Shown: one piece after another, positions 1 to 64,000 of the stretch
Layout: each line of letters opens with the position of its first letter
Numbering within the stretch: the first letter of the stretch is position 1
Source: Methanofollis sp. W23
GTDB lineage: Archaea > Halobacteriota > Methanomicrobia > Methanomicrobiales > Methanofollaceae
Assembly: GCF_017875325.1 (NCBI RefSeq)
Contig: NZ_JAGGMN010000001.1
Coordinates: 2,314,140 to 2,378,139, forward strand
DNA length: 64,000 nucleotides
Direction: 5' to 3'
The notes under the pieces: model-generated
Databases searched by the model: none
What the model was told of the DNA's origin: nothing
Seen by the model: the letters and a program-made list of their open reading frames with translations, nothing else
Program-made: the position numbers and the translations under genes

Positions 1-282
1 AGCGATGGGGACGGGAAGGCAGAGTAAAGATCATGAAGATGGGACGCAACCCTCCGTCAATCTTCATCGGCGGGGGGGGTCCGGGAGGCGGCACGCTCCC
101 CGGTGGAGGAGAGGGTTCAGAATTTCTGGAAGGAAGCACTTCAGATCAAGGAGATCTTCACCCCTGGAGAGTTTTGGGATATACTCTGTGATAAAAAAAG
201 AACGCGGCAATCAGACACCATACTCCACCCAACGTATAATTTAATCTCATTATGTTCTTGTCACCGATCACCCGATCGAATC
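1..282. repeat. Intergenic repeat debris at the window edge
   Basis: No gene is supported here. Bases 61-110 hold a GC-rich module (runs of G, then a C-rich complement) of the kind seen in other spacers. Bases 117-185 match a second recurrent module (GTTCAGAATTTCTGGA ... GTTTTGGGATAT), also present near 22390, 36585, 50980 and 54950. Bases 225-282 are AT-richer. The element's own left end lies outside the window or has been lost. Confidence 0.5.
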
Positions 283-807
283 CTATCCTCGATCACCGTC
301 CATGCGCCGACTCGCATACAGCGCAATGCACGCGATCAGAACTGAGAGAGGACCGCCGTACCGGATGATCGCGCTCAAAGCACCTTCTCCGGTCGTGAGA
401 TAATAAGAGAGATCAGAGTCGAGGAGAAGAGCACCCACGATCAGACCGATCTTCCAGATCCATATCAGGTCGTTTTTGATCTCCACGACCGAAAATATAT
501 TTTTGGAACATATATGCTCTCTGAGCAGATCGTTTCTAGGTCGCGTCGATCTCATTGGACCAAGAAGATGATGAAAACCCAATCTGGCAACTCCAGAAAA
601 ACGTGAAGCATTTTTTTCAACTTTGAAGAAAACCTCCTGATGATGCTCTTCAATGGGGGGTGTGCCGCCTCTCGTGCCGTCACTGTCGAGGGTGATACCC
701 TCAGGGATATGCACCGGTACAAAAAACAGACGAGAGAGATCCACAAGATCCCCATCTTCGTCCAGGGCGATTCTACCCACCTCACACAAACCTATTTCAA
801 TCCCCAC
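283..807 (-). CDS. Hypothetical protein with two C-terminal membrane segments
   Basis: I do not recognise this 174-residue frame. The C-terminal half has two hydrophobic stretches, about residues 108-127 (WIWKIGLIVGALLL) and 143-164 (YGGPLSVLIACIALYASRR), ending in a basic tail, so a small membrane protein is plausible. The first 84 residues are hydrophilic and acidic. The first start is a GTG at 807 with only GAGAGGAA directly upstream. An internal ATG at 555 would give a 90-residue protein made of just the membrane part. It is divergent from the hicB-like gene. Coding status is uncertain because the base composition is lower in GC than in neighbouring genes. Confidence 0.4.
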   Translation of the reverse strand: MGIEIGLCEVGRIALDEDGDLVDLSRLFFVPVHIPEGITLDSDGTRGGTPPIEEHHQEVFFKVEKNASRFSGVARLGFHHLLGPMRSTRPRNDLLREHICSKNIFSVVEIKNDLIWIWKIGLIVGALLLDSDLSYYLTTGEGALSAIIRYGGPLSVLIACIALYASRRMDGDRG

Positions 808-847
808 TTCCTCTCACCAGATTGATCCAACAGGAGAGGAGAAGGAA

Positions 848-1081
848 ATGCGCCGCGTCAGTTACCGCATTCTTCTGCGAAAAGAGTCGGAAGGAGGCTA
901 CACCGTCACGGTACCGACACTCCCGGGCTGCGCCACCTGTGGGGGTACGATCGAGGAGACGATCGCCATGGCAAAAGAGTCGATCGAGACCTACCTGGAA
1001 GATCTGGCTGAAAGAGGAGAAGAGATCCCGACCGAGGAGGACACCCTTGAATATACGCTGACCATCGAAGCACATGCCTGA
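848..1081 (+). CDS. hicB: HicB-family antitoxin
   Basis: The 77-residue product has the HicB partial RNase-H-like fold signature: an N-terminal strand (YRILLRKESEGGYTVTVPTLPGC), then the family's GCxTxGxTxEEA-like helix (CATCGGTIEETIAMAKESI) and an acidic C-terminus. HicB proteins bind and neutralise HicA mRNA interferases and usually repress their own operon. No DNA-binding domain is fused at the C-terminus, so this is the short form. The ATG at 848 has a strong GGAGAGGAGAAGGAA ribosome binding site. The end overlaps the start of the hicA-like reading frame by eight bases, the usual arrangement in a toxin-antitoxin pair. Confidence 0.8.
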   Translation: MRRVSYRILLRKESEGGYTVTVPTLPGCATCGGTIEETIAMAKESIETYLEDLAERGEEIPTEEDTLEYTLTIEAHA

Positions 1082-1297
1082 AATCCCTGTCCTCTCCCGC
1101 AAAAAGTCATCATAATCCTTGAGAGGAAAGGGTTTGTCCTGGTACGAACACGGGTCAGCCACCACCTTTACCGTCACCCGGAGACTGGACGGCGCGTGAC
1201 GGTCCCGGACCAGGCAAAGGATCCACCCACGGGCACTCTTCTTGAAATTCTCCGACAGGCAGGGATCAAAAGAGAAGATCTCGAAGACCTCACATGA
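1074..1297 (+). pseudogene. hicA: HicA-family mRNA interferase toxin, frameshifted
   Basis: Reading from the ATG at 1074 gives MPEIPVLSRKK, the usual HicA N-terminus, but a stop follows after 13 codons. Dropping the frame by one base in the A run at 1101-1105 restores a full HicA protein: a VIIILERKGFVLVRTR helix-strand, then RVSHHLYRHPETGRRVTVP, which carries the catalytic His of the dsRBD-like fold, then GTLLEILRQAGI up to the TGA at 1297. One extra or missing A therefore separates the two halves. It may be a real loss-of-toxin mutation, a sequencing error in a homopolymer or, less likely, slippage. The upstream antitoxin gene is intact. Confidence 0.7.
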
Positions 1298-1350
1298 TCC
1301 GTCCCCTGCCCCCGCCAGCATCATCCGCATTCTTCAAAATGACAATTTCA

Positions 1351-1620
1351 GACTCTGAAGAATTTGGCATGAACCCCGTGCTCAAGCATACGCGGTTGAA
1401 CATTGTTCTGAGCAGCGCTTCTGAGTTTGAAGGGATCCCTCTCCTTTCGATGGGGAGGCGGGCGCGAACACTTCACCATCGCCGCCCCCAGGCGCGAGAC
1501 GACGGAGAAGATTCTCCAATTGAGGGCGGCACATCTGATCCTCACGCCTTCCCATACCCTTACACCGGGGGGTGGCCAGCACCCCGCAAAAAAAGTCACC
1601 CGGAGCACTTCTACAAAGCC
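1351..1620. repeat. MITE-like element, degenerate left end, intact right end
   Basis: The left end at 1351 is a decayed copy of the B-type terminus (GGCTCTGTAGAATCAGGCATGAACC elsewhere): it keeps GGCATGAACC, CTCAAGCATACG and GGTTGAACAT. The right end at 1608-1620 is CTTCTACAAAGCC, the inverted form of GGCTTTGTAGAAG. Between them are the GC-rich modules seen in other copies. It ends seven bases before the stop codon of the minus-strand surface protein. Confidence 0.6.
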
Positions 1621-1626
1621 CGGCGT

Positions 1627-4600
1627 TCACTCTCCTCTCATTTTTCGCCGGAGAAGTGCCGCTGCTCCAGGGCCGATGAGTATACCTGCATACCCGAGCG
1701 GTGAGGCGGTTGCTTCAGGCATCGGCGTTGTTTCTTCAGCGGCAGATCCCGATCCCGGATCTCCCGGTGTAAGGGGAACGTCAGGTGTCGTCTGTTCTCC
1801 GGCAACCGGCGTGTCAACGGCCACACCGCCCAGAGCGATCCACCCGGTGCCCGGACAGGTCGCCTCACACATGACTCCCCGGGTGTCATCGCCGGTGATC
1901 TCTGCAGCATACTCTGTCCACATTCCTGCGGGTGCATCATACCGCCACAGTGACGGCAGGGCGTTTCGTGCGGCAAGCCAGTCTCTCGGGATGCTGAATG
2001 TATAGGTGATCTCGGCGACATCCCGGGCATCGGCTTTGTACAGGTTCACGAGATCATACTGGTAAATCTGTGCACCAGGAGGCACTATGCCGTTTCCCGG
2101 CCCTGATCTCTTCTCGACGGTGATCATCAGATCCTGGATATCCGCCGCAGGGAGAATTGTTGCTTTTGTCACTGCGGTGTGGGTAAATGTCAGAGAGGTT
2201 CGATCGCCTTTTCTCAGATCCGATACCGAACGAACGTCGGTATGGGACGCATCTCCGGATCCTTTTGACGAAACCGGTGAGACCGTTATCACCTCTGATC
2301 TCTCGTTGGAATACCCGTTCGCCGATACGTTCAGATAGAGGGTATAGTCGCCAACCTCCGGGTAGATAATCGTCCGGTTGATCTCATCCGGACCGGTCGC
2401 ATTGATCCACGTGCCATTGCCAAACGAGAAGTTCCATGCGGTCGGCTGTCCTGATGAATACACTTCCATGCTGACACCCAGCGGGGCCGTTCCTGTTTGA
2501 GGTGAGAGCGAGATGGTCGGTTCAGGCATCGAGACAGATATCGCCTGCGAGGTCTCGTTGGAGTACCCGTTCGCCGATACGTTCAGATAGAGGGTATAGT
2601 CGCCGGCCTGCGGGTAGGTGACGGTGCGATTGAGATCATCCGAACTGGTCTCGTTGATCCACCTGCCGTCTCCCAGAGAGAGGTTCCATGCGGTTGGCTC
2701 TCCGAATGAATGTGCCTGAATCCGGACATCCAGCGGGGCCGGCCCTCTTCCCGGTGAGAGCGAGAGGGTCGGTTCCGGCATCGAGACAGATATAGCCTGC
2801 GAGGTCTCGTTGGAATACCCGTTCGCCGACACGTTCAGGGTGAGGGTATAGTCGCCGGCCTGCGGGCAGGTGACGGTGCGATTGAGATCCTCCGAAGTGG
2901 TCTCATTGATCCACCTGCCGTCACCCAGAGAGAGGTTCCATGCCGTCGGCTCTCCGGGTGAATATGCTTCTATCCTGACACCCAGTGGTGCCGGTCCTGC
3001 TTTCGGTGAAACCGAGAGAACCGGTTCAGGCATCGAGACTGCTATTGTCTGCGATGTTTCGTTCGAGCACCCGTTCGCAGATACGTTCAGGGTAAGCGTA
3101 TACTCACCTGCCTGCGGGTAGGTGACGGTGCGATTGAGATCATCCGAAGTGGTCGCATTCACCCACCTGCCGTCACCCAGAGAGAGGTTCCATGCCGTCG
3201 GCTTTCCGCCCCGTGACCCTGCCCGGATGATGAGATCCAGTGGTGCTGTTCCGCTATCAGGTGAAACGGAGAGAACAGGTTCAGGCATCAAGACGGTTAT
3301 CGCCTGTGACGTTTCGTTCGAGCACCCGTTCGCAGATACGTTCAGGGTAAGCGTATACTCACCTGCCTGCGGGTAGGTGACCGTCCGGTTGATTCCGTCC
3401 GGAGTGGTCGCATCGATCCGCCTGCCGTCCCCAAGGGAGAGGTTCCATGCAGTTGGTTCGTCCCTGCACGAGACATTCAGCGCTATGGACAGAGGTGCCT
3501 CTCCTGAGTCGGGAGAGAGTGCCAGAACAGGTTCAGACATTAAGACTGTTATCTTCCGGGAGGTCTCGTTTGAGAATCCGGTGATACTGTTGGTGGCATT
3601 CAGCACAACCGAATAGATTCCGACCTGGCTGAAGGTGTGCGTGGTATTCTGTGAGGCGGCTTTGCCGTCATAAAAAGTCCAGTTCCATCTGTCTGCTTCA
3701 ATATTTCCTGTTGCACTGCCATTGAAGACGACGTGTAATGGCGCGAGACCCTGTCCGGGACTGGCAGAGATGACAGGAATAATCTCCGCCTCCTCAAGCA
3801 TAAGAGCAAGGGCACGTTTCTCTCCTGCACTGACGGTCACCCGGGTGGTATTGACCAGATTATCCTTCTTTGCGAGAATTGTGTGTTCTCCTGTCGGAAG
3901 GTAGAGGGCGGCCGGTGCATCTGTGGTGCGGCTGATATCTTTTTTATCCACAAAAAGGATTGCTCCGGCAGGATCTGTTGCAATGGTCAGTGTCCCGCGG
4001 GAACGGTTATACACCAGGGGAAGTTCGTCGGTGCCGACGACAGGGTGGATGGCGCCTAAACTGAATTCATAAAAAGTGATGTTTTCATCACAGATGCCAT
4101 CGAAATTGGCATCCCTGGCAGTATCTGAAAAGCCGGTGCCTGCCGGACTGGCCCAGACATTTCCCCCGCAGTAGGGCCCGCCGGCAATGTTGTCTTTCAG
4201 AAGCAGGGTCCGGTTAAAGACCGCATGCCAGTCATATGCTGATCGGGTATATGCTTCGAAATTATTCTCATTGCTGAAGAGATTGTTTCTGAGTGTCAGT
4301 CTGCTGTCATATGCATAGACCCCGCCGCCGTAATCAGCTGTGTTGTCGTGTATGGTGGTGTCCCCGATGACCAGCGTTCCACCAGAGACAGAGACCCCGC
4401 CGCCATCAGAGGCTGTATTGTCATGTATGGTGGCATTTCCGATGGTCAGCGTACCACCCAAGACAGAGACCCCGCCGCCATAATCACCTGTCGCTTTGTT
4501 GTTGTATATGGTGGTCTTTTCAATGGCTGATGTGGCAGAACCGGCATAGACCCCGCCGCCGGAACTGGCTTTATTGTTGTATATGGTGGCGTTTTCAATG

Positions 4601-5952
4601 GAAAGGGTGGCAGATCCTACATAGACCCCGCCGCCACTACCCTGGGCTTTGTTATCGTGTATGGTGGTGTCTCCGATGGCCAGTGTGCCACCAGAGACAG
4701 AGACCCCGCCGCCATAATTATTTTCGGCTTCGTTGTCGCATATGGTGGTGTCCCTGATAGTGAGAGTACTGTCCTGAAAAATATACACCCCGCCACCACT
4801 TTGTGCGGCTGTGTTGTTACTCAGGGTGGTGTTTCCGATGGTGAGACCGGCATTACAGCCATAGACCCCGGCGCCAAACTCACCAGCTGTGTTGTTGTGT
4901 ATGGTGGTGTTTCCGATGGTTGCCGTGGCATCCTGGACATAGACTCCGCCACCGTAATTGGCCGTGTTATTGTTTACCATGGCGTTTTCAATGGTAAGGG
5001 TGGCGGATTCTGCACAGACCCCGCCGCCAAGGTCAGTGGCGGTGTTGTTGTGTATGGCGGTGTCTCTGATGGTGAGCGTGCTGCCCTCAAAGACATACAC
5101 CCCGCCACCCCGGAGACTGGCGGTGTTGTTATCTATGATGCTGTCTTCAATGGTCAGCGTGGCAGCCCTGACATAGACCCCGCCACCCCAGTCAGGGGAA
5201 TGATGGTTATTTGAGATGTCCAGGCCACGTAAGGTGACATTATTGACCATCTGTATGGTTAGTGTTGACGTTCCATCTGTTTTAGCGGCAATCAGCGGAC
5301 GAACCGGAGATCCTTCCCATTGTTCTACGGTAACATTTGATTCTCTTATGGTGATGTCGTCCTCATAGGTGTGGCCCTCAGCACCCCAGATGCGGATGGT
5401 ATCGCCATCGCGGATTTCGGGAATGCGGGAGATATTGCTATAGTTCCCGCTCCCCGGAATGGGGGAGACACTCCAGAGTGCCGGATGGGTAATGGAGAGA
5501 GTACTGGTCATCTTCAGGGTATCAGAAGAGGATGATTCTGACAGGAGACGGTCAGAGCTGTTTTCTTCAGCGACGATCGTAAGGGACGTGGTATTGAAAA
5601 CCGAAGTGCTGGTGTTTGTGGCATTAAGGGTTATCACATACGTCCCCGGAACGGTGAAGGTATGACTGAAATATTGTTCCGTTCCAGGAACCGTAGCATC
5701 ATCCAGGAACCATTGCCAGAGATCGGCAGTATACCCGACTGAACCCCCGGTGAAATTCATCGTAAACGGCACGACACCGGAAGTTTCATTCACCGCAATG
5801 GTCGATACCAGTGCAGGATCGTTTTCGGAAACAAAAGCTGTATCATTATTCCCGGCATCTGACATATCAGATGATTGAGCAGAACCGAATATGCATAGAC
5901 AAAAGAGAAGCACTGTTACAATAGTCATGATTTTTATTTTCAACGTGTTCAC
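1627..5952 (-). CDS. Giant cell-surface protein: PKD, beta-helix, PEGA, PKD array, membrane anchor
   Basis: The 1441-residue protein has a Sec signal peptide (residues 1-27), a PKD domain (about 45-128) and a right-handed beta-helix region (about 190-570) of repeated GGGVYV..TLTI..TTIHNNTA coils. A PEGA domain follows near 655-728 (LTIATDPAGAILFVD), then a PKD domain and about five nearly identical 84-residue PKD-like units rich in NxS/T sites. The last 200 residues resemble the PGF-pre-PGF region (SLWRYDAPAGMWTEY) and end in a Thr/Pro-rich linker, one hydrophobic segment and RRKMRGE. It should be exported and anchored with its bulk outside, as an S-layer or adhesin-like protein. The frame opens at a GTG, but GAGGTG spaced six bases before the TTG at 5943 suggests TTG is the true start. 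Confidence 0.88.
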   Translation of the reverse strand: MNTLKIKIMTIVTVLLFCLCIFGSAQSSDMSDAGNNDTAFVSENDPALVSTIAVNETSGVVPFTMNFTGGSVGYTADLWQWFLDDATVPGTEQYFSHTFTVPGTYVITLNATNTSTSVFNTTSLTIVAEENSSDRLLSESSSSDTLKMTSTLSITHPALWSVSPIPGSGNYSNISRIPEIRDGDTIRIWGAEGHTYEDDITIRESNVTVEQWEGSPVRPLIAAKTDGTSTLTIQMVNNVTLRGLDISNNHHSPDWGGGVYVRAATLTIEDSIIDNNTASLRGGGVYVFEGSTLTIRDTAIHNNTATDLGGGVCAESATLTIENAMVNNNTANYGGGVYVQDATATIGNTTIHNNTAGEFGAGVYGCNAGLTIGNTTLSNNTAAQSGGGVYIFQDSTLTIRDTTICDNEAENNYGGGVSVSGGTLAIGDTTIHDNKAQGSGGGVYVGSATLSIENATIYNNKASSGGGVYAGSATSAIEKTTIYNNKATGDYGGGVSVLGGTLTIGNATIHDNTASDGGGVSVSGGTLVIGDTTIHDNTADYGGGVYAYDSRLTLRNNLFSNENNFEAYTRSAYDWHAVFNRTLLLKDNIAGGPYCGGNVWASPAGTGFSDTARDANFDGICDENITFYEFSLGAIHPVVGTDELPLVYNRSRGTLTIATDPAGAILFVDKKDISRTTDAPAALYLPTGEHTILAKKDNLVNTTRVTVSAGEKRALALMLEEAEIIPVISASPGQGLAPLHVVFNGSATGNIEADRWNWTFYDGKAASQNTTHTFSQVGIYSVVLNATNSITGFSNETSRKITVLMSEPVLALSPDSGEAPLSIALNVSCRDEPTAWNLSLGDGRRIDATTPDGINRTVTYPQAGEYTLTLNVSANGCSNETSQAITVLMPEPVLSVSPDSGTAPLDLIIRAGSRGGKPTAWNLSLGDGRWVNATTSDDLNRTVTYPQAGEYTLTLNVSANGCSNETSQTIAVSMPEPVLSVSPKAGPAPLGVRIEAYSPGEPTAWNLSLGDGRWINETTSEDLNRTVTCPQAGDYTLTLNVSANGYSNETSQAISVSMPEPTLSLSPGRGPAPLDVRIQAHSFGEPTAWNLSLGDGRWINETSSDDLNRTVTYPQAGDYTLYLNVSANGYSNETSQAISVSMPEPTISLSPQTGTAPLGVSMEVYSSGQPTAWNFSFGNGTWINATGPDEINRTIIYPEVGDYTLYLNVSANGYSNERSEVITVSPVSSKGSGDASHTDVRSVSDLRKGDRTSLTFTHTAVTKATILPAADIQDLMITVEKRSGPGNGIVPPGAQIYQYDLVNLYKADARDVAEITYTFSIPRDWLAARNALPSLWRYDAPAGMWTEYAAEITGDDTRGVMCEATCPGTGWIALGGVAVDTPVAGEQTTPDVPLTPGDPGSGSAAEETTPMPEATASPLGYAGILIGPGAAALLRRKMRGE
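2279..3560 (-). repeat. Tandem ~250-bp DNA repeats encoding the PKD-like array
   Basis: About five head-to-tail units of 249-255 bases lie inside the surface-protein gene. Each encodes a block containing TAWNLSLGDGRW, NRTVTYPQAG and LTLNVSANG..SNETSQ. The neighbouring units at 2870-3121 and 3122-3376 are close to identical over long stretches, which points to recent duplication or gene conversion. Copy number is likely to vary between strains. Confidence 0.85.
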
Positions 5953-6444
5953 CTCTATTTTAGCCAGGTAAGGTCAATTCCTACTTTTTCAGAGAGGAAT
6001 AAGAAAAAATTGTCCAGAAATTTGTCCAAATTAATTATAATATCATTTTCCTTTTTGGATAAATACGTTCCGAATTTATAACATATCAATAATCTATGAT
6101 TCAAGGTCAGATGGATGAAGGGCAAAATAGTATACCTGGTGTCGTGTCATGCCTCACATGTCCGACCGAGATGCCGCAGATCACGCTCTTTATGAAGGGG
6201 CGGCGAACGGGATCACTGCATCGTCACCTCCCCCGTCCATCTTCACCGTAGGGGTCCGGGGGGTCTCCTCCCGGCGAGAGAGCGTGACAAAAATTTCTTC
6301 ATCCTTCTGGTGGGACGGCACGTATGATCATCCGTGACCCTTGTCCTTGCACCCATCGATCTCATGCCTTCCCACCAACCATCCCGGCGACCCCCCGACC
6401 CCCCCATAAGGCAACCTTAAAACCCCGCTCGCCCATTCACCCTC
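5953..6444. other. Intergenic region with AT-rich promoter area and GC-rich module
   Basis: Bases 5990-6110 are AT-rich (TTAATTATAATATCATTTTC and nearby) and probably hold the minus-strand promoter of the surface protein. Bases 6150-6300 contain a GC-rich dispersed module (CGGGGTCCGGGGGG-like core followed by CGGCGAGAG). Bases 6370-6440, just before the PrimPol gene, are C-rich. No supported gene is present. Confidence 0.5.
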
Positions 6445-8577
6445 ATGCATCGAAAGAAAAAAACAACCGGCAGCCCCCGGACTGAAACGTGCGCCAACAC
6501 CGGTTCAAAGACTACGGCCGACACCCCGTCGACCTCCCCGATCGCCCGCGCCCTTGCCACCCTCTTCCCTGAAGGAGGAGTGGTGGAACTCCGCGCCCTT
6601 GCCGACCGGTTCACGCACTCGGGCTACTTCGACGATTATGCAAAATTGACGAACGCCGCCGAGGCCCTGGACGCCGACCCCGAGAACAGGGGGATCTATG
6701 TCACCCTGAACCCCGTGGACCCAGCCCTCCTCGCGAGGCGGGCAAACCGCGTGAAGATGCGCCTCACGCGTTCTGACCCCACCACCGCCGACGCCGACAT
6801 CCTCCGCCGACGCTGGGTGCCCGTCGACCTCGACCCGGTCCGGCCGAGCGGGGTGTCGTCCACCGATGAGGAACACGAGGCGGCACTTACACGGGCAGAC
6901 GAGATCGCCGGATGGCTCAGGACACAGGGCTTCTCCGATCCGATCAAGGCCGACTCTGGCAATGGTGCCCATCTCCTCTATCGGATCGACCTCCCGAATG
7001 ACGAGGCGGCGACCGCACTCGTGAAAGGGGTGCTCGCCGCACTCGACGCCCTGTTTTCAGACGACGTCGTCACCGTCGACACGGCGAACTTCAATGCCGG
7101 CCGGATCTGGAAACTCTACGGCACCTACTCACGAAAAGGGGACTCGACGCCCGAACGCCCGCATCGGTGGGCAGAGATCCTCTCGGCCCCTGAGCACGTG
7201 GCGGTCGTCGATGCCGACCATCTCAAGAAGGTCGCCGCCCTCCTCCCGACCAGGCCCCCGCCGGGAACGAAAAGCGGCACGCCCCAGACCCAGGACACCG
7301 GAGCGCCCGAATCCCTCTCAGTCAGGGCGCGGGCGATGAAAGTCCTCACCCGCGGCGACCCCCTCGGCTTTCTCCTCGACACCTTCCACCAGGACCATGT
7401 CGGCGACCACATCGTCGCCGAGTGCCTCGCCCTCTCGGTCGCCTCCCAGTCGGTCGAGAACACGAACGGACTGCATGTCGCGATCTCAGGGATCTCAGGG
7501 AAAGGCAAGACCCACACCTGCGAGACCATGCTCGACCTCATCCCCGAGGCCTTCAAGATCAAGGGCACCGTCTCTGACAAGGCGCTCTACTACCAGGACG
7601 ACCTGCGGCCAGGCACCGTCTTCCTCTTCGACGACGTCGCCCTCTCCGAAGACCTCCAGGAAGTCCTGAAGAGCGCCACCTCCAGGTTCAGGGAACCCAT
7701 CGAGCACCGGACCCTCACCACCGACCGGCGGCTACGGGTCTGCACCATCCCTGAGCGCTGCGTCTGGTGGCTTGCACGGGTGGAGAATGTCGGCGACGAC
7801 CAGGTGATGAACCGGATGCTCACCGTCTGGATCGACGACTCGCACGAGCAGGACCAGAAAGTGCTCGGCCACATGAAAGAGGCCGAGGCCGAGCGCCGCC
7901 GCGAGCGGGAGCAGGACGAGGACGTCCATGTCTGCCGCGCCCTCTGGGAGGTGCTCAAGGAGGAGACCGTCTATGTCCGCATCCCGTTCGCACGGCAGAT
8001 CGCCTTTCAGTCGGCCAGGAACCGCCGCAACCCGGCGATGCTCTTCGACCTGATCAAGGCCGCCGCCCTCCTCAACCGCTTTCAGCGGGAGAGGGACGAG
8101 GACGGGAGCCTCATCGCCACCCGCGAGGACTTCGACACAGCCAGGCGGGTGTTTCTTGCGATCAACAGCGAGGTCGGCGGGCAGGAGACGAAGCAGACCA
8201 GAAGGGAGGCGGCGGCTCTGGAGTCGATCGCCGCGATGGGGCTTGAGGTCTTCACTGTCAGGCAACTGCAGGACGCCCTCGGGCTCTCGTACCACCAGAC
8301 TTACCGCCTGCTCCACGGCTACAACAACACCAAGATAACCTATACCGGGATCCTGGACACGTGCCCGGCGGTGAGTCTCATCGATGCCACGGTGGCCGAA
8401 GAACGTTACGGGATCGAGATGAAACGCCGTGAACATTATTTCTCGTTCGACTCCCGGATCTACCGCGAGTGGATGGCGAAGGGGGACGTCTGGATCGATG
8501 ACGACCCCGACCTTTCCACCTTCGCGCCTGGTTCGCACCTGGCGGGCGCGAAGATGGCGGCCCGGAAAGAACCTTAG
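6445..8577 (+). CDS. PrimPol-type primase-polymerase fused to an AAA/SF3-like helicase
   Basis: The 710-residue protein carries an archaeo-eukaryotic primase domain: motif I VDLDP with D128 and D130, motif II SGNGAHLLYR with H176, and motif III VDTANFNAGRIWKLYGT. The last also holds the basic residues usual in the bifunctional primase/polymerase group, followed by the typical KGDSTPERPHR. A P-loop ATPase follows (Walker A GISGKGKT near 349-356, Walker B TVFLFDD near 391-397), then a winged-helix-like C-terminus (FTVRQLQDALGLSYHQTYR). Such proteins replicate plasmids and integrated viruses. No integrase, capsid or attachment site accompanies it, so it may be the last intact gene of a decayed element. 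The ATG at 6445 lacks a clear Shine-Dalgarno. Confidence 0.85.
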   Translation: MHRKKKTTGSPRTETCANTGSKTTADTPSTSPIARALATLFPEGGVVELRALADRFTHSGYFDDYAKLTNAAEALDADPENRGIYVTLNPVDPALLARRANRVKMRLTRSDPTTADADILRRRWVPVDLDPVRPSGVSSTDEEHEAALTRADEIAGWLRTQGFSDPIKADSGNGAHLLYRIDLPNDEAATALVKGVLAALDALFSDDVVTVDTANFNAGRIWKLYGTYSRKGDSTPERPHRWAEILSAPEHVAVVDADHLKKVAALLPTRPPPGTKSGTPQTQDTGAPESLSVRARAMKVLTRGDPLGFLLDTFHQDHVGDHIVAECLALSVASQSVENTNGLHVAISGISGKGKTHTCETMLDLIPEAFKIKGTVSDKALYYQDDLRPGTVFLFDDVALSEDLQEVLKSATSRFREPIEHRTLTTDRRLRVCTIPERCVWWLARVENVGDDQVMNRMLTVWIDDSHEQDQKVLGHMKEAEAERRREREQDEDVHVCRALWEVLKEETVYVRIPFARQIAFQSARNRRNPAMLFDLIKAAALLNRFQRERDEDGSLIATREDFDTARRVFLAINSEVGGQETKQTRREAAALESIAAMGLEVFTVRQLQDALGLSYHQTYRLLHGYNNTKITYTGILDTCPAVSLIDATVAEERYGIEMKRREHYFSFDSRIYREWMAKGDVWIDDDPDLSTFAPGSHLAGAKMAARKEP

Positions 8578-9077
8578 TCCTGACGGGATTTTGGTACAGG
8601 AGTACAGAGAGAGAAGTGTGTACAGTTCCCCCAGGTAATTCGCACACGATCCAGGGAACACCCGGCACCCATGGCGGCCGGGTGTAGGGTGGGAACGTGC
8701 GAATGAGAGGGGGAAACCTGGCACACATGCCTGGTCGACTGATCAGAGACGGCATGTGCGTTTTATTCCAGGTGCGAACCAGGTGCGAAGAAAATACACA
8801 GGGCAGGTCGAGCGCCAGGTCGCGGCGGCCGAGACGATCGAAACTTTGGTTCTGTAGAGACCCTCCTGGTGGTCCTCTTCGACGGGGGGCGAGTGTCCCA
8901 CGCAGAGATGGCCACCGTGAGAACTCCTACAGGGCCCAAAAAAAGCGAAAATCTCCCCATCGTCATCCCACTCTTCTATTGAAGTCCTCATCCAGGGCAT
9001 GCACACGCCGGAGAGACGTGCCCGGCCCTCCAGAGCCAAAGAAAAAAATATTTCCCCACGGCACGCAAAATCTGCGC
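8578..9077. other. Spacer between PrimPol and lipoprotein genes
   Basis: No gene is supported. Bases 8635-8800 contain short inverted and direct repeats (CGCACAC / GTGTGCG-like pieces, CCAGGTGCGAA twice at 8769-8790), which could be iteron-like relics next to the replication gene. A short MITE-like copy is at 8848-8937. The lipoprotein promoter must lie between 8940 and 9060. Confidence 0.4.
8848..8937. repeat. Very short MITE-like element (about 90 bp)
   Basis: The left end reads GGTTCTGTAGAGACCCTC and the right end GAGAACTCCTACAGGGCCC, an imperfect inverted copy. The left end continues into CTGGTGGTCCTCTTCGACGGGGGG, the A-type sequence seen at 50473, 27601 and 13053. This is the smallest copy in the window and looks like an internal-deletion derivative. 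Confidence 0.6.
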
Positions 9078-9842
9078 ATGAAAAAGATTTTCTTGATCGC
9101 ACTTCTTTTCGCAGGCATGGTGCTTGCATGCGGCTGCACAGAAGAAGGGACGACCCCCGCCACACCGACCCCGGTGCCGACGGCCCCGGCAACGACGACG
9201 ACCACGACCACGACGACCGCCACCCCTGCCGCCCCCGCCGGTGCGCTCCCTGTTGCACTCTCCTCGTCCAACCCCAACGCCACGCTCTCTCTTGACGCCG
9301 GGGTTCTCCTCGTCTCCTTCCACGCCGCAGAGGCCCAGGAGATGGAGATCACCTTCGCGAATGTCTCGCAGGAATGTGGCGAGAGCAACGAGTTTTCCAT
9401 GACCGCCCCGTACAACGGATCGGTCGTCTTCGAGATCCCACAGAAGGACGAATACCTGCTGAACATCACAGGGACCGGCGCATGGACCGCCGAGGCCTCG
9501 AAGTATGCAGGTGGCGAAACCCTGAAGGCGCCGCTGAACCTCACCGGCAACGGGACCGAAGTGCCGCAGGCACTCTACCTTGAGGAGGGGCAGTACCTCT
9601 TCGAGCGGAACGAGACCGGAGAAGCCTCCCCGCTGTACCTCATGAGGTACGAGAATGGCAGTTTCCTCATGGACACAGACCAGACTCATGTCCAGACCGA
9701 ATTTGGGGTGCTGTCCACGGAGACCTCCAGGAACCTCACCGTCCCTGAGTCAGGGACGTACCTCCTGAGCGTCATCGCCGGCGAGAACCCGACCCCATGG
9801 ACAGTGTCCATCTCCCAGGCAAACGAAACCACGTCTGCCTGA
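9078..9842 (+). CDS. Secreted lipoprotein, function unknown
   Basis: The 254-residue product starts with a basic-hydrophobic signal peptide (MKKIFLIALLFAG) and a lipobox-like ACGC with the candidate lipidated Cys at position 20. A Thr/Pro/Ala linker follows (residues 25-55, including a run of nine Thr), then a globular domain of beta-strand character. It has many NxS/T sites and no hydrophobic C-terminal anchor. Export and lipid anchoring outside the cytoplasmic membrane are likely; the soluble domain has no motif I can assign. The ATG at 9078 is chosen because it opens the signal peptide; the frame is open upstream but that part is repeat sequence. Confidence 0.75.
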   Translation: MKKIFLIALLFAGMVLACGCTEEGTTPATPTPVPTAPATTTTTTTTTATPAAPAGALPVALSSSNPNATLSLDAGVLLVSFHAAEAQEMEITFANVSQECGESNEFSMTAPYNGSVVFEIPQKDEYLLNITGTGAWTAEASKYAGGETLKAPLNLTGNGTEVPQALYLEEGQYLFERNETGEASPLYLMRYENGSFLMDTDQTHVQTEFGVLSTETSRNLTVPESGTYLLSVIAGENPTPWTVSISQANETTSA

Positions 9843-9884
9843 ACCAGGGAGACCTGAGCGCGGTCGCGGATGCGACGGCGCCGG

Positions 9885-9905
9885 GCTCTCACCTTTTTTT
9901 TTCTC
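9885..9905 (+). terminator. T-rich transcription terminator
   Basis: A run of nine T at 9894-9902 lies about 50 bases after the lipoprotein stop and before the RNB gene. Archaeal termination commonly uses U-tracts with little structure. Confidence 0.45.
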
Positions 9906-9972
9906 AGGCGCCCCCCAGGAGGTGTGCCAGAAAGTAATTATGCTCCAGGAAAGATCGCTTCTTCATCCAACA

Positions 9973-11427
9973 ATGCACGAACACGCACCCATCGACCTGG
10001 AGGCGATCGCACGGGGAGCCATGGCGGACTACGGGTTCTCTCCGGAATTCTCCATGGGCGTCGAGCGCGAGGTCGGCATGATCGAGACGCCGGCCGCCCC
10101 CGACGACGTCCCCGACCTCTCGTCCCTCCTCTGGTCGTCCATCGACAATGTCGACTCCATGGACCTCGACCAGATCGAGCACTGCGAACGCACTCGCCGC
10201 GGCGGGATCCTGGTCAGGGTGGCGATCGCCGACGTGGACGCCGCGGTGCCGGCGGGGTCGGCGACCGACCGGCACGCCGCTCATAACGCCACCTCGGTCT
10301 ACACCGGGGTCGAGACCTTCTCCATGCTCCCTGAGCGCCTCTCCCACGGGATCACCTCCTTGCTCCCTGGCCCGCCCCGTCTCGCGGTCGTCGTCGAGTA
10401 CACCGTGCAGAGGGACGGGAGCACCAGACCTGGCAGGATGTACAGGGCGCTCGTGGCCAACAAGGCAAAACTGATCTACGAGGAGGTCGGCGACTGGCTG
10501 GACGGCGTCGGCGACCCCCCTGCGGCCGTCGCCGACCGTCCGGGGCTCAAAGAGCAACTCCTCCTCCAGGACGAAGCGGCGCGACGGCTGCGAAACTACC
10601 GGTTCGAGCACGGGGCGCTCGACCTCGAGACCATCGAGGCCACGCCGGTGATGGAGGAGGGGCGGGTGAGCGGGTTCGTCGTCCCGCGGCAGAATGCGGC
10701 GCGGCGCCTCATCGAGGAGTTCATGATCGGGGCCAATCAGGCGACGGTCGCATTTCTGGAGAGGGCCGGCGTCCCGATGATCCAGCGGGTCGTGCTCACC
10801 CCGAAAGACTGGCACGGGATCGTGGCGACCGCCGCCGAATACGGGTGGCGCCTCCCGAAGAGGCCCAACTCGAAGGCCCTCTCGAAGTTCGTTTCGAGGC
10901 AGAAGAAGGCCGACCCCGAAGGCTTCCCCGACCTCTCGCTGACGATCGTGAAACTCATCGGGCACGGGATCTATCTGGCCTTCACCCCGGGCGACCCCCC
11001 GTACGGCCACTTCGGGCTCGCGGTCACCGACTACACCCACGGCACAGCCCCGAACCGGCGCTACGTCGATCTCGTCATCCAGCGCCAGGTGAAGGCGGCC
11101 CTCCGCGGGGAGGCGTGCCCGTACTCCCGCGACGACCTTGACTATCTTGCCGCATGGCTGAGCGATCGCGAGAGGGCGGCCGAGAAGGTGGAGCGGTTCG
11201 TGCACAAGGCAGCGGCCGCAGTGCTGCTCCAGGACCGGATAGGGGAGACATTTGATGCGATCGTCACCGGGGCCTCTGAGAAAGGGACCTATGCCAGGCT
11301 CGTCTCCCCGCCGGTCGAAGGGCGGGTGATGGAGGGCGAGCACGGGCTCTATGTCGGAAAAACGGTCCGCGTCCGCCTGACACGCACCGACCCGTACCTC
11401 GGCCATATCGATTTTGCACGGGTCTGA
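9973..11427 (+). CDS. RNB-domain exoribonuclease (RNase II/R family)
   Basis: The ~484-residue protein contains the RNB catalytic domain: VRVAIADVDAAVPAGSATDRHA carries the metal-binding Asp cluster, followed by VETFSMLPERLSHGITSLLPG, a hallmark of RNase II/R. FGLAVTDYTHGTAPNRRYVDLVIQRQ matches the conserved late RNB motif. The C-terminus (GTYARLVSPPVEGRVMEG ... GKTVRVRLTRTD) looks like an S1-type RNA-binding barrel. N-terminal cold-shock domains of bacterial RNase R are absent, so it is short for the family. The predicted reaction is 3'-5' hydrolysis of RNA. The frame opens at a GTG at 9922, but residue alignment favours the ATG at 9973 (MHEHAPIDLEAIARGAM). Confidence 0.85.
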   Translation: MHEHAPIDLEAIARGAMADYGFSPEFSMGVEREVGMIETPAAPDDVPDLSSLLWSSIDNVDSMDLDQIEHCERTRRGGILVRVAIADVDAAVPAGSATDRHAAHNATSVYTGVETFSMLPERLSHGITSLLPGPPRLAVVVEYTVQRDGSTRPGRMYRALVANKAKLIYEEVGDWLDGVGDPPAAVADRPGLKEQLLLQDEAARRLRNYRFEHGALDLETIEATPVMEEGRVSGFVVPRQNAARRLIEEFMIGANQATVAFLERAGVPMIQRVVLTPKDWHGIVATAAEYGWRLPKRPNSKALSKFVSRQKKADPEGFPDLSLTIVKLIGHGIYLAFTPGDPPYGHFGLAVTDYTHGTAPNRRYVDLVIQRQVKAALRGEACPYSRDDLDYLAAWLSDRERAAEKVERFVHKAAAAVLLQDRIGETFDAIVTGASEKGTYARLVSPPVEGRVMEGEHGLYVGKTVRVRLTRTDPYLGHIDFARV

Positions 11428-11447
11428 AGGGACGAGCGAACGCGAGT
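11404..11447 (+). repeat. Direct repeat copy 1: 3' end of RNB gene
   Basis: ATCGATTTTGCACGGGTCTG followed by (A)AGGGACGAGCGAACGCGAG covers the last codons of the exoribonuclease and the adjacent spacer. The partner copy is at 11852-11894, differing at only a few positions. Confidence 0.75.
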
Positions 11448-11515
11448 GCGAGAGGACAGGGAATCACTCTCGGCGATAGGAAGAGGTTCGACCTTCCATG
11501 GATCGCTGATGTGTG

Positions 11516-11967
11516 GGCTTTGTAGAATCAGGCATGAACCCCTGGTTCACACATACGGGATGAACATGATCGTGGATCCCCAGGGTGCGTGGATCTTCCC
11601 CCATTAGCGCAGGAGACCACGGGGGACCACCACTCACCTGCCGCCACCATCTATCCTCTGTCCGGGGGGTCCGGGGGCGCAACCCCCGGTGCGAGATGAC
11701 AGGAAAGAGTCTACGATCTGGGGTGGCCCACCCGATCATCGCGCCTTCCCACACCTTCACGCCGGGGGCGCTGCCCCCGGACCCCCGAGACCACGGTGAA
11801 GACAGGAAGGCAGAATCAACGACTGTGACGAAAGTGTTGCCCTCCTCGACCTATCGATTTTGCACGGGTCTGAGAGGTACGAGCGAGCGCGAGTTCAAGA
11901 AGATCGACGAGGTTCGAACGACCAAACCCCTGGTATTGAGAGCCATCATAATGCGCCCTACAGAGCC
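11516..11967. repeat. MITE-like element with captured copy of the RNB gene tail
   Basis: The left end is a clean B-type terminus, GGCTTTGTAGAATCAGGCATG, running into CTGGTTCACACATACGGGATGAACATGATCGTGG. The right end is GCCCTACAGAGCC at 11955-11967. GC-rich modules lie at 11650-11690 and 11760-11790. Bases 11852-11894 repeat the last codons and downstream flank of the RNB gene (11404-11447). About 450 bp; no coding potential. Confidence 0.6.
11852..11894 (+). repeat. Direct repeat copy 2: duplicated RNB gene tail
   Basis: ATCGATTTTGCACGGGTCTG followed by AGAGGTACGAGCGAGCGCGAG is a non-coding duplicate of the end of the exoribonuclease gene, about 450 bp downstream. The intervening DNA is repeat-element sequence. 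Confidence 0.75.
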
Positions 11968-11985
11968 GAAGCAGTCCAGGGTTAT

Positions 11986-12408
11986 TCACCCTGACGCGAG
12001 ATGCCCCTCGATGAGGTCCAGGAACCCCTCTGCACGGGCGACCGCGTGCTCCGCCTCCTGCTCTGAGACGATGCCTGCCATGTCATAGACCGTGATGTGC
12101 CGTTTTCGCCGCATCCGGTCGAAGGCGATCACGACCTCAGGGTCAAGGAAAAGTCCGACGAACCTGACCACCGCGATGTGCTGGTTTGCGCCGGAAGGCC
12201 GATAGCCCTTCGAGAACATTAACGCCCGCCCGGCCTGGAGCATGGCATTGTAGGCGATGGAGTAGGCCCAATCGCTGTTGCCCCCGAGCATGGTGCCGGC
12301 GACCGCCACGTCCCGTCGTGCAAGGTCCATGGCATTCTCCACTGTCCCTGGTTCAGGCCTGAACTTTTTGATGACCCGTCGGCGTCGCAGTCCTTCAAGC
12401 GTCTCCAA
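11986..12408 (-). CDS. HEPN-domain protein, likely toxin of a MNT/HEPN pair
   Basis: The 140-residue, mostly helical protein matches the HEPN family that pairs with minimal nucleotidyltransferases. It has an N-terminal segment rich in Arg, and then NSDWAYSIAYNAMLQAGRALMFSKGYRP, the helix typical of these proteins before the conserved GxRP, followed by H.AVV. The Rx4-6H RNase motif is not obvious: the nearest candidate is RRKRH near residue 101. It starts inside the upstream nucleotidyltransferase gene (14-base overlap), so translation is coupled. In related pairs the HEPN protein is an RNase and its partner blocks it by AMPylation. The exact role here is inferred. Confidence 0.78.
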   Translation of the reverse strand: METLEGLRRRRVIKKFRPEPGTVENAMDLARRDVAVAGTMLGGNSDWAYSIAYNAMLQAGRALMFSKGYRPSGANQHIAVVRFVGLFLDPEVVIAFDRMRRKRHITVYDMAGIVSEQEAEHAVARAEGFLDLIEGHLASG

Positions 12409-12955
12409 TCAGCATCACCTTCGGCCCTCTGAGGACATGAGTCACAAAAGGATCGTCTCTGGCGATCCGCTCCTCCATCTCCTCTGGCGTGAAGAGGGCA
12501 TAGTTGATCTCTCTCCCGAGCGCCTCCTCGACCTCCTGGACCGCGACGATCAGGCGCCCTTCGTCCACATGCCCGACAATGAAGAGGTCGATGTCGCTCT
12601 CCGCACCCGCCTCCCCGCGGGCGAAAGAGCCGTAGATGAACATCCGGTCGATCACCCCGATCCCGTCGAGGCGCTCGGTGATGACCTTTGCCACCCCCTC
12701 GGTCTTGAGGATGATGGCGGTCAACTCCTCATAGAGAGGGAATGTGCGGTCGACCATATAATAATGCGCGTTTCCCTTCCTCGTGCTGGTGAGGAGTCCG
12801 AACTCCTCAAGGTTGGCCAGTTCGCGCCTGACGGCGTTGAGGTTCTCGCCGGTGAGGCGCTGGACCTCGCGGAGGTACATATCGCGGCCTGGGTTCATGA
12901 GGAAGAGGGTGAGAAGTTTCACCCGCGTCTTCGAGGGGATGAGGCGTTCGAGCAT
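12395..12955 (-). CDS. Winged-helix plus minimal nucleotidyltransferase (MNT) antitoxin
   Basis: The 186-residue protein has an N-terminal winged helix (residues 1-75: RVKLLTLFLMNPGRDMYLREVQRLTG ... NLEEFGLLTS). A polymerase-beta-type nucleotidyltransferase core follows with GSFARGEAGAESDIDLFIVG (about 110-130), which holds the GS and DxD catalytic motifs. It is the first gene of a pair with the HEPN protein and overlaps it. The DNA-binding domain suggests that it also represses its own promoter. The region just upstream (12957-12990, TATACGGTAGTATACATAATGTATT) contains short TATAC / GTATAC inverted repeats that could be the operator. Confidence 0.82.
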   Translation of the reverse strand: MLERLIPSKTRVKLLTLFLMNPGRDMYLREVQRLTGENLNAVRRELANLEEFGLLTSTRKGNAHYYMVDRTFPLYEELTAIILKTEGVAKVITERLDGIGVIDRMFIYGSFARGEAGAESDIDLFIVGHVDEGRLIVAVQEVEEALGREINYALFTPEEMEERIARDDPFVTHVLRGPKVMLIGDA

Positions 12956-12956
12956 G

Positions 12957-12990
12957 TATCACAAATGTATACGGTAGTATACATAATGTA
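12957..12990 (-). promoter_or_regulatory. Promoter and possible operator of the MNT/HEPN pair
   Basis: This short AT-rich stretch has the overlapping palindromic pieces GTATAC (twice) and ACATAATGT, immediately upstream of the start of a gene encoding a winged-helix protein. TATA-like sequence and palindromes coincide, as in autorepressed toxin-antitoxin promoters. Confidence 0.45.
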
Positions 12991-13052
12991 TTCGATCGGG
13001 CATGACCGGGGGAGGTTCTCCCCCAATGAGGGGAGAGAAAATTATGACAATG

Positions 13053-13281
13053 GGCTCTGTAGAAATCGTCTTGATGGTTTTCTTTGGCGAGGGGCTCGCC
13101 GCCCCCAAACCCCTCGCCACACGATCGATCGAGGACGGCACACCTCTCTTCGAGTTCATCGATTCCGCCCTCCAGTCCTATCGTGCTCCCTGGGGTCCGG
13201 GGGCAGCGCCCCCAGCATGAAGATGTGAGAAGGCGGGGGACACACATTCTCTCCACGATTCGCGAGAGGTTCTACAAAACC
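13053..13281. repeat. MITE-like element, A-type left end
   Basis: The left end is GGCTCTGTAGAAATCGTC continuing TTGATGGTTTTCTTTGGCGAGG. The right end is GAGAGGTTCTACAAAACC. The interior has complementary G-rich and C-rich blocks (GGGGTCCGGGGGCAGCGCCCCC near 13192-13212). About 229 bp, no coding potential. Confidence 0.65.
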
Positions 13282-13415
13282 TATTGTCGAAATTCTCCTG
13301 ATGGGGCTCTCCGACAGGGAGTGACGAGGCGCGGCGTTCTCATCCCCCAAGAACCGTGAGATCATCTCTCCCGCCGCGCCCGAAAACCCCAAATACCGGT
13401 CTGCATGAGATCACC

Positions 13416-14651
13416 ATGAACCAGATGGAATTATCCCCTGCAATCCTCGAAAAGATCCGGACACGCCAGGCCGCGATCGAGGAGACCGCCTCCCCGTACG
13501 CCGCCAGGAACTCGAGTGCCTTCCGCAAAAAACTCCAGCCCAGGAGACCAGAAGAGCCGGTCATCCGCCCCCCCTTCTCCCGCGACGCCGACCGCATCCT
13601 CCACTCCAAGGCCTACACCCGCTACATCGACAAGACCCAGGTCTTCTTCCTCATCGACAACGACCACATCACCCACCGCGTCCTCCACGTGCAACTCGTC
13701 TCGAAGATCGGGCGCACCATCGGCCGGGCCCTCGGACTCAACGAGGACCTGATCGAGGCGATCGCCCTTGCTCACGACATCGGGCATGTCCCGTTCGGGC
13801 ACAAGGGGGAGGAGTGCCTCGACGAGATCTGCAGGCGCGAGGGGATCGGGGTCTTCAAGCACAACCTCCAGAGCATCCAGTCCCTCGACGTCATCGAAGA
13901 CCTGGACCTCACCCTCCAGACTCTGGACGGCGTCCTCTGTCACGACGGTGAACGGTTCGTCCGCCGCCTCAGCCCGACCGGGAGCCTCACCGCGGCGGCG
14001 CTCGCCGCCAAGTGCGAACAGATCCAGAAGGGGGGAGACGCCCCGGTCCTCCCGGCCACGATGGAAGGGTGCGTGGTCAGGGCCGCCGACGTCATTGCCT
14101 ACCTGGGCCGCGACCTCCAGGACGCGATCGAGGTCGGGGTGATCAAAAAAGACGACGAGGACCTTGCGGCGATCTGTCATGAATCTCTCGGGGTCGAGGA
14201 CTATCAGATGATCAACTGGACGGTCATCGACACCCTCATCAAAGACCTCGTCGCCGAGAGTTTCGGGACGGCGGAGATCGCCTTCTCCCGCGAGGCCGCC
14301 GGGGCGGTGACCAGGATGCAGGCGTTCAGCATCGAGCACATCTACCAGGACCCGCGGCTCACCGCCCAGCAGGAGAAGATCAGGAGGATGTTCGTCACCC
14401 TCTTCGACCACTTCGCCGCCGACCTCGACGCCGGGCGGACCGACTCTCTCATTTACACCGACTACCTCGACGCCCCCTGGGTCTCAGAGACCTACCGCAC
14501 CTCCGCAAGCGAGGGCGAGAAGGTGCGGGACTTCATCGCGGGGATGACCGACCGCTACTTTGCCGAGACCTTCCAGGCGCTCATCCTGCCCAGGCGGGTC
14601 AGGGGCACCTATGACGACCCGCACCCCTCATCTTCTCGTGCGCCCAACTGA
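13416..14651 (+). CDS. HD-domain phosphohydrolase, dGTP triphosphohydrolase-like
   Basis: The 411-residue protein belongs to the dGTPase/HD superfamily. H in THRVLHVQ, the HD pair in ALAHDIGHVPFGH and a later Asp (VVRAADVIAYLGRDL) form the expected metal site, and RDADRILHSKAYTRYIDKTQVF is the family's N-terminal signature. Characterised homologues cleave dNTPs to deoxynucleosides and triphosphate; substrate choice cannot be read from sequence. The ATG at 13416 is used; an ATG at 13425 is an alternative. The next gene, a DUF2115 protein, follows after five bases, so the two are probably co-transcribed. Confidence 0.85.
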   Translation: MNQMELSPAILEKIRTRQAAIEETASPYAARNSSAFRKKLQPRRPEEPVIRPPFSRDADRILHSKAYTRYIDKTQVFFLIDNDHITHRVLHVQLVSKIGRTIGRALGLNEDLIEAIALAHDIGHVPFGHKGEECLDEICRREGIGVFKHNLQSIQSLDVIEDLDLTLQTLDGVLCHDGERFVRRLSPTGSLTAAALAAKCEQIQKGGDAPVLPATMEGCVVRAADVIAYLGRDLQDAIEVGVIKKDDEDLAAICHESLGVEDYQMINWTVIDTLIKDLVAESFGTAEIAFSREAAGAVTRMQAFSIEHIYQDPRLTAQQEKIRRMFVTLFDHFAADLDAGRTDSLIYTDYLDAPWVSETYRTSASEGEKVRDFIAGMTDRYFAETFQALILPRRVRGTYDDPHPSSSRAPN

Positions 14652-14656
14652 TCCTG

Positions 14657-15235
14657 ATGCCAGACGCCGCCGATCTCATCCATGCCGCCGTCGCCCGCTT
14701 CGCCGCCTGCAGGACGCGAGGGCAACTCGGCGAGGCGATCGCCGAGGAGCTGAAGAGGTACTCCCTCTTCGACCTCCAGGCCATCGGCGGCGGGATGAAA
14801 CGAGAGGTCGACCCCCTTCCCGAACCCTACCGGAGCCGCGTCCGCCCGTACTTCGAGGCGCAGCTCTTCGGGGCCTACCACCGGGCGATGAAGGCGTACA
14901 GGAGCGGGGAGTTCGAGCGGATGAACGAGGCGGTCCCTGACCGCGAGCGTTTCGAGAAGTTCGTCGCCCTCGTGCCTGACGGGTGTCTCAAAAAGGATCC
15001 TGAGACTGATTTCGGTCTCGGAGGGCCACGTCACACCTTCTTCTATTATCTGGTCACCGGATATGCGATCTTTGTCGAGGGCGGCCCAGGCCACCCGGTC
15101 GGCACCCCCTTCCCTGGCGGGTTCGTGGTGGAGCGCCGGGGGGAGAAGTTCCTCTGCCCGATCAGGGACAAAGAGGAGGACGTCCCCTTCTCGATCTGCA
15201 ATGTCTGTCCGGCAGAGCAGATGGAGGGGGTGTGA
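14657..15235 (+). CDS. DUF2115/UPF0305 family protein
   Basis: The 192-residue protein matches the methanogen-restricted DUF2115 group: a helical N-terminus (ELKRYSLFDLQAIGGGMKREVD), PYFEAQLFGAYHRAMKAY, then a C-terminal segment with the Cys-containing end CPIRDKEEDVPFSICNVCPAEQ. The paired Cys residues (C168, C182, C185) could bind a metal, but no function is established for the family. It is downstream of the HD phosphohydrolase with a five-base gap. Confidence 0.75.
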   Translation: MPDAADLIHAAVARFAACRTRGQLGEAIAEELKRYSLFDLQAIGGGMKREVDPLPEPYRSRVRPYFEAQLFGAYHRAMKAYRSGEFERMNEAVPDRERFEKFVALVPDGCLKKDPETDFGLGGPRHTFFYYLVTGYAIFVEGGPGHPVGTPFPGGFVVERRGEKFLCPIRDKEEDVPFSICNVCPAEQMEGV

Positions 15236-15257
15236 GGGCCGGGAAATAGATTATTTC

Positions 15258-15589
15258 AGCTCTGTAGAAATCTTCCTAGTTCCTCACGGGGCGGGGGGTT
15301 GCACCCCCCGGTCCCCCCGCCGCACGATTGGTCGGGGGCGGCAACACTCTCGTCACAGTCATCCATTGTGCCTTCCCGACCCCATCGTCATCCCGGGGGT
15401 CCAGTGGTTGCGACCGGAGGGAGCTTGAGAAGGCCCGCAGGCCTTCGAGGGAGGCCCCAGTGAGAGACTATGGGAAGGCGGATGAGTCGCGCTCACACAA
15501 AGAAGAGGTGAGGGTTTACCATGAAAAACACTGCGGTGTTTTTCAAAGAACCGCTTGAAACGTTGGTTCATCAGCGATTCTACAAAGCC
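15258..15589. repeat. MITE-like element, about 330 bp
   Basis: The left end AGCTCTGTAGAAATCTTCCT starts 22 bases after the DUF2115 stop; the right end GATTCTACAAAGCC stops seven bases before the next gene's stop codon. The interior has GC blocks (GGGGGGTTGCACCCCCC at 15294-15310) that can fold into a hairpin. No coding potential. Confidence 0.65.
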
Positions 15590-15595
15590 ATCATT

Positions 15596-18500
15596 TCATC
15601 TTCTCTTCCAGAGGGCGCAGATCACCCCGGCCACGACCAGGGCCGCACCGGCCCCGACCAGATTCAGCCAGGGAGCAGGGCCCGCAGAGGTCGTCGGCAC
15701 CTCGATCGACACGTCGCCATCTGAGGGCATCTCCTGAGCACCGGCAGACGCCGTCTTCGTCACCGCAACCGTTTCAGAGGGGGCCACCGTGGCCGGTTCG
15801 GCAAAGACCGCAAAGGTGGAGAAGTGCGAGGTCCTCGCAATGACCTGGCGCGTTCCAGGATCGACCTTTGTCCTGAGCGGTTCCCAGGCCCCGATCTTTG
15901 CGTTGTACCACCTGACCACCCACTCCTCGCCAGCGCCGAGACTCTTCCACTCGTCCTCGGTGAGGGTGAAGCAGATCTCCACCGCCGGGTCGAATGTCGC
16001 CCGGTCAGGCCCGCACGTCAACCCGGGCCCGACCTGCCTGAGGGAGGCGTCGTCGGGCTCGGGAAGGCTTGCGGCAGAGACCTGGGCGGCACTGACCTTC
16101 TCCAGGGGCCTGCCAAAGAGGTCCAGTGCCATGACGCCGGTGTCGAGGGAGAGAGACCCGCGCTTCTCTGCAGTCAGGACGACGGTCCTGGTCTCCACCG
16201 TGCCGTTCACGTCGGCCTCAAGATAGGCGCTCCCGATCTTTTCGATCACCTGGGGGACAGGTTGAGCCGGAGGGCGTGGTGCGGCGCCCCCGCCGCCGCC
16301 TCCACCTCTACTGCCGCCATTGCCACCAGGGTTACCCGGGGACTTCTCAGCCGCCTTGACCTCGAAGGGGAGCACCTGATAGCGATCATCGCTGTAGACC
16401 GAGTCCATGGCACCGGTCAGGGTGGCCACGGCATCCCCGGCCGAAAGCCCACTCAGATTGCATTCCTCTCCTGTCGCGGTGATGATCCAGAAGGGGTTGT
16501 CGCAGACGGTGGTCGGCCTCACATTGAAGACCCCGTCGCCCATCGGGTGCTGGACGACGACCGAATACTTCCCTGAGAGGTTCTTCGTCTCGTCGGCGTT
16601 GAGAGAATAGGCGAAGGTCTTGTCGGCACCGACCGGCACGGCCTCACCCATCTTCAGGCAGTCCTTGCCAAGGATCCAGACCGAAACGTTCTCCGCCCCG
16701 CCGGTGGCGTTTCCAGAGATGACGATACTTTCCCCTGGTGAGATCGTTTCAGATGAAAGCGAAACATAGAGCGATCGATTCAGGAGATGAAAACTTGCAC
16801 TCTGAGTGTAGTCTGGATCAACAGATTCGACAAACACTCCATACCAGTCAGGTTTCCAGGCAGTGGTATTGACCTTGAAGGAATACCTGTTGGAATCGCC
16901 GCCTTCAAAAACCGAGGTATTCTTGCATATGCCATAGTATCCATGGGCCGGATCCTGATGCGGATCGGTATAATTGAATGACTCACAGGTGACCGCATAA
17001 TGAATGGTGTCACCAACTGCAAGGTTGGTGGTACCGTTGATCAAGAAGACATCCCCAAGAGTATGATTGCCGATGGGGTCGATCGTGATGAAAGGCTGTT
17101 CCACTATAAAGGCGAGAACAGTGGAGAGGTCATTGCACTCCGGTCTGTTGATCTCCCTGACCACCGCATCTGAAGCCTCTGAAGCATTCAGTGCACTCAG
17201 ATTGATTTTATTTCCTGAAGCACCCTGGGGATCCAGAAGTCGCCCGACTCCCCTGCAGGGGGCGAGGTCTTTGTAACGCCGAACATGCCGTCATACGAGG
17301 GATGCTGGACGATGACAAAATATCGGCCTGAGAAGAAGTTCGTTGTCTCCTCTGATCCAAGAGTATAGGTATAGGTCTGGTCGGCACCGACCGGCACGGA
17401 CTCACCCATCTTCGGGTAGTTCTCACCAAAGATGGTCCTTTCACCTAAGATCCAGATCGAGACATTGTCGACTCCTCCGGTGGCGTTCCCGGAGATCGTC
17501 AGATCCTTGCCTGGAATGAGGGGGAGCGGCGCACAGGCGGCGTCGACATGCCCGTACTTGAGGATAAAGGTCTCCTCATGAAAGAGATTATGGTCAGATG
17601 TTCCTACCCACACCGTATATTCTCCAAGCGACCATCCCGAGGTATCGAAGGAGAAAGACCAGGTGCTGTTCTGAGGGCCTTCCTGAACGATGACCTCACC
17701 CCAGGCTTCACCTGGGGTGGTTCCAGGTTCGCCAGGCAGAGTGATGCCATGGGGCGAAACCTTGACACAAAGGTCGGGAGCGGTCGCAGGGTCAGCAGTG
17801 CCGGTGACGGTGACGATCTCGCTCTGATACGCCTCTTCGATCGGATCGATCCTGATCCACTCCTCGGCCTCGACGAAGAATTTGTATTTTGAATATGCAT
17901 CATCCGAATCACACGCATTGAGGGCATCGATGAAGGCCGAGCACGCTTCTATGCCGGTGAGAGATCCAAGATCGATCGCGTACCCTGAGGCGTCCCCGAT
18001 CTGGTAGGGTTTCCCGTCGACCGGATCATGCTTGACATCGAAGAGACCGTTCGCACCAGGATGTTGAATGACGGCAAAACTGAGACCTGAAAGATTCGTG
18101 GTTTCGTCTGGCCCCAGCACACACTCGAAGGTACCATCTTCACCGACAGGTACGGAGATGCCAGGGATCAAGTGTTTCTGACTGAATATCCAGAGTGAAA
18201 GCGTTTTTGAACCGCCGGTAGTTGTACCAGAGATCAGAAGAGAATCACCGGGCTGGAGGACTGACGTGTTAAGGACAGCGACCGGATAGGGGCGCTGCAA
18301 CTTCACCGGTGCTGTCGCATGCTTCACCCCGTCGAGGTGCGCAAGGTCAACAGAATTCCCGGAAAGGTCGTGGTCTGCCGTCACCGCATAGATCGTGTAG
18401 TTGCCTGTCCCAAGATCTCTTCCAAGAGGAGAGGTGTCCCAGCGGTACTCCCACGTATCATCCGCCGCCACCTCACACACAGCATAGTGTCCGTCCTAGG

Positions 18501-19215
18501 CGTTGAGCGAGGGGGAGTCAAGTGGGACTCCGCATCCAAGGTCTGTACCGGTCAGGAAAAGGTATGTGGTGTCGCTGGCGGTGTTGGTGCCGGAGAGTGC
18601 GATCTCCTCACCGAGGGAGTAGGTGCCTGCACCTTCAGCGGCAATGGTGACCTCGCCCTCCTCGACCGTCACCCCGACAGTGTCGACCCTGGTCTCATCC
18701 TCAGGGTCGATGACCATGATGGTGAAGGAGCGGGGCGTGGTGGCAGAATAGGTCGAGAGGCCGAGAGTCCTGACGCCGCTGACATCGGTCTGCACGAGTG
18801 CGGCAGTCTGGTCAGGGAAGTGGGCGCCGTCACCGGCACGCTTCTCGTTTGCGATGGCGGCAGCAGGCGCATCTGGGAAGGGAGCATCGCCAATGATCTC
18901 CACGCTCGGTTGGCCCTCCTTGATCAGGGGGTACCCGGCGTCACTGACCCCGGCGTCCTCGATGAAGAGATAATACTGCTTTCTGGACTCGCCACGGACG
19001 GTCACACAGAAGTCATTGTTCCTGACGAGGTGCTCCCTGTTCGCCGTGATGCGGACATCGGCAGGAGCGACGTCTCCTTCGGCACTCAGAACGGGGGCGT
19101 CGTTCCCGCCACCGTCATCATAAGAGATATTTTCGCCGCCTTCAACGAGACCTGATGCCGCGGCAGGGAGCATGAGGAGCATGAAGGCCACCAGAATGGC
19201 GGCGCTGATCTTCAA
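15596..19215 (-). pseudogene. Giant secreted surface protein broken by TAG and a frameshift
   Basis: Three consecutive reading frames are parts of one ~1205-residue protein. Part 1 (18496-19215) has a signal peptide and ends at a TAG at 18496-18498. Part 2 (17197-18480) is in the same frame, and the intervening codons are open (DGHYAVCEVAADDTWEYRWDTS), so only the TAG separates them. Part 2 then loses frame near 17230-17233: restoring one C in the minus-strand CCCC run gives FWIPQGASGNKINLSALN, which runs straight into part 3 (to 15596). Repeated domains contain (V/L)SGNATGG..N(V)S(I/V)WI and FVIVQHP. The C-terminus has a Gly-rich linker, a PGF-pre-PGF-like domain (EEWVVRWYNAKIGAWEPL) and a membrane anchor ending WKRR. 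It resembles Methanomicrobiales DUF3821-type surface proteins. It may be a pseudogene or affected by sequence errors. Confidence 0.75.
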
Positions 19216-19594
19216 TCTGTCTGAAATTCTCTCACTTCCTTCTATGAGTATAAGGGAGAATCATGGTTCACCTGGCAGACCGTGCTCAGAATCAAGGTCT
19301 AAGGGACAGAGATCGGGATCAAAGGATCTATCCTGGCCCAAGAGGGAATCATAACTCTAGAATCATCTGATCCATCCATTCCCCCCTGGATATACCTTTT
19401 GTTTTGTCATTTGATCTCCCGGAATTGTTAATGAGACCCAATTAATTCCTCCACCAGGCATGCCGGGCATTCCTCCATGTAAACGTGCCCTCCAGGGAAA
19501 AGTAATATCAAAAAGTATATCTGAGGCATCAGGTAATACATAATTTCAACAATGTATTACTCGGGCCACATGGGCCGCCAGGCACATGTGACGA
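19216..19594. other. Divergent promoter region
   Basis: This 380-bp spacer separates the broken surface-protein gene (minus) from the FmdE-like gene (plus). It is AT-richer than other spacers, with TTTTGTTTTGTCATTTGATC near 19400, AATTGTTAATGAGACCCAATTAATT near 19425 and AAAAGTATATCTGAGG near 19512. The last is suitably placed for the plus-strand gene. No repeat element and no gene were seen. Confidence 0.45.
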
Positions 19595-20722
19595 ATGGAT
19601 ACTGACCAGGTGATTCTTGTGATAAAAACACGATATTGTATGGTAATGCTCCTCCTCCTGGCAGTCGTCCCAGGGACAGTCCTTGCCGACGACGCCGCGA
19701 TGGAGGCGATCGGGGCGAAGGCCGCGACCGTGGCAATGGACCGGCTCGGGGCCACTCAGGGCGACGAGAACCTGCTGGCCATGACCGATGCCAGCACTGC
19801 GATGACCGGGAACCAGACCACAGAGCGGTGTCTCTCAGGGGTGACCGCAGTCAGCGGGTGCACCATCGGCGACGGCAACCTCCTCATCCCGCAGAGGAGC
19901 AAGTTCGCTCCCCTGTGGTTCATGTTCTACAAGAAAGACACCGGCGAAGCGGTCTTCCTCCAGGTGAACGAGTCGGCCGCGGCACGCCCGGCCGCCGCGA
20001 TCAGGACGATGCCGGCGGGCGAGGTCTTCGGACCGATCGCAAAAGCCCAGATCAGTGCCAGGCACCTCCTGGAAAACCAGAGTGCATGGACCACGCTCCT
20101 TGAGAAGAAAACCTTTGCCGGCAACGAGTTCAGCCTCATCACCATCGCGAACATGTGGGCCGACCCGACCACCCCGTACGACTTTCTCAGGGCCGCCTCC
20201 TTCCACAACCACCTCTGCCCTGGAGTGACCAGCGGCTATCTCATCTCTCATTATGTGGAGGAGCGCCTCCCCATCGAGGCCCCTACCCAGAGTTATAAGG
20301 TCATCGCCTGCCCGGTCTGGTGCAAGGACGATCTCTTCCCGATCGTCTGGGACGCCACGCCAGGGAAGCGGAGTTTCTTTGTCAAAGACCTCAGCGCCGT
20401 CGAGAAGGCGGCACTGAAGAAGAATCTCGGGACCGATGTTGCAGGGATCTATGTGAGATGGGACGCCGCCACAAAGACCGGCGACGGCATGGTCGTGGGC
20501 TACAACTGGACCAGGAGCAATGAACTGACCGGCACCGCCGACTGGGACGGAAACCCATTGCTGGCAAAACTGGTGATGGACCTCGAGCTGATCGAGTACA
20601 CCGACAAGCCCGAGGCGGTGGTCTCCACCCTCAAGGAGTTCAGGTGCGAGAGCCCTGAAGAGTTCTCCACGCTCACGTACGCCGGCGTCAACCCCCTGAA
20701 GGTGCTGGGCGTCGAGGCGTAA
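19595..20722 (+). CDS. Secreted FmdE-domain protein
   Basis: The 375-residue protein has an N-terminal signal sequence (hydrophobic MVMLLLLAVVPGTVLA after KTR) and a C-terminal FmdE-type domain with FHNHLCPGVTSGYLISHY. This is a variant of the H-x-H-x-C-P-G metal-binding motif of formylmethanofuran dehydrogenase subunit E homologues. Further Cys residues (VIACPVWCKDD) follow in the usual place. Its extracytoplasmic location argues against a role in formylmethanofuran dehydrogenase itself. Stand-alone secreted FmdE proteins are common in methanogens and uncharacterised; metal binding or delivery is a guess. The start at 19595 could instead be the ATG at 19640. Confidence 0.8.
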   Translation: MDTDQVILVIKTRYCMVMLLLLAVVPGTVLADDAAMEAIGAKAATVAMDRLGATQGDENLLAMTDASTAMTGNQTTERCLSGVTAVSGCTIGDGNLLIPQRSKFAPLWFMFYKKDTGEAVFLQVNESAAARPAAAIRTMPAGEVFGPIAKAQISARHLLENQSAWTTLLEKKTFAGNEFSLITIANMWADPTTPYDFLRAASFHNHLCPGVTSGYLISHYVEERLPIEAPTQSYKVIACPVWCKDDLFPIVWDATPGKRSFFVKDLSAVEKAALKKNLGTDVAGIYVRWDAATKTGDGMVVGYNWTRSNELTGTADWDGNPLLAKLVMDLELIEYTDKPEAVVSTLKEFRCESPEEFSTLTYAGVNPLKVLGVEA

Positions 20723-20732
20723 ACCAGAATTT

Positions 20733-20745
20733 CTTTTTTTTTGCT
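20733..20745 (+). terminator. T-rich terminator after the FmdE-domain gene
   Basis: A run of nine T lies about ten bases after the TAA. It is a typical archaeal U-tract terminator. Confidence 0.5.
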
Positions 20746-20977
20746 CTGGAAAATCCCCTGCCCATTCTTGATGCACGCCTGACTCATCCGCCTTCTCCCG
20801 CCACTCGCGCCAGGGCCCTCTCGAAGTTCAGAGAGCTCTTCGAACTCGTTCTCTTCCCCCGACCCGAGGCCATGCGATCAAATTCGTGAGGGTATGCGCC
20901 CTGGTTTGAGTAAAAAAGCAGGTTTCAGGGAATCAGAGATCGATTTTAGAGGAAAAGAGAGAGACACTTGTGAAAAA

Positions 20978-21061
20978 TGCGAGAGGCCGGATTTGAACCG
21001 ACGAACCCCTGCGGGAACAGATCTTGAGTCTGTCGCCGTTGGCCAGCTTGGCTACTCTCGC
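20978..21061 (-). tRNA. tRNA-Leu (CAA anticodon)
   Basis: On the minus strand the acceptor GCGAGAG pairs with CTCTCGC, with discriminator A. The anticodon stem-loop is ACAGA-CTCAAGA-TCTGT, giving anticodon CAA. The long variable arm (TCCCGCAGGGG) marks a class II tRNA, and the T-loop is GGTTCAAATCC. CCA is not encoded. No intron is seen. Confidence 0.93.
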
Positions 21062-21363
21062 GTTGTGCAGATCTCTTCGCCAGACAAAGGTTAATATTTA
21101 TCGGCGGGAGCAGGGGAGAGAGAGTCCAGAAAGGCCCTGAGGAGCACATGCCCCCTTGCCCGCGTCGATCCCCGGGCGAGAGTCCCCTGCCGCCACACCA
21201 CGATGCACTCCTTCTTATCGTCGAGCATGAATGGAACCCCGGCCATCTGGGGGCATCAGTCTTATGGGAGGTCTGTCCTCTCCTGACATGAAGGGCAACA
21301 AGACTCCCCCTTGAGGTCAGGCGATCTGGCCGCGGAGCCATATCTGAATATTTTTTTGAGAGC

Positions 21364-21764
21364 GTGGCAGGGGGGAACTATGAGACCCCATTTCTCCGGA
21401 CCGCGCTGCTGATATCCCCTGCCCTGGCCTCCCCCCTCCTGCCGCTCGTCACCGACAAAGTGGTCTTCCAGGAGGAGGCCGACATCCCCATGGAGGTGTG
21501 GCATATCTGGTGACCGGCACCAACCAGGAGATCAGGGCAGGCTGTCCCTTCCCGATCAGGACGCTCTGGAACGGGCGTTCTGATCTGGATAACAGCGAAA
21601 TAACGGTAACGATCTATCTCGGCGACGGCCCCCTCGATCCTACGACCGGCGAGCCCGCTCTCGTCTTCTCCGAACCGTTCACCTTCGGGCTGAAGGAGAA
21701 GGGGGCCCGGCCCCTCTCCCTTCCTGGCGCCGACACCCTTATGTGTGGGAAATATCTAACATAA
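21364..21764 (+). pseudogene. Degenerate secreted-protein gene fragment
   Basis: Two frames join into one protein if the duplicated TG at 21496-21500 is removed: a signal-like N-terminus (FLRTALLISPALASPLLPLVTD) then VVFQEEADIPMEV and AYLVTGTNQEIRAGCPFPIRTLWNG, a beta-rich stretch. The product then ends abruptly after LSLPGAD at 21764. The short in-frame ORF 21498-21764 (88 residues, GTG start) might be annotated alone. I read it as a truncated, frameshifted remnant of a larger secreted protein. Confidence 0.4.
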
Positions 21765-21783
21765 CGTGAGATATTTCACACAC
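21743..21783. promoter_or_regulatory. Palindrome upstream of the DUF2178 gene
   Basis: Arms GTGTGGGAAATATCT (21743-21757) and AGATATTTCACACAC (21769-21783) are inverted repeats with one mismatch, separated by 11 bases. The downstream arm ends 14 bases before the ATG at 21798. The site overlaps the likely promoter or leader, so an operator for a dimeric repressor or a leader hairpin is plausible. Confidence 0.65.
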
Positions 21784-21797
21784 ACCAGGAAGATAGC

Positions 21798-22187
21798 ATG
21801 GACAGAAAGCAGTTCAAACTCGTGAAACTCTTCATCGTCATCGCGATGGGCGCCGGGCTCGGGGGGGCGGTGGCAGTGACGTCGCCGCTCATTGCGATCG
21901 CCGTCTGGTTTGCCGGCCTCTTCGCGCTCATCGTCCTTCGAAAACGCTACGTCAGCGGCAGGGTGGAGACCGACGAGATGACCGAGATGATCATGGGGAG
22001 GGCGGCACACCTGACCATCATGATCGCATCGGTGGCCCTTGCCGTCAGTGGGATCGTCCTCATCGCCGCACGGGAGAGCCTGCCCGCCTACGAGACAGTC
22101 GGGTATACGATGGCCTACACCGCGGTCGGGATTCTCCTCCTCCTGTATGCCTTTAGTGTCTATTTTTACCGGAAGATGGCAGAGTAA
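21798..22187 (+). CDS. DUF2178 four-helix membrane protein
   Basis: The 129-residue protein has four hydrophobic segments in two pairs (about residues 10-30, 32-48, 73-92, 102-123). A charged cytoplasmic loop between the pairs contains KRYVSGRVETDEMTEMIMGRAA, the arrangement of the DUF2178 family, which has no assigned function. In other archaea such genes often sit next to a small HTH regulator; here none is adjacent. The ATG at 21798 has AGGAAGATAGC upstream. A strong palindrome covers the promoter. Confidence 0.78.
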   Translation: MDRKQFKLVKLFIVIAMGAGLGGAVAVTSPLIAIAVWFAGLFALIVLRKRYVSGRVETDEMTEMIMGRAAHLTIMIASVALAVSGIVLIAARESLPAYETVGYTMAYTAVGILLLLYAFSVYFYRKMAE

Positions 22188-22797
22188 TCCCGGGAATCTC
22201 CAGGTGCGGAAGACGGCCGGCACCCCGGGAGGAAAGACAGACTCGGCGTCCCTGACAGGGATCGTGTGATCTTCGACCAGAGTATATGGCTGAGTGACCT
22301 GGAGACGGCACGACCCTCTCCTCCGAAAATCACCATGAGGTCATCCCAAAACTCCCCTGCCTTCCCACACCCCCCGGCCGAGGAGGGAGTGGAGAACTCC
22401 AGGAAGGATGCACTTCAATTCGAGGAGGTATTCACCCCAAGAGAGTTCTGGGATATGCTCCATGAAAATGATCCTGAAGATCATTTCTCCAGGTTTTCAT
22501 AATGGTTTGAGCTCATCACGCCCCTTCTGGACTGCTACGCGGATTGCAGATTCATCTCCTGAATGATCGAACCTCTGCCTTCCCGGCCCTCTCTTCATCC
22601 CGCGCCCGGGGATCCCCACGACGAGGAGAGGCGAGGGCGACCCCGGGGATCGTCCCGCGTGGTGTCGTGCTCTGAAGGAGGGACAGAGATCAGTGCACGA
22701 GCAGGAGACCCGCGATCCCTTTCCATCTCATGTGCGTGACCCCACGGGTCATGCTGGATGCTCAAAGCCACAACATGTCCGGCCCTGCAGGCCCGGC
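22188..22797. repeat. Spacer built from dispersed modules
   Basis: No gene is supported. Bases 22335-22500 hold the C-type module (GAGGTCATCCCAAAACTCCCCTGCC, then its inverted partner AGTTCTGGGATATGCTCC), and 22570-22690 a GC-rich module with GGGGATCCCCACGACGAGG. These resemble pieces at 117-185 and 36150-36200. Confidence 0.5.
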
Positions 22798-23313
22798 TCA
22801 CGGCCTGGAGACGGGGGTGCGGAGCCATCCCATCAGGATGTCGTCCTCGTACCTGCCCCCCACGCCACAGACCCGGCCCTTCAGTCTCCCTTCAGGGACA
22901 AACCCGAGCGATGTATAGAACCTGATCGCCCGCGTATTGCTCTCCCTGGCACTCAGTTCAATCCGGCGGATCTCGGGCATCTCCTCGGTCACCACTCCGA
23001 TGAACCGCCCGAAGAGCTGCCGGCCCCACCCATGTGACTGGCATGCCGGGTGGACTGAGATGGTGAGGTCGGTGAGCACATGCCCAAAAACTCTCAACCC
23101 GCAGCGGGAGGCGTGCACCTCCCCGACGACCCTGCCGCCGTCGTCGACGGCGACAAGGGAGAGACCGTCGGCGATGCATCTGCTGAGAAACGTCCTGATA
23201 TAGGTGGGGGTGATCTCGTCCCGACAACGGGCAAGCCCGCCAGGGACGGCGGCAGTCTCAGCATATAACACATAGATGGCATCGGCATCTTCGAGTTTCG
23301 AGCGGCGAATCAA
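22798..23313 (-). CDS. GNAT-family N-acetyltransferase
   Basis: The 171-residue protein has the GNAT fold. LTISVHPACQSHGWGRQLFGRFI holds the acetyl-CoA pyrophosphate-binding motif A (Q/RxxGxG/A form QSHGWG), and RIELSARESNTRAIRFYTSLGFVPEG is motif B. The acyl acceptor cannot be deduced. The frame starts at TTG (23313) with GAGGT nine bases upstream. It is divergent from the cupin operon. Confidence 0.82.
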   Translation of the reverse strand: MIRRSKLEDADAIYVLYAETAAVPGGLARCRDEITPTYIRTFLSRCIADGLSLVAVDDGGRVVGEVHASRCGLRVFGHVLTDLTISVHPACQSHGWGRQLFGRFIGVVTEEMPEIRRIELSARESNTRAIRFYTSLGFVPEGRLKGRVCGVGGRYEDDILMGWLRTPVSRP

Positions 23314-23489
23314 TCAGATCAGACCTCTTTCGTAGTTGCCTCTTTATTTGGGTCTGTATTATGAAAAATCTTAAGAAAAAAATCGGCGGACCGGCGAGGA
23401 GCACTCGTGCATTTTTATTCAAATACCCACACCGACCATCAGGCATATATCAGGTGCAGATGATGCACTCCTGAACGAGGGAGGAAAGC

Positions 23490-23825
23490 ATGGGTGAAAC
23501 AATGCGTTCTGAACTGAAAGGAAAGGTCCTGCACCTCAAGGACCTCGTCGAATATCAACCCGGGACAGTGGCAAGCAGGATGCTCGTCACCCGCCCGGCC
23601 GGGAACATCACGCTTTTTTCCTTTGATGAAGAGGAAGGTCTCTCCGAGCACACGGCACCATATGACGCCGTGGTGACAGTCCTCGAAGGGGAATGCGAGG
23701 TGACGCTCGGTGCCGAGTCCCACCGCCTCCAGGAAGGCGAGACCATCATCTTCCCGGCCCATGTGCCTCATGCCGTGGCGGCAGTGAGGCGTTTCAAGAT
23801 GATGCTGACGATGATCAGGGAGTAA
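23490..23825 (+). CDS. Small cupin-domain protein
   Basis: The 111-residue protein is a single cupin barrel: LSEHTAPYDAVVTVLEGECEVTLG (motif 1 with the His and Glu ligands) and LQEGETIIFPAHVPHAVAAV (motif 2 with the His ligand). It is probably a metal-binding protein of unknown reaction. It is the first gene of a compact three-gene operon, followed after 19 bases by the C_GCAxxG_C_C protein. A GGAGGAAAGC ribosome binding site precedes the ATG. Confidence 0.83.
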   Translation: MGETMRSELKGKVLHLKDLVEYQPGTVASRMLVTRPAGNITLFSFDEEEGLSEHTAPYDAVVTVLEGECEVTLGAESHRLQEGETIIFPAHVPHAVAAVRRFKMMLTMIRE

Positions 23826-23844
23826 AGACAGGGGGATTCGTGAT

Positions 23845-24291
23845 ATGTCGGTACGATCAAAACGGGCCGCGGCGTCGTTCTCTGACGGCCTGAACTGTGC
23901 CCAGGCAGTTGCCGGGGCATTTGCTCAGGAATGCGGGACTGACGAGGCGACCGTACGGAAACTGGCATGCGGGTTTGGCGGCGGACTCGCGCACACAGGG
24001 AGGACCTGTGGGGCGGTGAGCGGCGGCGTCCTTGTGCTGGGCCTGGCCCGCGGCACTGCCATGCCAGGCGACCGCGAGGGGAAAGAGCACTGTTATACCC
24101 TGGTACAGGAGTTCCTCAGGCGGTTTGCCGACCGCCATGGCGCCGTGGAGTGTACCCCGCTCATCGGGTACGACCTCTCCGACCCGCAGGGAATCGCGGC
24201 GGCAAAGGAAGTAGGGGCATTTGCGACGCGGTGCACCGGATATGTGCAGGACGCGGTGGAGATCGTCGAAGACCTGTTGAAAGCACCATGA
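23845..24291 (+). CDS. C_GCAxxG_C_C family (redox/metal) protein
   Basis: The 148-residue protein has the family's Cys pattern: LNCAQAV near residue 17, [23 protein letters not shown] (residues 39-61), a later C in HCYT and VECTP, and C at ATRCTGYV. These spaced cysteines suggest an FeS or other metal site; the function is unknown. Its TGA overlaps the next gene's ATG (ATGA), so the acylphosphatase is translationally coupled. Confidence 0.82.
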
Positions 24292-24572
24292 AAAGACGGG
24301 TACATCTGTTCGTCCGCGGTCGGGTGCAGGGAGTCTTCTTCAGGGACGCGACAGAAGAGACGGCCCGGCAGCACGGAGTGACCGGGTGGGTGCAAAACCT
24401 CCCTGACGGCCGGGTGGAGGCAGTCTTCGAAGGAGAGGCAGAGGATGTCGAGGCAGTGCTCGCCGTCTGCCAGCGCGGGCCACCGGCAGCGCGGGTCACC
24501 GGGGTCGAAGTACATGAGGAGCCATATACCGGAACCTTCTCCGGGTTTTCGGTGCGGCGCCGAGGGCAGTGA
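24288..24572 (+). CDS. acyP: Acylphosphatase
   Basis: The 94-residue protein shows the complete acylphosphatase signature: [16 protein letters not shown] with the phosphate-binding loop and catalytic Arg, and [17 protein letters not shown] with the catalytic Asn. It hydrolyses carboxyl-phosphate bonds such as acetyl phosphate. Length is normal for the family. It is the last gene of the cupin operon. Confidence 0.93.
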
Positions 24573-24611
24573 TCAGGCCGCCGGCCCTGCGCACACCCCT
24601 ACAAGAGGAGG

Positions 24612-25079
24612 TCAGCCCTCGAACTCCAGTTCAAACAGGGCATAATTCGATGTCGCCATCCCGAGGTGACGATAGGTCTCCTGGGCCACCTTATTCTCCT
24701 GGTCGACGTACAACCGCAGTCCCACCACTTCGGGCCGCGCCCGCGCCCCGGCCTCAAGGGCGCGGAAGAGACCGGCAAAGACCCCCCGCCGCCTGAAGTC
24801 GGGGAGGACATAGACGCTCTCAAGCCACCAGAAGACCCCGTCGCGCCAGTCACTCCACTCAAAGGTGACCATCGCCTGCCCGACGACCCTGCCCCCGGAC
24901 TCGGCAAGGAGATAAAACCCCTTTGCCTGGTCAGCGAGCACGGCGTCGACCCCCTTCTGGACAATCCCGGCATCGAGAACTTTTCCTTCGGTCTCCAGGG
25001 CCATGGCGATATTGTAGTCGGCGATCACCCGGGCGTCGGCCTGGCGCGCCGGGCGGAGAGCGACCTGATCTTCGTGCAT
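24612..25079 (-). CDS. GNAT-family N-acetyltransferase
   Basis: The 155-residue protein contains the GNAT core: FWWLESVYVLPDFRRRGVFAGLFRAL (motif A, RRRGV acetyl-CoA loop) and LRLYVDQENKVAQETYRHLGM (motif B). The N-terminus ALRPARQADARVIADYN is typical. The frame is open to 25142, but the ATG at 25079 begins the recognisable domain. It is convergent with the acylphosphatase gene with a 39-base gap. Confidence 0.83.
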   Translation of the reverse strand: MHEDQVALRPARQADARVIADYNIAMALETEGKVLDAGIVQKGVDAVLADQAKGFYLLAESGGRVVGQAMVTFEWSDWRDGVFWWLESVYVLPDFRRRGVFAGLFRALEAGARARPEVVGLRLYVDQENKVAQETYRHLGMATSNYALFELEFEG

Positions 25080-25117
25080 CCCCAGATCTTTAAAAAAAGA
25101 AGAGAAGACGTTTTCTC

Positions 25118-25339
25118 TTACCTGACAATATGACGCTCGCACTTGTCAGGCCGCGCCTCGATCCGCCTGGCCATGGGTTCGATGAGGTAGTCGTCCGGGT
25201 TCTCGATGAGGTCGAAGGCGTTGACCTGCATGTCGATGATCTCCTGGTAGGTGAACCCGACCGTCCTCCGCCCGCCCCCCTGGCTGTATTCGACCAATAC
25301 TCCATTGGCCAGTTTTTTCACCCCGGTGATCTCCTGCAT
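25118..25339 (-). CDS. Small hypothetical protein
   Basis: The 73-residue product from the ATG at 25339 (MQEITGVKKLANGVLVEYSQ, then FTYQEIIDMQVNAFDLIENPDDYLIE, ending RHIVR) has a plausible compact fold of strands and one helix; I do not recognise a family. The frame stays open back to 25510, inside the MerR-type gene, but that part is low-complexity and looks like a shadow. It lies 46 bases downstream of the regulator stop and could be co-transcribed. Confidence 0.55.
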   Translation of the reverse strand: MQEITGVKKLANGVLVEYSQGGGRRTVGFTYQEIIDMQVNAFDLIENPDDYLIEPMARRIEARPDKCERHIVR

Positions 25340-25385
25340 ATTCGTCCAGAAGCCTGCACGCCATATGAACTCTTCGGCGCAAAGA

Positions 25386-26225
25386 TCAGGCAGCCCTGAG
25401 AATGGGGTACTGCACCTCGGTCCGCAACTCCTCGGGAGCGACCTCCTGCGGGTTGTTGTAGTAGAGTTGCCGGTCCGGGCCGCGGAGGGTGAGGGCGGCG
25501 ACCGCGGCATACTCCTGGATCTTGCCGTAGGCAGAGGTGAGGTTGTAATACGGTCCGGTGTACAGGACAGAGACGACCTCGACGGCCGGGAGAACCTTCA
25601 CCTCCATCCCCTCGCCGACGCTCACCCGCCCGGCGACCGGGACCGCGAGTTCGAGGTCGGCATCGGTCTCCCGATACTCCTCGTCATAACAGAGCATCAT
25701 CACCGGCCCGACGATCCGTATGCCGTTGCGCTGGTTTTCCGGACTGTACACCGCGGCCATCAACTCCTCGATGACCCGGCGACAGATGTCCTCATAGTTC
25801 CCGTCCTCAGAGCCCACTTTCCCTCTCTTGCTGATCACCCGGATCTCCGGGATCTCCTTGACGACTGGTTCTGACAGCGACATTGTATACAACTCCTCGA
25901 GGGCGGGCCTCACAGAGAGGACCTCCTCGATATGTTTGAGACGCATCATCTCTTGCCGCACCGCGGCCAGGCGCCTCTCCACCATCCCGTCGTCGCCCCC
26001 CCCATCGATGACGGCCTTCATCTCTTCGAGCGAGAACCCGAGACTCGCCAGGGTCCTGACCCGCACCCCGGCCTCAAGTTGCCTGATGGTGTAGTTGCGG
26101 TAGCCGGTGATCGGGTCCTTTGCCTCGGGCACCAGCAGGCCCTTCCGGTCATAGAGGCGGAGGGCCTTCTGGGTGAGGTGCACGATCCTGGAGAACCTCC
26201 CGATGGGGATCTGTTCGACGGGCAT
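25386..26225 (-). CDS. MerR-family regulator with GyrI-like effector domain
   Basis: The 279-residue protein starts with a MerR winged helix (IGRFSRIVHLTQKALRLYDRKGLLVPEAKDPITGYRNYT, residues 7-47), a coiled-coil linker (about 80-115) and a C-terminal SOUL/GyrI-like ligand domain (about 125-275; VLPAVEVVSVLYTGPYYNLTSAYGKI). This is the BmrR-type layout, in which the C-terminal domain binds lipophilic or aromatic compounds. The ATG at 26225 has AGGTGA five bases upstream; a GTG at 26234 is the longer option. It is divergent from the permease pair by 135 bases, so it may control it; this is inference. Confidence 0.87.
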   Translation of the reverse strand: MPVEQIPIGRFSRIVHLTQKALRLYDRKGLLVPEAKDPITGYRNYTIRQLEAGVRVRTLASLGFSLEEMKAVIDGGGDDGMVERRLAAVRQEMMRLKHIEEVLSVRPALEELYTMSLSEPVVKEIPEIRVISKRGKVGSEDGNYEDICRRVIEELMAAVYSPENQRNGIRIVGPVMMLCYDEEYRETDADLELAVPVAGRVSVGEGMEVKVLPAVEVVSVLYTGPYYNLTSAYGKIQEYAAVAALTLRGPDRQLYYNNPQEVAPEELRTEVQYPILRAA

Positions 26226-26360
26226 GGTGTTCACCTGAGATGTGGGCGGACGCCGGTCATCATATGCCGCAGTCTACCCTGGGGAAAGGTGGGGGCATGC
26301 CAGGGGATGAACCTTCTGCCGACCAGAGACCTCAAGTCCTCGAAGTGCCCAGATCGGTCC

Positions 26361-26789
26361 ATGGAGATCCTGAGCAGTGCGAAGAAGACGGCAAAGACCT
26401 TTTTCCAGGTCGTCCCGATGATCGCCGGGGTGCTCCTCCTGGTCAGTCTTCTCACCACCGCCGTCCCTGAAGAGGCCTATGGGGCGCTCTTCACCGGCCA
26501 TCCCCTCCTCGACCCCCTCGTCGGAGCGGCGGCAGGGAGCGTGGCCGCGGGCAACCCGGTCACCAGTTATGTGATCGGCGGCGAACTCCTCAGGGTCGGC
26601 GTGAGCCTGACGGCGGTGACGGCCTTCATCGTCGCCTGGGTGAGCGTCGGGGTGGTCAGTCTCCCTGCTGAGATGGCGGTGATGGGCCGGCGGTTCGCCC
26701 TGGCCCGCACCATGATCAGTTTCCTCTGCGCCGTGGCGATGGCCCTGCTCGTCGTCTTCGTCCTCTCGGTGCTGGGAGGGGGGCCATGA
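26361..26789 (+). CDS. Permease half-protein, N-terminal type (DUF318/ArsP-like)
   Basis: The 142-residue membrane protein has an amphipathic N-terminus (SSAKKTAKTFFQVVP), a hydrophobic helix, and GAAAGSVAAGNPVTSYVIGGELL, a Gly-rich segment resembling the signature of predicted permeases of the UPF0718/DUF318 group, then three more helices. It is about half the size of a full permease. Its TGA overlaps the ATG of the next gene (ATGA), suggesting the two form one transporter. The ATG at 26308 is a possible earlier start. Confidence 0.65.
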   Translation: MEILSSAKKTAKTFFQVVPMIAGVLLLVSLLTTAVPEEAYGALFTGHPLLDPLVGAAAGSVAAGNPVTSYVIGGELLRVGVSLTAVTAFIVAWVSVGVVSLPAEMAVMGRRFALARTMISFLCAVAMALLVVFVLSVLGGGP

Positions 26790-27313
26790 AGCCAGCACAG
26801 AAAGGAGGGGGCTCGTCGTACCCCGTCCTCTTCCTCGGCGCCGTGCTCCTGGTCTATGCCATCGTCTTCGTCCTCGACCCGGACCTCGGCGCCCGTGCGC
26901 TCGCGAAGTTCATGGCCCTCGGGGTCCAGGTCCTCCCGGCGCTCGCCCTGGTCTTCCTCCTTCTCTTTGCCGTCGACCTCTCCCTCAAACCAGCACAGGT
27001 GGCGAGGGCGCTGGGGCGGGAGGCAGGAGTGCGGGGCTGGATGATCGCCACCGGTGTAGGGGTCGTCTCGACCGGCCCGGTCTATCTCTGGTTCCCGCTC
27101 CTTGCCGACCTGCGCAAACACGGGATGCGCCCGGCCCTCGCCGCTGCGTTTCTGTACTGCCGGTCGGTGAAACTGCCCCTGGTCCCGCTGATGATCTACT
27201 ATTTTGGCTGGGCCTACACCATTGTCCTGACCCTCTTCATGTTCGGGTTCTCGGTCGTCGTCGGGCTTGCCACCGAGGGAATCGAGGAGTGGGGGGGAGA
27301 AAAAGAAGATTAG
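26786..27313 (+). CDS. Permease half-protein, C-terminal type
   Basis: The 175-residue protein has four or five transmembrane segments. GVVSTGPVYLWFPLLADLRKHGM resembles the second conserved signature of DUF318/ArsP-like permeases, followed by FLYCRSVKLPLVPLMIYYFG with a conserved Cys in a helix. It is translated from an ATGA overlap with its partner. Together the two proteins would make a full permease of about 317 residues, so this looks like a split version. The substrate is unknown. Confidence 0.65.
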   Translation: MKPAQKGGGSSYPVLFLGAVLLVYAIVFVLDPDLGARALAKFMALGVQVLPALALVFLLLFAVDLSLKPAQVARALGREAGVRGWMIATGVGVVSTGPVYLWFPLLADLRKHGMRPALAAAFLYCRSVKLPLVPLMIYYFGWAYTIVLTLFMFGFSVVVGLATEGIEEWGGEKED

Positions 27314-28050
27314 GGAGAGCCAGACGAGGGAAGGACAAACCGATCCGACGGGGGGCGCGGGCGGCGTGATTGATGTAGGCAGGGGGGATGATCGTCTATG
27401 TAGAAATGCTCTGGATGGGCATCTCTGCGAAGGGCTGGCCGCCCCCAAAACCCCCCACGGACCGAGGATAGGGAGGGACCATAGAACACGATCCCCACCG
27501 ATTCTCCTGTCGTGAAAAAAAGCGATCACGCGACGGGAAATATTCAACCGCGTATGCTTGAGCCAGAGGTTCATGGGAAATTCTACAAAGCCAAAAAAAG
27601 GGCTCTGTAGAAACCCTCTGGGTCTCTCTCTGGCGGGGGGCATGCCGCCCCCCGAACCCCCTGCACCAGGATAGGTCGTGGACGGGGCAATCCCTCTTCA
27701 GGGAGTTCGAATATGCCTTCCCGGCTCAATCTTCATCCCGGGGGTCCGGGGGCAGAGCCCCCGGTGAGATGATGGGGAAGGAGGTTGAATCACGCTCGCA
27801 TCAGGAATTGGTGGGGGTTTCTACAGGCCCCTCTTGATTGTTCTCTTCGGCGGGGGGGTTGCACCCCCGGACCCCCCGCCACGAGGATAAGCAGAGGACG
27901 GCAATCCCTCTTCATGGTCATTGATGGTACCTTCCCGGCCCTATCGTGGCCCTGGGGGCGCCGCGCCCCCGGCGGGAGGCTATGGGAAGGCGGATGACAC
28001 GCATTCTTCCTACGAGAAGTGAGGGTTTCTAAAGGGCCAAAAAAAAAGAA
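27314..28050. repeat. Cluster of three adjacent MITE-like copies
   Basis: Copy 1 runs from about 27394 (TATGTAGAAATGCTCTGG) to 27592 (TTCATGGGAAATTCTACAAAGCC, a reverse B-type end). Copy 2 runs 27601-27830 (GGCTCTGTAGAAACCCTC ... GGTTTCTACAGGCCC). Copy 3 begins directly after with a truncated A-type end (CTCTTGATTGTTCTCTTCGG) and ends at 28037 (GAGGGTTTCTAAAGGGCC). Each has a G-run/C-run hairpin core such as GGGGGGCATGCCGCCCCCC near 27637. No gene is supported. Confidence 0.7.
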
Positions 28051-28053
28051 AAA
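28039..28053 (-). terminator. T-rich terminator of the reductase-like gene
   Basis: On the minus strand the stop codon is followed directly by TAATTTTTC and a nine-base T run, a good archaeal terminator. Confidence 0.5.
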
Positions 28054-28725
28054 TTACCCGAGGACGGCGTCTTTCACCGCCTCGATCCCGACACGCTCCA
28101 CCATCCGGTGCGTCCGCTCGCCGGGTTTGCCATGGACCTGATAATATTCGAGCAACCGGCGCACCAGGTCGATGACCTCGTCGTGGTTGAGGTCTGTGGC
28201 GATGATGTCGCCGATCCGTGGGCGGCCGCCAGAGTTCCCGCCAAAGATCACGGTCCACCCCTTCGTCGACCCCAGAACCCCGATGTCGCGCACATAACTC
28301 TCGCCGCAACAGCGCGGGCACCCCGAGACCCCTACCTTCAGTTTGGCCGGGAGGTTGAGGTCGCTATAGACCTTCTCCACCTCGGTGCCCAGGCCCAGGG
28401 AGTCCTGGACGCCGTACTTGCAGACCGCAGTGCCGGGACAGGCCTGGACATAATGGAGACAGGGCGCCGTCGCCTCCCCAACAGTCATCCCGAGTTCTTC
28501 CCAGATCTTGTCGACCTCGTCCTTCTTGATCCCGACCAGGGCCATCCGCTGGCCAGAGGTGATCTTGAGGACCGGTACCTTGTAGCGCCGCGCCACCTTC
28601 ACGATGTTCTCCAGGTCTTCAGGAGAGACCAGGCCGGCGGGTGTACGCGGCACGATCGCATAGGTCTCCAGGTCCCGCTGGAGGATCGCCCCCCGCGGTC
28701 CTTCCTCATCTATCGGCATCATCAC
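28054..28725 (-). CDS. Small siroheme/4Fe-4S sulfite-nitrite reductase-like protein
   Basis: The 223-residue protein has the nitrite/sulfite reductase ferredoxin-like half domain (residues 20-80, VPRTPAGLVSPEDLENIV..VPVLKITSGQRMAL). The 4Fe-4S siroheme motif is split as CLHYVQACPGTAVCKYG and GCPRCCGES. It is far shorter than assimilatory enzymes and corresponds to the methanogen dissimilatory-type sulfite reductase-like proteins. These have been proposed to act in sulfur or nitrogen metabolism, but their physiological reaction is unsettled. It is monocistronic. Confidence 0.85.
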   Translation of the reverse strand: MMMPIDEEGPRGAILQRDLETYAIVPRTPAGLVSPEDLENIVKVARRYKVPVLKITSGQRMALVGIKKDEVDKIWEELGMTVGEATAPCLHYVQACPGTAVCKYGVQDSLGLGTEVEKVYSDLNLPAKLKVGVSGCPRCCGESYVRDIGVLGSTKGWTVIFGGNSGGRPRIGDIIATDLNHDEVIDLVRRLLEYYQVHGKPGERTHRMVERVGIEAVKDAVLG

Positions 28726-28879
28726 ATTTCCCCCCTTTCTGGACGGATAAAGAGAAACCGAGAGATATACCTTTCGGAGAGGAGAATGACAGAGGGGCCG
28801 TGCACAGGGATCACGCGGCGGGAAGGGCGGTGCCGAAACCTGCGGCTCCTCGCGGCTATAATTAGAAGAATAAGAAGAA

Positions 28880-28953
28880 TGGGGTCGCTGAGATTCGAAC
28901 TCAGGTTACAGCGTCCCGAACGCCATAGGATGGCCAGGCTACCCCACGACCCC
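28880..28953 (-). tRNA. tRNA-Pro (CGG anticodon)
   Basis: On the minus strand the acceptor GGGGTCG pairs with CGACCCC, discriminator A. The anticodon loop is TTCGGGA, giving anticodon CGG. The T-loop is GAGTTCGAATCTC. 74 nt, no intron, CCA not encoded. It lies upstream of the reductase-like gene on the same strand. Confidence 0.93.
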
Positions 28954-28997
28954 AGGGTGCACTATAGGTTTGCAGTCAGGGTATTTGAGGGCTTCTA

Positions 28998-29523
28998 AAG
29001 TACACCCCGGTCAGGAGGTGGAGAGGGGGGGAGAGGGCGGGGTCGCGCCGCGGGGATCACGCGTCTGCAGGGGACACGCGATGCCCTGTCCAGAAGAGAA
29101 GGACGCCCCCATGCCCTGACAACCCCGGTCAGAACAATGTCAACCACACAGGCGCGAGTCCAGGGGCCATGTGATCACCTGAGAGAAGGGGGTCTCTGAC
29201 CGTCCACCCCCCCCCTCCTTCTCTCGTCCACGTACCAGGGATCTGATCGCGATTTTTCCCTCCCTGGAGAGAGGGCGATCTGAGCGAGACTATTCCAGAC
29301 CATCGCGGGGGCCTCTGTCCCATTCCGTTCTATGAACCATTTCACATACCCTTGATCCGCAAAAATACATTCTATTTATGGATTTAAATACAAATTTCCC
29401 TCGGCTTGTTCCGAGTTTCAGAAAGTTTATATCCAGAGACGGTGACAATTATACTATCATACTCGCTATCGTCCTCCCCCCCAGGACGATAGTTTATTCT
29501 TGTACCGATCCTTTTCATCCCCC
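28998..29523. other. Intergenic region with AT-rich promoter and hairpin
   Basis: No gene seen. Bases 29000-29330 are GC-rich and unstructured apart from C-runs. Bases 29340-29460 are strongly AT-rich (ATTTATGGATTTAAATACAAATTT) and should contain the promoter of the NYN gene. A perfect hairpin follows at 29466-29492. Confidence 0.5.
29466..29492. promoter_or_regulatory. Perfect 10-bp inverted repeat before the NYN gene
   Basis: CTATCGTCCT (29466-29475) and AGGACGATAG (29483-29492) are exact inverted repeats around a seven-C loop, 31 bases before the ATG at 29524. It could be an operator or a leader hairpin, possibly one recognised by the nuclease itself. Confidence 0.7.
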
Positions 29524-30054
29524 ATGACCGGGAGGGCAGCCGTATTCATCGACAACGGATACCTCTCCAAAGTTTCGCCAGAAGGCACCAAGATCGATTT
29601 TGAAAAATTTTCTGAGGAGGCCTGCGCCAGAAGAGCGCGGCTGCGCACGTATTTCTATGACTGCATGCCCTACCAGAGCGACCCGCCCACCGAGGAGGAG
29701 AAGCGGCGCTATGCCCAGTACTGCAAGTTCAGAGACATCATGGAAGGCCTGCCCAGGTTCCAGATGAGGTTTGGACGACTGCAGAAAGGGATCGGCGAGA
29801 CTTATGAACAGAAGAGGGTGGACATCCTCCTCGCTGTCGACCTGGTCAGGCTCAGCTGGACCGGACAGATCGAGTATGCGTCAATTGTCACCGGGGACAG
29901 CGACTTTGTCCCGGCCGTCGAGACCGCAAAGGACGCCGGGGTGATCGTCACCCTCTACTACTCGAAAAAGGCGGCGCACAACGAACTCCTCTCGGCGGTG
30001 GACGAGCGGCGCGAGATGGACGAAGACTTCTTCGGAAGGATCCAGAGGGATTAG
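29524..30054 (+). CDS. NYN-domain (PIN-like) ribonuclease
   Basis: The 176-residue protein shows the NYN (LabA/DUF88) signatures: AVFIDNGYLSK at the N-terminus (first Asp), KRVDILLAVDLVRLSW (second Asp pair) and ASIVTGDSDFVPAVETAKDAG (third Asp and the family's GDSDF motif). These acidic residues form a metal-dependent nuclease site like PIN domains, probably acting on RNA. The ATG at 29524 is preferred to the upstream TTG at 29500. The gene stands alone. Confidence 0.85.
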   Translation: MTGRAAVFIDNGYLSKVSPEGTKIDFEKFSEEACARRARLRTYFYDCMPYQSDPPTEEEKRRYAQYCKFRDIMEGLPRFQMRFGRLQKGIGETYEQKRVDILLAVDLVRLSWTGQIEYASIVTGDSDFVPAVETAKDAGVIVTLYYSKKAAHNELLSAVDERREMDEDFFGRIQRD

Positions 30055-30763
30055 CGGCACGTCATGGGCCCGAGATCGCCGGTCTAATACCCTGAACAAG
30101 AAGAGGTTCTCGCCTCACGTGAAGAGAGCGTCGTGGGGTCCGCCCCACCAGAAAATAAAAAAATGCTTCTCTGCTCTCCCGCACCCGGGAAGACCACCTC
30201 ACAAGAGAGTGACAACAATGTCTTCGTTTTTCTGTGGGGCGGCACCGATGATCGACGTCCCTTCCCACGCCCTCGCGCCAGGGGCCCTGCCCCCGGACCC
30301 CCAGGATGAAGAGAGGGCCGGGAAGGCAGGGGCGAGACCATGAAGAGGATAGTGGCGAGACCTACGTTCTTCACGCGAGGAGAGAGATCTCTCGTTCTAT
30401 TGCATTGTGATGACGACATTTCGTTCTTGAATGGACACCAGGGGGTGTGGATCCGTGCTCCCCCGTTAGAGCAGGACACCACATGGGATCACCACTTCGT
30501 TGCCGCCCCCGCCTCTCCCCACCGTCGGGGATCCTGAGGTGGCGCCCCAGGCGCGTACGGTACGGGAAGGCATAAGAGCAGAAACAACTGAGAAAGGGAC
30601 GCCGGTTGATCAACAGGGCAGATCCATCAGAGGATTTCATTACCCTCTTGCGCAGGGGAAAAACCCGGATCCCTCTCCTGATGGTGAGAGAGGCGGGACG
30701 GCGATGAAGCGATGTTCTCTCCTGCCGCCCTCTCGCACGCCAGGACGAAAGTCTCGCCCCCCC
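30055..30763. repeat. Spacer of dispersed GC-rich and B-type modules
   Basis: No gene supported. Bases 30110-30340 contain GC-rich modules (CGCCAGGGGCCCTGCCCCCGG at 30277-30297). Bases 30395-30500 match the inner part of the B-type end (GGTGTGGATCCGTG, AGCAGGACACCAC), also seen at 11590 and 37270. No GGCTYTGTAGAA terminus remains, so it is a decayed copy. Confidence 0.5.
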
Positions 30764-33700
30764 TCACATAAAGTCGGCAAGTCCCAGTTGTTTCTCCTTC
30801 TCCTCCCCGAAGGTCGAGAGGATCGCCATGTCCAGCACCTCGACCCGCTGCGTGGTGTACGCTGAGATGTCATACTTCTTGCAGAGATTCCGGCTCATCG
30901 TGAGATATTTCTTCACCGACGCCTCATGGACCGTCTGGAGGATCTTGCCCCCGCACCGCGTGCACTTGCCAGAGAGGGGCATGCGCCGATATTTCCGGCC
31001 GCACTTGGTGCACCGCACGGTCTGGGAAGCGAAGGCGCGAAGATTGCCCATCAGGTCGCGGATGAAATGAGTGTTCAAGACCCGCTCTGCCACATCGTCC
31101 TCGTCTACCGCTCTGATCATCTCGGCGAGTTCGAGTTCAGCCTCCATCTTCTCGAGCATCGTCCCGAGTTTGGTGTAGGTGGACTCCAGGGGTCCTGCAG
31201 AGAGATCGGCAGTGTCGTGAGTAAAACGAAAACCCTCGTACTGCGCCGGCGTGCCCAGACGGAGGTCGACATGGTCGATGACCTTCTCCAGGTCCTTGGG
31301 TGGTGCGAAGGCGAGGGCCGCCTCATAGAGCGCGAGCGGATAGTGGTCGACGACATCGACGTTGTGGCTCTCCTTGTCCACCTCTTTGGGGTCGAGGCGG
31401 GAGGTGAGCACGAGCGGGGCATCCATCGACCCGCCCCGCGTCTCGGGCAGGAACGTGCGCGAGAAGTTGATCAGCCCGTCGAGGAGGAGCATCACGCAGT
31501 CCTCGTCGCCGTCGCACTGCCCGCAGAAGATCCCGTTCGCCGCGAGCGTGTGGTCCTCGGCGACGGTCAGGCAGTAGACCGCCTCGTCGGGACACTGGAG
31601 ATAGTCCACCCTGGTCACGGTGTCGGAGACGACGCCTCCGCCCTCCATCACCGGGACGCGGTCGCCGACCTTCACCTCCATTGCCATGATCTTCCTGAGA
31701 TAGCAGAGGTCCCAGACCAGCATCGTGTGCTCGGGTGTCACCTCCAGGCTCCGGCCCCTGGCCGTCTCGAACCTGATGAGGTGATTGGGAGCGCGGTGGA
31801 CCGAGACCGCGGTCACCCGACGGGGGCGGACATTGCCCTGCGAGTCGACGGCGAGGACGGTGGCACGGTGTTTTGGTTCTGACCAGTGGGTCCCGGCCTG
31901 GTCCAGGCCAGGACGGGAAAGGTCGAAGTTCTCCAGCACGAACTGACTCACCGGCACCTCGCGCCAGCGCCCCTCCTCCATCACCCTGATCAGGGTGTCG
32001 CCCTGGAAACAGTTCCGCCGTTTCGCCGCATGGAAAAAGGGGTGGGCATAGCCGACCTGGGCCTTCGTGAACCCGATGAGGCGGCAGAGTACCCCGGCAC
32101 TCGTGTGCGGGGCAAGTCCCATGAGCATCTGCCCGATAAGGTCGGCAGGTTTTTCCGCGTTGTAAAACCGCGGGAGACCGTAGAAACGCTCCAGAAGATC
32201 GTCGACGAACTGGGAGACCTTCAGGAGCCACTCTCCGCAGAGTTCGGAGACCATGATGTCCTGGCACCGCAGTTCAAGCACCTGGTCTGGCCTGGTCAGT
32301 TCGACGCCATTGTAGTCGTGGGTGTAGCCGATCGCCCTGAGGCGCTCGACGCTCGCCCCCACCTCCTGCGGCCTGAAGTGAGTGACAGGAAGATCGATCA
32401 TGTCATAGCGGACCGTGCCGTCCTTGAAGACGTACAGCCCATGGAGGGCGCGGAGGATCCCTTTTTCGAGCGGCTCCACCGTCCTCTCGGCCGATATCAA
32501 GCCTTTGACGCCCTTGACCAACTTCAAAGCGTTGTGGTTCATCTGGAGGGCCTTGAGGGCCTCGTCGTACTCCTCCTTGATCGGGAGGTCCACCTCCTGG
32601 AGACAGACCGTCGCTCCTTCGCAGGCCGGACAGATCCGCCCCTCGGTCTCGCGGTTGCATTTGGGGCACCGCCAGACCGGGTCAGTATGCCCGCCGCAGG
32701 AGGGACAGTGGTTCTTGAAGGTGACCTCGCCGCAGGAGGGACACCGGCGCTCGCCGAGTTCGGCATGGATCGTCCCACCGTCCCGGTTGCTCCTGGGGCG
32801 GTACGATCCTGCGGTCTGAACTGAACGCCGCGCCCCGCCCGCCTCGCCGACCGGGAAGAGCACGTGAGGCGCGGGTTTCATCTCACGGGGTTTGGACTTG
32901 CCTGGCCGGCCCATCCGTCCCCCGATCCTGGTCCCGCCCCGCGACCTGACCGTGAACCCTGAGAGGTGAGAGACGAGGGCAAGAGAGGGGGCGTCGGGAG
33001 CATCCTCCCAGACCGGCCGTTTCTCAAGAGTGAGAGTGAGCCCCAGGCAGGCCAGGAAGGCGAGGGGGGTCCTGAGCACCACCTCGCCGTCCTCGACCGT
33101 GCGTGGGATGAGGAGCACGTCCAGCACCTCCCTGAGTCCCGGGCTGTCCGAGATCCTGAGCGCACCGTCCTCGACCCGGCCATGGGCCGAGACCTCGTCG
33201 GCAAGCCACCTGATCTGGGCCGGGTCGAGGTCGTCCCAGCACCAGGTGTAGCCCGGGTGGAGGGGGGCGCCTTCCAGGGCAAACTCGATCGCCTCGATCT
33301 CGCACTCAGGGTGGCGGGGGCCGCCTTCAAGGAGCCACCACTCCTCGCAGTAAGTCGGCGGGATGAGGGGGTGGTTGTTCTCCAGGAACTCGCCATAACT
33401 GATCAAGATCTCCCCGATGTCCAGGATCTTCTCGATCTGCGGGATGATCTGCTTTGCTTCCTCGGCGTCGTCGACCCGCCGCACCTCCCCTGACTTCAGG
33501 CGGACGGTCGGGCCCTCGATGGTGTCGACCGGCACCACCCCGGCCGCCTTGCCGGGACGTTCGGTCTTCATCTGGGTGCCGACGGCCAGGTAGTCACCGA
33601 GGATGTGGAGGGAGGCGGGATTGAACCCTGCCGCGGCAAACCCGGTGTTCCTGGACCGGCCGTAGCGCAGCCGAAACCCTCCGGTGCGCATCGGATACGA

Positions 33701-34630
33701 GAAGACCGGACGGCCGCCGATGAGATCGCGGATATATTTGTCCTTCGGGTGGACACCGGGCTCTTCCTCTTCATCGTCGTCAGAACTCGAAGCCCCGTCG
33801 ATGATCTGCTGGAGCCAGTCCCACCCCTCCATCTTCATCTTCTTGACGTTCTTCATCACCTTCGGGGCCTTGAGGGCCAACCCTTCGGCGACGACCAGGC
33901 ACATCCCGCCCCGCACCGTGTTCGTCTCCACCCGTTCCAGGTTGCGGTAGCCTGAGACCTCCTCGCGTTCGGTCGGTTCCCCGTCGATACAGACCGGGCA
34001 GTTCTTGATGATCAGCCTGATCTCGTCGTCGCTTGGCATGTACTGCATCGACTGGATGCCGTTGTACTGCTTGAGCTCCTCGACATAGCGCTCCACCTCT
34101 TCGGTCCTGGGCTTGTAGCGGTCGATCCCGATCTGCTGGCGGACATAGTCCCCGACCAGGACCGAGAGGGCCTGGGCCGTCCCGCCGGCAGAACGGATCG
34201 GGCCGGCATAATAGATCTTGAGATATTCGGTGCCGTCGTCGTTCTTGCCAAACCCGATCTTCGCGATCCCCTCGGTCGGCGCCGCCACCACCCCTTCGGT
34301 GAGGAGCCCCACCGCCGTCCTGATCGCGTGGTCGGCGACCTCTTCACGGGTCTCTTCCCCGAACATCTTTGCGGCAAAGTCGTCGCCGATCTTGAGGGAG
34401 ACCTCTTCACGGGACATCTGGGTTTCGAGTTCCCTGATCCGCGCGGCGACGCCTTTAATTCCAAGAAGGGCCTCGACCCGGTCGCCGAGGTCGTTGGCCA
34501 GCGGGATCTCGATCGTGGTGCGCGGGTCAAAGTCCTTGGCCCGCGCCTCCTCCGCCACCTTCAGGACTGTATTGAGGTTTTTCTCAAGCAGTTTGAAGTA
34601 TTCAGCCATCGACGGGGAAACCGCTACCAT
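30764..34630 (-). CDS. polC: DNA polymerase II (family D) large subunit DP2, with intein
   Basis: The 1288-residue precursor is DP2, the catalytic subunit of euryarchaeal DNA polymerase D, which works with the DP1 exonuclease subunit at the replication fork. Visible signatures are the N-terminal region ([20 protein letters not shown]), paired zinc ribbons ([32 protein letters not shown]), the catalytic [15 protein letters not shown] and a C-terminal zinc finger ([21 protein letters not shown]). Residues 874-1038 are an intein; without it the protein is 1123 residues, normal for the family. The start is the ATG at 34630, or possibly 34609. Long plus-strand open frames here are shadows. Confidence 0.96.
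31517..32011 (-). other. Mini-intein in the DP2 active-site motif
   Basis: The 165-residue insertion begins with Cys ([16 protein letters not shown]) after extein RRN. It has splicing block B ([12 protein letters not shown], with T..H) and block F ([18 protein letters not shown]), and ends CGQ before extein CDGDEDC. There is no LAGLIDADG or HNH endonuclease. The C-terminal residue is Gln rather than Asn and the penultimate residue is Gly rather than His. A Gln end is known for PolII-type inteins at this site. Splicing would be needed to reconstitute the DGDED catalytic residues. Confidence 0.88.
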
Positions 34631-34896
34631 GGAGATCAGGTCGTCGCCTGGGACAATAATGGTTGGTGCCCTCCCGGGCCGGACAAAATGTTCGGCTCAA
34701 TAAAATCCGGCATGACGTGAGATCTCGCCTCACGCATACGCAATGAATATGACCGGGATCTCGGGATAGGGCATGGATATATGCTCCGCATCAGGAGCAG
34801 GAGAACGATGAAAAGCCCACTGCATTGCTGCCGCCCGCGCCCCCCCCGATGCATGTGAGAAGAGAAAGAGGAAATGGACAGGGAGCCGCGGGCCGA
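34631..34896. other. DP2 upstream region with decayed repeat end
   Basis: The spacer between the HEAT-repeat gene (same strand, upstream) and DP2. Bases 34697-34760 resemble a B-type repeat terminus (ATCCGGCATGA ... CACGCATACGCAATGAATATGACC). The DP2 promoter should lie between 34635 and 34700, but no clear TATA box was seen. Confidence 0.4.
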
Positions 34897-36006
34897 TCAG
34901 ATCACGCCGCGGTCACTCCCCCCCTCATTCTCCCGCCTCAGCCCGGCCGAGAGGGTCTGCCTCGCGGCGTCGCGGACGTCGGGGTCGGGATCGTCGAGGG
35001 CGGCGAAGAGGGCGGCGGTCCCAGCCTCGTCCCCTTCCTCTGCCAGGACCATGGCCGCCCCGATCCGCACCCAGGGATTTTCCCAGTCAAGGGCGGCATG
35101 GAGGGCCGGACGAGCGGCGGCCCCCATCTCCCTGAGAGTGTCCACCGCACCAAACCACCGGTCACGCATCTTCAACCCCTCGACCACCATGCCAGCGGCT
35201 TCAGACCCGGTCCCGGCAAGGGCGTCCACGGCCCCGGCTTTTACCCCGGGGTCGGGGTCGGCAAGGAGCGGGATCAGGGCGAAGACCGCTTCCTCGTTCC
35301 CGATCGCCCCGAGGCCCTCGGCGGCCTTCCATCTCACCTGGGGGTCGGGGTCGGCAAGGAGGGAACAGAGAGCAGGGACGCACGCAGGCGAGGCGATCCG
35401 ACCGAGAGCGAGGGCGGCGGCCCATCTGACCTCAGGGTCGGGTGACGCGACTGCACTGGTGAGGACGGCGCAGGAAGGCCCCCCGATGACCGCAAGGGCC
35501 AGGGCCGCCCTTGTCCTGACATACCGGTCAGGATCGGCGAGGGCCGCACCCAGGGGGCCAACGGCCGCAGGGTCGCCGACCTCGCCGAGGGTCACGGCCG
35601 CCCCCCACCTGAGGTCGACGTCCCTTGAATCAAGGAGCCCGATCAGGACCGGGAGCGCCGGGGTGCCGATCGCCCCGAGGGCCTCAAGGGCCGCCCACCT
35701 CACGCCTGTCTCCTCGTCTGCAAGGACCTTTTCAAGGGGCCCGATCGCCGCCGGATCGCCGGATTCGCCAAGGGCCCTCGCCGCCAGGTAGCGGACGTCC
35801 GGATCGCGGCTCTGGAGGTCACGGAGGGGGTTCTTTCCTGACCGCCGCCCGAGGAGAAGAACGCCGGCGACGAGGAGCGCGGTCCCGGTGAGCAGAGCAA
35901 GGAGAAGAGACAGGGGAAAAGATGGCACTCCAGTCAGGACCAGCACGACCAGCACACCCATGAAAAGAAGCGCCGCGGCCACGATCGCCCTGCGCACCTC
36001 CGCCAT
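34897..36006 (-). CDS. Membrane-anchored HEAT-repeat protein
   Basis: The 369-residue protein has two hydrophobic helices at the N-terminus (about residues 6-28 and 32-52), then about ten HEAT/PBS-lyase-type repeats of 30-31 residues. Each follows the pattern D-P-D-x-x-V-R-x-x-A-A-x-A-L-G-x-I-G-D-P-A-A (for example DPDVRYLAARALGESGDPAAI). This is a helical scaffold for protein contacts, tethered to the membrane with the repeats probably in the cytoplasm. No catalytic residues of phycobilin lyases are implied. The frame is open to 36276, but the ATG at 36006 begins the membrane segment and the part upstream is repeat sequence. Confidence 0.8.
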   Translation of the reverse strand: MAEVRRAIVAAALLFMGVLVVLVLTGVPSFPLSLLLALLTGTALLVAGVLLLGRRSGKNPLRDLQSRDPDVRYLAARALGESGDPAAIGPLEKVLADEETGVRWAALEALGAIGTPALPVLIGLLDSRDVDLRWGAAVTLGEVGDPAAVGPLGAALADPDRYVRTRAALALAVIGGPSCAVLTSAVASPDPEVRWAAALALGRIASPACVPALCSLLADPDPQVRWKAAEGLGAIGNEEAVFALIPLLADPDPGVKAGAVDALAGTGSEAAGMVVEGLKMRDRWFGAVDTLREMGAAARPALHAALDWENPWVRIGAAMVLAEEGDEAGTAALFAALDDPDPDVRDAARQTLSAGLRRENEGGSDRGVI

Positions 36007-37171
36007 CACGGGGAGATGCGGGCCGCAGGGTAAAAAATGATCCGGCCTCCCCGGGCAGAACCTGACTCTTTGAAGGGCGCGGGTCCTCTCCCCCTCGTTC
36101 GTGGAACATCCCTGGAGGAGGGGGCAATCTCCGATCAGCCGTGCGGCCGGGCAGGACGCACCCTCACCAGGATACGCATCGAGGTCATCCCAAAACTCAC
36201 CTGAGTTCCCCCTCTGCCAGAGATAAAGAAAGATGATAGTATCAAACTCTCCTGTCTTCGTAGCGTGAACATCCATTCATCGCCTCCTTCTATCTTTTCG
36301 CCGGGGTCCTGCCACCTGACCTCTATCTTCGTCGCGGGGGTTTCGCAGGGTCTCCCCCCGGCGAAAGAAACCAGGAAAACATTCATTAGTCTCTATGTGG
36401 GGCAGCACGTCGGATCATCATGCCTTCCCATAGCCTCCCGCCGGGGGCGCTGCCCCCGGACCCCCGGGAGGAAGATAGGGGAGGGAAGGCACATGTGATG
36501 ATCAGAAGAGGGGATGACCGTCCCCCCCTCTCTTCTGTAGGGGGACTGTGGGACAGCCAGCCACCCGCCGGAAGATCTGCGCTCTGAATTTCTGGAATGA
36601 AAGGTTTTGATCCAGACGAAGATTCATGTCCGGGATACTTTGGGGATATGCTCATCACCAAGAAGAGTACTACGGGCCCTCTGCATGAGCCCATTTCCGT
36701 GCATTCGCACCATATATCCGGTAAAATGTTCAAAATGTTCATCACAGCACTTTTTCCAAACATTCTTTGGGAAGACTACATTAGCCCCGAATGGCCGACT
36801 ATAGATACAGAGCACCATGAACATTGCAGAGATCAGACCTGGACAGGCTGGCGAGGTACAGCGACGGCACTGGAAAGAGTCTCCTTCTCTCTCCAGGGGG
36901 GTGAACGCGTGAGGTGACCCCCGCCGAAGGGCAGAGGTAGTCTTCTGTCCAGACCACACAGGTTCCTTGTGCATTTCAGGGAAAGACCTCTACCATACCA
37001 ATAGCATCCAGACTTCATTCAGGGAGGATGACGTCTGGAATATTACTCCATAAATCGCCAAATTTCATCATCCCTCACCCCCAGATTTCACGCACCTTGT
37101 CGGAATGAGAGGAGGGAGGACCGCATTTTTCCACGACCACCCCTGCCGGTCAGGTACATGCACGGCCTCTG
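36007..37171. repeat. Long spacer of dispersed modules
   Basis: No gene is supported in 1.2 kb. Bases 36150-36380 hold a C-type end (GAGGTCATCCCAAAACTC) and a GC core. Bases 36418-36480 hold CGCCGGGGGCGCTGCCCCCGG and neighbours. Bases 36585-36660 match the TTTCTGGAATGAAAGG...GGGATATGCTCATC module. Bases 36700-37080 contain no pattern I can place. Confidence 0.45.
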
Positions 37172-37423
37172 GGCTCTGTACAATCAGGCACGACTCTGTG
37201 GCTCAGGCATACGCGATTGAACATGATCATGGGTCTCCTGATCGTGCACTGTACCGGCGTTCCCCCTTCAGGACACGACACCACATAGAGCATCATCACA
37301 TGGCCGCCCCCATCATGATCGTCTATTCTATCTTCTCAGCTTCATCCTGGCCCCGGCGCGTATGATGGAGAATCGCGGAAAAATCACGTTCGCACCCAGA
37401 AAGGAGAGGATTTCTACAAAGCC
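37172..37423. repeat. MITE-like element, B-type left end
   Basis: The left end is GGCTCTGTACAATCAGGCA, then GGCTCAGGCATACGCGATTGAACATGATCATGGG. The right end is GGAGAGGATTTCTACAAAGCC. 252 bp. The two ends share the first 12 bases but differ inside, the asymmetric arrangement seen in other copies. Confidence 0.68.
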
Positions 37424-37439
37424 GAAATTATAATAAAAC

Positions 37440-37514
37440 ACTGCTCGAACCAGAAGTATTCTACTTATATTCTATAATTATTTTACACTTCAGGTCAACG
37501 TTATCAGGATTATT
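37440..37514 (+). promoter_or_regulatory. Promoter region of the NSS transporter
   Basis: The 75 bases before the GTG at 37515 are AT-rich, with CTTATATTCTATAATTATTTTAC at 37463-37485. A TATA box around 37465-37480 would place the transcript start near 37495, giving a short leader with an AGGAT-like ribosome binding site. Confidence 0.4.
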
Positions 37515-38993
37515 GTGAATGAAAAGGCACTCTGGAGTTCGCGTCTTGCATTCATCCTCGCCGCCATCGGAGCGGCGATCGGGATCGGGAATGTCTGGCG
37601 CTTCCCGTACATGGCCTATTCGAATGGCGGTGGTGCCTTTCTCATTCCCTACACCGTCGCCCTTGTAACTGCCGGGATCCCGCTCCTGATCATGGAATTC
37701 GGGCTCGGGTATAAGGCGAAGGCCGGGGCCCCCCTCTCCTTTCGCACACTGCTCGGCGAACGCCGGGAGTGGATCGGGTGGATGGCGGTGCTGATCGGAT
37801 TCCTGACGATGGCCTATTACTGCACCATCCTGGCATGGGCCGCGAACTACACTGTCTTCTCGACCACGCTTGCGTATGCAGGGGATACCGAGGCCTTCTT
37901 CTTCGGCGAATTCCTTGGTCTCTCAGAGAGCATCGGCTTTTTTGATACTATCAACTGGCTCATCGTCTCGGGGGCGGCCGTCGCCTGGCTCTGGGTCTAT
38001 GTCGCCGTGATCAGGGGGGTCAGGTCGGTGGAGAAGATGGCCTATGTCACCGTCGTCCTGCCATGGCTCCTCATCCTCCTCTTTGTGGTGAGGGGGATCA
38101 CCCTGCCGGGGGCGATGGACGGGATCGCCTACTATCTCACTCCCGACTTCTCGGTCCTCCTCGACCCCCAGGTCTGGCTTGCGGCGTACGGCCAGATCTT
38201 TTTCACCCTCTCGCTCGGATGGGGTGTGATGATCGCGTATGCAAGTTACCTGCCTGAAAAAAGCGATATCGGGAAGAATGCGGTGATCATCGCCCTCGCC
38301 AACAGTGTCACCTCCATCGTCGCCGGGCTTGCGGTCTTCTCCACCCTCGGATATATGGCGCACCAGGCAGGGGTGCCGGTCACTGAGGTGGTGCGGGGTG
38401 GGATCGAACTGGCATTTGTCACCTATCCGGCGGCGATCCAGATGTTGCCCTTCGGCGCCCCGATCTTTGGGGTGCTCTTCTTCTTCATGCTCCTCGCGCT
38501 CGGGATCGCCTCGGCCTTTGCGACGATCGAAGCGGTGAACCGCGCCGTCATCGACCAGACCGGCCTCCCGCGCCGCCTTGTCGTCCCTGCGGTATGTATC
38601 TCCGGCTTCCTCCTCGGGCTCTTTTTTACCACCAGTTCAGGATACCAGTGGCTGGATATCGCCGACCATTACCTCTCCTTCTTCGCTCTCGTCCTGGTCG
38701 GAGCCCTGGAGGCGGTGGCGGTCGGCCATCTCTATGGCGCCGACCTGATGCGCCGGTTCATCAATGCGCACTCCGAGATCGTCATCGGGCGCTGGTGGGA
38801 CCTCTGTATCAGGTACGTCGCCCCGGCCCTCCTCTTTGCGGCCCTCGGCTTCAGCATTTTGCAGGGACTTGCCGAGCCATATGGGGGGTATCCTCTCTGG
38901 GCCAATGCCTGTGGCTGGGCCCTGGTCCTCTTTATCCCGCTCGGTGCGGTGGCGATCGCACGAGGGGTGCAGAAGAAGGATCGATGGGGATGA
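37515..38993 (+). CDS. Sodium-dependent transporter, NSS (SLC6/LeuT-like) family
   Basis: The 492-residue protein has about 12 transmembrane helices and the NSS signature in helix 1 (AAIGAAIGIGNVWRFPYMAYSNGGGAFLIPY), where the unwound GxGNxWRFP segment builds the sodium and substrate sites of LeuT. The helix 6 region (FFTLSLGWGVMIAYASYLPE) is also typical. It should import an amino acid or related solute with Na+. The substrate is not predictable. The start is GTG. The gene is monocistronic. Confidence 0.9.
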   Translation: MNEKALWSSRLAFILAAIGAAIGIGNVWRFPYMAYSNGGGAFLIPYTVALVTAGIPLLIMEFGLGYKAKAGAPLSFRTLLGERREWIGWMAVLIGFLTMAYYCTILAWAANYTVFSTTLAYAGDTEAFFFGEFLGLSESIGFFDTINWLIVSGAAVAWLWVYVAVIRGVRSVEKMAYVTVVLPWLLILLFVVRGITLPGAMDGIAYYLTPDFSVLLDPQVWLAAYGQIFFTLSLGWGVMIAYASYLPEKSDIGKNAVIIALANSVTSIVAGLAVFSTLGYMAHQAGVPVTEVVRGGIELAFVTYPAAIQMLPFGAPIFGVLFFFMLLALGIASAFATIEAVNRAVIDQTGLPRRLVVPAVCISGFLLGLFFTTSSGYQWLDIADHYLSFFALVLVGALEAVAVGHLYGADLMRRFINAHSEIVIGRWWDLCIRYVAPALLFAALGFSILQGLAEPYGGYPLWANACGWALVLFIPLGAVAIARGVQKKDRWG

Positions 38994-39123
38994 GTTCTTA
39001 TATGTGAATCCAGGGTTCATGCTCGATTTTACACCGCTGTTTACCACGAAAAACATGTCATGCGGTATGCTTGAGGCGTGTTTTCCCGTCATCTCTGACT
39101 CTCTTGAACTGATGTATTTTATT

Positions 39124-39774
39124 TCAAGGAGTGGATCCGGTCACGTCTTCTCCTCTCATCCACCGCACCCCGAGATAACAGAACGGGGTGTCCACGGCCG
39201 CCACCACGACCTTCACCAGCCAGTACGGGATGGTGATGGAGACGACAAAGCCGAGGGTGTACTCGGGCGCCGCCCCGTAGAAGGCGATGAACATGAAGGC
39301 GAAGGAGTCGATGAACTGGCTGCCCATCGTCGAGAGGTTGTTCCTGAGCCAGAGGTGTTTGCCGTGCGTCTTCTCCTTCCAGAAATGGAAGGCCCAGATG
39401 TCGTGGGTCTGGCTGGCGGCAAAGCAGATGATGCTTGCGATGAGGATCCGCGTCGACATCCCGAAGATATCGGTGTATGCCTCATTGTACGGGAACCGGT
39501 CGGCCGGTGGGAGGGCCACAGAGAGGGCCGTGAGGAGGAGGACGAAGATGAGGGAGGCCACGCCGGCGAGGACGAGGTCGGTGGTCTTCTTCTTCCCGAA
39601 GACTTCGGCGACGATATCGGTGACCAGGAAGGTGACCGGGTACGAGAAGATCGCCACTGAGACGACGATCCCGCCGATGACGGCGACTTTGTTCCCGACG
39701 AGATTGGCGGCGACGAGTGCTGCGATGTACAGCCCTGCGAGGAGGGCGAATTTCCGTTCCATTGACCACGCCAT
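39124..39774 (-). CDS. Queuosine-precursor-type transporter (YhhQ/VUT family)
   Basis: The 216-residue protein has six hydrophobic segments and the family motifs ANLVGNKVAVIGG (helix 1), SYPVTFLVTDIVAEVFGKKKT (helix 3 and following loop) and LRNNLSTMGSQFIDSFAFMFIAFYG. Bacterial members import queuosine precursors. Archaea make archaeosine, so the cargo here may be a related deazapurine; this is inference. The ATG at 39774 has AGCAGGTCC upstream. The longer open frame to 40047 is repeat sequence. Confidence 0.87.
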   Translation of the reverse strand: MAWSMERKFALLAGLYIAALVAANLVGNKVAVIGGIVVSVAIFSYPVTFLVTDIVAEVFGKKKTTDLVLAGVASLIFVLLLTALSVALPPADRFPYNEAYTDIFGMSTRILIASIICFAASQTHDIWAFHFWKEKTHGKHLWLRNNLSTMGSQFIDSFAFMFIAFYGAAPEYTLGFVVSITIPYWLVKVVVAAVDTPFCYLGVRWMRGEDVTGSTP

Positions 39775-39858
39775 GATATCAGGACCTGCTGAAGAGAGAA
39801 TGTTGGTCCTGGAGTGACAAAGAGGTGACCCGGACGGGCGAGATATTCTTGACTGATG

Positions 39859-40850
39859 GGTTCTGTAGAATCGGGCATGAACCTCTGGCTCAAGCATACG
39901 GGATGAAAATATTTCGTCGCTTGATTGCTCTTTTTCAAGAGAGGAGAATCGGTGGGGATCGTGTTCCATCGCCGCCCCTCGGGTATCTTCGTCGTGGGGG
40001 TCCGGGGGGTTTCCCCCTGGTGCGAGATGGTGGGAAAGATTCTGCAATTAAGGGCGGCACATCTGATCGTCACGCCTTCCCACATCCTTGCGCCGGGGGC
40101 CCCGCCCCCGGATCCCCGGGATTGCGATTGGGTCAGGGAGGCAGAGGCCTGATCATTCGGAAGATGTATCCAAAATCTTCGTATCGGTCCAGAAGGTGTT
40201 TGGAGGTCTCAAACCATTACGGAAATCCGGAAAGGCGATCTTCTGGATCATTTTCATGGTAATCAGGGATGAACATGGGGTTCAAGGATATGGGATGAAA
40301 ATTTCATAGTGCAGGTCTCCGGCATGTGAGATGGTCCTTGATCCTTCTCCTCGTGATAGGGGAAAGGCCATATATCTCTTGACCTGCCGCCCCTCGGCCA
40401 TCTTCGTCTGTGGGGGTTCGGGGGCACGGCCCCCGGCGCGAGACGGCAGGGAAGTTTCTGCAATAGAGGGCGGCTTCTGATCTCGTGTCTTTCTTTCTCT
40501 TTCTGATCGCACGCCTTCCTCCATAAATCGCGCCGGGGGTTGCGACCCCCGGACCCCCACGTCAGGATTGGGATGGGAAGGCAGAAGGCCTGATGATCTT
40601 CAGGATCATTTTCATGGTAAACCATTCTCTTTTCATCGCTTCAACCCCTGTGAACCGAATCCATCGCCTTCCCTCATGCTCACGCCGGGGGGTAGCACCC
40701 CTGACCCCCCGGGATTGCGATTGGGACGGGAAGGCGGAGAGATAACCATGAAGAGGGGGTTGCAATCCGTCACCTATCTTCGCGCGGGGGGTTTCGGGGG
40801 GCGGCCAGCCTCCCGGCGAAGAGAACCATCAAGATGATTTCTACAAAGCC
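39859..40850. repeat. Large composite MITE-like element (about 1 kb)
   Basis: The left end is B-type (GGTTCTGTAGAATCGGGCATG, then CTCTGGCTCAAGCATACGGGATGAAAATATTTC). The right end is a reverse A-type (GAGAACCATCAAGATGATTTCTACAAAGCC). The interior contains several GC hairpin cores (for example CGCCGGGGGCCCCGCCCCCGG at 40091-40111 and GGGTTGCGACCCC near 40533), and CCTGATGATCTTCAGGATCATTTTCATGGTAA at about 40588 is nearly repeated at 40230-40260. It looks like nested insertions. No gene. Confidence 0.6.
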
Positions 40851-40881
40851 AACTGATGATAAAAATGGGGAGATGCGCCTC

Positions 40882-41916
40882 TCACCGCAGGTCCATCCGC
40901 GCGAACTTCACCCATGCGAGCCCGAAGAAAAACGCGGGCATGACGAGCATGGCGATCAGGGCGGCGAAGATATACCAGGAGTTCAGGAGGACCGAGAGGA
41001 TGGTTCCTGGACTATAGTCCTGCATGCCGTCGTCGGCGGGAGGAAGTGCCGTCACTGCAGCGGTGGCCGCATTATAGATCCACGCGGGCGAGATGATCAT
41101 CGTCGCGGTGATCAGGGTGTTGCGTGTGTTCCAGTAGGCCTCGTTCTCTGCATCATACTCATCGAGGAGAGCAAGACTCTCTCCATATGAGACATCCGTT
41201 GAATAGGCTTCTTCGGGACATTCCGGCGGTTCGCCAAGGACGGCATCGAGGACCAGGGGATTGTAGGCGAAGAACGGGAGGATGACGGCGACGAGGACGA
41301 GGACGATGAGAGAGGAGAGGAATGCGGTACCGCTCTCCGATGCGATCGTCGAGAAGAAGAGGGCGATCATGAAGAAGGTGGCGATGAAGAGGACGGTGAA
41401 GAGCCCGAAGATGAACGTCTGTATCGTCTGGATCGGGCTGAGGACAGTCCCCCCGATGAGCAGAATCGCACAGCTCACCCCGAGGGCGATCGCGACGGCG
41501 AGAGCGATGGCCGCGACCCCGCCGAGTGCCTTGCCGGTGATCACCTCGTCGCGATAGATCGGGTGGGAGAGGAGGATCTTCAGCGATTTACTCTCTTTTT
41601 CACGGGTCACGAGATCGAACCCCATCGCGATCCCCATGAAGGCGCTGAACGTCGCCGTCATCATCTCGATCAGATGGAAGATCACCGTTACCGAGGGTTT
41701 CGAGGAGGCCGTCGGATCGGGGGGTGCGTCGTCCCCGGAGACGACCGTCAGTGCGTCGTGGTATCTATCAAGGCTCTTGTGGAACTGGATCATGCCCGAG
41801 AATGCTCCCGTCCCGGTGATGATCAGGATGACGGCAAGGAGCGCGAGGAACCGTCTGCTCCTGAGATGGTCGCGGAACTCCTTGCCCGCGATGGTCCTGA
41901 GCGTCTGGACCCTCAT
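40882..41916 (-). CDS. ABC-2/NosY-like permease 8 (last gene of the array)
   Basis: The 344-residue permease has a cytoplasmic N-terminus (RTIAGKEFRDHLRSRRF), one helix, a short outer loop, a helix, the conserved inner segment EKESKSLKILLSHPIYRDEV, three more helices, a large outer domain (about residues 215-305) and a final helix. The outer domain has the shared SPxxxY motif (IISPAWIY) and is most like permease 6. It is the promoter-distal gene; its ATG overlaps the stop of permease 7. Its own last codons read RMDLR instead of REDIR, so it lacks the embedded ribosome binding site that every upstream member keeps. Confidence 0.88.
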   Translation of the reverse strand: MRVQTLRTIAGKEFRDHLRSRRFLALLAVILIITGTGAFSGMIQFHKSLDRYHDALTVVSGDDAPPDPTASSKPSVTVIFHLIEMMTATFSAFMGIAMGFDLVTREKESKSLKILLSHPIYRDEVITGKALGGVAAIALAVAIALGVSCAILLIGGTVLSPIQTIQTFIFGLFTVLFIATFFMIALFFSTIASESGTAFLSSLIVLVLVAVILPFFAYNPLVLDAVLGEPPECPEEAYSTDVSYGESLALLDEYDAENEAYWNTRNTLITATMIISPAWIYNAATAAVTALPPADDGMQDYSPGTILSVLLNSWYIFAALIAMLVMPAFFFGLAWVKFARMDLR

Positions 41917-42923
41917 CGAATATCCTCCCGTGCAAAGCGCACCCATGCCAGCCCGAAGAAGCCCGCCGGGAAGACGAAGAAGACGACGATGTGTCCGGCA
42001 AGCATCCCGAAGAGATCGGCAAGAGACTGATGACGCTCTTCTGATACATGGAGGGCGGTGACGGCACCGGTGAGTTTCTGGTAATTTTTGTCTGGCGAGA
42101 AGAGGGAAAGCGTATCCTTGACCGCCTGACGCTTCTGTTCGTGGGCGATCTTCTGTGTCCGGTATTCCTCCCACAGCCTATCTTTTTCGATCTGTTCCTC
42201 AGGACTCAACATCCTGTCACTTGAGGGCGGTCCGGGGGGGTAGTCGCCGATGAGCAGATTGAGTGCCGGGGTGGAGATGATCAGCGACGTCAGGGACGAG
42301 AGGGTGATGAAGACGATGAACGCCGAGACCAGGGCGCTCCCGCTGTTTGGGGCGACTGTCGAGAAGAAGAGGGCCAGGACGAAGAAGGAGAAGACCATGA
42401 GAAATGAGAGCCCGGTGAAGAGGAGGATCTGCACGCTCTCCTCGAACGAAGGGACGGCCCCGAAGATGAGGAGGACGGCAAGGGCGAGGAGAAGCACGAT
42501 CCCCATCGCGAGGGCGATTGCGCCAGCGCCGCCGAGTGCCTTGCCGGTGATCACCTCGTCGCGGTACACCGGATGAGAGAGGAGAAGTTTGAGGGATTTG
42601 CTCTCTTTTTCCTTCGTCACGAGGTCAAACCCCATCGCGATCCCGAGCACCGCCCCGAGTGTCCCGATGAGAGAACCCATCTGGGCGAAGGCAGAGAGGG
42701 GGGAGGGTTTTGTGCCGATGGCCCCGGCCTGGAGTTCTTCTCCGCTCACGTCCACCTGGGCCTGGTTGTAGTCGTCCAGGTCGTTCTGGTACTGGACCAT
42801 CCCGGCGACAAGACCGGTGAGGCCGATGATGAGGAGGATCCCGAAGAGGATATGGAACCGTCTGCTCCTCACATGGTCGCGGAACTCCTTGCCCGCGATC
42901 ACGTTGAGGGTCTGGACCCTCAT
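41913..42923 (-). CDS. ABC-2/NosY-like permease 7
   Basis: The 336-residue paralogue has the shared topology and the inner motif KEKESKSLKLLLSHPVYRDE. Its outer loop (about residues 222-300) is distinctive: charged, with PPGPPSSDRMLSPEEQIEKD and the conserved LFSPDKNYQKL. It ends in FAREDIR, whose codons contain GGAGG seven bases before the ATG of permease 8. It starts at an ATGA overlap with permease 6. Confidence 0.88.
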   Translation of the reverse strand: MRVQTLNVIAGKEFRDHVRSRRFHILFGILLIIGLTGLVAGMVQYQNDLDDYNQAQVDVSGEELQAGAIGTKPSPLSAFAQMGSLIGTLGAVLGIAMGFDLVTKEKESKSLKLLLSHPVYRDEVITGKALGGAGAIALAMGIVLLLALAVLLIFGAVPSFEESVQILLFTGLSFLMVFSFFVLALFFSTVAPNSGSALVSAFIVFITLSSLTSLIISTPALNLLIGDYPPGPPSSDRMLSPEEQIEKDRLWEEYRTQKIAHEQKRQAVKDTLSLFSPDKNYQKLTGAVTALHVSEERHQSLADLFGMLAGHIVVFFVFPAGFFGLAWVRFAREDIR

Positions 42924-43939
42924 CGAATATCCTCCCGTGCGAACCGCACCCACGCAAGCCCGAAGAAGCCCGCCGGGAGTACGAGAAGTGCGATCAGGTG
43001 GTGCGAGAGATCGGCGATCATCTCGAAGAGTGCGGAGATTCCGGGCTCTTCAGTATCATCAGAGATATCGTCTCTGTTACGGTCATCCGGTATCATGGTC
43101 TCAAGGATCTGATCATAATTCCAGGACGGTGAGATGAGCATCGCCGTGCGCATGAGAGTGTTTCGTGCGTCATAGTAGGCTTTAATCTCCGTCTCGTACT
43201 CCGCGATCTCCTCTGCATCGGACTCTTCAGGAAACTCAGGAGGTTCGCCAAGGATGGTGTCGGTGACCATGGGGATGGTGAGGATGAGCGGGATGACGAG
43301 CATGGTGACGACGACGAGGGCGAGGGAGGCGACAAGGGCCATCCCACTATTTTTTGCCACGGTCGAGAAGAAGAGGGCGACCACGAAGGGTGAGAAGATG
43401 AAGAGGAAGGTGAACACCCCGAAGAGGAGCACCTTTATCATCTCGACAGAACTGAGCACGACCCCACCGATGAGCAGGACGGCGAGGGCGATACCTACGG
43501 TGATGGCACCCGCGAGGGCGATGGCCCCGGCGCCGCCGAGAAGTTTCCCGGTGATCACCTCGTCGCGATAGATGGGATGAGAGAGGAGCATCTTGAGCGA
43601 CTTGCTCTCCTTCTCTCTGGTTACGAGGTCGAACCCCATCGCCAACCCGAGGAAACTCCCGATGATGGCGGTCATGGACCCTATTTGTTCGAAGACTTTC
43701 ATGATCGAGGGACGTGAAGAGGAGGGGGGGTATCTGGTGCTGACGGGCTCTTCTTCACCGGACGCGAGCACCTGCGCTTCATTGTATTCGTCCAGGTCTT
43801 TCTGGTATTGAACCGTCCCGGCGATCATCCCGAGACTTGCGACGATGAGGAAGACGGCAAGGATCGTGAGGAAACGCCTGCTTCTCAGATGGTCACGGAA
43901 TTCTTTGGCTGTGATGATGCCAAGGGCCTGCGTCCTCAT
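42920..43939 (-). CDS. ABC-2/NosY-like permease 6
   Basis: The 339-residue paralogue has the motifs ITAKEFRDHLRSRRF and EKESKSLKMLLSHPIYRDEV. The outer loop is acidic, with LISPSWNYDQI; it is closest to permease 8. It is the only member not starting at an ATGA overlap with the previous permease: 31 bases lie between the upstream stop and its ATG, and these encode a 12-codon mini-ORF that itself ends in an ATGA overlap with this gene. CAGGGGGTGACCTGCA before the ATG supplies a second ribosome binding site. Confidence 0.88.
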   Translation of the reverse strand: MRTQALGIITAKEFRDHLRSRRFLTILAVFLIVASLGMIAGTVQYQKDLDEYNEAQVLASGEEEPVSTRYPPSSSRPSIMKVFEQIGSMTAIIGSFLGLAMGFDLVTREKESKSLKMLLSHPIYRDEVITGKLLGGAGAIALAGAITVGIALAVLLIGGVVLSSVEMIKVLLFGVFTFLFIFSPFVVALFFSTVAKNSGMALVASLALVVVTMLVIPLILTIPMVTDTILGEPPEFPEESDAEEIAEYETEIKAYYDARNTLMRTAMLISPSWNYDQILETMIPDDRNRDDISDDTEEPGISALFEMIADLSHHLIALLVLPAGFFGLAWVRFAREDIR

Positions 43940-43974
43940 TGCAGGTCACCCCCTGCGCTGGAATACGCCGTCAT
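43936..43974 (-). CDS. 12-codon relay mini-ORF between permeases 5 and 6
   Basis: ATG at 43974 overlaps the TGA of permease 5 (ATGA) and is preceded by the same CGGGAGG site as the other array junctions. It encodes MTAYSSAGGDLQ and stops at a TGA overlapping the ATG of permease 6. Both overlaps have the spacing used elsewhere in the array, so it may pass ribosomes from gene to gene. It could also be a by-product of a small insertion at this junction. Confidence 0.45.
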   Translation of the reverse strand: MTAYSSAGGDLQ

Positions 43975-45017
43975 CTAACATCCTCCCGTGCGAACCGCAC
44001 CCAGGCAAGTCCGAAGAAGATCATCGGGAAGGCGAGGAAGGCGATTATGTTCCTGATCAGGTCGGGACGGGTGGAGGAAATGGGGTTGTTCACTGGAGAG
44101 AGGATCTCCATGTAGTTTTGATAGGGTGAGACGAGAGTTGCGATGCCGTCGACGGTATCGCGTCGCCAGGAGTATGCCTCATAGGCTTCTTCATAGGCTT
44201 TCATTTCTTCACTACCGGGATCGAAATCTTCAAACCCGATCCTCTGAACTTCTATGACTTTTGAAGGATCCTCTGGATCCTCTATGGTGACTGTCTCAGT
44301 CTCGGTGGGGTAGTCGGGGGGCTCAGGTGATTCCCCGATGAGCAGGGCGGTGACCGGGCCACCGTTGCCGATGGTCGGGACGACAGCGTAGAGGATGATG
44401 ATGAGAAGGAGGGATGATACAAGGGCGCTCCCGCTGTTTGGGGAGACCGTCGAGAAGAAGAGGGCGATGGAATAGAAGGAGAAGATGAATAAGAAGCCCA
44501 TCCCTCCACCAAGTGCAATCCTGAGACTCTCGTCAGGACTCGGAACGATCCCGGAGATGAGGAGGACGGCAAAGCTGAAGACGAGGATGATCCCTGTCGC
44601 CAGGGCGATTGCCCCGGCGGCGCCGAGGGCCTTGCCGGTGATCACTTCGTCGCGGTAGACTGGATGAGAGAGAAGCAGTTTGAGCGACTTGCTCTCCTTC
44701 TCCTGGGTCACCGAGTCAAACCCCATCGCTGCCCCGAGAAAGATCCCGACGAAAGCGGTGGCTATATAAAACTGGCTGAAGCCAGAGAGGACGGTGGGTT
44801 TGGGGGGCGGGGAAGTGGTCCGGGGGTCGTCCGCCTCCGGCGCCGCTATCTGTGTCTCCTGATATCGTTCCAGACTCACCTGGTACTGGCTCACGCCTCC
44901 GATCAATCCCAGCACGGCGACGATGAGCATGATCGCGAGGAAGAGGTGGAAGCGCCCGCTCCTCACATGGTCTCGGAACTCTTTGCCCGCGATTACGCTG
45001 AGGGGGTATCCCCTCAT
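43971..45017 (-). CDS. ABC-2/NosY-like permease 5
   Basis: The 348-residue paralogue starts MRGYPLSVIAGKEFRDHVRSGRF. The inner motif EKESKSLKLLLSHPVYRDEV is conserved, with TQEKES rather than TREKES before it. The outer loop is one of the longest and most divergent (about residues 215-310), strongly acidic with EDPEDPSKVIEV and the shared LVSPYQNYMEI. The C-terminus is FAREDVR, with GGAGG retained in its codons. It starts at an ATGA overlap with permease 4. Confidence 0.88.
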   Translation of the reverse strand: MRGYPLSVIAGKEFRDHVRSGRFHLFLAIMLIVAVLGLIGGVSQYQVSLERYQETQIAAPEADDPRTTSPPPKPTVLSGFSQFYIATAFVGIFLGAAMGFDSVTQEKESKSLKLLLSHPVYRDEVITGKALGAAGAIALATGIILVFSFAVLLISGIVPSPDESLRIALGGGMGFLFIFSFYSIALFFSTVSPNSGSALVSSLLLIIILYAVVPTIGNGGPVTALLIGESPEPPDYPTETETVTIEDPEDPSKVIEVQRIGFEDFDPGSEEMKAYEEAYEAYSWRRDTVDGIATLVSPYQNYMEILSPVNNPISSTRPDLIRNIIAFLAFPMIFFGLAWVRFAREDVR

Positions 45018-46117
45018 CTGATGTCCTCCCGTGCGAACTTCACCCACGCAAGCCCGAAGAAGACCGCGGGCATCACGATCAGGGCGATGATGTAGTGCGC
45101 CAGTTCTCCGATGATGGCCGCGAGGATCTCAAGCCCACTCTGGGGGAGGTCTTCGGGCCGGTCAAAGGAGTAGGGGTCGTCGCTCAGCATCGAAGCGGCA
45201 TACCCTGGTTCGGTGACGGCCAGCGTCATCTCCTGATAATTTTTGGAGGGCGAGAGCAGGTTGACGGTGTCGATGAACGCACGTCTCTTCTCCCAGTAGG
45301 CCTGCGACGCCTCCTCGTACTCCTTCCATGCCTCCTCGACCTCACCGCTGATCTCTATGGGCATGGGCCTGACCATGACATTGAAACTTCCAGTCGGTCC
45401 TCCCACCGTCTCAGGTGGATCCGGCGGTTCGGGTGCCTCGCCGATGACCGCCTTCTGGACCGTCTGGTTGGTGGCGACGGCCGGGACAAGGACGGAGAGG
45501 ACGATGAAGATGATGAGGGTGTAGATGAGGGCGTTGCTGCTGCTCTCCGCGACCGTGGACATGAAGAGGGCGATCGCGAAGTATGAGAAGACGAGGAGAA
45601 ACGAGATGACGCCGAAGATAAGGATACGCGCACCCTCGTCGAAGTTCGGCACCACCCCGAAGATGAGCAGGATCGCAAAGGAGACGAGGAGTACGATCGC
45701 CATCGCAGCGGCGATCGCGGCGGTCCCGCCGAGGGCCTTGCCATTGATCACCTCGTCGCGGTAGATCGGGTGGGAGAGGAGCATCTTGAGCGACTTGCTC
45801 TCTTTCTCGCGCGAGATCAAGTCGAACCCCATCGCACACCCGAGGACGATCCCGACGGTGGCGATGAGGTCTGACATCCGGTTGAAGGCCGAGAGGATGG
45901 AAGGTTTCCACCAGAAGATGGCGTGCATCATCTCGTCGTCGGTCTGGGCCAAGTTTTCGTTGTAGCGGTCGATCTGTTCCTGATAGTTCACCGCACCGTC
46001 GATGAGCCCGACGACGGCGATGACCAGGAAGATCGCGAGGATGATGTGGACCCTCCTGCTCCTCACGTGATCCCAGAACTCCTTGCCCGCGATGATCCCG
46101 AGGGCCCTGGTCCTCAT
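45014..46117 (-). CDS. ABC-2/NosY-like permease 4
   Basis: The 367-residue paralogue has IIAGKEFWDHVRSRRVHI, with Trp replacing Arg of KEFRD. The inner helix pair carries LISREKESKSLKMLLSHP and a NGKALGG variant. The outer loop contains YWEKRRAFIDTVNLLSPSKN, like permeases 1 and 9. Its ATG overlaps the stop of permease 3 and its end overlaps the start of permease 5. Confidence 0.88.
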   Translation of the reverse strand: MRTRALGIIAGKEFWDHVRSRRVHIILAIFLVIAVVGLIDGAVNYQEQIDRYNENLAQTDDEMMHAIFWWKPSILSAFNRMSDLIATVGIVLGCAMGFDLISREKESKSLKMLLSHPIYRDEVINGKALGGTAAIAAAMAIVLLVSFAILLIFGVVPNFDEGARILIFGVISFLLVFSYFAIALFMSTVAESSSNALIYTLIIFIVLSVLVPAVATNQTVQKAVIGEAPEPPDPPETVGGPTGSFNVMVRPMPIEISGEVEEAWKEYEEASQAYWEKRRAFIDTVNLLSPSKNYQEMTLAVTEPGYAASMLSDDPYSFDRPEDLPQSGLEILAAIIGELAHYIIALIVMPAVFFGLAWVKFAREDIR

Positions 46118-47244
46118 CGAATGTCCTCCCGTGCAAATTGCACCCACGCGAGCCCGAAGAAAGCGGCGGGGAAGACAAAGAGGGCGATGATGCGCTGGGA
46201 AAGTCCGCCGAGAAGTCCGAAGAAGGTGCTGAGTCCGTCCTTTGGTTCGGTCATCGGGTCGAACAGAGCGTTCTCGCCCTGGTGCTGCCTTGCCGCTTCA
46301 AGCCCTGGTTCGGTGACCGCGAAGGCGAGGCGTTGATAGTTCTGGTCAGGGGAGAGGAGTGTGAAGGTGTCGGTGATCGCCGTGCGCCTCTCCCAGTAGG
46401 CCCTGGACTCTTCTCTGTACTCTTCCATCTTCTCCTGGTACTCTTCCTGGTCGAACGCCACTTCGGTGGGTTTGTCTGAGATCACCGTGGTACCGCTCCC
46501 CGTGCTCCCTGCCTCGGTGTCAAATGTATAGGTAAATCCAGGAGATTCTGGGGGTTCGGGCGGGTCGCCGATGAGGAAGGTGATCGCCGGGCCTGAGATG
46601 ACCAGTATGGTGACCGCGGAGAGGGGGACGAAGAGGACGAGAGTGAGGACAAGAGCGCTCCCGCTGTCCTTTGCCACCGTCGAGAAGAAGAGGGCGAGGA
46701 TGAAGAAGGAGAAGACCATGAGAAATGAGAGTCCGCCAAAGATCAGAACCCGCACCGTCTCCTCGAACGAAGGGACGACCCCGAAGACGAGGAGGACGGC
46801 AAGGGCGAGGACGAGCACGATCGCCATCGCGAGGGCGATTGCGCCGGCGCCGCCGAGCGCCTTGCCGTTGATCACCTCGTCACGGTAGACCGGATGAGAG
46901 AGGAGAAGTTTGAGCGACTTGCTCTCCTTCTCTCTGGTCACGAGGTCGAACCCCATCGCGCACCCGAGCACCGCCCCGAGTGTCCCGATGAAGTACGCCA
47001 TCTGGGTGAAGCCCGAGAGTGGCGAGGGTATCATCGATGCAGGCATCTGTGCACGTGCTTCGTCGCTCACGTCCCCATAAGCCTCGTTGTAGGTCTCCAG
47101 TTCTTCCTGGTACTGGGCCATCCCTGAGGCCAGACTGACGAGGGCGATGACCAGGAAGATCCCGAAGATGAGGTGGAACTTCCTGCTCCTCACATGATCC
47201 CGGAACTCCTTGCCCGCGATGGTCTTGAGTGCGTGTATCCTCAT
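46114..47244 (-). CDS. ABC-2/NosY-like permease 3
   Basis: At 376 residues this is the longest of the paralogues. The N-terminus is MRIHALKTIAGKEFRDHVRSRKF. Its outer loop (about residues 225-335), with FTLLSPDQNYQRLAFAVTEPGL, is closest to that of permease 10 in the third operon (FHLISPDRNYEKLTFAVV). It ends FAREDIR with the embedded GGAGG. Confidence 0.88.
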   Translation of the reverse strand: MRIHALKTIAGKEFRDHVRSRKFHLIFGIFLVIALVSLASGMAQYQEELETYNEAYGDVSDEARAQMPASMIPSPLSGFTQMAYFIGTLGAVLGCAMGFDLVTREKESKSLKLLLSHPVYRDEVINGKALGGAGAIALAMAIVLVLALAVLLVFGVVPSFEETVRVLIFGGLSFLMVFSFFILALFFSTVAKDSGSALVLTLVLFVPLSAVTILVISGPAITFLIGDPPEPPESPGFTYTFDTEAGSTGSGTTVISDKPTEVAFDQEEYQEKMEEYREESRAYWERRTAITDTFTLLSPDQNYQRLAFAVTEPGLEAARQHQGENALFDPMTEPKDGLSTFFGLLGGLSQRIIALFVFPAAFFGLAWVQFAREDIR

Positions 47245-48326
47245 CGAATGTCCTCTCGTGCAAACCGCACCCAGGCGAGTCCGAAGAAAGCTACTGGTAA
47301 GACAAGCATGGCGATGATGTTCTTTGCAAGGGCTCCGAGCAGTCCGACGAAGATCGCAAGCCCGCTCTCAGGGAGGGTTGCGTAAAATTCCTTGGTCTCT
47401 TCCCAGTCCAGGTAATACGCTCCGGAGACCATTGCTGCCGTGCCGCGTGGATCTGCCACCGCCCTCACCATCTCCATATAATTTCTTGTGGGGGAGAGGA
47501 GGTCGGTCGTGTCGTGAAGACCCTGCACTTTTATCTGGTACATTCTATTTTTCTCCTGGTACTCGTCCCAGACTCGTCTATGTTCCTCTACGTCGGCGAA
47601 GGTGGAGGGGCCACCCATCTGGGGGGGTTCTGGCCGGTCACCAAAGAGGGCATTGATCAGGGCACCATTCCCGGCAAGGGACGGCAGGAAGATCCCGAGG
47701 ACGATAAAGATTGCAAGGGATCCGATGAGGGCGTTCCCGCTGTTTCGGGCGACTGTCGACATGAAGAGAGCGATAGCGAAGAAGGTGAACACCCCAAGGA
47801 AGGAGATGACGCCGAAGAGCAGGATCCGGACTGTTTCCTCAAAGTTCGGGACGATCCCGAAGACAAGCATCAGGGCAAGGGAGACGAGGAGCATGATCCC
47901 CATCGCGAGGGCGATTGCGCCAGCGCCGCCGAGTGCCTTGCCGGTGATCACCTCGTCGCGGTAGACCGGGTGGGAGAGGAGGATCTTAAGCGATTTGCTC
48001 TCCTTCTCCGCGGTGATGAGGTCAAAACCCATCGCGATCCCGAGCACCGCCGCGACTGTCGAGAGCAGATAACCTATCCTGTTGAAAGCCTCTAGGACTG
48101 ATGGTTTCCCCTCATAATAATGGTATGATAAGTCATCTTCTCCTTCTGAAGCGGCCACCTGCATCTCATTATACCGTTCCAGGCCCTCCTGGTACGAAAA
48201 CGCTCCGTCGATCAGTCCGGCGACCGCAATGATGAGCAAGATCGCAAAAAGAGTTCGGAATCTCTTGCTCCTGACCTGGTCGCGGAACTCCTTGCCCGCG
48301 ATGATCCTGAGGATACCGGTTCTCAT
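47241..48326 (-). CDS. ABC-2/NosY-like permease 2
   Basis: The 361-residue paralogue starts MRTGILRIIAGKEFRDQVRSKRF, with TAEKESKSLKILLSHPVYRD as the inner motif. The outer loop is distinct (RPEPPQMGGPSTFADVEEH, then DLLSPTRNYMEMV). The last codons read CGAGAGGACATTCGATGA, so the ribosome binding site for permease 3 is GAGAGGA rather than GGGAGGA. It starts at an ATGA overlap with permease 1. Confidence 0.88.
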   Translation of the reverse strand: MRTGILRIIAGKEFRDQVRSKRFRTLFAILLIIAVAGLIDGAFSYQEGLERYNEMQVAASEGEDDLSYHYYEGKPSVLEAFNRIGYLLSTVAAVLGIAMGFDLITAEKESKSLKILLSHPVYRDEVITGKALGGAGAIALAMGIMLLVSLALMLVFGIVPNFEETVRILLFGVISFLGVFTFFAIALFMSTVARNSGNALIGSLAIFIVLGIFLPSLAGNGALINALFGDRPEPPQMGGPSTFADVEEHRRVWDEYQEKNRMYQIKVQGLHDTTDLLSPTRNYMEMVRAVADPRGTAAMVSGAYYLDWEETKEFYATLPESGLAIFVGLLGALAKNIIAMLVLPVAFFGLAWVRFAREDIR

Positions 48327-49435
48327 CGAATGTCCTCCCGCATGAACCTGACCCATGCGAGCCCGAAGAAGGCGGCAGGGATCACGAGGAGTGCGATAAC
48401 GTTCTTTGCAAGGGCTCCCATGAGACCCCCGAGGATCGCAAGCCCGCTCTCAGGGAGGTCTTCGTAGATGTCTGGAGAATAACTCCCGGCATTCTGAACT
48501 GCAATGGAAATTCTTGGTTCGGTCACGGCCATCGCCATCTGCTGGTAGCTGTGGGAGGGCGAGAGCAGGTTGACGGCATCGGTGAAGGCACGTCTCTTCT
48601 CCCAGTAGGCGTCCGACTTTTCTCTGTACTCTTCCCAGGCCAGATCAACCTCAGAGGGTTCTCCCACTTCTCCTGTCGACGAGGCTGTCGAGGAACTTGA
48701 GACCGCGTATGAGCTGAGATATGGTCCATGTATGTGAGGGGGTTCAGGTGGTTCTCCGATGACGGCGTTCATCACACTCTCATTGGCGGCGATGGCCGGA
48801 ATGAGGGTAGAGAGTACGATGAATATGATGAGTGTGTAGATGAGAGCGTTGCTGCTGTCTTTTGCGACCGTGGACATGAAGAGGGCGATCGCGAAGTACG
48901 AGAAGATGAGCAGGAACGAGAGTCCTCCGAAGAGCAGGATGCGTACGCTCTCGTCAAGGTTCGGGACGATCCCGAATATGAGGATGATCGCAAAGGAGAG
49001 GACGAGCACGATTCCCATTGCAAGTGCGATGGCGGCGATCCCGCCGAGGGCCTTGCCATTGATCACCTCGTCGCGATAGATCGGGTGAGAGAGAAGGATC
49101 TTGAGGGACTTGCTCTCTTTCTCGCGCGAGATGAGGTCAAACCCCATCGCACACCCGAGGACGACCCCGACGGTGGTGATGAGCATGGACATCTTGAAGA
49201 AGGCCGAGAGGATGGATGGCTTCCACCCAAAGTAACTGGGCATTATCTCGTCGTCCGAGACCTGGGCCAGGCGGTCGTTGTAGTCGTCGATCTGCTTGTT
49301 GTACTGGATCGAGCCGTCGATGAGGCCGACGACGGCGATGATCAGGAATATCCCGAGGAGGATGTGGAACCTCCTGCTCCTGATATGGTCGCGGAACTCC
49401 TTGGCGGCGATGACCCTGAGGCCCCCGCTCCTCAT
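48323..49435 (-). CDS. ABC-2/NosY-like permease 1 (first of the array)
   Basis: The 370-residue permease directly follows the ATPase gene and overlaps it by four bases (ATGA). Residues 1-232 differ from permease 9 in the second operon at about five positions, while the outer loop after GEPPE (about 233-320) diverges sharply and is longer. The two resemble each other again at the C-terminus (VIPAAFFGLAW.RFMREDIR). This mosaic suggests recent duplication or gene conversion of the membrane part with selection or exchange in the loop. Confidence 0.9.
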   Translation of the reverse strand: MRSGGLRVIAAKEFRDHIRSRRFHILLGIFLIIAVVGLIDGSIQYNKQIDDYNDRLAQVSDDEIMPSYFGWKPSILSAFFKMSMLITTVGVVLGCAMGFDLISREKESKSLKILLSHPIYRDEVINGKALGGIAAIALAMGIVLVLSFAIILIFGIVPNLDESVRILLFGGLSFLLIFSYFAIALFMSTVAKDSSNALIYTLIIFIVLSTLIPAIAANESVMNAVIGEPPEPPHIHGPYLSSYAVSSSSTASSTGEVGEPSEVDLAWEEYREKSDAYWEKRRAFTDAVNLLSPSHSYQQMAMAVTEPRISIAVQNAGSYSPDIYEDLPESGLAILGGLMGALAKNVIALLVIPAAFFGLAWVRFMREDIR

Positions 49436-50346
49436 GTCATCCCCTCACCCACCTCATAATATGAGAGGAATACGTCCTCGATGTCAGGGTGTTCTGCCTC
49501 CAGGCTTCTGATGGCGACCCCTGCTTTGGCGAGGGTGTCTGCGAGTTCGTCCCTGATGTCGACAGTGGCGACGAGTCGTGCACGGTGGCGGTTCTCGGCG
49601 AACTCTGCGGCGACGAGCGCCGGACTCTGGAGGTCCGGCATCGGGGTGCGGGTCTCGATGTGGATGACGACTTTTTCGTCACCGCCGACGCGGGCGAGTT
49701 CGTCCCAGGTGCCGTGGGCGACGAGTTTGCCGTGGGCGAGGATCCCTGCCGAAGTGCAGACCTTGCTCACCTCAGAGAGGATGTGGGATGAGACCAGGAC
49801 GGTGGTGCCCTGGTCTGCCACGTGTCTGATGATCCTCCGATAGTCTGCGACGCCCTGGGGGTCGAGGTTGGCGGTGGGCTCGTCGAGGATGATGGCCCTG
49901 GGATGGTTGATGAGCGCCTTGGCGATCCCGAGCCGCTGTCTCATCCCCTTCGAGAACCCGCCGACCTCCTTGGTGACCCCTTCGAGCCCGACGAGTGCGA
50001 GGAGTTCTTGAATCCGTTCTTTGCGCTCCTTCCCCATGCCATAGAGTTTCGCCGAGTACTCGAGGTTCTCCTCGGCGGTGAGCGTCGGGTAGAACCCGAC
50101 ATCTTCGGGCATGTATCCGATCTTCTTCTTCACCTCGATGGGGTGGGTGGCGACCTCGAGGTCGTCGATATAACAGGCGCCTGAGGTGGGCTCGATGAGC
50201 CCGGTGAGCATCAGGATGGTGGTGCTCTTCCCGGCGCCGTTCGGCCCGAGGAGGCCGAAGACCTCACCCTCGGGCACCTCAAGGCAGAGGTCGTCGACGG
50301 CAGGAACGCCGTGGTAGACCTTGCAGAGATGTTCACAACGTATCAT
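49432..50346 (-). CDS. ABC transporter ATPase of the eight-permease operon
   Basis: The 304-residue nucleotide-binding protein has Walker A (GLLGPNGAGKST), a Q-loop region (GYMPEDVGFYPTLTAEENL), signature GFSKGMRQRLGIAKAL, Walker B with catalytic Glu (RAIILDEPTANLD) and the H-loop (VLVSSHILSEV). A C-terminal extension of about 85 residues follows, with HPDIEDVFLSYY as in NatA-type ATPases. It is the only ATPase in an operon with eight permeases, so it must be shared or used in turn. It differs from the second operon's ATPase at about four internal residues and in the last seven. Confidence 0.95.
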   Translation of the reverse strand: MIRCEHLCKVYHGVPAVDDLCLEVPEGEVFGLLGPNGAGKSTTILMLTGLIEPTSGACYIDDLEVATHPIEVKKKIGYMPEDVGFYPTLTAEENLEYSAKLYGMGKERKERIQELLALVGLEGVTKEVGGFSKGMRQRLGIAKALINHPRAIILDEPTANLDPQGVADYRRIIRHVADQGTTVLVSSHILSEVSKVCTSAGILAHGKLVAHGTWDELARVGGDEKVVIHIETRTPMPDLQSPALVAAEFAENRHRARLVATVDIRDELADTLAKAGVAIRSLEAEHPDIEDVFLSYYEVGEGMT

Positions 50347-50390
50347 GGTCCTTCACTCCAATAGTCTGGTTTGAAGATCCATAGAGGTCC

Positions 50391-50426
50391 ATTTATAAAA
50401 TAGGTTCTGTGACAATCCTCTACATG
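50391..50426 (-). promoter_or_regulatory. Shared ABC-operon promoter block, copy 1
   Basis: On the minus strand: TGTAGAGGATTGTCACAGAA, then CC and TATTTTATAAAT. The TATA box (TTTTATAA) lies 45-55 bases before the ATPase ATG. The same 36-bp block is upstream of the other two ABC operons; here the TTGTGCCACAA palindrome is changed to TTGTCACAGAA. Confidence 0.7.
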
Positions 50427-50472
50427 TCAGCGCAATCCTGTACGGGGCGATGAGAAGAAAAAATAATTTTTT

Positions 50473-50814
50473 GGCTCTGTAGAAATCCTCTTGATCGTTC
50501 TCTTCGCCGGGGGGTTGGCCACCCCCCGGTCCCCCCGCGTGAAGATAGGTGGCAGACAGCAATGTCCTCCTTATAGTCGTTGATGGTGCCTTCCCGGCCC
50601 TATCGTGATCCCGGACCCCCACGACGAAGATAGGCGGGGGCGGCGATGAAACAAGGTTCCCGCCGGTTCTCCATTCTTGAAAAAGAGAGAGAAAGCAAGC
50701 GACGAGATTTTTTCATCGCGTATGGGGTCCGGGGATAGCGTCCCTGGCCAAAGGGGTAGGAAGGCGGGGGACACCCGTCTCCCCCACACAATAGGCGAGG
50801 GTTTCTACAGAGCC
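50473..50814. repeat. MITE-like element with the cleanest terminal inverted repeats
   Basis: The left end GGCTCTGTAGAAATCCTC and the inverted right end (GAGGGTTTCTACAGAGCC) match at 17 of 18 positions. The element is 342 bp and has no coding potential. The left side continues TTGATCGTTCTCTTCGCCGGGGGG, then a hairpin core. Flanks do not show an obvious target-site duplication. It sits just upstream of the main ABC operon promoter. Confidence 0.78.
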
Positions 50815-51254
50815 GAAGTTTTTGTCACTCTCTCTCGCACCTGGGGCACTGCCCCCGGACCCCCGGGATGGCGATAGGGGGAGGATAGCGTCTTTTATAA
50901 TCACGAAGGAGGAATTACTGTCCTCCTCCCTATCTTCTGCGGAGGGAACGGGGGGCGGCAGCCCTCCGGCGGAAGATACCCATTCAAAATTCTTGGAAAG
51001 GAGTGTTTCAATTCAGGACTCAGAGGGGTTTGGGATATGCTCATTAAGAGATATTCTACAAATCCGGTAATTTTCATCTGGTATGCGTGAGCCAGGGGGT
51101 CATGCCAGATTCTAAAGAGTTGTATAAGCGTAGACCAGGAGAGATCAAGAAGAGGGATGGTCGTCCCGTATGCGTTTTTTGTGCGCAAAGGACGCGAGGG
51201 AGGCGGTCGGCCCCCCTCATTCGTGCCCTGGATAAGATCCACCAGAGCAGAGGT
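50815..51254. repeat. Further repeat modules between the ABC operons
   Basis: Bases 50830-50875 hold a GC core; 50975-51060 the CAAAATTCTTGGAAAGG...GGGATATGCTC module; and 51070-51118 a reverse B-type end (ATTTTCATCTGGTATGCGTGAGCCAGG ... CATGCCAGATTCTAAAGAG). No gene is supported. Confidence 0.5.
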
Positions 51255-52703
51255 TCAACGGCGCTGGTATTTCCTGAAGTAATACCAGACCCCGCCAGCG
51301 ATCCCGACCAGCAGGAGGACACCCAGGACGGCCGCAAAGGACTGTTCCTTCACGACGATCCTGAAGTCCTCCTCCTGTTCACCCTGGTCTGAGATCACCT
51401 TGACGCTGACCTTGTAGTCAGAGGCGACGATGTTGGAGGGTGGGGCTACCGTCACCTTCACGGTGTCGCGCTCTCCTGGCTGGAGACTCGTGATGTTGGT
51501 CGGAGTCACCGTGGCGCTCCATCCCTGGGGGGCCATCACTTCAAACCCGATACCGGTGAGCGCACCCGCCGTGCCGGCGTTCCTCACCCTGAGATCGAAG
51601 GTGACCGTGCCGCCCATGTCGGTCTCATAACTGTAGCGGTCGGCCGAGACCCGCATCTCATAACTCCCACGGATCTTTGCGGTCAGTTCGTCTGAATACT
51701 CACCTGCCGAGGAACCGATGAGGGCCTGGAACGAGTAGTCCCCTGTGCCGGTACCGTACGGGGGGATCGCCTCAAGATAGAGTTCCTTCTCCTCGCCGGC
51801 ACGCAGGAATATCTCTGAGAGATCGCCCGGGGCATTGGCCGACTCCTTGTAGCGTGCGTACCAGCCTTCAGGGAGGTCTTTTGTGGAGAGGAGGTAGTTG
51901 TCGTCACCGGTACCCGCGTTTTTCAGGTTGAGTTCGAAGATCGGGTTGCGCCCCACCGGCGAGGTGATGATCGGGGACTTGATGGTCATCTCGGCGGCGT
52001 ACGGCGACTTCTCCAGCATCACGGTCCCGGCGTCGGTGGTGATCCCGCACTTCACCTTGACGTCTTTCTTCTCGGCTCCCTTGTACCCGGCCTTCTCGAT
52101 GACGAGGTCATAGATTCCCTGGGGGATGCCTGTGCTGATCTTGCCGTCTGCGGTGGTCGTCACCTTGTCGAAGGGCTCGGCATGTTTGTCTTCATAGACC
52201 TCGACGGTCGCGCCCTTCACCTTCTCGCCGTCCTTGTCGGTGACGGTGAGGTCGAGGGTGCCGAGTTCATTAGCATGGGTCTTGGAGATGTCCACGTGGA
52301 GCCAGATCGACCCGGTGCCGACATGGGCCTTCAGCGGGTACTCCCCGACCCTGGTGTCGGCCGCGGTCTCGACCTCCAGGGTGACGGTCTTTGTCGCACC
52401 CGGTGGGATGGAGACCTTGTTCACCTCAGTCTCGCCGTCGACGAAACGCATCTCCCAGTCTCTGCACCCGACAAAGGACTCCGTCCACATCTCCATATGG
52501 TCTGAATTTCCGTTGTTGGTCACGGCGAGCGAGAAGGTCGCCGTCTCCCCGGCCTCGATCACCTGGCCGGGGAAGTCGCAGTGAATGGAAACGGTTCCGC
52601 CTGCCGCATCATCCAGGGCCGCCGCAGGAGCGGCAACCAGGAGGGGCAGGAGCATGAGGACGGCGCAGAAGGCTGCAAGCCTCTGTTCAATTTTTTCTTT
52701 CAT
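51255..52703 (-). CDS. NEW3-domain membrane protein of the second ABC operon
   Basis: The 482-residue protein has a signal peptide (ending AAPAAALDD), an N-terminal CARDB/NEW3-like beta domain (residues 38-140, GETATFSLAVTNNGNSD), a carboxypeptidase-regulatory-like domain (about 148-228, VKGATVEVYED ... IEKAGYKGAEKK), two NEW3-type domains (about 240-445, FELNLKNAGTGDDNY and FDLRVRNAGTAG) and one C-terminal helix with YYFRKYQRR inside. Most of it faces outward. Its ATG overlaps the stop of permease 9, whose REDIR codons give its GGAGG site. It may bind substrate or surface structures for the transporter. Confidence 0.85.
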   Translation of the reverse strand: MKEKIEQRLAAFCAVLMLLPLLVAAPAAALDDAAGGTVSIHCDFPGQVIEAGETATFSLAVTNNGNSDHMEMWTESFVGCRDWEMRFVDGETEVNKVSIPPGATKTVTLEVETAADTRVGEYPLKAHVGTGSIWLHVDISKTHANELGTLDLTVTDKDGEKVKGATVEVYEDKHAEPFDKVTTTADGKISTGIPQGIYDLVIEKAGYKGAEKKDVKVKCGITTDAGTVMLEKSPYAAEMTIKSPIITSPVGRNPIFELNLKNAGTGDDNYLLSTKDLPEGWYARYKESANAPGDLSEIFLRAGEEKELYLEAIPPYGTGTGDYSFQALIGSSAGEYSDELTAKIRGSYEMRVSADRYSYETDMGGTVTFDLRVRNAGTAGALTGIGFEVMAPQGWSATVTPTNITSLQPGERDTVKVTVAPPSNIVASDYKVSVKVISDQGEQEEDFRIVVKEQSFAAVLGVLLLVGIAGGVWYYFRKYQRR

Positions 52704-53794
52704 CTAATATCCTCCCGCATAAATCTGATCCATGCGAGCCCGAAGAAGGCGGCAGGGATCACGAAGAGGGCGAGAATGTTCTTTGCAAGGTCTCCTATGA
52801 GATCTCCGAGGACTGCGAGTCCGCTCTCAGGGGGCTCGTCATACGGGTCATTAAAGCCGTAACTCTGGAGGGTGACGGCAAGTTGTGGGTTGGTCAGGGC
52901 CATCGCCATCTCCTGGTAGTTGTAGGAGGGAGAGATCAGGTTGACGGTGTCGGTGAAGGTATGTCTCTTCTTCCAGTATGCATCTGACTTCTCCTCGTAC
53001 TCTTCCCAGGCCAGATCGATCTCAGAGGGCTCTTCCAGGCCCTCGACCGGTGCTGAGATGACTACGCCATTGGCAGAAAATTTATCATCCATATTAGGGA
53101 ATTCTGGGGGTTCTCCGATGACGGCGTTCATCACACTCTCATTGGCGGCGATGGCCGGGATGAGGGTAGAGAGTACGATGAAGATGATGAGGGTGTAGAT
53201 GAGTGCGTTGCTGCTGTCTTTCGCGACCGTGGACATGAAGAGGGCGATCGCGAAGTATGAGAAGATGAGCAGGAACGAGAGTCCTCCGAAGAGCAGGATG
53301 CGTACGCTCTCGTCAAGGTTCGGGACGATCCCGAAGATGAGGATGATCGCAAAGGAGAGTGCGAGCACGATTCCCATTGCGAGTGCGATGGCGGCGATAC
53401 CGCCGAGGGCCTTGCCATTGATCACCTCGTCGCGGTACACCGGGTGGGAGAGGAGGATCTTGAGGGACTTGCTCTCTTTCTCGCGCGAGATCAGGTCGAA
53501 TCCCATCGCACACCCGAGAACGACCCCGACGGTGGTGATGAGCATGGACATCTTGAAGAAGGCCGAGAGGATGGAGGGCTTCCACCCGAAGTAACCGGGC
53601 ATTATCTCGTCGTCCGAGACCTGGGCCAGGCGGTCGTTGTAGTCGTCGATCTGCTTGTTGTACTGGATCGAGCCGTCGATGAGACCGACGACAGCGATGA
53701 TCAGGAAGATCCCGAGGAGGATGTGGAACCGCCTGCTCCTGATATGGTCGCGGAACTCCTTGGCGGCGATGACCCTGAGCCCTTCGGTTCTCAT
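52700..53794 (-). CDS. ABC-2/NosY-like permease 9 (second operon)
   Basis: The 364-residue permease is almost identical to permease 1 over residues 1-232, then has a different outer loop (DDKFSANGVVISAPVEG, then VNLISPSYNYQEMAMAL). It ends FMREDIR with an embedded GGAGG that now serves the NEW3-domain gene rather than another permease. It overlaps the upstream ATPase stop by four bases. Confidence 0.9.
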   Translation of the reverse strand: MRTEGLRVIAAKEFRDHIRSRRFHILLGIFLIIAVVGLIDGSIQYNKQIDDYNDRLAQVSDDEIMPGYFGWKPSILSAFFKMSMLITTVGVVLGCAMGFDLISREKESKSLKILLSHPVYRDEVINGKALGGIAAIALAMGIVLALSFAIILIFGIVPNLDESVRILLFGGLSFLLIFSYFAIALFMSTVAKDSSNALIYTLIIFIVLSTLIPAIAANESVMNAVIGEPPEFPNMDDKFSANGVVISAPVEGLEEPSEIDLAWEEYEEKSDAYWKKRHTFTDTVNLISPSYNYQEMAMALTNPQLAVTLQSYGFNDPYDEPPESGLAVLGDLIGDLAKNILALFVIPAAFFGLAWIRFMREDIR

Positions 53795-54705
53795 GCGGCC
53801 TCCTCGGTGGCATGGTAGTATGAGAGGAAGACATCCTCGATGTCCGGGTGTTCTGCCTCCAGGCTCCTGATCGCGACGCCTGCTTTGGCGAGGGTGTCTG
53901 CAAGTTCGTCCCTGATGTCGACGGTGGCGACGATGCGTGCACGGTGTCGGTTCTCTGCAAACTCCGCGGCGACGAGCGCCGGACTCTGGAGGTCCGGCAT
54001 CGGGGTGCGTGTCTCGATGTGGATGACGACCTGCTCGTCACCGCCGACGCGGGCGAGTTCGTCCCAGGTGCCGTGGGCGACGAGTTTGCCGTGGGCGAGG
54101 ATCCCAGCCGAGGTGCAGACTTTACTCACCTCAGAGAGAATGTGGGATGAGACCAGGACGGTGGTGCCCTGGTCGGCGACCTGCCTGATGATCCTCCGAT
54201 AGTCGGCGACGCCCTGGGGGTCGAGGTTGGCGGTGGGCTCGTCGAGGATGATGGCCCTGGGATGGTTGATGAGCGCTTTGGCGATCCCGAGGCGCTGCCT
54301 CATCCCCTTTGAGAACCCGCCCACTTCCTTGGTGACCCCTTCGAGCCCGACGAGGGTAAGAAGTTCTTGAATCCGTTCTTTGCGCTCTTTCCCCATGCCA
54401 TAGAGTTTTGCCGAGTACTCGAGGTTCTCCTCGGCGGTGAGCGTTGGGTAGAACCCGACGTCTTCAGGCATGTAGCCGATCTTCTTCTTCACCTCGATCG
54501 GGTGGGTGGCGACCTCGAGGTCGTCGATATAACAGGCGCCCGAGGTAGGCTCGATGAGCCCGGTGAGCATCAGGATGGTGGTGCTCTTCCCGGCGCCGTT
54601 CGGCCCGAGGAGGCCGAAGACCTCACCCTCGGGCACCTCAAGGCAGAGGTCGTCGACGGCGGGAACGCCGTGGTAGACCTTGCAGAGATGTTCACAACGT
54701 ATCAT
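53791..54705 (-). CDS. ABC transporter ATPase of the second operon
   Basis: The 304-residue protein has the same Walker A, signature, Walker B and H-loop motifs as the ATPase at 49432-50346. By eye there are only four internal changes (A/T, H/Q, K/Q, L/I) plus a different last seven residues (HATEEAA instead of EVGEGMT). Such similarity between adjacent operons indicates recent duplication or ongoing gene conversion, and implies the two ATPases could serve each other's permeases. Confidence 0.95.
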   Translation of the reverse strand: MIRCEHLCKVYHGVPAVDDLCLEVPEGEVFGLLGPNGAGKSTTILMLTGLIEPTSGACYIDDLEVATHPIEVKKKIGYMPEDVGFYPTLTAEENLEYSAKLYGMGKERKERIQELLTLVGLEGVTKEVGGFSKGMRQRLGIAKALINHPRAIILDEPTANLDPQGVADYRRIIRQVADQGTTVLVSSHILSEVSKVCTSAGILAHGKLVAHGTWDELARVGGDEQVVIHIETRTPMPDLQSPALVAAEFAENRHRARIVATVDIRDELADTLAKAGVAIRSLEAEHPDIEDVFLSYYHATEEAA

Positions 54706-54751
54706 AGATAGTTCGTCCTGTTCTGTAACTCTGAGTCATCAATTGGGACTG

Positions 54752-54787
54752 TATTATAAAATGAGTTGTGGCACAATCCTCTACACA
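54752..54787 (-). promoter_or_regulatory. Shared ABC-operon promoter block, copy 2
   Basis: On the minus strand: TGTAGAGGATTGTGCCACAA, then CTCATTTTATAATA. It contains the perfect palindrome TTGTG-C-CACAA ending seven bases before the TATA box (TTTTATAATA), which is 47-56 bases before the ATPase ATG. An upstream position suits an activator, but a repressor cannot be excluded. Confidence 0.75.
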
Positions 54788-56106
54788 TTGAGATCATCCA
54801 GAAACTTCCCGACCCTGCCATCGCGGGACCGGGCGATGGAGGGGAGTTGAGAGACTTCTGTCTCTTCGTTGCGCACCCATGCATCCATCGCCTCCCTATC
54901 CCCTCGCGCCTGGGGTGGCCGGATCCCCTGGCAGGAGATATCTGTTCAGAATTTCTGGAGGGAAACGCTTCGTTTCGAGGAGATCTCCAGGCCTCAGGGC
55001 TTTGTAGAATCCTCACCTATTTCGTGGTGTGAGCGCGACCGGACCACCTTCCTTCCCATCGTCTCTTGCCGGGAGCGCGGTGTTCCCGGCGAGAGCATGA
55101 GGGAAGGCGGTTCGGTTACACTCGTATTTGCGGGAGACGAGGGTTTCTACAAAGCCGATGATTTTTTTTCTTCAGGTTTGCATGAGAGTTCGAACCCGCC
55201 ATTCCCCGTTGAAACCGATACGCAGAGGATAGAAAATTCCTCAGATGGATCTGCCTGCCACCCCCACTCGTCGAATCTTCACTGCCATCTCGCGCCGGAG
55301 GCGCACCCCCTGACCTCGGGGATGGCGATAGGAGTGGGAAGGCAGAATAGATGACCACGACGGAGGAGGTGCCGTCCACGACCTATCATGTCGTGGGGGT
55401 TCGAGGGGCGGGCACGTTCCCCGCCAGAGAGAGTTATCCAGAGGGTTTACCATGAACATGATCCTGACTTTCAATTCTGGAGTTATGGATGAGAATTCGA
55501 ACACACAGATCTCCCTCATAACTACTATGCGGAGAAAAAATCGCCCTCAGAACGATCAGGCCCTCTGCCTTCTCAGCTTTATCTTCGTCGTGGGGGACGT
55601 GGGGCAACGCCTCCGGCGTGAAGAGGGGGGAAGGCATGTCGATCATACGTGCCGCCCTCATCGTAGAGCCCTTCCTGCCGTCTCGCGCCGGGGGGTTGCA
55701 CCCCCCGAAACCCCCCCCACGACGAGGAGAAGGAGGGAGGCGAAGTGAACTCGAACTCCACCGATTCTTCTGTCTAGATATGAGACAGCAGGTGACAAGA
55801 AATTTTCATCCAGGGTGCTTGAGATGTGTTCTCGTCTCGTGAGCAATTCTACAGAGCCTGAATATGTTCATTGTCTGGCTTTTTGGCTCTGTAGAATCTC
55901 TCACCCATTATGGGTGCACGCGTGATTCTCCCGCCTCCCCTCATGAAGCGCCCCCGGGGCGCTGCCCCCGGATCTCCGGAATGAAGATTGAGCCGGGAAG
56001 GCATATTCGAAATCCATGAAGAGGGATTGTCGTCCACGACCTATCGTGTCGCGGGGGTTTGGGGGGCGGCCGGCCCCCCGCCAGAAAGAGTTATCCAGAG
56101 GATTGA
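54788..56106. repeat. 1.3-kb spacer made of MITE-like copies and modules
   Basis: One short copy spans 54998-55156 (GGCTTTGTAGAATCCTC ... GAGGGTTTCTACAAAGCC). A right end lies at 55846-55858 (TTCTACAGAGCC, preceded by reverse B-type sequence) and a left end starts at 55885 (GGCTCTGTAGAATCTCTC). GC hairpin cores are at 55690-55710 and 55950-55970. The TTCAGAATTTCTGGAGGGAAACGC module is at 54942-54966. No gene is supported. Confidence 0.6.
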
Positions 56107-56250
56107 ACCATGATAAAGATCCTCCACCGATCGATCAGGCCGCTGAAAACGAGGGAGAGGAGGAATATAGGATCCTGAACCATCGGGTCCAGACTGGTTC
56201 TCCGAACTCCTTGCCTGCGATGGTCCGGTCCTGATGGTCTCGGTCCTCAT
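56107..56250 (-). pseudogene. Remnant of an eleventh ABC-2 permease
   Basis: ATG at 56250 overlaps the stop of permease 10 and begins MRTETIRT like other family members. The frame then shifts; the IAGKEFGEPVWTRWFRIL sequence (IAGKEFRDHVRSRRFxIL in relatives) is readable in another frame, and a further shift gives VFSGLIDRW, matching the end of helix 1. Nothing of the rest of the gene is left. This shows that the third operon once continued with more permeases. Confidence 0.75.
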
Positions 56251-57338
56251 CGAATGTCCTCCCGTACGAAACGAATCCATGAAAGCCCGAAGAAAGCCGC
56301 GGGGAAGACAAGGATAGCGACGATGTTGCTTGCAAGGCTCCCGAGCAGAGCGAAGAGCGCGGAGAGACCATCTTCAGAGACGATTTCACCGTCTGAGACG
56401 GTCGCCGCGACAAGTCCTGGTCTGACCACTGCGAAGGTGAGTTTCTCGTAATTTCGGTCAGGGGAGATGAGGTGGAACGTATCCTCTATCGCCTGTCTCT
56501 TCCCCTGGTAGACCTTTGACTCTATTTCATACTCCTCCATCCTTTCCTCGAACTCTCCCGGCGCCATCCCTTCGTCCGACACGCCCATGATCCCGCTCCC
56601 GCTGTTCGGCCCGGTCATGAAACTATAGTCATATGTCACTCCCGGAAACTCCGGCGGCTCGCCGATGAGGAGGGTGACCCCCGCGCTCGACGTGGCCAGA
56701 TAGGTGGCCGAGGAGAGGGTGATGAAGACGATGAGCGTGGACACCAGGGCGCTCCCGCTTGTCTTCGTGACCGTCGAGAAGAAGAGAGCGAGGGCGAAGA
56801 AGGAGACGATCATCAGGAACGAGAGCAGTCCGAAGATCAAGATCCGTATCGACTCGTCAAGATCGGGCACGACCCCCGACATGAGCAGCACCGCACACGA
56901 AACCCCGACGAGCAGGAAGATTGCGAGGGCGATTGCCGCGGCGCCGCCGAGTGCCTTGCCGGTGATCACCTCGTCACGATAGATCGGGTGAGAGAGGAGG
57001 ATCTTGAGTGACTTACTCTCCTTCTCTCTGGTCACGAGGTCGAATCCCATCGCGATCCCGGTGACGGCACCAAGAGAGGAGAAAATCAGTGCCATCTCGT
57101 AGAAGGCAAAGAGCGGTGATGGTTTCGTGATGAGCGGGGTCTGTGCAAGTTCTTCATCACCGACCGCGGTGCGGGCCTGGTTGTAGTCGTCCAAGTCTTT
57201 ATGATACTGGACCGTCCCTGAGGCCAGACCGACGGCGGCGATGACAAGCATGATCCCGAGGAGACAGAGAAACCGCCTGCTCCTGACGTGATCATGGAAC
57301 TCCCTGGCGGCGATGACCCTGAGGGCCTCGGTTCTCAT
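56247..57338 (-). CDS. ABC-2/NosY-like permease 10 (third operon)
   Basis: The 363-residue permease is intact, with IAAREFHDHVRSRRF, the inner REKESKSLKILLSHPIYRDE and an outer loop (about residues 225-320) containing FHLISPDRNYEKL. It is closest to permease 3 of the main array. The upstream ATPase is destroyed, so it could work only with an ATPase from one of the other two operons. It keeps the embedded GGAGG in its REDIR codons although the downstream gene is only a fragment. Confidence 0.88.
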   Translation of the reverse strand: MRTEALRVIAAREFHDHVRSRRFLCLLGIMLVIAAVGLASGTVQYHKDLDDYNQARTAVGDEELAQTPLITKPSPLFAFYEMALIFSSLGAVTGIAMGFDLVTREKESKSLKILLSHPIYRDEVITGKALGGAAAIALAIFLLVGVSCAVLLMSGVVPDLDESIRILIFGLLSFLMIVSFFALALFFSTVTKTSGSALVSTLIVFITLSSATYLATSSAGVTLLIGEPPEFPGVTYDYSFMTGPNSGSGIMGVSDEGMAPGEFEERMEEYEIESKVYQGKRQAIEDTFHLISPDRNYEKLTFAVVRPGLVAATVSDGEIVSEDGLSALFALLGSLASNIVAILVFPAAFFGLSWIRFVREDIR

Positions 57339-57604
57339 GCGTTATCCCCCGTGGCGTGAGAGGATGAGAAAAATACGGCCTCGATGTCAGGGTGTTCTGT
57401 TTCGAGACTCCTGGTTGCGCCTCCTGCTTCTGCAAGAGTGTTGGCACATTTGCCCCAGGTGCCATGGACAAGGATGCCTGCCTGGGTGCAGACCTTGCTC
57501 ACCTCGATGAGGCCAGAGGCTCCCTCCTCGGGCACCCCCGGGCGGAGGCCTTCGACGGCATGAACACTGTGATAAGCCTTGTAGAGATATTCGCAACATA
57601 TCAT
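57335..57604 (-). pseudogene. Gutted ABC ATPase gene (internal in-frame deletions)
   Basis: The 89-residue frame aligns with the two 304-residue ATPases in three pieces: the N-terminus (MICCEYLYKAYHSVHAVEGL, against MIRCEHLCKVYHGVPAVDDL), a middle piece (EVSKVCTQAGILVHGTW) and the C-terminus (TLAEAGGATRSLETEHPDIE). The Walker A, Q-loop, signature, Walker B and H-loop segments are all missing, so it cannot bind or split ATP. The frame, start, promoter block and ATGA overlap with permease 10 are preserved, possibly because translation through it still feeds the permease. Confidence 0.85.
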
Positions 57605-57650
57605 GGATTATTCATCTCTCATTATAATTATGAAACATCCATGGGAGTTG

Positions 57651-57686
57651 TATTATAAAATCGATTGTGGCACAATCCTTTACATG
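57651..57686 (-). promoter_or_regulatory. Shared ABC-operon promoter block, copy 3
   Basis: On the minus strand: TGTAAAGGATTGTGCCACAA, then TCGATTTTATAATA. The palindrome and TATA box are intact, 47-56 bases before the start of the gutted ATPase. Retention here suggests permease 10 is still expressed. The site also lies within 120 bases of the divergent regulator operon. Confidence 0.75.
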
Positions 57687-57767
57687 TCGGCCAATGGGCC
57701 AGACCAAGAGGATGTGTAAACGTCTGTGCCAGATCGTTTATTATCGGGTGGGGCAGAGATCGTACCT

Positions 57768-58475
57768 ATGAAATGGCGGGCGCTTCTCTGGATGCTGGTG
57801 CTGGTCTGTCTCCTGATCCCATCGGTCGCCGCGGAGGATGAGCACGTCGAGACGGTAGAGATATCCATAAAGTCTGATCCCGTCCAGGTCCACGAGGAAC
57901 CTGCCGAGAGTATTATTATCATCACCGATGTCGCCGCTTCCAACGATGCCCTCATCGACTCCTACCCCTCTCTCTCATATATCCATTATGCGTACAGGGT
58001 CGTCCCTGTCGAAGAAGTCGTTCTCTCGTCTTCTGAAGTCACGATGACTGAGTATGGTGAGGATATGGTCATTATACGTGACGACGCGTCTGAAGTGGCG
58101 GTGGAGACAGAAATTGTGTTTTCTCCAGGGTCTAGCCTGGAAGAGACGGTCCCAACCTATAATGTGATCAACCGCGAGGAGACTTCCAGATCGAGCGCCC
58201 CGGTCTATTATGCCCAGAAGGTGCCTGAAGGCACCAGACACCACTGGGTCGACCTCGATTGGGGGAAGGGGGAGCAAAACCTCACCCTCACTGTCTGGCA
58301 CCCCTCGGGCCTGCTCGGCACCTTCAGGGATGCCGACGACGGGAAGAAGAATGGGAGAATATTCCTGCGGATCTCTGACCCGAAGGGTGTCGAGGGCGGC
58401 GCATGGTACTACCGGGTGAGCGGCCCCAGGATCCCGGTGGCCCTCAACTATACCTTCAAGACATATATCGGGTGA
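57768..58475 (+). CDS. Secreted protein of unknown function, partner of the regulator
   Basis: The 235-residue protein has a signal peptide (MKWRALLWMLVLVCLLIPSVAA) and a mature part rich in Val, Glu and Ser with no C-terminal anchor. The C-terminal third (HHWVDLDWGKGEQNLTLTVWHP ... RIFLRISDPKGVEGGAWYYRVSGP) resembles a beta-sandwich that could bind a ligand. I do not recognise a family. It is followed five bases later by a membrane-anchored regulator and reads away from the third ABC operon, so it may be a sensor component. The ATG at 57768 opens the signal peptide. Confidence 0.72.
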   Translation: MKWRALLWMLVLVCLLIPSVAAEDEHVETVEISIKSDPVQVHEEPAESIIIITDVAASNDALIDSYPSLSYIHYAYRVVPVEEVVLSSSEVTMTEYGEDMVIIRDDASEVAVETEIVFSPGSSLEETVPTYNVINREETSRSSAPVYYAQKVPEGTRHHWVDLDWGKGEQNLTLTVWHPSGLLGTFRDADDGKKNGRIFLRISDPKGVEGGAWYYRVSGPRIPVALNYTFKTYIG

Positions 58476-58480
58476 ACCAT

Positions 58481-59191
58481 ATGGACCGACACACTGCTCT
58501 GGTTCTTCTTACTCTGGTCTTTCTGGTCCAGGGTGCCGGTGCCTATACGGTCACCTCAGGATATGATCATCCGCCGACAGGAGACCCGATCACGCCGGTG
58601 GAAGTCGCCCCCTGGGAACTCCCTCTCTATGTCCTGGTGTACAGCCTCTGTCTTGCCCCGCTTGATCTATTCACCTGGTCATCTGGCGCCTGGTTTTTCC
58701 TCCGCACTCGCCAGGCCGGGAGCGCCCTCCTCGACCATCCGGTGAGGGGTGCGATCTACCGGTGCATCAGGGCCTGCCCGGGGATCCATCTCCGCGCCCT
58801 CTCGGCCACCACCGGGACACCGATGGGTACGCTCAGGTATCACCTGGGTCTTCTCCACCAGCACCACAAGGTCACCGTCCTCCAGGAGGACGGTCGCCTG
58901 ATGTTTTACGAGAACAGCGGGACCTACTCCCTGACCCAGCAGCGTTTGCTCAAGCATTTGAGAAACCCGACCACCCGACAGATCCTCTGCGTGGTCCTCA
59001 GCCACCCGGGGATGTCGCGAAAAGAGGTGGCCGGGGTCGTCGGAATCTCGGGCCCAGCAGTCCACTGGCATATGAAAAAATTGGAGGAGGACGGGTTTGT
59101 CGGAGAAGAACGCTCTGGCAGGACGACACGGTATTTTATCTCTGAGAGTGTCGCCGGCGACCTGACGATGTGGACGGCGGAAGGGGCGTAA
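58481..59191 (+). CDS. Membrane-anchored tandem winged-helix transcription regulator
   Basis: The 236-residue protein has a signal or anchor helix (residues 1-21), a short outer segment, a second helix (about 46-72) and then two winged-helix domains. The first (about 88-145) is GAIYRCIRACPGIHLRALSATTGTP with a LRYHL recognition helix; the second (about 162-225) is SHPGMSRKEVAGVVGISGPAVHWHMKKLEEDGF. This is a one-component membrane regulator able to carry an outside signal to DNA. GGGTGA overlapping the stop of the secreted partner gives its ribosome site. Its neighbours suggest control of the shared ABC promoter block; this is unproven. Confidence 0.83.
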   Translation: MDRHTALVLLTLVFLVQGAGAYTVTSGYDHPPTGDPITPVEVAPWELPLYVLVYSLCLAPLDLFTWSSGAWFFLRTRQAGSALLDHPVRGAIYRCIRACPGIHLRALSATTGTPMGTLRYHLGLLHQHHKVTVLQEDGRLMFYENSGTYSLTQQRLLKHLRNPTTRQILCVVLSHPGMSRKEVAGVVGISGPAVHWHMKKLEEDGFVGEERSGRTTRYFISESVAGDLTMWTAEGA

Positions 59192-59504
59192 CTACACGAA
59201 AGATCTGAAGACAGTTCTTTTGTGATCCCCTCAGGAAAAAGGCACGAAATTCTAAAAAAATGGTTCTGTAGAAACCCTCACGTACCGTGAGGAGAATGTG
59301 TGTCACCCCACCTTCCTGGAGTCTCCTGCCGGGGGCGCTGCCCCCCGACCCCAGGGATGAAGATAGGGGTGGGAAGGCACATTCGATGAACCTGAAGAGA
59401 AATATGACTCCCCCATCCATCGCTTGCGCGGAGGGTCCGGGGAGGGAGCGGCCAACCCCCCGCCAGAGAGATCCATTTCCAGGATCTCTTCAGAGTCTAG
59501 TTTT
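59192..59504. repeat. Spacer with A-type repeat left end
   Basis: GGTTCTGTAGAAACCCTC starts at 59263 and leads into a GC core (GCCGGGGGCGCTGCCCCCCGACCCC at 59330-59352) and the usual flanking module. No matching right end was found before thiC begins at 59505. No gene. Confidence 0.55.
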
Positions 59505-60785
59505 TCAGTCCTTCTTCTCGGCTTCCCCTTGCAGGGCCTCGCGCACCATCTTGATCGCACAGAGATCGCCGCACATCGAGCAAGTCTCGAGGTCACCGTC
59601 ACGGGCGTGGACTTTACGGGCCAGATCGCCGAACATCGCCGCCTCGAACTGCTCCTCCCAGTTGATCCGCCGGCGAGCCTGAGCCATCTTGAGGTCGGCC
59701 GCCGAAGACGCACCTTCCCCGAGTCTGACGATGTCGCCGACATGGGCGGAGACCCGCACCACCCTCGTCCCTTCGGCGATGTCGTCGATGTCGGGCAGGG
59801 CGAGGTGTTCGCTCGGCGAGACCATACAGAGGAAGTCGGCGCCGTGCATCGCCGCCACCGCCCCGCCGATCGCCCCGACCACATGGTCGTAGCCCGGGGT
59901 GATGTCGGTGACCAGCGGCCCGAGGAGGTACAGCGGCGCCCCGTCGCAGACCTCCTTGATCATCTTCACATTATACCCGATCTCGTCGATGGGCATATGC
60001 CCGGGCCCCTCGATGAAACGCTGCACTCCGGCAGAGAGCGCACGCCTCGAGAGACGCCCGAGAGTGATGTACTCGGTCGCCTTGGCAAGCCGCTCGGCGT
60101 CATAAATACACCCGGGCCGCATCCCGTCGCCGAGCGAGATGACGACGTCGTTCTCCTCCAGGATCTCAAGGAGATAGTCGTATTCCTTATAAAGCGGGTT
60201 CTCCTCCCCGGTCGCCGCCATCATGGCCACATGGAAGGCCCCGCCTCGCGAGACCACGCCCATGATCCTGGGATCGGCCTTGAGGTCGGCGAAGGCATCC
60301 TGGTTCACCCCGCAGTGGAGGGTGAGAAAGTCCACGCCCTGCTGGCAATGCTCCCTGATGACCTTGAAGAGAAGATCGGCGGTGACGTCGGCGGCTGACC
60401 CGGCCCGCCGCACTGCCTCGTAGATCGGGACCGTCCCGAGGGGTGCGTCCAGTTCCAGGATCCGTTTTCTGATCGCCGGGAGGTCGCCCCCGGTCGAGAG
60501 GTCCATCAGGGTGTCGGCACCGTTGGCAAGGGCCACCTTCGCCTTCTCGATCTCAAGGTCAGGGTCGCACCGCTCCGCCGAGGTGCCGATGTTCACGTTC
60601 ACCTTGACGCTGCACCCTTCGCCGACAGCACAGAGACGGTGCGGACGGCGTGGATTTGCAGCAACCGTGATCCGCCCCCGCGTCACCGCACGGGCCGCCT
60701 GTCTGGGTGAAAGCCCTTCGTCCCGTGCGATCGCCTCGACCTCGGGAGGGACACCGTTGAGGCACTCCTTGATCAGGGTTTGCAT
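59505..60785 (-). CDS. thiC: Phosphomethylpyrimidine synthase ThiC
   Basis: The 426-residue radical-SAM enzyme converts aminoimidazole ribotide to HMP phosphate, the pyrimidine branch of thiamine synthesis. Diagnostic segments are VNVNIGTSAE, NGADTLMDLSTGGD, LTLHCGVN, GDGMRPGC, GPGHMPIDEI, MVSPSEHLALPD and the C-terminal 4Fe-4S motif CSMCGDLCAIK (CxxCxxxxC). Length is that of the short archaeal/clostridial form without the plant-type N-terminal extension. The start is the ATG at 60785; an ATG at 60794 is possible. It is divergent from the MBL-fold operon with only 34 bases between starts. No TPP riboswitch is recognisable in that gap. Confidence 0.96.
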   Translation of the reverse strand: MQTLIKECLNGVPPEVEAIARDEGLSPRQAARAVTRGRITVAANPRRPHRLCAVGEGCSVKVNVNIGTSAERCDPDLEIEKAKVALANGADTLMDLSTGGDLPAIRKRILELDAPLGTVPIYEAVRRAGSAADVTADLLFKVIREHCQQGVDFLTLHCGVNQDAFADLKADPRIMGVVSRGGAFHVAMMAATGEENPLYKEYDYLLEILEENDVVISLGDGMRPGCIYDAERLAKATEYITLGRLSRRALSAGVQRFIEGPGHMPIDEIGYNVKMIKEVCDGAPLYLLGPLVTDITPGYDHVVGAIGGAVAAMHGADFLCMVSPSEHLALPDIDDIAEGTRVVRVSAHVGDIVRLGEGASSAADLKMAQARRRINWEEQFEAAMFGDLARKVHARDGDLETCSMCGDLCAIKMVREALQGEAEKKD

Positions 60786-60819
60786 AACACACATCTGTCG
60801 GTGTTCCTTATTATTCTGC

Positions 60820-61416
60820 ATGCCTGTCGTCTGGTTGCCAGGAGAAGGATTCTTCGCGAACAGTTATATCTGCGGCGAGGTGCTCATCGACGCTGGGGTC
60901 TATCCCATGGCGGTCGCGCCCTATGCCGAAGAGATCACCACGATCGTGCTCACCCACACGCACTATGACCACACCGCCCACCTGAAAGAGCTCAGAGACC
61001 TCTGTCATGCCGAGGTCTGCGTCCATGCCTTTGACGTGAGGGGCCTCACCGACGACGCCCCGAGTCTTGCCCCGCTCTTCGTGGCCAGGCCCCCCGGGAT
61101 CGCCCCCGACCGTCTGCTCAAGGACGGGGATCAGGTCGGCGGGCTTGAGGTGATCCATACCCCAGGCCACACGCCAGGCGGGATCTCGCTGTACCAGAGA
61201 GAGGAAGAACTCCTCTTCTGCGGGGACACTATCTTCCCTGGCGGGTCCTTCGGGCGCTACGACTTTCATGGCGGCGACCGCGTCGCCCTGGCCAGGTCGG
61301 TCGAGCGGCTCGCAACCCTGGAGGTAAAGGGACTGTACCCGGGCCACGGTACCCCAGTGGAGGAAAAGGGCGGGCGCCATGTGAGGGCGGCGGCCATGGC
61401 CCTCCAGGGGAGCTGA
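60820..61416 (+). CDS. MBL-fold metallohydrolase
   Basis: The 198-residue protein is a metallo-beta-lactamase-fold hydrolase of glyoxalase II type: THTHYDHTAH (HxHxDH metal motif), HTPGHTPGGISLY, CGDTIFPGGSFGRYDF and GLYPGHGTPV supply the remaining His and Asp ligands. The substrate is unknown; thioester or small-molecule hydrolysis is typical. It is the first gene of a tightly packed operon; its TGA overlaps the next ATG. Confidence 0.9.
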   Translation: MPVVWLPGEGFFANSYICGEVLIDAGVYPMAVAPYAEEITTIVLTHTHYDHTAHLKELRDLCHAEVCVHAFDVRGLTDDAPSLAPLFVARPPGIAPDRLLKDGDQVGGLEVIHTPGHTPGGISLYQREEELLFCGDTIFPGGSFGRYDFHGGDRVALARSVERLATLEVKGLYPGHGTPVEEKGGRHVRAAAMALQGS

Positions 61417-61871
61417 TGAAAGGGATCTATTGCCTGGTCTTCCAGAACCAGGCCGCCACCCTCGGAGTCGGGACCCTCGGCGAGGTGGCCTTCAGGGAGG
61501 GGTGGCACCTCTATGTCGGGTCGGCCCAGGGACCTGGCGGACTCAGGGCCAGGGTGGGCCGCCATCTCCGTCTCGCCGCAGTGCGGGACCGCCGGCCGCG
61601 CTGGCATGTCGACCGCCTCCTCCTCTCAGACGCCTTCACTCTCATGGGGGTAGTCTGCGGCGTGACCGACGAAGACCTTGAATGCAGGCTTGCCACCGCG
61701 ATCAGCGGGGATTCTGTCGAGGGGTTTGGGTGCAGTGACTGCACGTGTGTCTCTCATCTTTTCTACCGCCCTGACGAGCCATTCACCGAGATCACCGATG
61801 CCTTCACCTCGATAAGGCTTGATCCACAGATCAGAAAGAGCAATATGGGGGGATGCCATCTCAATGTATGA
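61416..61871 (+). CDS. DUF123 (GIY-YIG-related) protein
   Basis: The 151-residue protein begins MKGIYCLVFQ and has GWHLYVGSAQGPGGLRARVGRHLR, the GIY-YIG-like core of the DUF123 family (YVGSA with a following Arg). A C-terminal segment (GFGCSDCTCVSHLFYR) has three Cys and a conserved His. Archaeal DUF123 proteins occur alone or fused to endonuclease III, which suggests a nucleic-acid role; activity is unproven. It starts at a TGATG overlap with the MBL-fold gene and ends in an overlap with the flavoprotein gene. Confidence 0.85.
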   Translation: MKGIYCLVFQNQAATLGVGTLGEVAFREGWHLYVGSAQGPGGLRARVGRHLRLAAVRDRRPRWHVDRLLLSDAFTLMGVVCGVTDEDLECRLATAISGDSVEGFGCSDCTCVSHLFYRPDEPFTEITDAFTSIRLDPQIRKSNMGGCHLNV

Positions 61872-62419
61872 AGGTCCTCGGCATCTCAGGGAGCATGAGA
61901 AAGGACGGGAACACCGCCCAGCTCATCAGGTACGTCCTCGCAAAGGTCCAGGCGACCGGGATCGAGACTGAATTCGTTTCTTTTACGGGCAGGATGATCA
62001 AACCCTGCACCGGGTGCGAACAGTGCAAGGAAACCAAGTGGTGCGTCATCGAAGGCGATGACTGGGCCGACCTTGCCAGAAAAATGCTTGAGGCCGAGGT
62101 GGTCGTCCTCGGGTCGCCGACCTATTACTACGACGTCAACGGCCAGATGAAGAACTTCATCGACCGGACATATTCACTCTTCCATGACCGCAAACTCGCG
62201 GGACGGAGCGCGGTGGCGGTGACTGTCTGCGCCGACCGCGGGTGCGAACGTTCGCTTGAGACGATCGAGGGGTTCCTGAATACTCACCACTTCTCGTACC
62301 TCGGGTATGTCTGCGGGAAGGCGTATGCCCCTGGCGAGATTATGACCGACGCACGAGCGGTGAGGAAGGCCGACGAGGTCGCGCAGAAGATCGTGAATCT
62401 CCTGCAGCCGCGTGATTAA
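61868..62419 (+). CDS. Iron-sulfur flavoprotein / NADPH-dependent FMN reductase family
   Basis: The 183-residue protein has a flavodoxin-like fold: KVLGISGSMRKDGNTAQLI is the FMN phosphate loop, and GSPTYYYDVNGQMKNFIDRT is the second flavin-contact segment. Between them CTGCEQCKETKWC has the compact Cys cluster of methanogen iron-sulfur flavoproteins (Isf), which pass electrons from ferredoxin to oxygen or peroxide in Methanosarcina. It is the third gene of the operon, starting at an ATGA overlap. Confidence 0.88.
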   Translation: MKVLGISGSMRKDGNTAQLIRYVLAKVQATGIETEFVSFTGRMIKPCTGCEQCKETKWCVIEGDDWADLARKMLEAEVVVLGSPTYYYDVNGQMKNFIDRTYSLFHDRKLAGRSAVAVTVCADRGCERSLETIEGFLNTHHFSYLGYVCGKAYAPGEIMTDARAVRKADEVAQKIVNLLQPRD

Positions 62420-62705
62420 GTGGAGATCCTGAAGAGGACGGGATGATGCGGTCCCCCTCTCTTCTTCGCAAGAAGGAAAGAATCTCTGTGGCGGGGGGCG
62501 TGCCGCCCCCCAAACCCCCCGCCACACGATACGTCAAGGGTGGCAGCACACTCTTTATGGCCATCTATTCTGCCTTCCCGTCCCTATCGTGGTCCCGGGG
62601 GTCCGGGCGGCACTCGCCCCCGGCCAAAGGGGTAGGAAGAGGGGTGACATCCATTCTCTCCACGACATATGGAGGGCTCTACAGAGCCCCTCTTTCCTAT
62701 CCCCC
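62420..62705. repeat. Spacer with a MITE-like right end
   Basis: GGAGGGCTCTACAGAGCCCC at 62671-62690 contains the GGCTCTGTAGA terminus in both orientations as a small palindrome. A GC core (GGGGGGCGTGCCGCCCCCC at 62493-62511) and the module before it match other copies. No left end and no gene are seen. Confidence 0.55.
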
Positions 62706-63797
62706 TCAGATCAATTCATACAATGTCGTCCGCTGCCGCAACGGCCGTCCCAGATCCTCAGTGATCCGGCGCATCGCCGAAGGGTCGAGATAATCGGCGT
62801 CCTCTGCCCCGGCGTCGGTGGAGACCTCGTCATCGAACATCGTGCCGCCCAGGTCGTTGCACCCGGCCATGAGCCCGAGCTGCGCCAGCCTCGTCCCGAC
62901 CTTTCCCCACGAGATCTGGATGTTCTCGAAGTTGTCCAGGAAGAGACGGGCAACCGAAAACATCAGCAGGTCTTCACGCCCGGTCGTGCCTGGCCGTGCG
63001 ATCCCGGCCTTATAGAGTGGGGTGTTGGTGTGGATGAAGGGGAGGGGGACGAGTTCGGTGAACCCATGGGTCCTGTCCTGGACCTCGCGCAAGACCCCGA
63101 GGTGGCGCACCCGGTCGGCCTCAGACTCGTAACTCCCGTACATGATCGTGGCCGTCGACCTGATCCCCATCTGATGGGCCTCGGTGATCACCCGGACCCA
63201 GGTGGCGGTGTCCACCTTCCGCGGGCAGATCACCTGCCGCACCTCGTCGACCAGGATCTCGGCCGCCGTCCCCTGGAGGGTGCCGAGCCCCGCGGCACGG
63301 AGGCGTTTGAGCACCTCCTTTGTGGATATCCCGCTCCGCTCCGCGGCAAAGGCCACCTCCTCGGGACTGCAGGTGTGGATGTCGGCATCAGGGAGGATCG
63401 CATGTACCCACCCGATCATCTCCTCATAGGAGGTGACGTCAAAGTCGGGGTGGACGCCTGAGAGAAAACAGACCTCGCTGACTCCGCGGTCGCGGGCAAG
63501 ACAGGCCCGACGCTCCACCTCTTCTCTCCCATGGAAATAGGCGCCAGGGTCGGTGGCCTTCCGCCCGAACCCGCAGAACCCACAGAGGTTCTTGCAGATA
63601 TTGGTGATGTGAAGGTTCTGGTTGCGCACATAGGTGACCGTCTCGCCGGCACGTTCCTGCCTGGCCTCGTCGGCGGCCGCCGCGATCTCCCACACCTGCC
63701 GGTCCCGCACCTTCAGGAGGGTGAGGGCCTCCTCCTCGGTCATCCGGTGGCCTGCACGCGTGTCTGAGAGTAGTACACTGATTTCGTCTCTGGGCAT
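62706..63797 (-). CDS. cofH: FO synthase subunit 2, CofH
   Basis: The 363-residue radical-SAM enzyme joins tyrosine-derived 4-hydroxybenzyl to 5-amino-6-ribitylaminouracil in the synthesis of FO, the chromophore of coenzyme F420. CKNLCGFCGF (CxxxCxxC) binds the FeS cluster. TYVRNQNLHITNICKN, CFLSGVHPDFD, GTLQGTAAEILVDEVR and STATIMYGS are typical of CofH, as is the C-terminal TLYELI. CofG is not in the window. The ATG at 63797 has GGGAG ten bases upstream; the open frame to 63953 belongs to the next gene's territory. It is about 17 bases downstream of a probable signal peptidase gene on the same strand. Confidence 0.93.
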   Translation of the reverse strand: MPRDEISVLLSDTRAGHRMTEEEALTLLKVRDRQVWEIAAAADEARQERAGETVTYVRNQNLHITNICKNLCGFCGFGRKATDPGAYFHGREEVERRACLARDRGVSEVCFLSGVHPDFDVTSYEEMIGWVHAILPDADIHTCSPEEVAFAAERSGISTKEVLKRLRAAGLGTLQGTAAEILVDEVRQVICPRKVDTATWVRVITEAHQMGIRSTATIMYGSYESEADRVRHLGVLREVQDRTHGFTELVPLPFIHTNTPLYKAGIARPGTTGREDLLMFSVARLFLDNFENIQISWGKVGTRLAQLGLMAGCNDLGGTMFDDEVSTDAGAEDADYLDPSAMRRITEDLGRPLRQRTTLYELI

Positions 63798-63814
63798 AGG
63801 GGGGTTCTCCCGGT

Positions 63815-64000
63815 TTATTTCTGTTCTTTTCTGCGCCCGACCACAAAGTCGTAGACCAGCATCAGGACGATCAGGACGATGGCCACCTCGAGGATATGGA
63901 GGGGGAGGTAGCCGACGAGCGGGATCGCAAAGAGAGCCTTGCCTACCACCCACTCCTTCTTCACCGGTTCGATCTGCCCGCCGACCTCGCGGTAGACAGA
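63815..64000 (-). CDS. C-terminal end of a probable signal peptidase I (partial)
   Basis: Only the last 61 codons are in the window. They read EVGGQIEPVKKEWVVGKALF, then AIPLVGYLPLHILE, a hydrophobic helix and VVGRRKEQK before the TAA at 63815-63817. The VVGKALF.IP.(V/L)GYLPLH stretch followed by a C-terminal helix matches archaeal S26-family signal peptidases. The catalytic residues would lie beyond the window edge, so the call rests on this tail. It is upstream of cofH with a 17-base gap. Confidence 0.6.
   Translation of the reverse strand, partial: SVYREVGGQIEPVKKEWVVGKALFAIPLVGYLPLHILEVAIVLIVLMLVYDFVVGRRKEQK

Follow-up and report, generated by a model that had tools for sequence, protein, structure and literature searches.

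Could a single ABC ATPase gene serve the eight permease genes that follow it in one operon? This question is raised by a locus in Methanofollis sp. W23, a methanogen whose genome (2.9 Mb in two contigs, 99.7% complete) includes the window analyzed here, meaning the whole stretch of 64,000 nucleotides around the locus. We consider it probable, and the better reading of the data below, that the array consists of tandem-duplicated and diversified NosY-like (type V, ABC-2) permeases sharing one ATPase type. Its genes are as follows.

49432..50346, minus strand: ATP3, the array ATPase, 304 aa, DrrA/NosF/ABCA-like (PF00005, E 1e-31; NosF 7o0y_B, E 9e-42)
48323..49435, minus strand: permease P1, 370 aa (PF12679, E 3e-44; AF2 pLDDT 88.5; NosY Z 26.7)
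47241..48326, minus strand: permease P2, 361 aa (PF12679; ortholog in G004, relative in G011)
46114..47244, minus strand: permease P3, 376 aa (PF12679; orthologs in G001 and G004)
45014..46117, minus strand: permease P4, 367 aa (PF12679; orthologs in G001 and G004)
43971..45017, minus strand: permease P5, 348 aa (PF12679; ortholog in G001)
42920..43939, minus strand: permease P6, 339 aa (PF12679; ortholog in G001)
41913..42923, minus strand: permease P7, 336 aa (PF12679; orthologs in G001 and G004)
40882..41916, minus strand: permease P8, 344 aa (PF12679; AF2 pLDDT 88.3; NosY Z 25.6; ortholog in G004)

The original prediction for this DNA described an intact ATPase gene and eight full-length permeases of 336-376 residues on one strand, and both the open reading frames and the PF12679 and PF00005 matches agree with it. 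All eight permease frames are open, and each of the eight matched ABC2_membrane_2 (PF12679) at E 1e-36 or better. ATP3 contains a Walker A motif (GPNGAGKST at 34), a signature (SKGMRQ at 132), a Walker B motif (LDEPT at 154) and an H-loop (SSH at 186). Nearly all junctions had been described as ATGA overlaps, and 4-nt overlaps of this kind were found at seven of eight; the exception, a 31-nt gap between P5 and P6, is also present in a sister species (G001). P2-P8 are 46-67% identical to P1. The inner motifs expected to contact the ATPase, which had been called almost invariant, proved to be invariant (EKESKSLK, HP and YRDE) across ten paralogues, namely P1-P8 and the permeases Q and R of two neighboring units. 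The SPxxNY motif said to be kept in the outer domain is present in all but two of the permeases: P1 has SPSHSY and P8 has SPAWIY in its place.

The permease family profile matched NosY at E 9e-9, and AF2 models matched NosY over its full length (P1: Z 26.7, rmsd 2.4, 245 aa; P8: Z 25.6, rmsd 2.3, 248 aa), with ABCG-type exporters ranking behind at Z 17-21. A phmmer search of P1 against solved structures gave no match, the likeness to NosY coming through profile and fold only. The features of an ABC-2/type V fold were all found in the models: six transmembrane helices (TM), an N-terminal inner helix, a coupling helix between TM2 and TM3, and an outer segment between TM5 and TM6. The extra residues of P1 and P8 lie mostly in this last segment, giving an enlarged outer domain, and the known topology of the NosY-type fold predicts that the insertion faces outside. 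In both models the outer domain has the same helix order, with a long helix (262-290 in P1, 244-275 in P8), a second helix (293-305 and 277-289, respectively) and a variable loop, and as modeled the outer domains appear to vary on a common scaffold. None of the NCBIfam cutoffs for the Drr and Gld exporters was reached, with drrA (TIGR01188) at 236 bits against 312, drrB at 18 against 223, GldA at 213 against 403 and GldF at 34-38 against 288.

Two further units, which the prediction did not mention, lie upstream of the array on the same strand.

51255..52703, minus strand: NEW3/NPCBM_assoc protein of the canonical unit, 482 aa (PF10633, E 4e-28)
52700..53794, minus strand: permease Q of the canonical unit, 364 aa, 84% identical to P1
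53791..54705, minus strand: ATP2, the canonical-unit ATPase, 304 aa, 98% identical to ATP3
56165..56242, minus strand: N-terminal remnant of a further permease behind R, 26 residues (tblastn 46% identity, E 0.001)
56247..57338, minus strand: permease R of the third unit, intact, 363 aa (dN/dS 0.18 vs G004)
57335..57604, minus strand: ATPase remnant, 89 aa, lacking Walker A, signature and Walker B, with an ATGA overlap into R

The unit directly upstream of the array (51255-54705) has the order ATPase-permease-NEW3, which we call canonical. Hydropathy gave its NEW3 protein a signal-peptide-like start and a C-terminal TM, and by analogy this protein is a candidate extracytoplasmic partner for Q. 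The array unit has no NEW3 gene of its own, and no NosD-type partner is found in the unit, the neighboring surface protein being of the NEW3/NPCBM_assoc type. Upstream of the canonical unit stands a decayed third unit, made up of R and remnants. Its ATPase remnant is 81-89 aa long in three species (the window genome, G000, and G001 and G004), and the same internal loss, from about residue 31 to just behind the H-loop, is found in all three. The remnant unit keeps its promoter, its reading frame and the overlap into R, and R itself is intact in G000 and G004.

Is such an array real, and where does it come from? Twelve genomes of the genus Methanofollis were searched, G000 among them. Three have one ATPase-permease-NEW3 unit each (G002, G006 and G007), G005 has two, and none of these units was found in G003. 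G009 and G010, and G008 in part, have the unit together with an ATPase followed by two permeases, and G011 has the unit and an ATPase with three or more permeases, where a contig end interrupts the set. The remnant unit R, unit Q and an ATPase with six permeases occur on one contig in G004; G001 has R, Q and an ATPase with at least seven permeases, split over contigs. A 3.6-kb contig of G009 (L029, G009:C3) carries ATPase-permease-NEW3 as in the main locus of that genome, with an identical permease; it is a duplicate from the assembly or else a further copy.

The arrays of G001 and G004 are orthologous to that of the window and keep the same permease order, with P2 missing from G001 and P5 and P6 missing from G004. 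In the tree, P1-P8, Q and R form old lineages with orthologs, and several of these lineages are older than the split of the genus. The second Methanofollis clade also contains P2-, R-, P5- and P6/P8-like genes, although some of these joins are on long branches. The orthologous lineages, together with the losses in G001 and G004, argue that the array is genuine and old, and that copies in it are gained and lost. Misassembly, which the prediction had raised as a way for the array to be spurious, was ruled out by the orthologous sets of six and at least seven permeases in these two species. Sets of an ATPase with three or more permeases, the kind of relative that the prediction proposed looking for, were found in G001, G004, G011 and an ANME-1 genome, and the array stands at one extreme of a series within the genus of 1, 2, 3, 6, 7 and 8 permeases. 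Whatever the permease count, a locus has one or two NEW3 genes.

Outside the genus there is mostly one permease per ATPase. The ANME-1 genome (G061, L080) has about five permeases behind an ATPase fragment at a contig end, in the order permease-NEW3-permease x4 (L080:368-7330), and is a separate expansion. The N-termini of these permeases are near-identical (ME[AS]KGLFNV[AV]RKEFIDH). Three different NosY-like permeases also stand in a row in Methanoculleus sediminis (L067:7790-11041), where an ATPase is not directly adjacent.

Some loci outside the genus have two permeases per ATPase (L071, L073 and L078), which raises the idea that different permeases pair up as heterodimers, in set or free combinations, so that combinatorial transporters arise from one ATPase. 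Consistent with this, the two-permease sets of other genera (G022 and G047) fall in two different clades of the tree, and the array permeases form at least two deep clades. However, most genomes have the canonical unit with a single permease, which must homodimerize or borrow a partner, and the losses do not follow pairs, with P2 alone lost in G001 and P5 and P6 lost together in G004 while the rest were retained. We regard heterodimers as unlikely, though they fare best among the alternatives to a shared motor.

The case for one ATPase type serving many permeases begins with the numbers. Genome-wide there are only two intact ATPases of the array type (ATP2 and ATP3) for ten permeases, and the next best of about twenty other ABC ATPases is at most 39% identical. 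The proposal that each permease might have its own ATPase elsewhere was tested against this set and rejected for the array ATPase type. The best single argument for motor sharing is R without its ATPase: if active, R must use an ATPase made elsewhere, because the one in cis is a remnant that has lost Walker A, the signature and Walker B. In addition, the ATPases are homogenized within genomes, with a pS of 0.00-0.22 within G000, G001, G004 and G005, compared to 0.30-0.40 between species. The paired ATPases of two units are 100% identical at the nucleotide level in G011 (302 codons) and 99.9% in G001, both being metagenome assemblies, where such repeat identity may be an artifact of assembly, and the nearly closed genomes G000, G004 and G005 have the same trend in a weaker form (pS 0.14-0.22). 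The permeases behind the identical ATPases of G011 belong to different lineages. In G001 the ATPase identity runs on through the first 120 permease codons and then gives way to 11-43% nucleotide mismatch in the outer part, and in G000 the tract of low divergence reaches about codon 210 of the permease. This pattern would be explained by gene conversion tracts that stop before or at the outer domain; it fits interchangeable motors and may be read as compatible with them, short of proof.

The prediction of one motor with interchangeable permeases is thereby supported indirectly, through the count of two ATPases to ten permeases, R, and the homogenized ATPases, and we infer from these a physical sharing of the motor. 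The support for a shared ATPase, although indirect, appears good. Three points weigh against it. The homogenization may be neutral gene conversion between neighboring copies, with no interchangeability; an unrelated ATPase elsewhere in the genome could energize some of the permeases; and a gene ratio of 1:8 would call for the ATPase to be translated more strongly, or for only some of the permeases to be occupied.

Selection on the permeases was compared by region. Between orthologs, each paralogue had a dN/dS of 0.13-0.44 across its full length; the inner segments gave 0.02-0.19 and the outer domain 0.15-0.65, always below 1. For R the value against G004 was 0.18, indicating purifying selection. 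Over 28 pairs of paralogues, pN/pS was 0.27 in the coupling segment, 0.71 in TM1-EL1, 0.68 in TM3-5 and 0.69 in the outer domain, and pN between the paralogues of the window rose from 0.12 in the coupling region (89-140) to 0.49 in the outer domain. A cautious reading is that the coupling region is under strong constraint and the remainder under weak constraint. The outer domain is under weaker constraint than the inner segments, and no positive selection on it was seen in the ortholog comparison. It had been described as the part that differs strongly, and it is indeed diversified, but the contrast lies between the coupling segment and most other regions. The outer domain as the sole variable part was rejected, as TM1-EL1 and TM3-5 have similar pN/pS among paralogues.

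These values bear on a second alternative, in which only P1, or P1 and a few others, are pumps driven by ATP3 and the rest are independent of an ATPase, regulatory, or on another ATPase. The twenty or so other ABC ATPases of the genome would allow for this, and orphan permeases of the superfamily that lack a nearby ATPase are found both in this genome (L012 and L013) and in Methanoculleus. In each of the eight permeases, though, conservation is highest in the coupling segment, as expected if they all still contact one kind of ATPase, and we find this alternative slightly less convincing than heterodimers. A tandem amplification that is neutral or transient and maintained by recombination, with most copies redundant and heading for decay, is improbable: copy number varies among sister species and decayed remnants adjoin R, but ortholog dN/dS is 0.13-0.44 per paralogue with all eight frames open, the paralogues are old, and P2-P8, at 46-67% identity to P1, are not recent copies.

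If many permeases share a motor, are they also switched together? The elements relevant to this question are listed below.

50385..50425 (approximate), minus strand: TATA box TTTTATAAAT and operator-like element GATTGTCACAGAA upstream of ATP3
57660-57740: divergent promoter region with two GATTGTGCCACAATC-like elements, one per direction
57765..58475, plus strand: secreted protein, divergently transcribed, a conserved neighbor (no Pfam match)
58403..59191, plus strand: candidate two-domain winged-helix regulator, a conserved neighbor, judged from sequence to be membrane-anchored (PF13412, PF12840 and PF24266)

The TATA box lies about 45-60 nt upstream of the ATPase starts and is preceded by a palindrome-like GATTGTGCCACAA(TC) element. 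This combination was found before every Methanofollis ATPase of the array type whose upstream sequence was examined, and also before the remnant. Genome-wide, with up to one mismatch allowed, operator and TATA box occur together only at the three promoters of the ATPases and the ATPase remnant; a scan for this promoter type inside the array found none. The winged-helix protein has apparent N-terminal membrane segments, and its gene and that of the secreted protein adjoin the locus as a pair in Methanofollis, Methanogenium and Methanoregula. The GATTGTGCCACAATC-like divergent elements are conserved in Methanofollis and recognizable in Methanogenium. A natural guess from sequence is that the winged-helix membrane protein is a candidate regulator of the whole set.

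For physical sharing of the ATPase, the type of dimer, the handling of clients and the identity of the regulator, we infer the following mechanism under the shared-motor reading. An ATPase dimer, made from either intact gene, would dock on the inner coupling segments of a permease dimer, which would most simply be a homodimer, built from two copies of P1-P8, Q or R as the case may be, because one-permease units exist. The ATPase would then drive movements of the enlarged, paralogue-specific outer domain. The candidate partner of Q is the NEW3 protein; the remaining outer domains are probably devoted to different clients, whether at the surface or secreted, or to substrates for export. The common operator would switch all units together, plausibly through the adjacent membrane-bound winged-helix regulator. 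Taken as a whole, a surface machine with one motor and many heads, in which an ATPase type kept uniform by gene conversion drives at least ten permeases with outer domains that differ between species and within them, and an envelope-sensing regulator switches them all, is a tentative proposal that falls somewhat short of an even chance.

In NosDFY, the outer side of the transporter works with an extracytoplasmic partner. The NosDFY system of denitrifiers, with NosF as ATPase, NosY as permease and NosD as partner (PDB 7o0y, 7o12, 7qba and 7znq), is among the closest known systems. The locus resembles it in the permease fold (Z 25-27 across all of NosY), in the ATPase family and in encoding an extracytoplasmic protein beside the permease of the canonical unit. 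It differs in that the permeases are about 20% identical to NosY and have a larger outer domain, in that one ATPase stands to eight permeases, and in that the neighbor is a membrane-anchored NEW3/Ig-like protein instead of NosD. The canonical ATPase-permease-NEW3 unit, which is found in Methanomicrobiales, ANME-1 and Dehalococcoidia (L044-L104), comprises the same three families as the array locus but has one or two permeases per ATPase. The array unit lacks its own NEW3; the canonical unit is its direct ancestor or sister. The ANME-1 operon likewise places a tandem series of permeases from this family behind a single ATPase fragment, but differs in having its NEW3 gene inside the operon and fewer permeases. 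DrrAB, GldAFG and the ABCG/ABCA exporters belong to the same ATPase and transmembrane domain superfamily (ABCG folds at Z 17-21, GldF as a weak match) and, unlike the array, have a fixed ratio of ATPase to permease.

An ATPase shared among several transporters has been described for the importers that use MsmK (PMC4519317) and FhuC (PMC10147376), and one ATPase likewise serves several transporters in the case of MceG (PMC9947336) and MsiK (PMC4890002). These are importers or Mce systems encoded apart, whereas the array is ABC-2/type V exporter-like and lies in a single operon. In the open-access literature we found no paper on the array, on Methanofollis ABC-2 permeases, or on an ABC-2 operon with this many permeases, and a search for papers linking NEW3 proteins with ABC transporters found nothing useful. 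The claim that no system with this layout has been described holds within that literature, but the layout is the end of a continuum and ANME-1 has a set of about five. The array is apparently an extreme, undescribed form of a common transporter design.

One ATPase with eight diversified ABC-2 permeases would be a clean natural series for studying the residues that couple motor and permease and for the role of the outer domain, and ATPase sharing has so far been known for importers encoded apart. The species with 1, 2, 3, 6, 7 and 8 permeases, with varied outer domains on a common scaffold and with R lacking its ATPase, make up a testable family. Furthermore, the locus suggests that methanogens and the methane oxidizers of ANME-1 have a surface system, with a regulator of its own, that is still unexplored.

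The two orphan NosY-like permeases of the same genome (L012:5202-6290 and L013:6775-7791) have no ATPase of the array type nearby, and each adjoins genes for small secreted proteins. Similar orphan permeases in Methanoculleus (L107-L119) frequently have a same-family winged-helix gene next to them. Within the window itself, the cumulative GC skew flips from falling to rising near 38 kb (36001-40000), where the main coding strand changes.

Follow-up and report, generated by a model that had tools for sequence, protein, structure and literature searches.

Gene conversion on an old tandem duplication probably keeps two ABC-2 operons of Methanofollis alike except in an outer permease loop

Introduction

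How can two neighbouring ABC transporter operons carry ATPases and permease membrane parts that are almost the same, and permeases whose outer loops differ? The question arises in the window, a stretch of 64,000 nucleotides from Methanofollis sp. W23 (W), for which the original prediction had proposed a recent duplication or gene conversion, with diversification confined to the exposed loop. We compared the two operons with each other, with the remaining permeases of the window and with their counterparts in other Methanofollis genomes (G001, G004, G007 and G010).

Results

A mosaic between two operons, one of them with a permease array

Operon 1 consists of one ATPase gene and eight tandem permease genes extending to position 40882, with ATGA overlaps at seven of its eight gene joins (Table 1). 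All ten permeases in the window are open frames of 336-376 aa. Beyond the genes already noted, we found seven further operon 1 permeases, the NEW3 gene and, at 56247-57604, a tenth permease accompanied by what is left of a third ATPase; a profile search with this ATPase remnant returned no Pfam match.

Table 1. Transporter genes of the window and the parts discussed in the text.
Feature	Position	Strand	Remarks
ATPase A2, operon 2	53791-54705	(-)	304 aa; twin of A1
Permease P9, operon 2	52700-53794	(-)	364 aa; ABC2_membrane_2
NEW3-domain (NPCBM_assoc) protein, gene 3 of operon 2	51255-52703	(-)	
ATPase A1, operon 1	49432-50346	(-)	304 aa; PF00005 match; twin of A2
Permease P1, first of the array	48323-49435	(-)	370 aa; twin of P9 to codon ~231
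P1 codons 232-341, putative TM5-TM6 outer loop	48413-48742	(-)	apparently unconverted; topology from model and sequence
Permease P2	47241-48326	(-)	
Permease P3	46114-47244	(-)	
Permease P4	45014-46117	(-)	N-terminal part with 81% DNA identity to P1 and P9
Permease P5	43971-45017	(-)	
Permease P6	42920-43939	(-)	preceded by 31-nt gap
Permease P7	41913-42923	(-)	nearest relative switches near codon 200
Permease P8, last of the array	40882-41916	(-)	
Permease P10, third, decayed operon	56247-57338	(-)	
Third ATPase remnant	57335-57604	(-)	89 aa; most of ATP-binding domain gone

The near-identity claimed for the ATPases was borne out: A1 and A2 differ at four internal residues (117, 175, 225 and 258) and at six of the last seven. 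P1 and P9 likewise differ at five of the first 232 residues (3, 4, 67, 119 and 145) and diverge abruptly from about residue 233; along the DNA, 15-codon blocks (45 nt) contain 0-5 differences as far as codon 225, and the blocks within codons 226-255 contain 16-26. Synonymous sites break at the same place, with 28.5/163.7 differences in codons 1-231 versus 37.9/91.8 from codon 232 to the end (Fisher p = 4.6e-5 on rounded counts). Uniform divergence along the genes, synonymous sites included, had been named as the observation that would speak against the prediction, and the P1/P9 pair departs from it (dS 0.20 before codon 232, 0.60 after). A strict max-chi2 test, confined to codons for the same amino acid and run with 2000 permutations, placed the break at P1 codon 229 for the permease alone (27/2000 permutations reached the observed value); with ATPase and permease together 71/2000 did so, and the signal in the window pair is modest. 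Identity drops to 38-60% in the DNA preceding the ATPase start codons. The putative converted tract would include A2 codons 1-285 and P9 codons 1-231; the A2 tail is position-specific, and the P9 outer loop and last helix are private.

ABC-2 permeases with a predicted NosY-like fold in P1

The five permeases scanned of the ten all matched PF12679 (151.8, 150.7, 146.3, 127.3 and 132.4 bits; cut-off 27.2), and the best sequence match of P1 among solved structures was NosY (E 1.9e-4). NosY was also the best fold match of an AlphaFold model of P1 (7o12_E; Z 23.7, rmsd 2.6, 246 residues aligned), which predicts a NosY-like fold for P1, the one permease modelled. NosFY is part of NosDFY, an ABC complex for nitrous-oxide-reductase maturation. 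The Methanofollis operons share with it the permease fold and the side-by-side arrangement of ATPase and permease genes with a gene for an outside protein; they differ in an enlarged TM5-TM6 loop (370 versus 276 aa overall), in a NEW3 protein that takes the place of NosD, and in the permease array. No NosD family was detected in gene 3 of operon 2, whose profile matches were to NPCBM_assoc (NEW3) and related Ig-like families; we therefore do not assign the locus to NosDFY, since the NosD-type gene is missing from the operon despite the NosY-like fold. Assignment to the gliding-motility system GldAF was also rejected, with scores below the cut-offs for GldF (33.6 versus 288.5 bits) and GldA (212.8 versus 402.6).

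Different segments of the operons have different histories

Our sample comprised 12 Methanofollis genomes, the same 12 that a family-level genome search gave, and one genome per species was compared. Among 37 retrieved loci we examined L001-L019 and L036; the other 17 were distant ABC ATPases (27-42% identity) from bacteria and one Lokiarchaeal-type genome. Two neighbouring operons in conserved order were present in 7 of the 12 genomes, and both flanks of the operons align position-wise with those of G001 and G007. In the ATPase tree the copies paired by genome (support 98/99 in W, 100/99 in G007 and 94/95 in G001), and the tree of permease codons 1-231 repeated this pairing for W (98/98) and G007 (100/100). 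The tree from codon 232 to the end grouped the copies by position instead, joining W_up with G007_up (100/100) and W_dn with G001_dn and G007_dn (100/99). AU tests rejected the opposite groupings of the segment trees. The tree of the permease N-terminal part left the G001 copies unpaired (AU 0.158), and by-genome pairing in that genome is limited to the ATPase.

Because each loop half has its orthologue at the same position in other species and the operon order is shared, the duplication must be older than these species, and the "recent duplication" of the original prediction does not hold. Its alternative, gene conversion, is strongly supported by the segment-tree conflict and the synonymous break. 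Sequence comparison shows the mosaic and its extension to synonymous sites, and also that the segment trees conflict and that both flanks are orthologous.

The other genomes carry related marks. Exact runs between copies reach 1287 nt in G007 and 958 nt in G010, with diverged surroundings, and in G004 the ATPases and the NEW3 genes each have a dS of 0.16, with the permease between them at 0.34/0.63. The strict max-chi2 test found a strong break in G007, where 0/2000 permutations reached the observed value; the permease-only break was not significant in G001 (353/2000) or G004 (184/2000). Between W and G007, dS in the converted tract (0.41-0.47) is higher than that of NEW3 (0.247), an excess not expected from simple copying inside each genome, unless opposite parental types were fixed or one of the two imported DNA. 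A greater likeness of the N-terminal part than of the loop was found in 108/108 same-genome permease pairs (permeases <290 aa, which were contig-end fragments and one G007 partial, were excluded); being universal, it is not taken on its own as evidence of conversion.

Weighing the explanations

We consider it very probable that an ABC-2 operon of the type ATPase-permease(-NEW3) was duplicated in tandem long ago, and that the ATPase gene and permease codons 1-231 were later converted, with the loop spared. An operon duplicated recently in the W genome, in which the loop alone then changed fast, would also produce highly identical ATPases and permease N-terminal parts; it is very unlikely, given the two-operon order in seven genomes and the positional orthology of the loop halves across species, and the loop has diverged at synonymous sites too, as has the region upstream of the ATPase. 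We put just as little weight on an old duplication in which protein constraint, with no conversion, holds the ATPase and the membrane part alike. Omega is indeed low in TM2 and the cytosolic segment (0.07), but protein constraint does not hold synonymous sites, and the window ATPases have a dS of 0.23 from each other, against 0.47 from the G001 copy at the corresponding position. Trees of third positions only again pair the W copies (97/99 for the ATPase, 96/96 for the permease N-terminal part), and the G007 pairings recur as well; the dn clade of W, G001 and G007 is weak in these trees (65/59).

Alternatively, recombination with array members or with other species might have brought different loops into recently duplicated operons. 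Comparable joins do exist, in the switch of nearest relative in W P7 and in a P2/P3 fusion carried by G007, whose junction lies in the conserved cytosolic segment. However, the upstream region also follows position, as do the ATPase tail and the permease start in W and G001, so that loop replacement would require several separate events per genome; among 27 permeases of four genomes, again of at least 290 aa, the P1 and P9 loops had no closer potential donor than the copy at the same position in other species, and we regard this route as improbable. Hardly credible is an assembly artefact, with repeats blended or mis-joined: exact repeats >900 nt do occur in the fragmented assemblies of G007 (~360 contigs) and G010 (~240 contigs), but the W assembly has 2 contigs, its copies differ at scattered sites in the tract, as is not expected from blending, and in the single-contig genomes G001 and G004 the ATPase copies are also closer to each other than to those of the window.

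On the favoured explanation of conversion after an old duplication, an ancestral ATPase-permease(-NEW3) ABC-2 operon would have been duplicated in tandem before the species split, and homologous gene conversion between the copies would since have overwritten permease codons 1 to ~231 together with the ATPase gene in more than one lineage, at least in W and G007. Position-specific identity would have been kept from codon 232 on (outer loop and last helix) and before the ATPase start, and some genomes would have kept it in the ATPase tail as well. The loop may have escaped through divergence too great for pairing, and also for the reason that its overwriting would cost the copies their distinctness.

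Variation in the loops and exchange within the array

Confinement of diversification to the exposed loop stood only in the comparison of P1 with P9. Across all ten permeases of the window, codons 42-84, which form the first outer loop, vary too, with 36% mean identity. Across 13 orthologue pairs, omega was 0.49, 0.30 and 0.30 in three loop segments, so the loop protein changes faster, with no sign of positive selection at segment level. Cassette-based antigenic variation was considered and rejected, as all ten permeases are full open frames and loop omega gives no sign of diversifying selection at segment level. The cassette systems pilE/pilS and vlsE, which use silent partial cassettes, resemble the present locus in their homologous copies, conserved framework, variable exposed part and reshaping by recombination; unlike them, the window permeases are full-length, and conversion here would homogenise the framework and spare the variable part.

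P3 and P7 (78% identity in the N-terminal part, 47% in the loop) were examined as a second converted pair and set aside: the N-terminal part of each is closer to that of its orthologue (82.5% and 88.1%), and their mutual closeness is restricted to codons ~121-160, where a short tract at most is suspected. Between W and G001, dS is 0.11 for the P7 loop and 0.05 for the P8 loop, versus 0.616 for NEW3; the genes adjoining the array are 89-91% identical between these genomes, so the dS baseline for these loops is uncertain, and loop exchange with the G001 lineage is only suggested.

Discussion

The locus displays the marks of concerted evolution: closeness within genomes in one segment, a pre-species duplication with synteny, and a sharp synonymous breakpoint. 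It is clearly a new case of a known process, set on an unusual array. The nearest precedent is mtrA-1/mtrA-2 in Methanomicrobiales, the order to which Methanofollis belongs, and Methanococcales, for which concerted evolution by domain-limited gene conversion is described (PMC4632066). There too, by that description, old methanogen duplicates have one part homogenised per genome and the other kept different, and trees pair by species; in mtrA, however, homogenisation affects the soluble domain and the transmembrane domain differs (PMC4632066), whereas here the ATPase and TM1-TM5 appear homogenised and the outer loop differs, beside a tandem permease array. A survey of recurrent concerted evolution in prokaryotes describes the same process in 26 genes, and its Table 2 has seven archaeal entries, all from methanogens (PMC6053082). 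The Methanofollis case differs in a time span confined to a single genus; the main text of the survey contains neither "transporter" nor "permease", and the archaeal genes in its table passage do not include the W locus. Our literature search found no paper on Methanofollis ABC transporter permeases or on tandem ABC-2 permeases in Methanomicrobiales.

What the array does can be addressed tentatively. Each permease may combine with the shared ATPase into a NosFY-like pump or mechanical transducer whose TM5-TM6 loop sets the cargo or partner, which would give eight loop types for one ATPase; we hold this as a plausible reading at somewhat less than even confidence. The NEW3 protein is a possible outside partner of the pump. 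More speculatively, the locus could be a modular exporter array, in which one ATPase type maintained by conversion serves at least eight permeases and the outer loops are reshuffled, both inside a species and from one species to another, like swappable cassettes. Conversion, together with unequal crossing-over, would act through the conserved cytosolic segment (codons ~100-140) and the joins that bear ribosome-binding sites and would keep the engine interchangeable, and mixed permease dimers around one ATPase might enlarge the repertoire.

The case cautions that ATPase or permease N-terminal trees misreport the history of such operons. It would add a transporter to the short list of archaeal genes with recurrent concerted evolution, and loop swaps are the test it points to for the role of NosY-like archaeal permeases. 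The locus offers a natural experiment in which the shareable part of an ABC-2 transporter, the ATPase and TM1-TM5, is set apart from a private TM5-TM6 outer loop.

Two operons alike in part

Operon 1 consists of an ATPase, A1, followed by eight permeases (P1–P8) and lies downstream of operon 2, ending at position 40882. Both operons, and the other genes described here, are encoded on the minus strand. Seven of its eight gene joins are 4-nt ATGA overlaps; P5 and P6 are instead separated by a 31-nt gap. GGGAGG or GAGAGG lies shortly 5' of the next ATG at the joins after P1, P2, P3, P4, P6 and P7, within the conserved final codons that encode REDIR, and this stretch may serve as the ribosome-binding site of the next gene. 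A third operon (56247–57604) is decayed. Its ATPase is reduced to 89 aa, whereas the permease, P10, is intact, with an orthologue in another Methanofollis genome, G001; P10 would thus have to borrow an ATPase from a different operon. A dispersed G+C-rich repeat with the core GGGGGCGCTGCCCCCGGACCCCC (families D8, D10 and D13–D20 plus inverted pairs) occurs in both orientations, mostly between genes, and is possibly a terminator-like or REP-like element. Elsewhere in the window, the DNA polymerase II large subunit (DP2) matches its catalytic domain in two separate stretches, and residues 925–1008 give sub-threshold Intein_splicing and Hint matches; the insertion looks like a small intein.

Features of the window (positions in nucleotides)
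Feature	Position	Strand
ATPase A2, operon 2	53791–54705	minus
Permease P9, operon 2	52700–53794	minus
NEW3-domain protein, operon 2	51255–52703	minus
ATPase A1, operon 1	49432–50346	minus
Permease P7, operon 1	41913–42923	minus
Permease P10, after third-ATPase remnant of 89 aa	56247–57338	minus
DP2 gene	30764–34630	minus
G+C-rich repeat, examples	11744–11822, 30260–30338, 36423–36501, 40075–40153, 50822–50900, 55935–56013, 59311–59389	

As the original prediction had counted, the two ATPases differ at four internal residues plus the tail, and P1 and P9 at five of their first 232 residues. In 75-nt steps, DNA identity between the copies is 38–60% upstream of the ATPase start, 91–99% through the ATPase, 72% over its tail and 93–99% in the N-terminal part of the permease, then 40% and 60–89%. 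Synonymous sites follow the same course: dS between P1 and P9 is 0.20 before the break versus 0.60 after it (synonymous counts 28.5/163.7 versus 37.9/91.8; Fisher p 4.6e-5). A stricter permutation test, limited to codons for the same amino acid, gave codon 229 as the break, and the observed value was equaled or exceeded in 27 of 2000 permutations. Thus the genes do not diverge uniformly, even at synonymous sites.

Gene conversion rather than recent duplication

Recent duplication and gene conversion had both been offered for this mosaic. We built trees of 17 copies for three segments (the ATPase, permease codons 1–231 and codons 232 to the end), and these conflict with one another. The ATPases pair by genome, with support of 98/99 for the window's two copies, 100/99 for those of G007 and 94/95 for those of G001. 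Permease codons 1–231 likewise pair the copies of the window (98/98) and of G007 (100/100); the G001 copies are unpaired there, and pairing them is not rejected (AU 0.158). The loop halves, by contrast, pair across species, the window's upstream copy with that of G007 (100/100) and its downstream copy with those of G001 and G007 (100/99), and forcing the window's copies together is rejected (AU p 0.0003), which argues against recent duplication. Third codon positions alone return the results for the window and G007, with the three-species downstream clade weak (65/59). On both sides, the flanks of each operon match those at the same position in G001 and G007, and a by-genome tract between by-position flanks is what gene conversion predicts.

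This result does not depend on draft genomes. The downstream copies of the window and single-contig G001 are separated by dS values of 0.47 (ATPase) and 0.38 (loop half), the window's own two copies by 0.23 and 0.60. In G004, also a single contig, the ATPases and NEW3 genes are near-homogenized (dS 0.16 each), and the permease between them gives 0.34 and 0.63. Exact runs shared by both copies reach 1287 nt in G007 and 958 nt in G010, and are weighted less because these are many-contig drafts. Both G007 copies carry the upstream-type ATPase tail (YHTTEEAA) and permease start (MRTEGLRVI), whereas the downstream copies of the window and G001 have the other type (YE.GEGMT, MRSGGLRVI), so copying in G007 probably ran from upstream to downstream. 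Between the window and G007, ATPase dS (0.41–0.47) exceeds that of NEW3 (0.247), as if opposite parental types had been fixed in the two lineages; import of DNA from outside is a possible alternative.

Signs of recombination within the permease array

Judged by loop orthology, array order is common to the window, G001 (P1, P2, P3, P4, P7, P8) and G007, whose array spans two contigs and reads P1, a P2/P3 fusion, P4–P7 and a permease start cut by the contig end. The fusion (G007_8077, L043:8077–9207) is P2-like to about codon 130; of its first seven 20-codon steps, six are 90–98% identical to the window's P2. From about codon 141 it is P3-like: of the last 12 steps, nine are 88–97% identical to the window's P3 and three 43–83%. 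Its join, at codons ~121–140, falls at the end of the family's best-conserved segment, which is cytosolic by topology, as expected if unequal crossing-over took place there. The nearest relative of the window's P7 also switches, near codon 200. Both point to recombination beyond the P1/P9 pair, with G007 to be read cautiously as a draft assembly. Between the window and G007 (L044:177–1241), P7 is 73% identical in the loop and 88% in the N-terminal part, and its loop is 94% identical between the window and G001, a contrast that makes loop replacement possible.

Distribution and precedent

Strong ATPase matches occur in 10 of 12 genomes of the genus. Seven have two neighboring operons (the window, G001, G002, G004, G007, G008 and G010) and three a single ATPase-permease-NEW3 operon (G003, G005 and G009). 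A partial third ATPase match lies at the end of a G002 contig, and one further, more distant ATPase match is present in each of G009 and G010. At the corresponding site G004 (L041) lacks the permease array, and both of its ATPase-permease-NEW3 operons are complete. Across the order, 40 of 80 genomes have a match at E <= 1e-90; judged from the matches listed, no two adjoin in any of the 68 genomes beyond Methanofollis. Pairs of permeases in one operon do occur elsewhere, at loci L015 and L016 of Methanoregula or unclassified Methanomicrobiales; longer arrays were seen in Methanofollis only. In this order the operon usually finishes with a NEW3 protein, as in 11 of the 16 loci L004–L019, the other five having no match or a contig end.

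Domain-limited conversion between old duplicates is described for mtrA in the same order (PMC4632066), and recurrent concerted evolution for 26 prokaryotic genes, with no transporter in the main text of that report (PMC6053082). Since the literature searched contains no report of the Methanofollis two-operon or array locus, the process is a known one and the case new; the transporter array on which it acts looks unusual.

A proposed shared engine with a variable outer loop

All five permeases scanned, of ten, match ABC2_membrane_2 (P10 was scanned against NCBIfam only). An AlphaFold model of P1 (mean pLDDT 78) adopts the fold of NosY (Z 23.7, 246 residues aligned), with ABCG exporters ranking below it (Z about 19); NosY is also the top sequence match among solved structures. 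Codons ~226–340 are predicted to lie outside, between TM5 and TM6, and in the model this region comprises a low-confidence stretch (236–258), a helical stretch (262–314) and a variable end. Mean identity among the ten window permeases is 78% in TM2 and the cytosolic segment, 26–39% in this outer loop and 36% in the first outer loop, which is variable as well. Omega, taken over 13 orthologue pairs, is 0.49, 0.30 and 0.30 for the three loop segments, compared with 0.07 for the cytosolic segment. At segment resolution, the loop thus changes fast or under relaxed constraint, with no sign of positive selection.

In the best-supported reading, a NosFY-like engine would be common to all copies, and the outer loop would set the cargo or the partner outside. 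The NEW3 protein at the end of the usual operon may occupy the place that NosD has in NosDFY.
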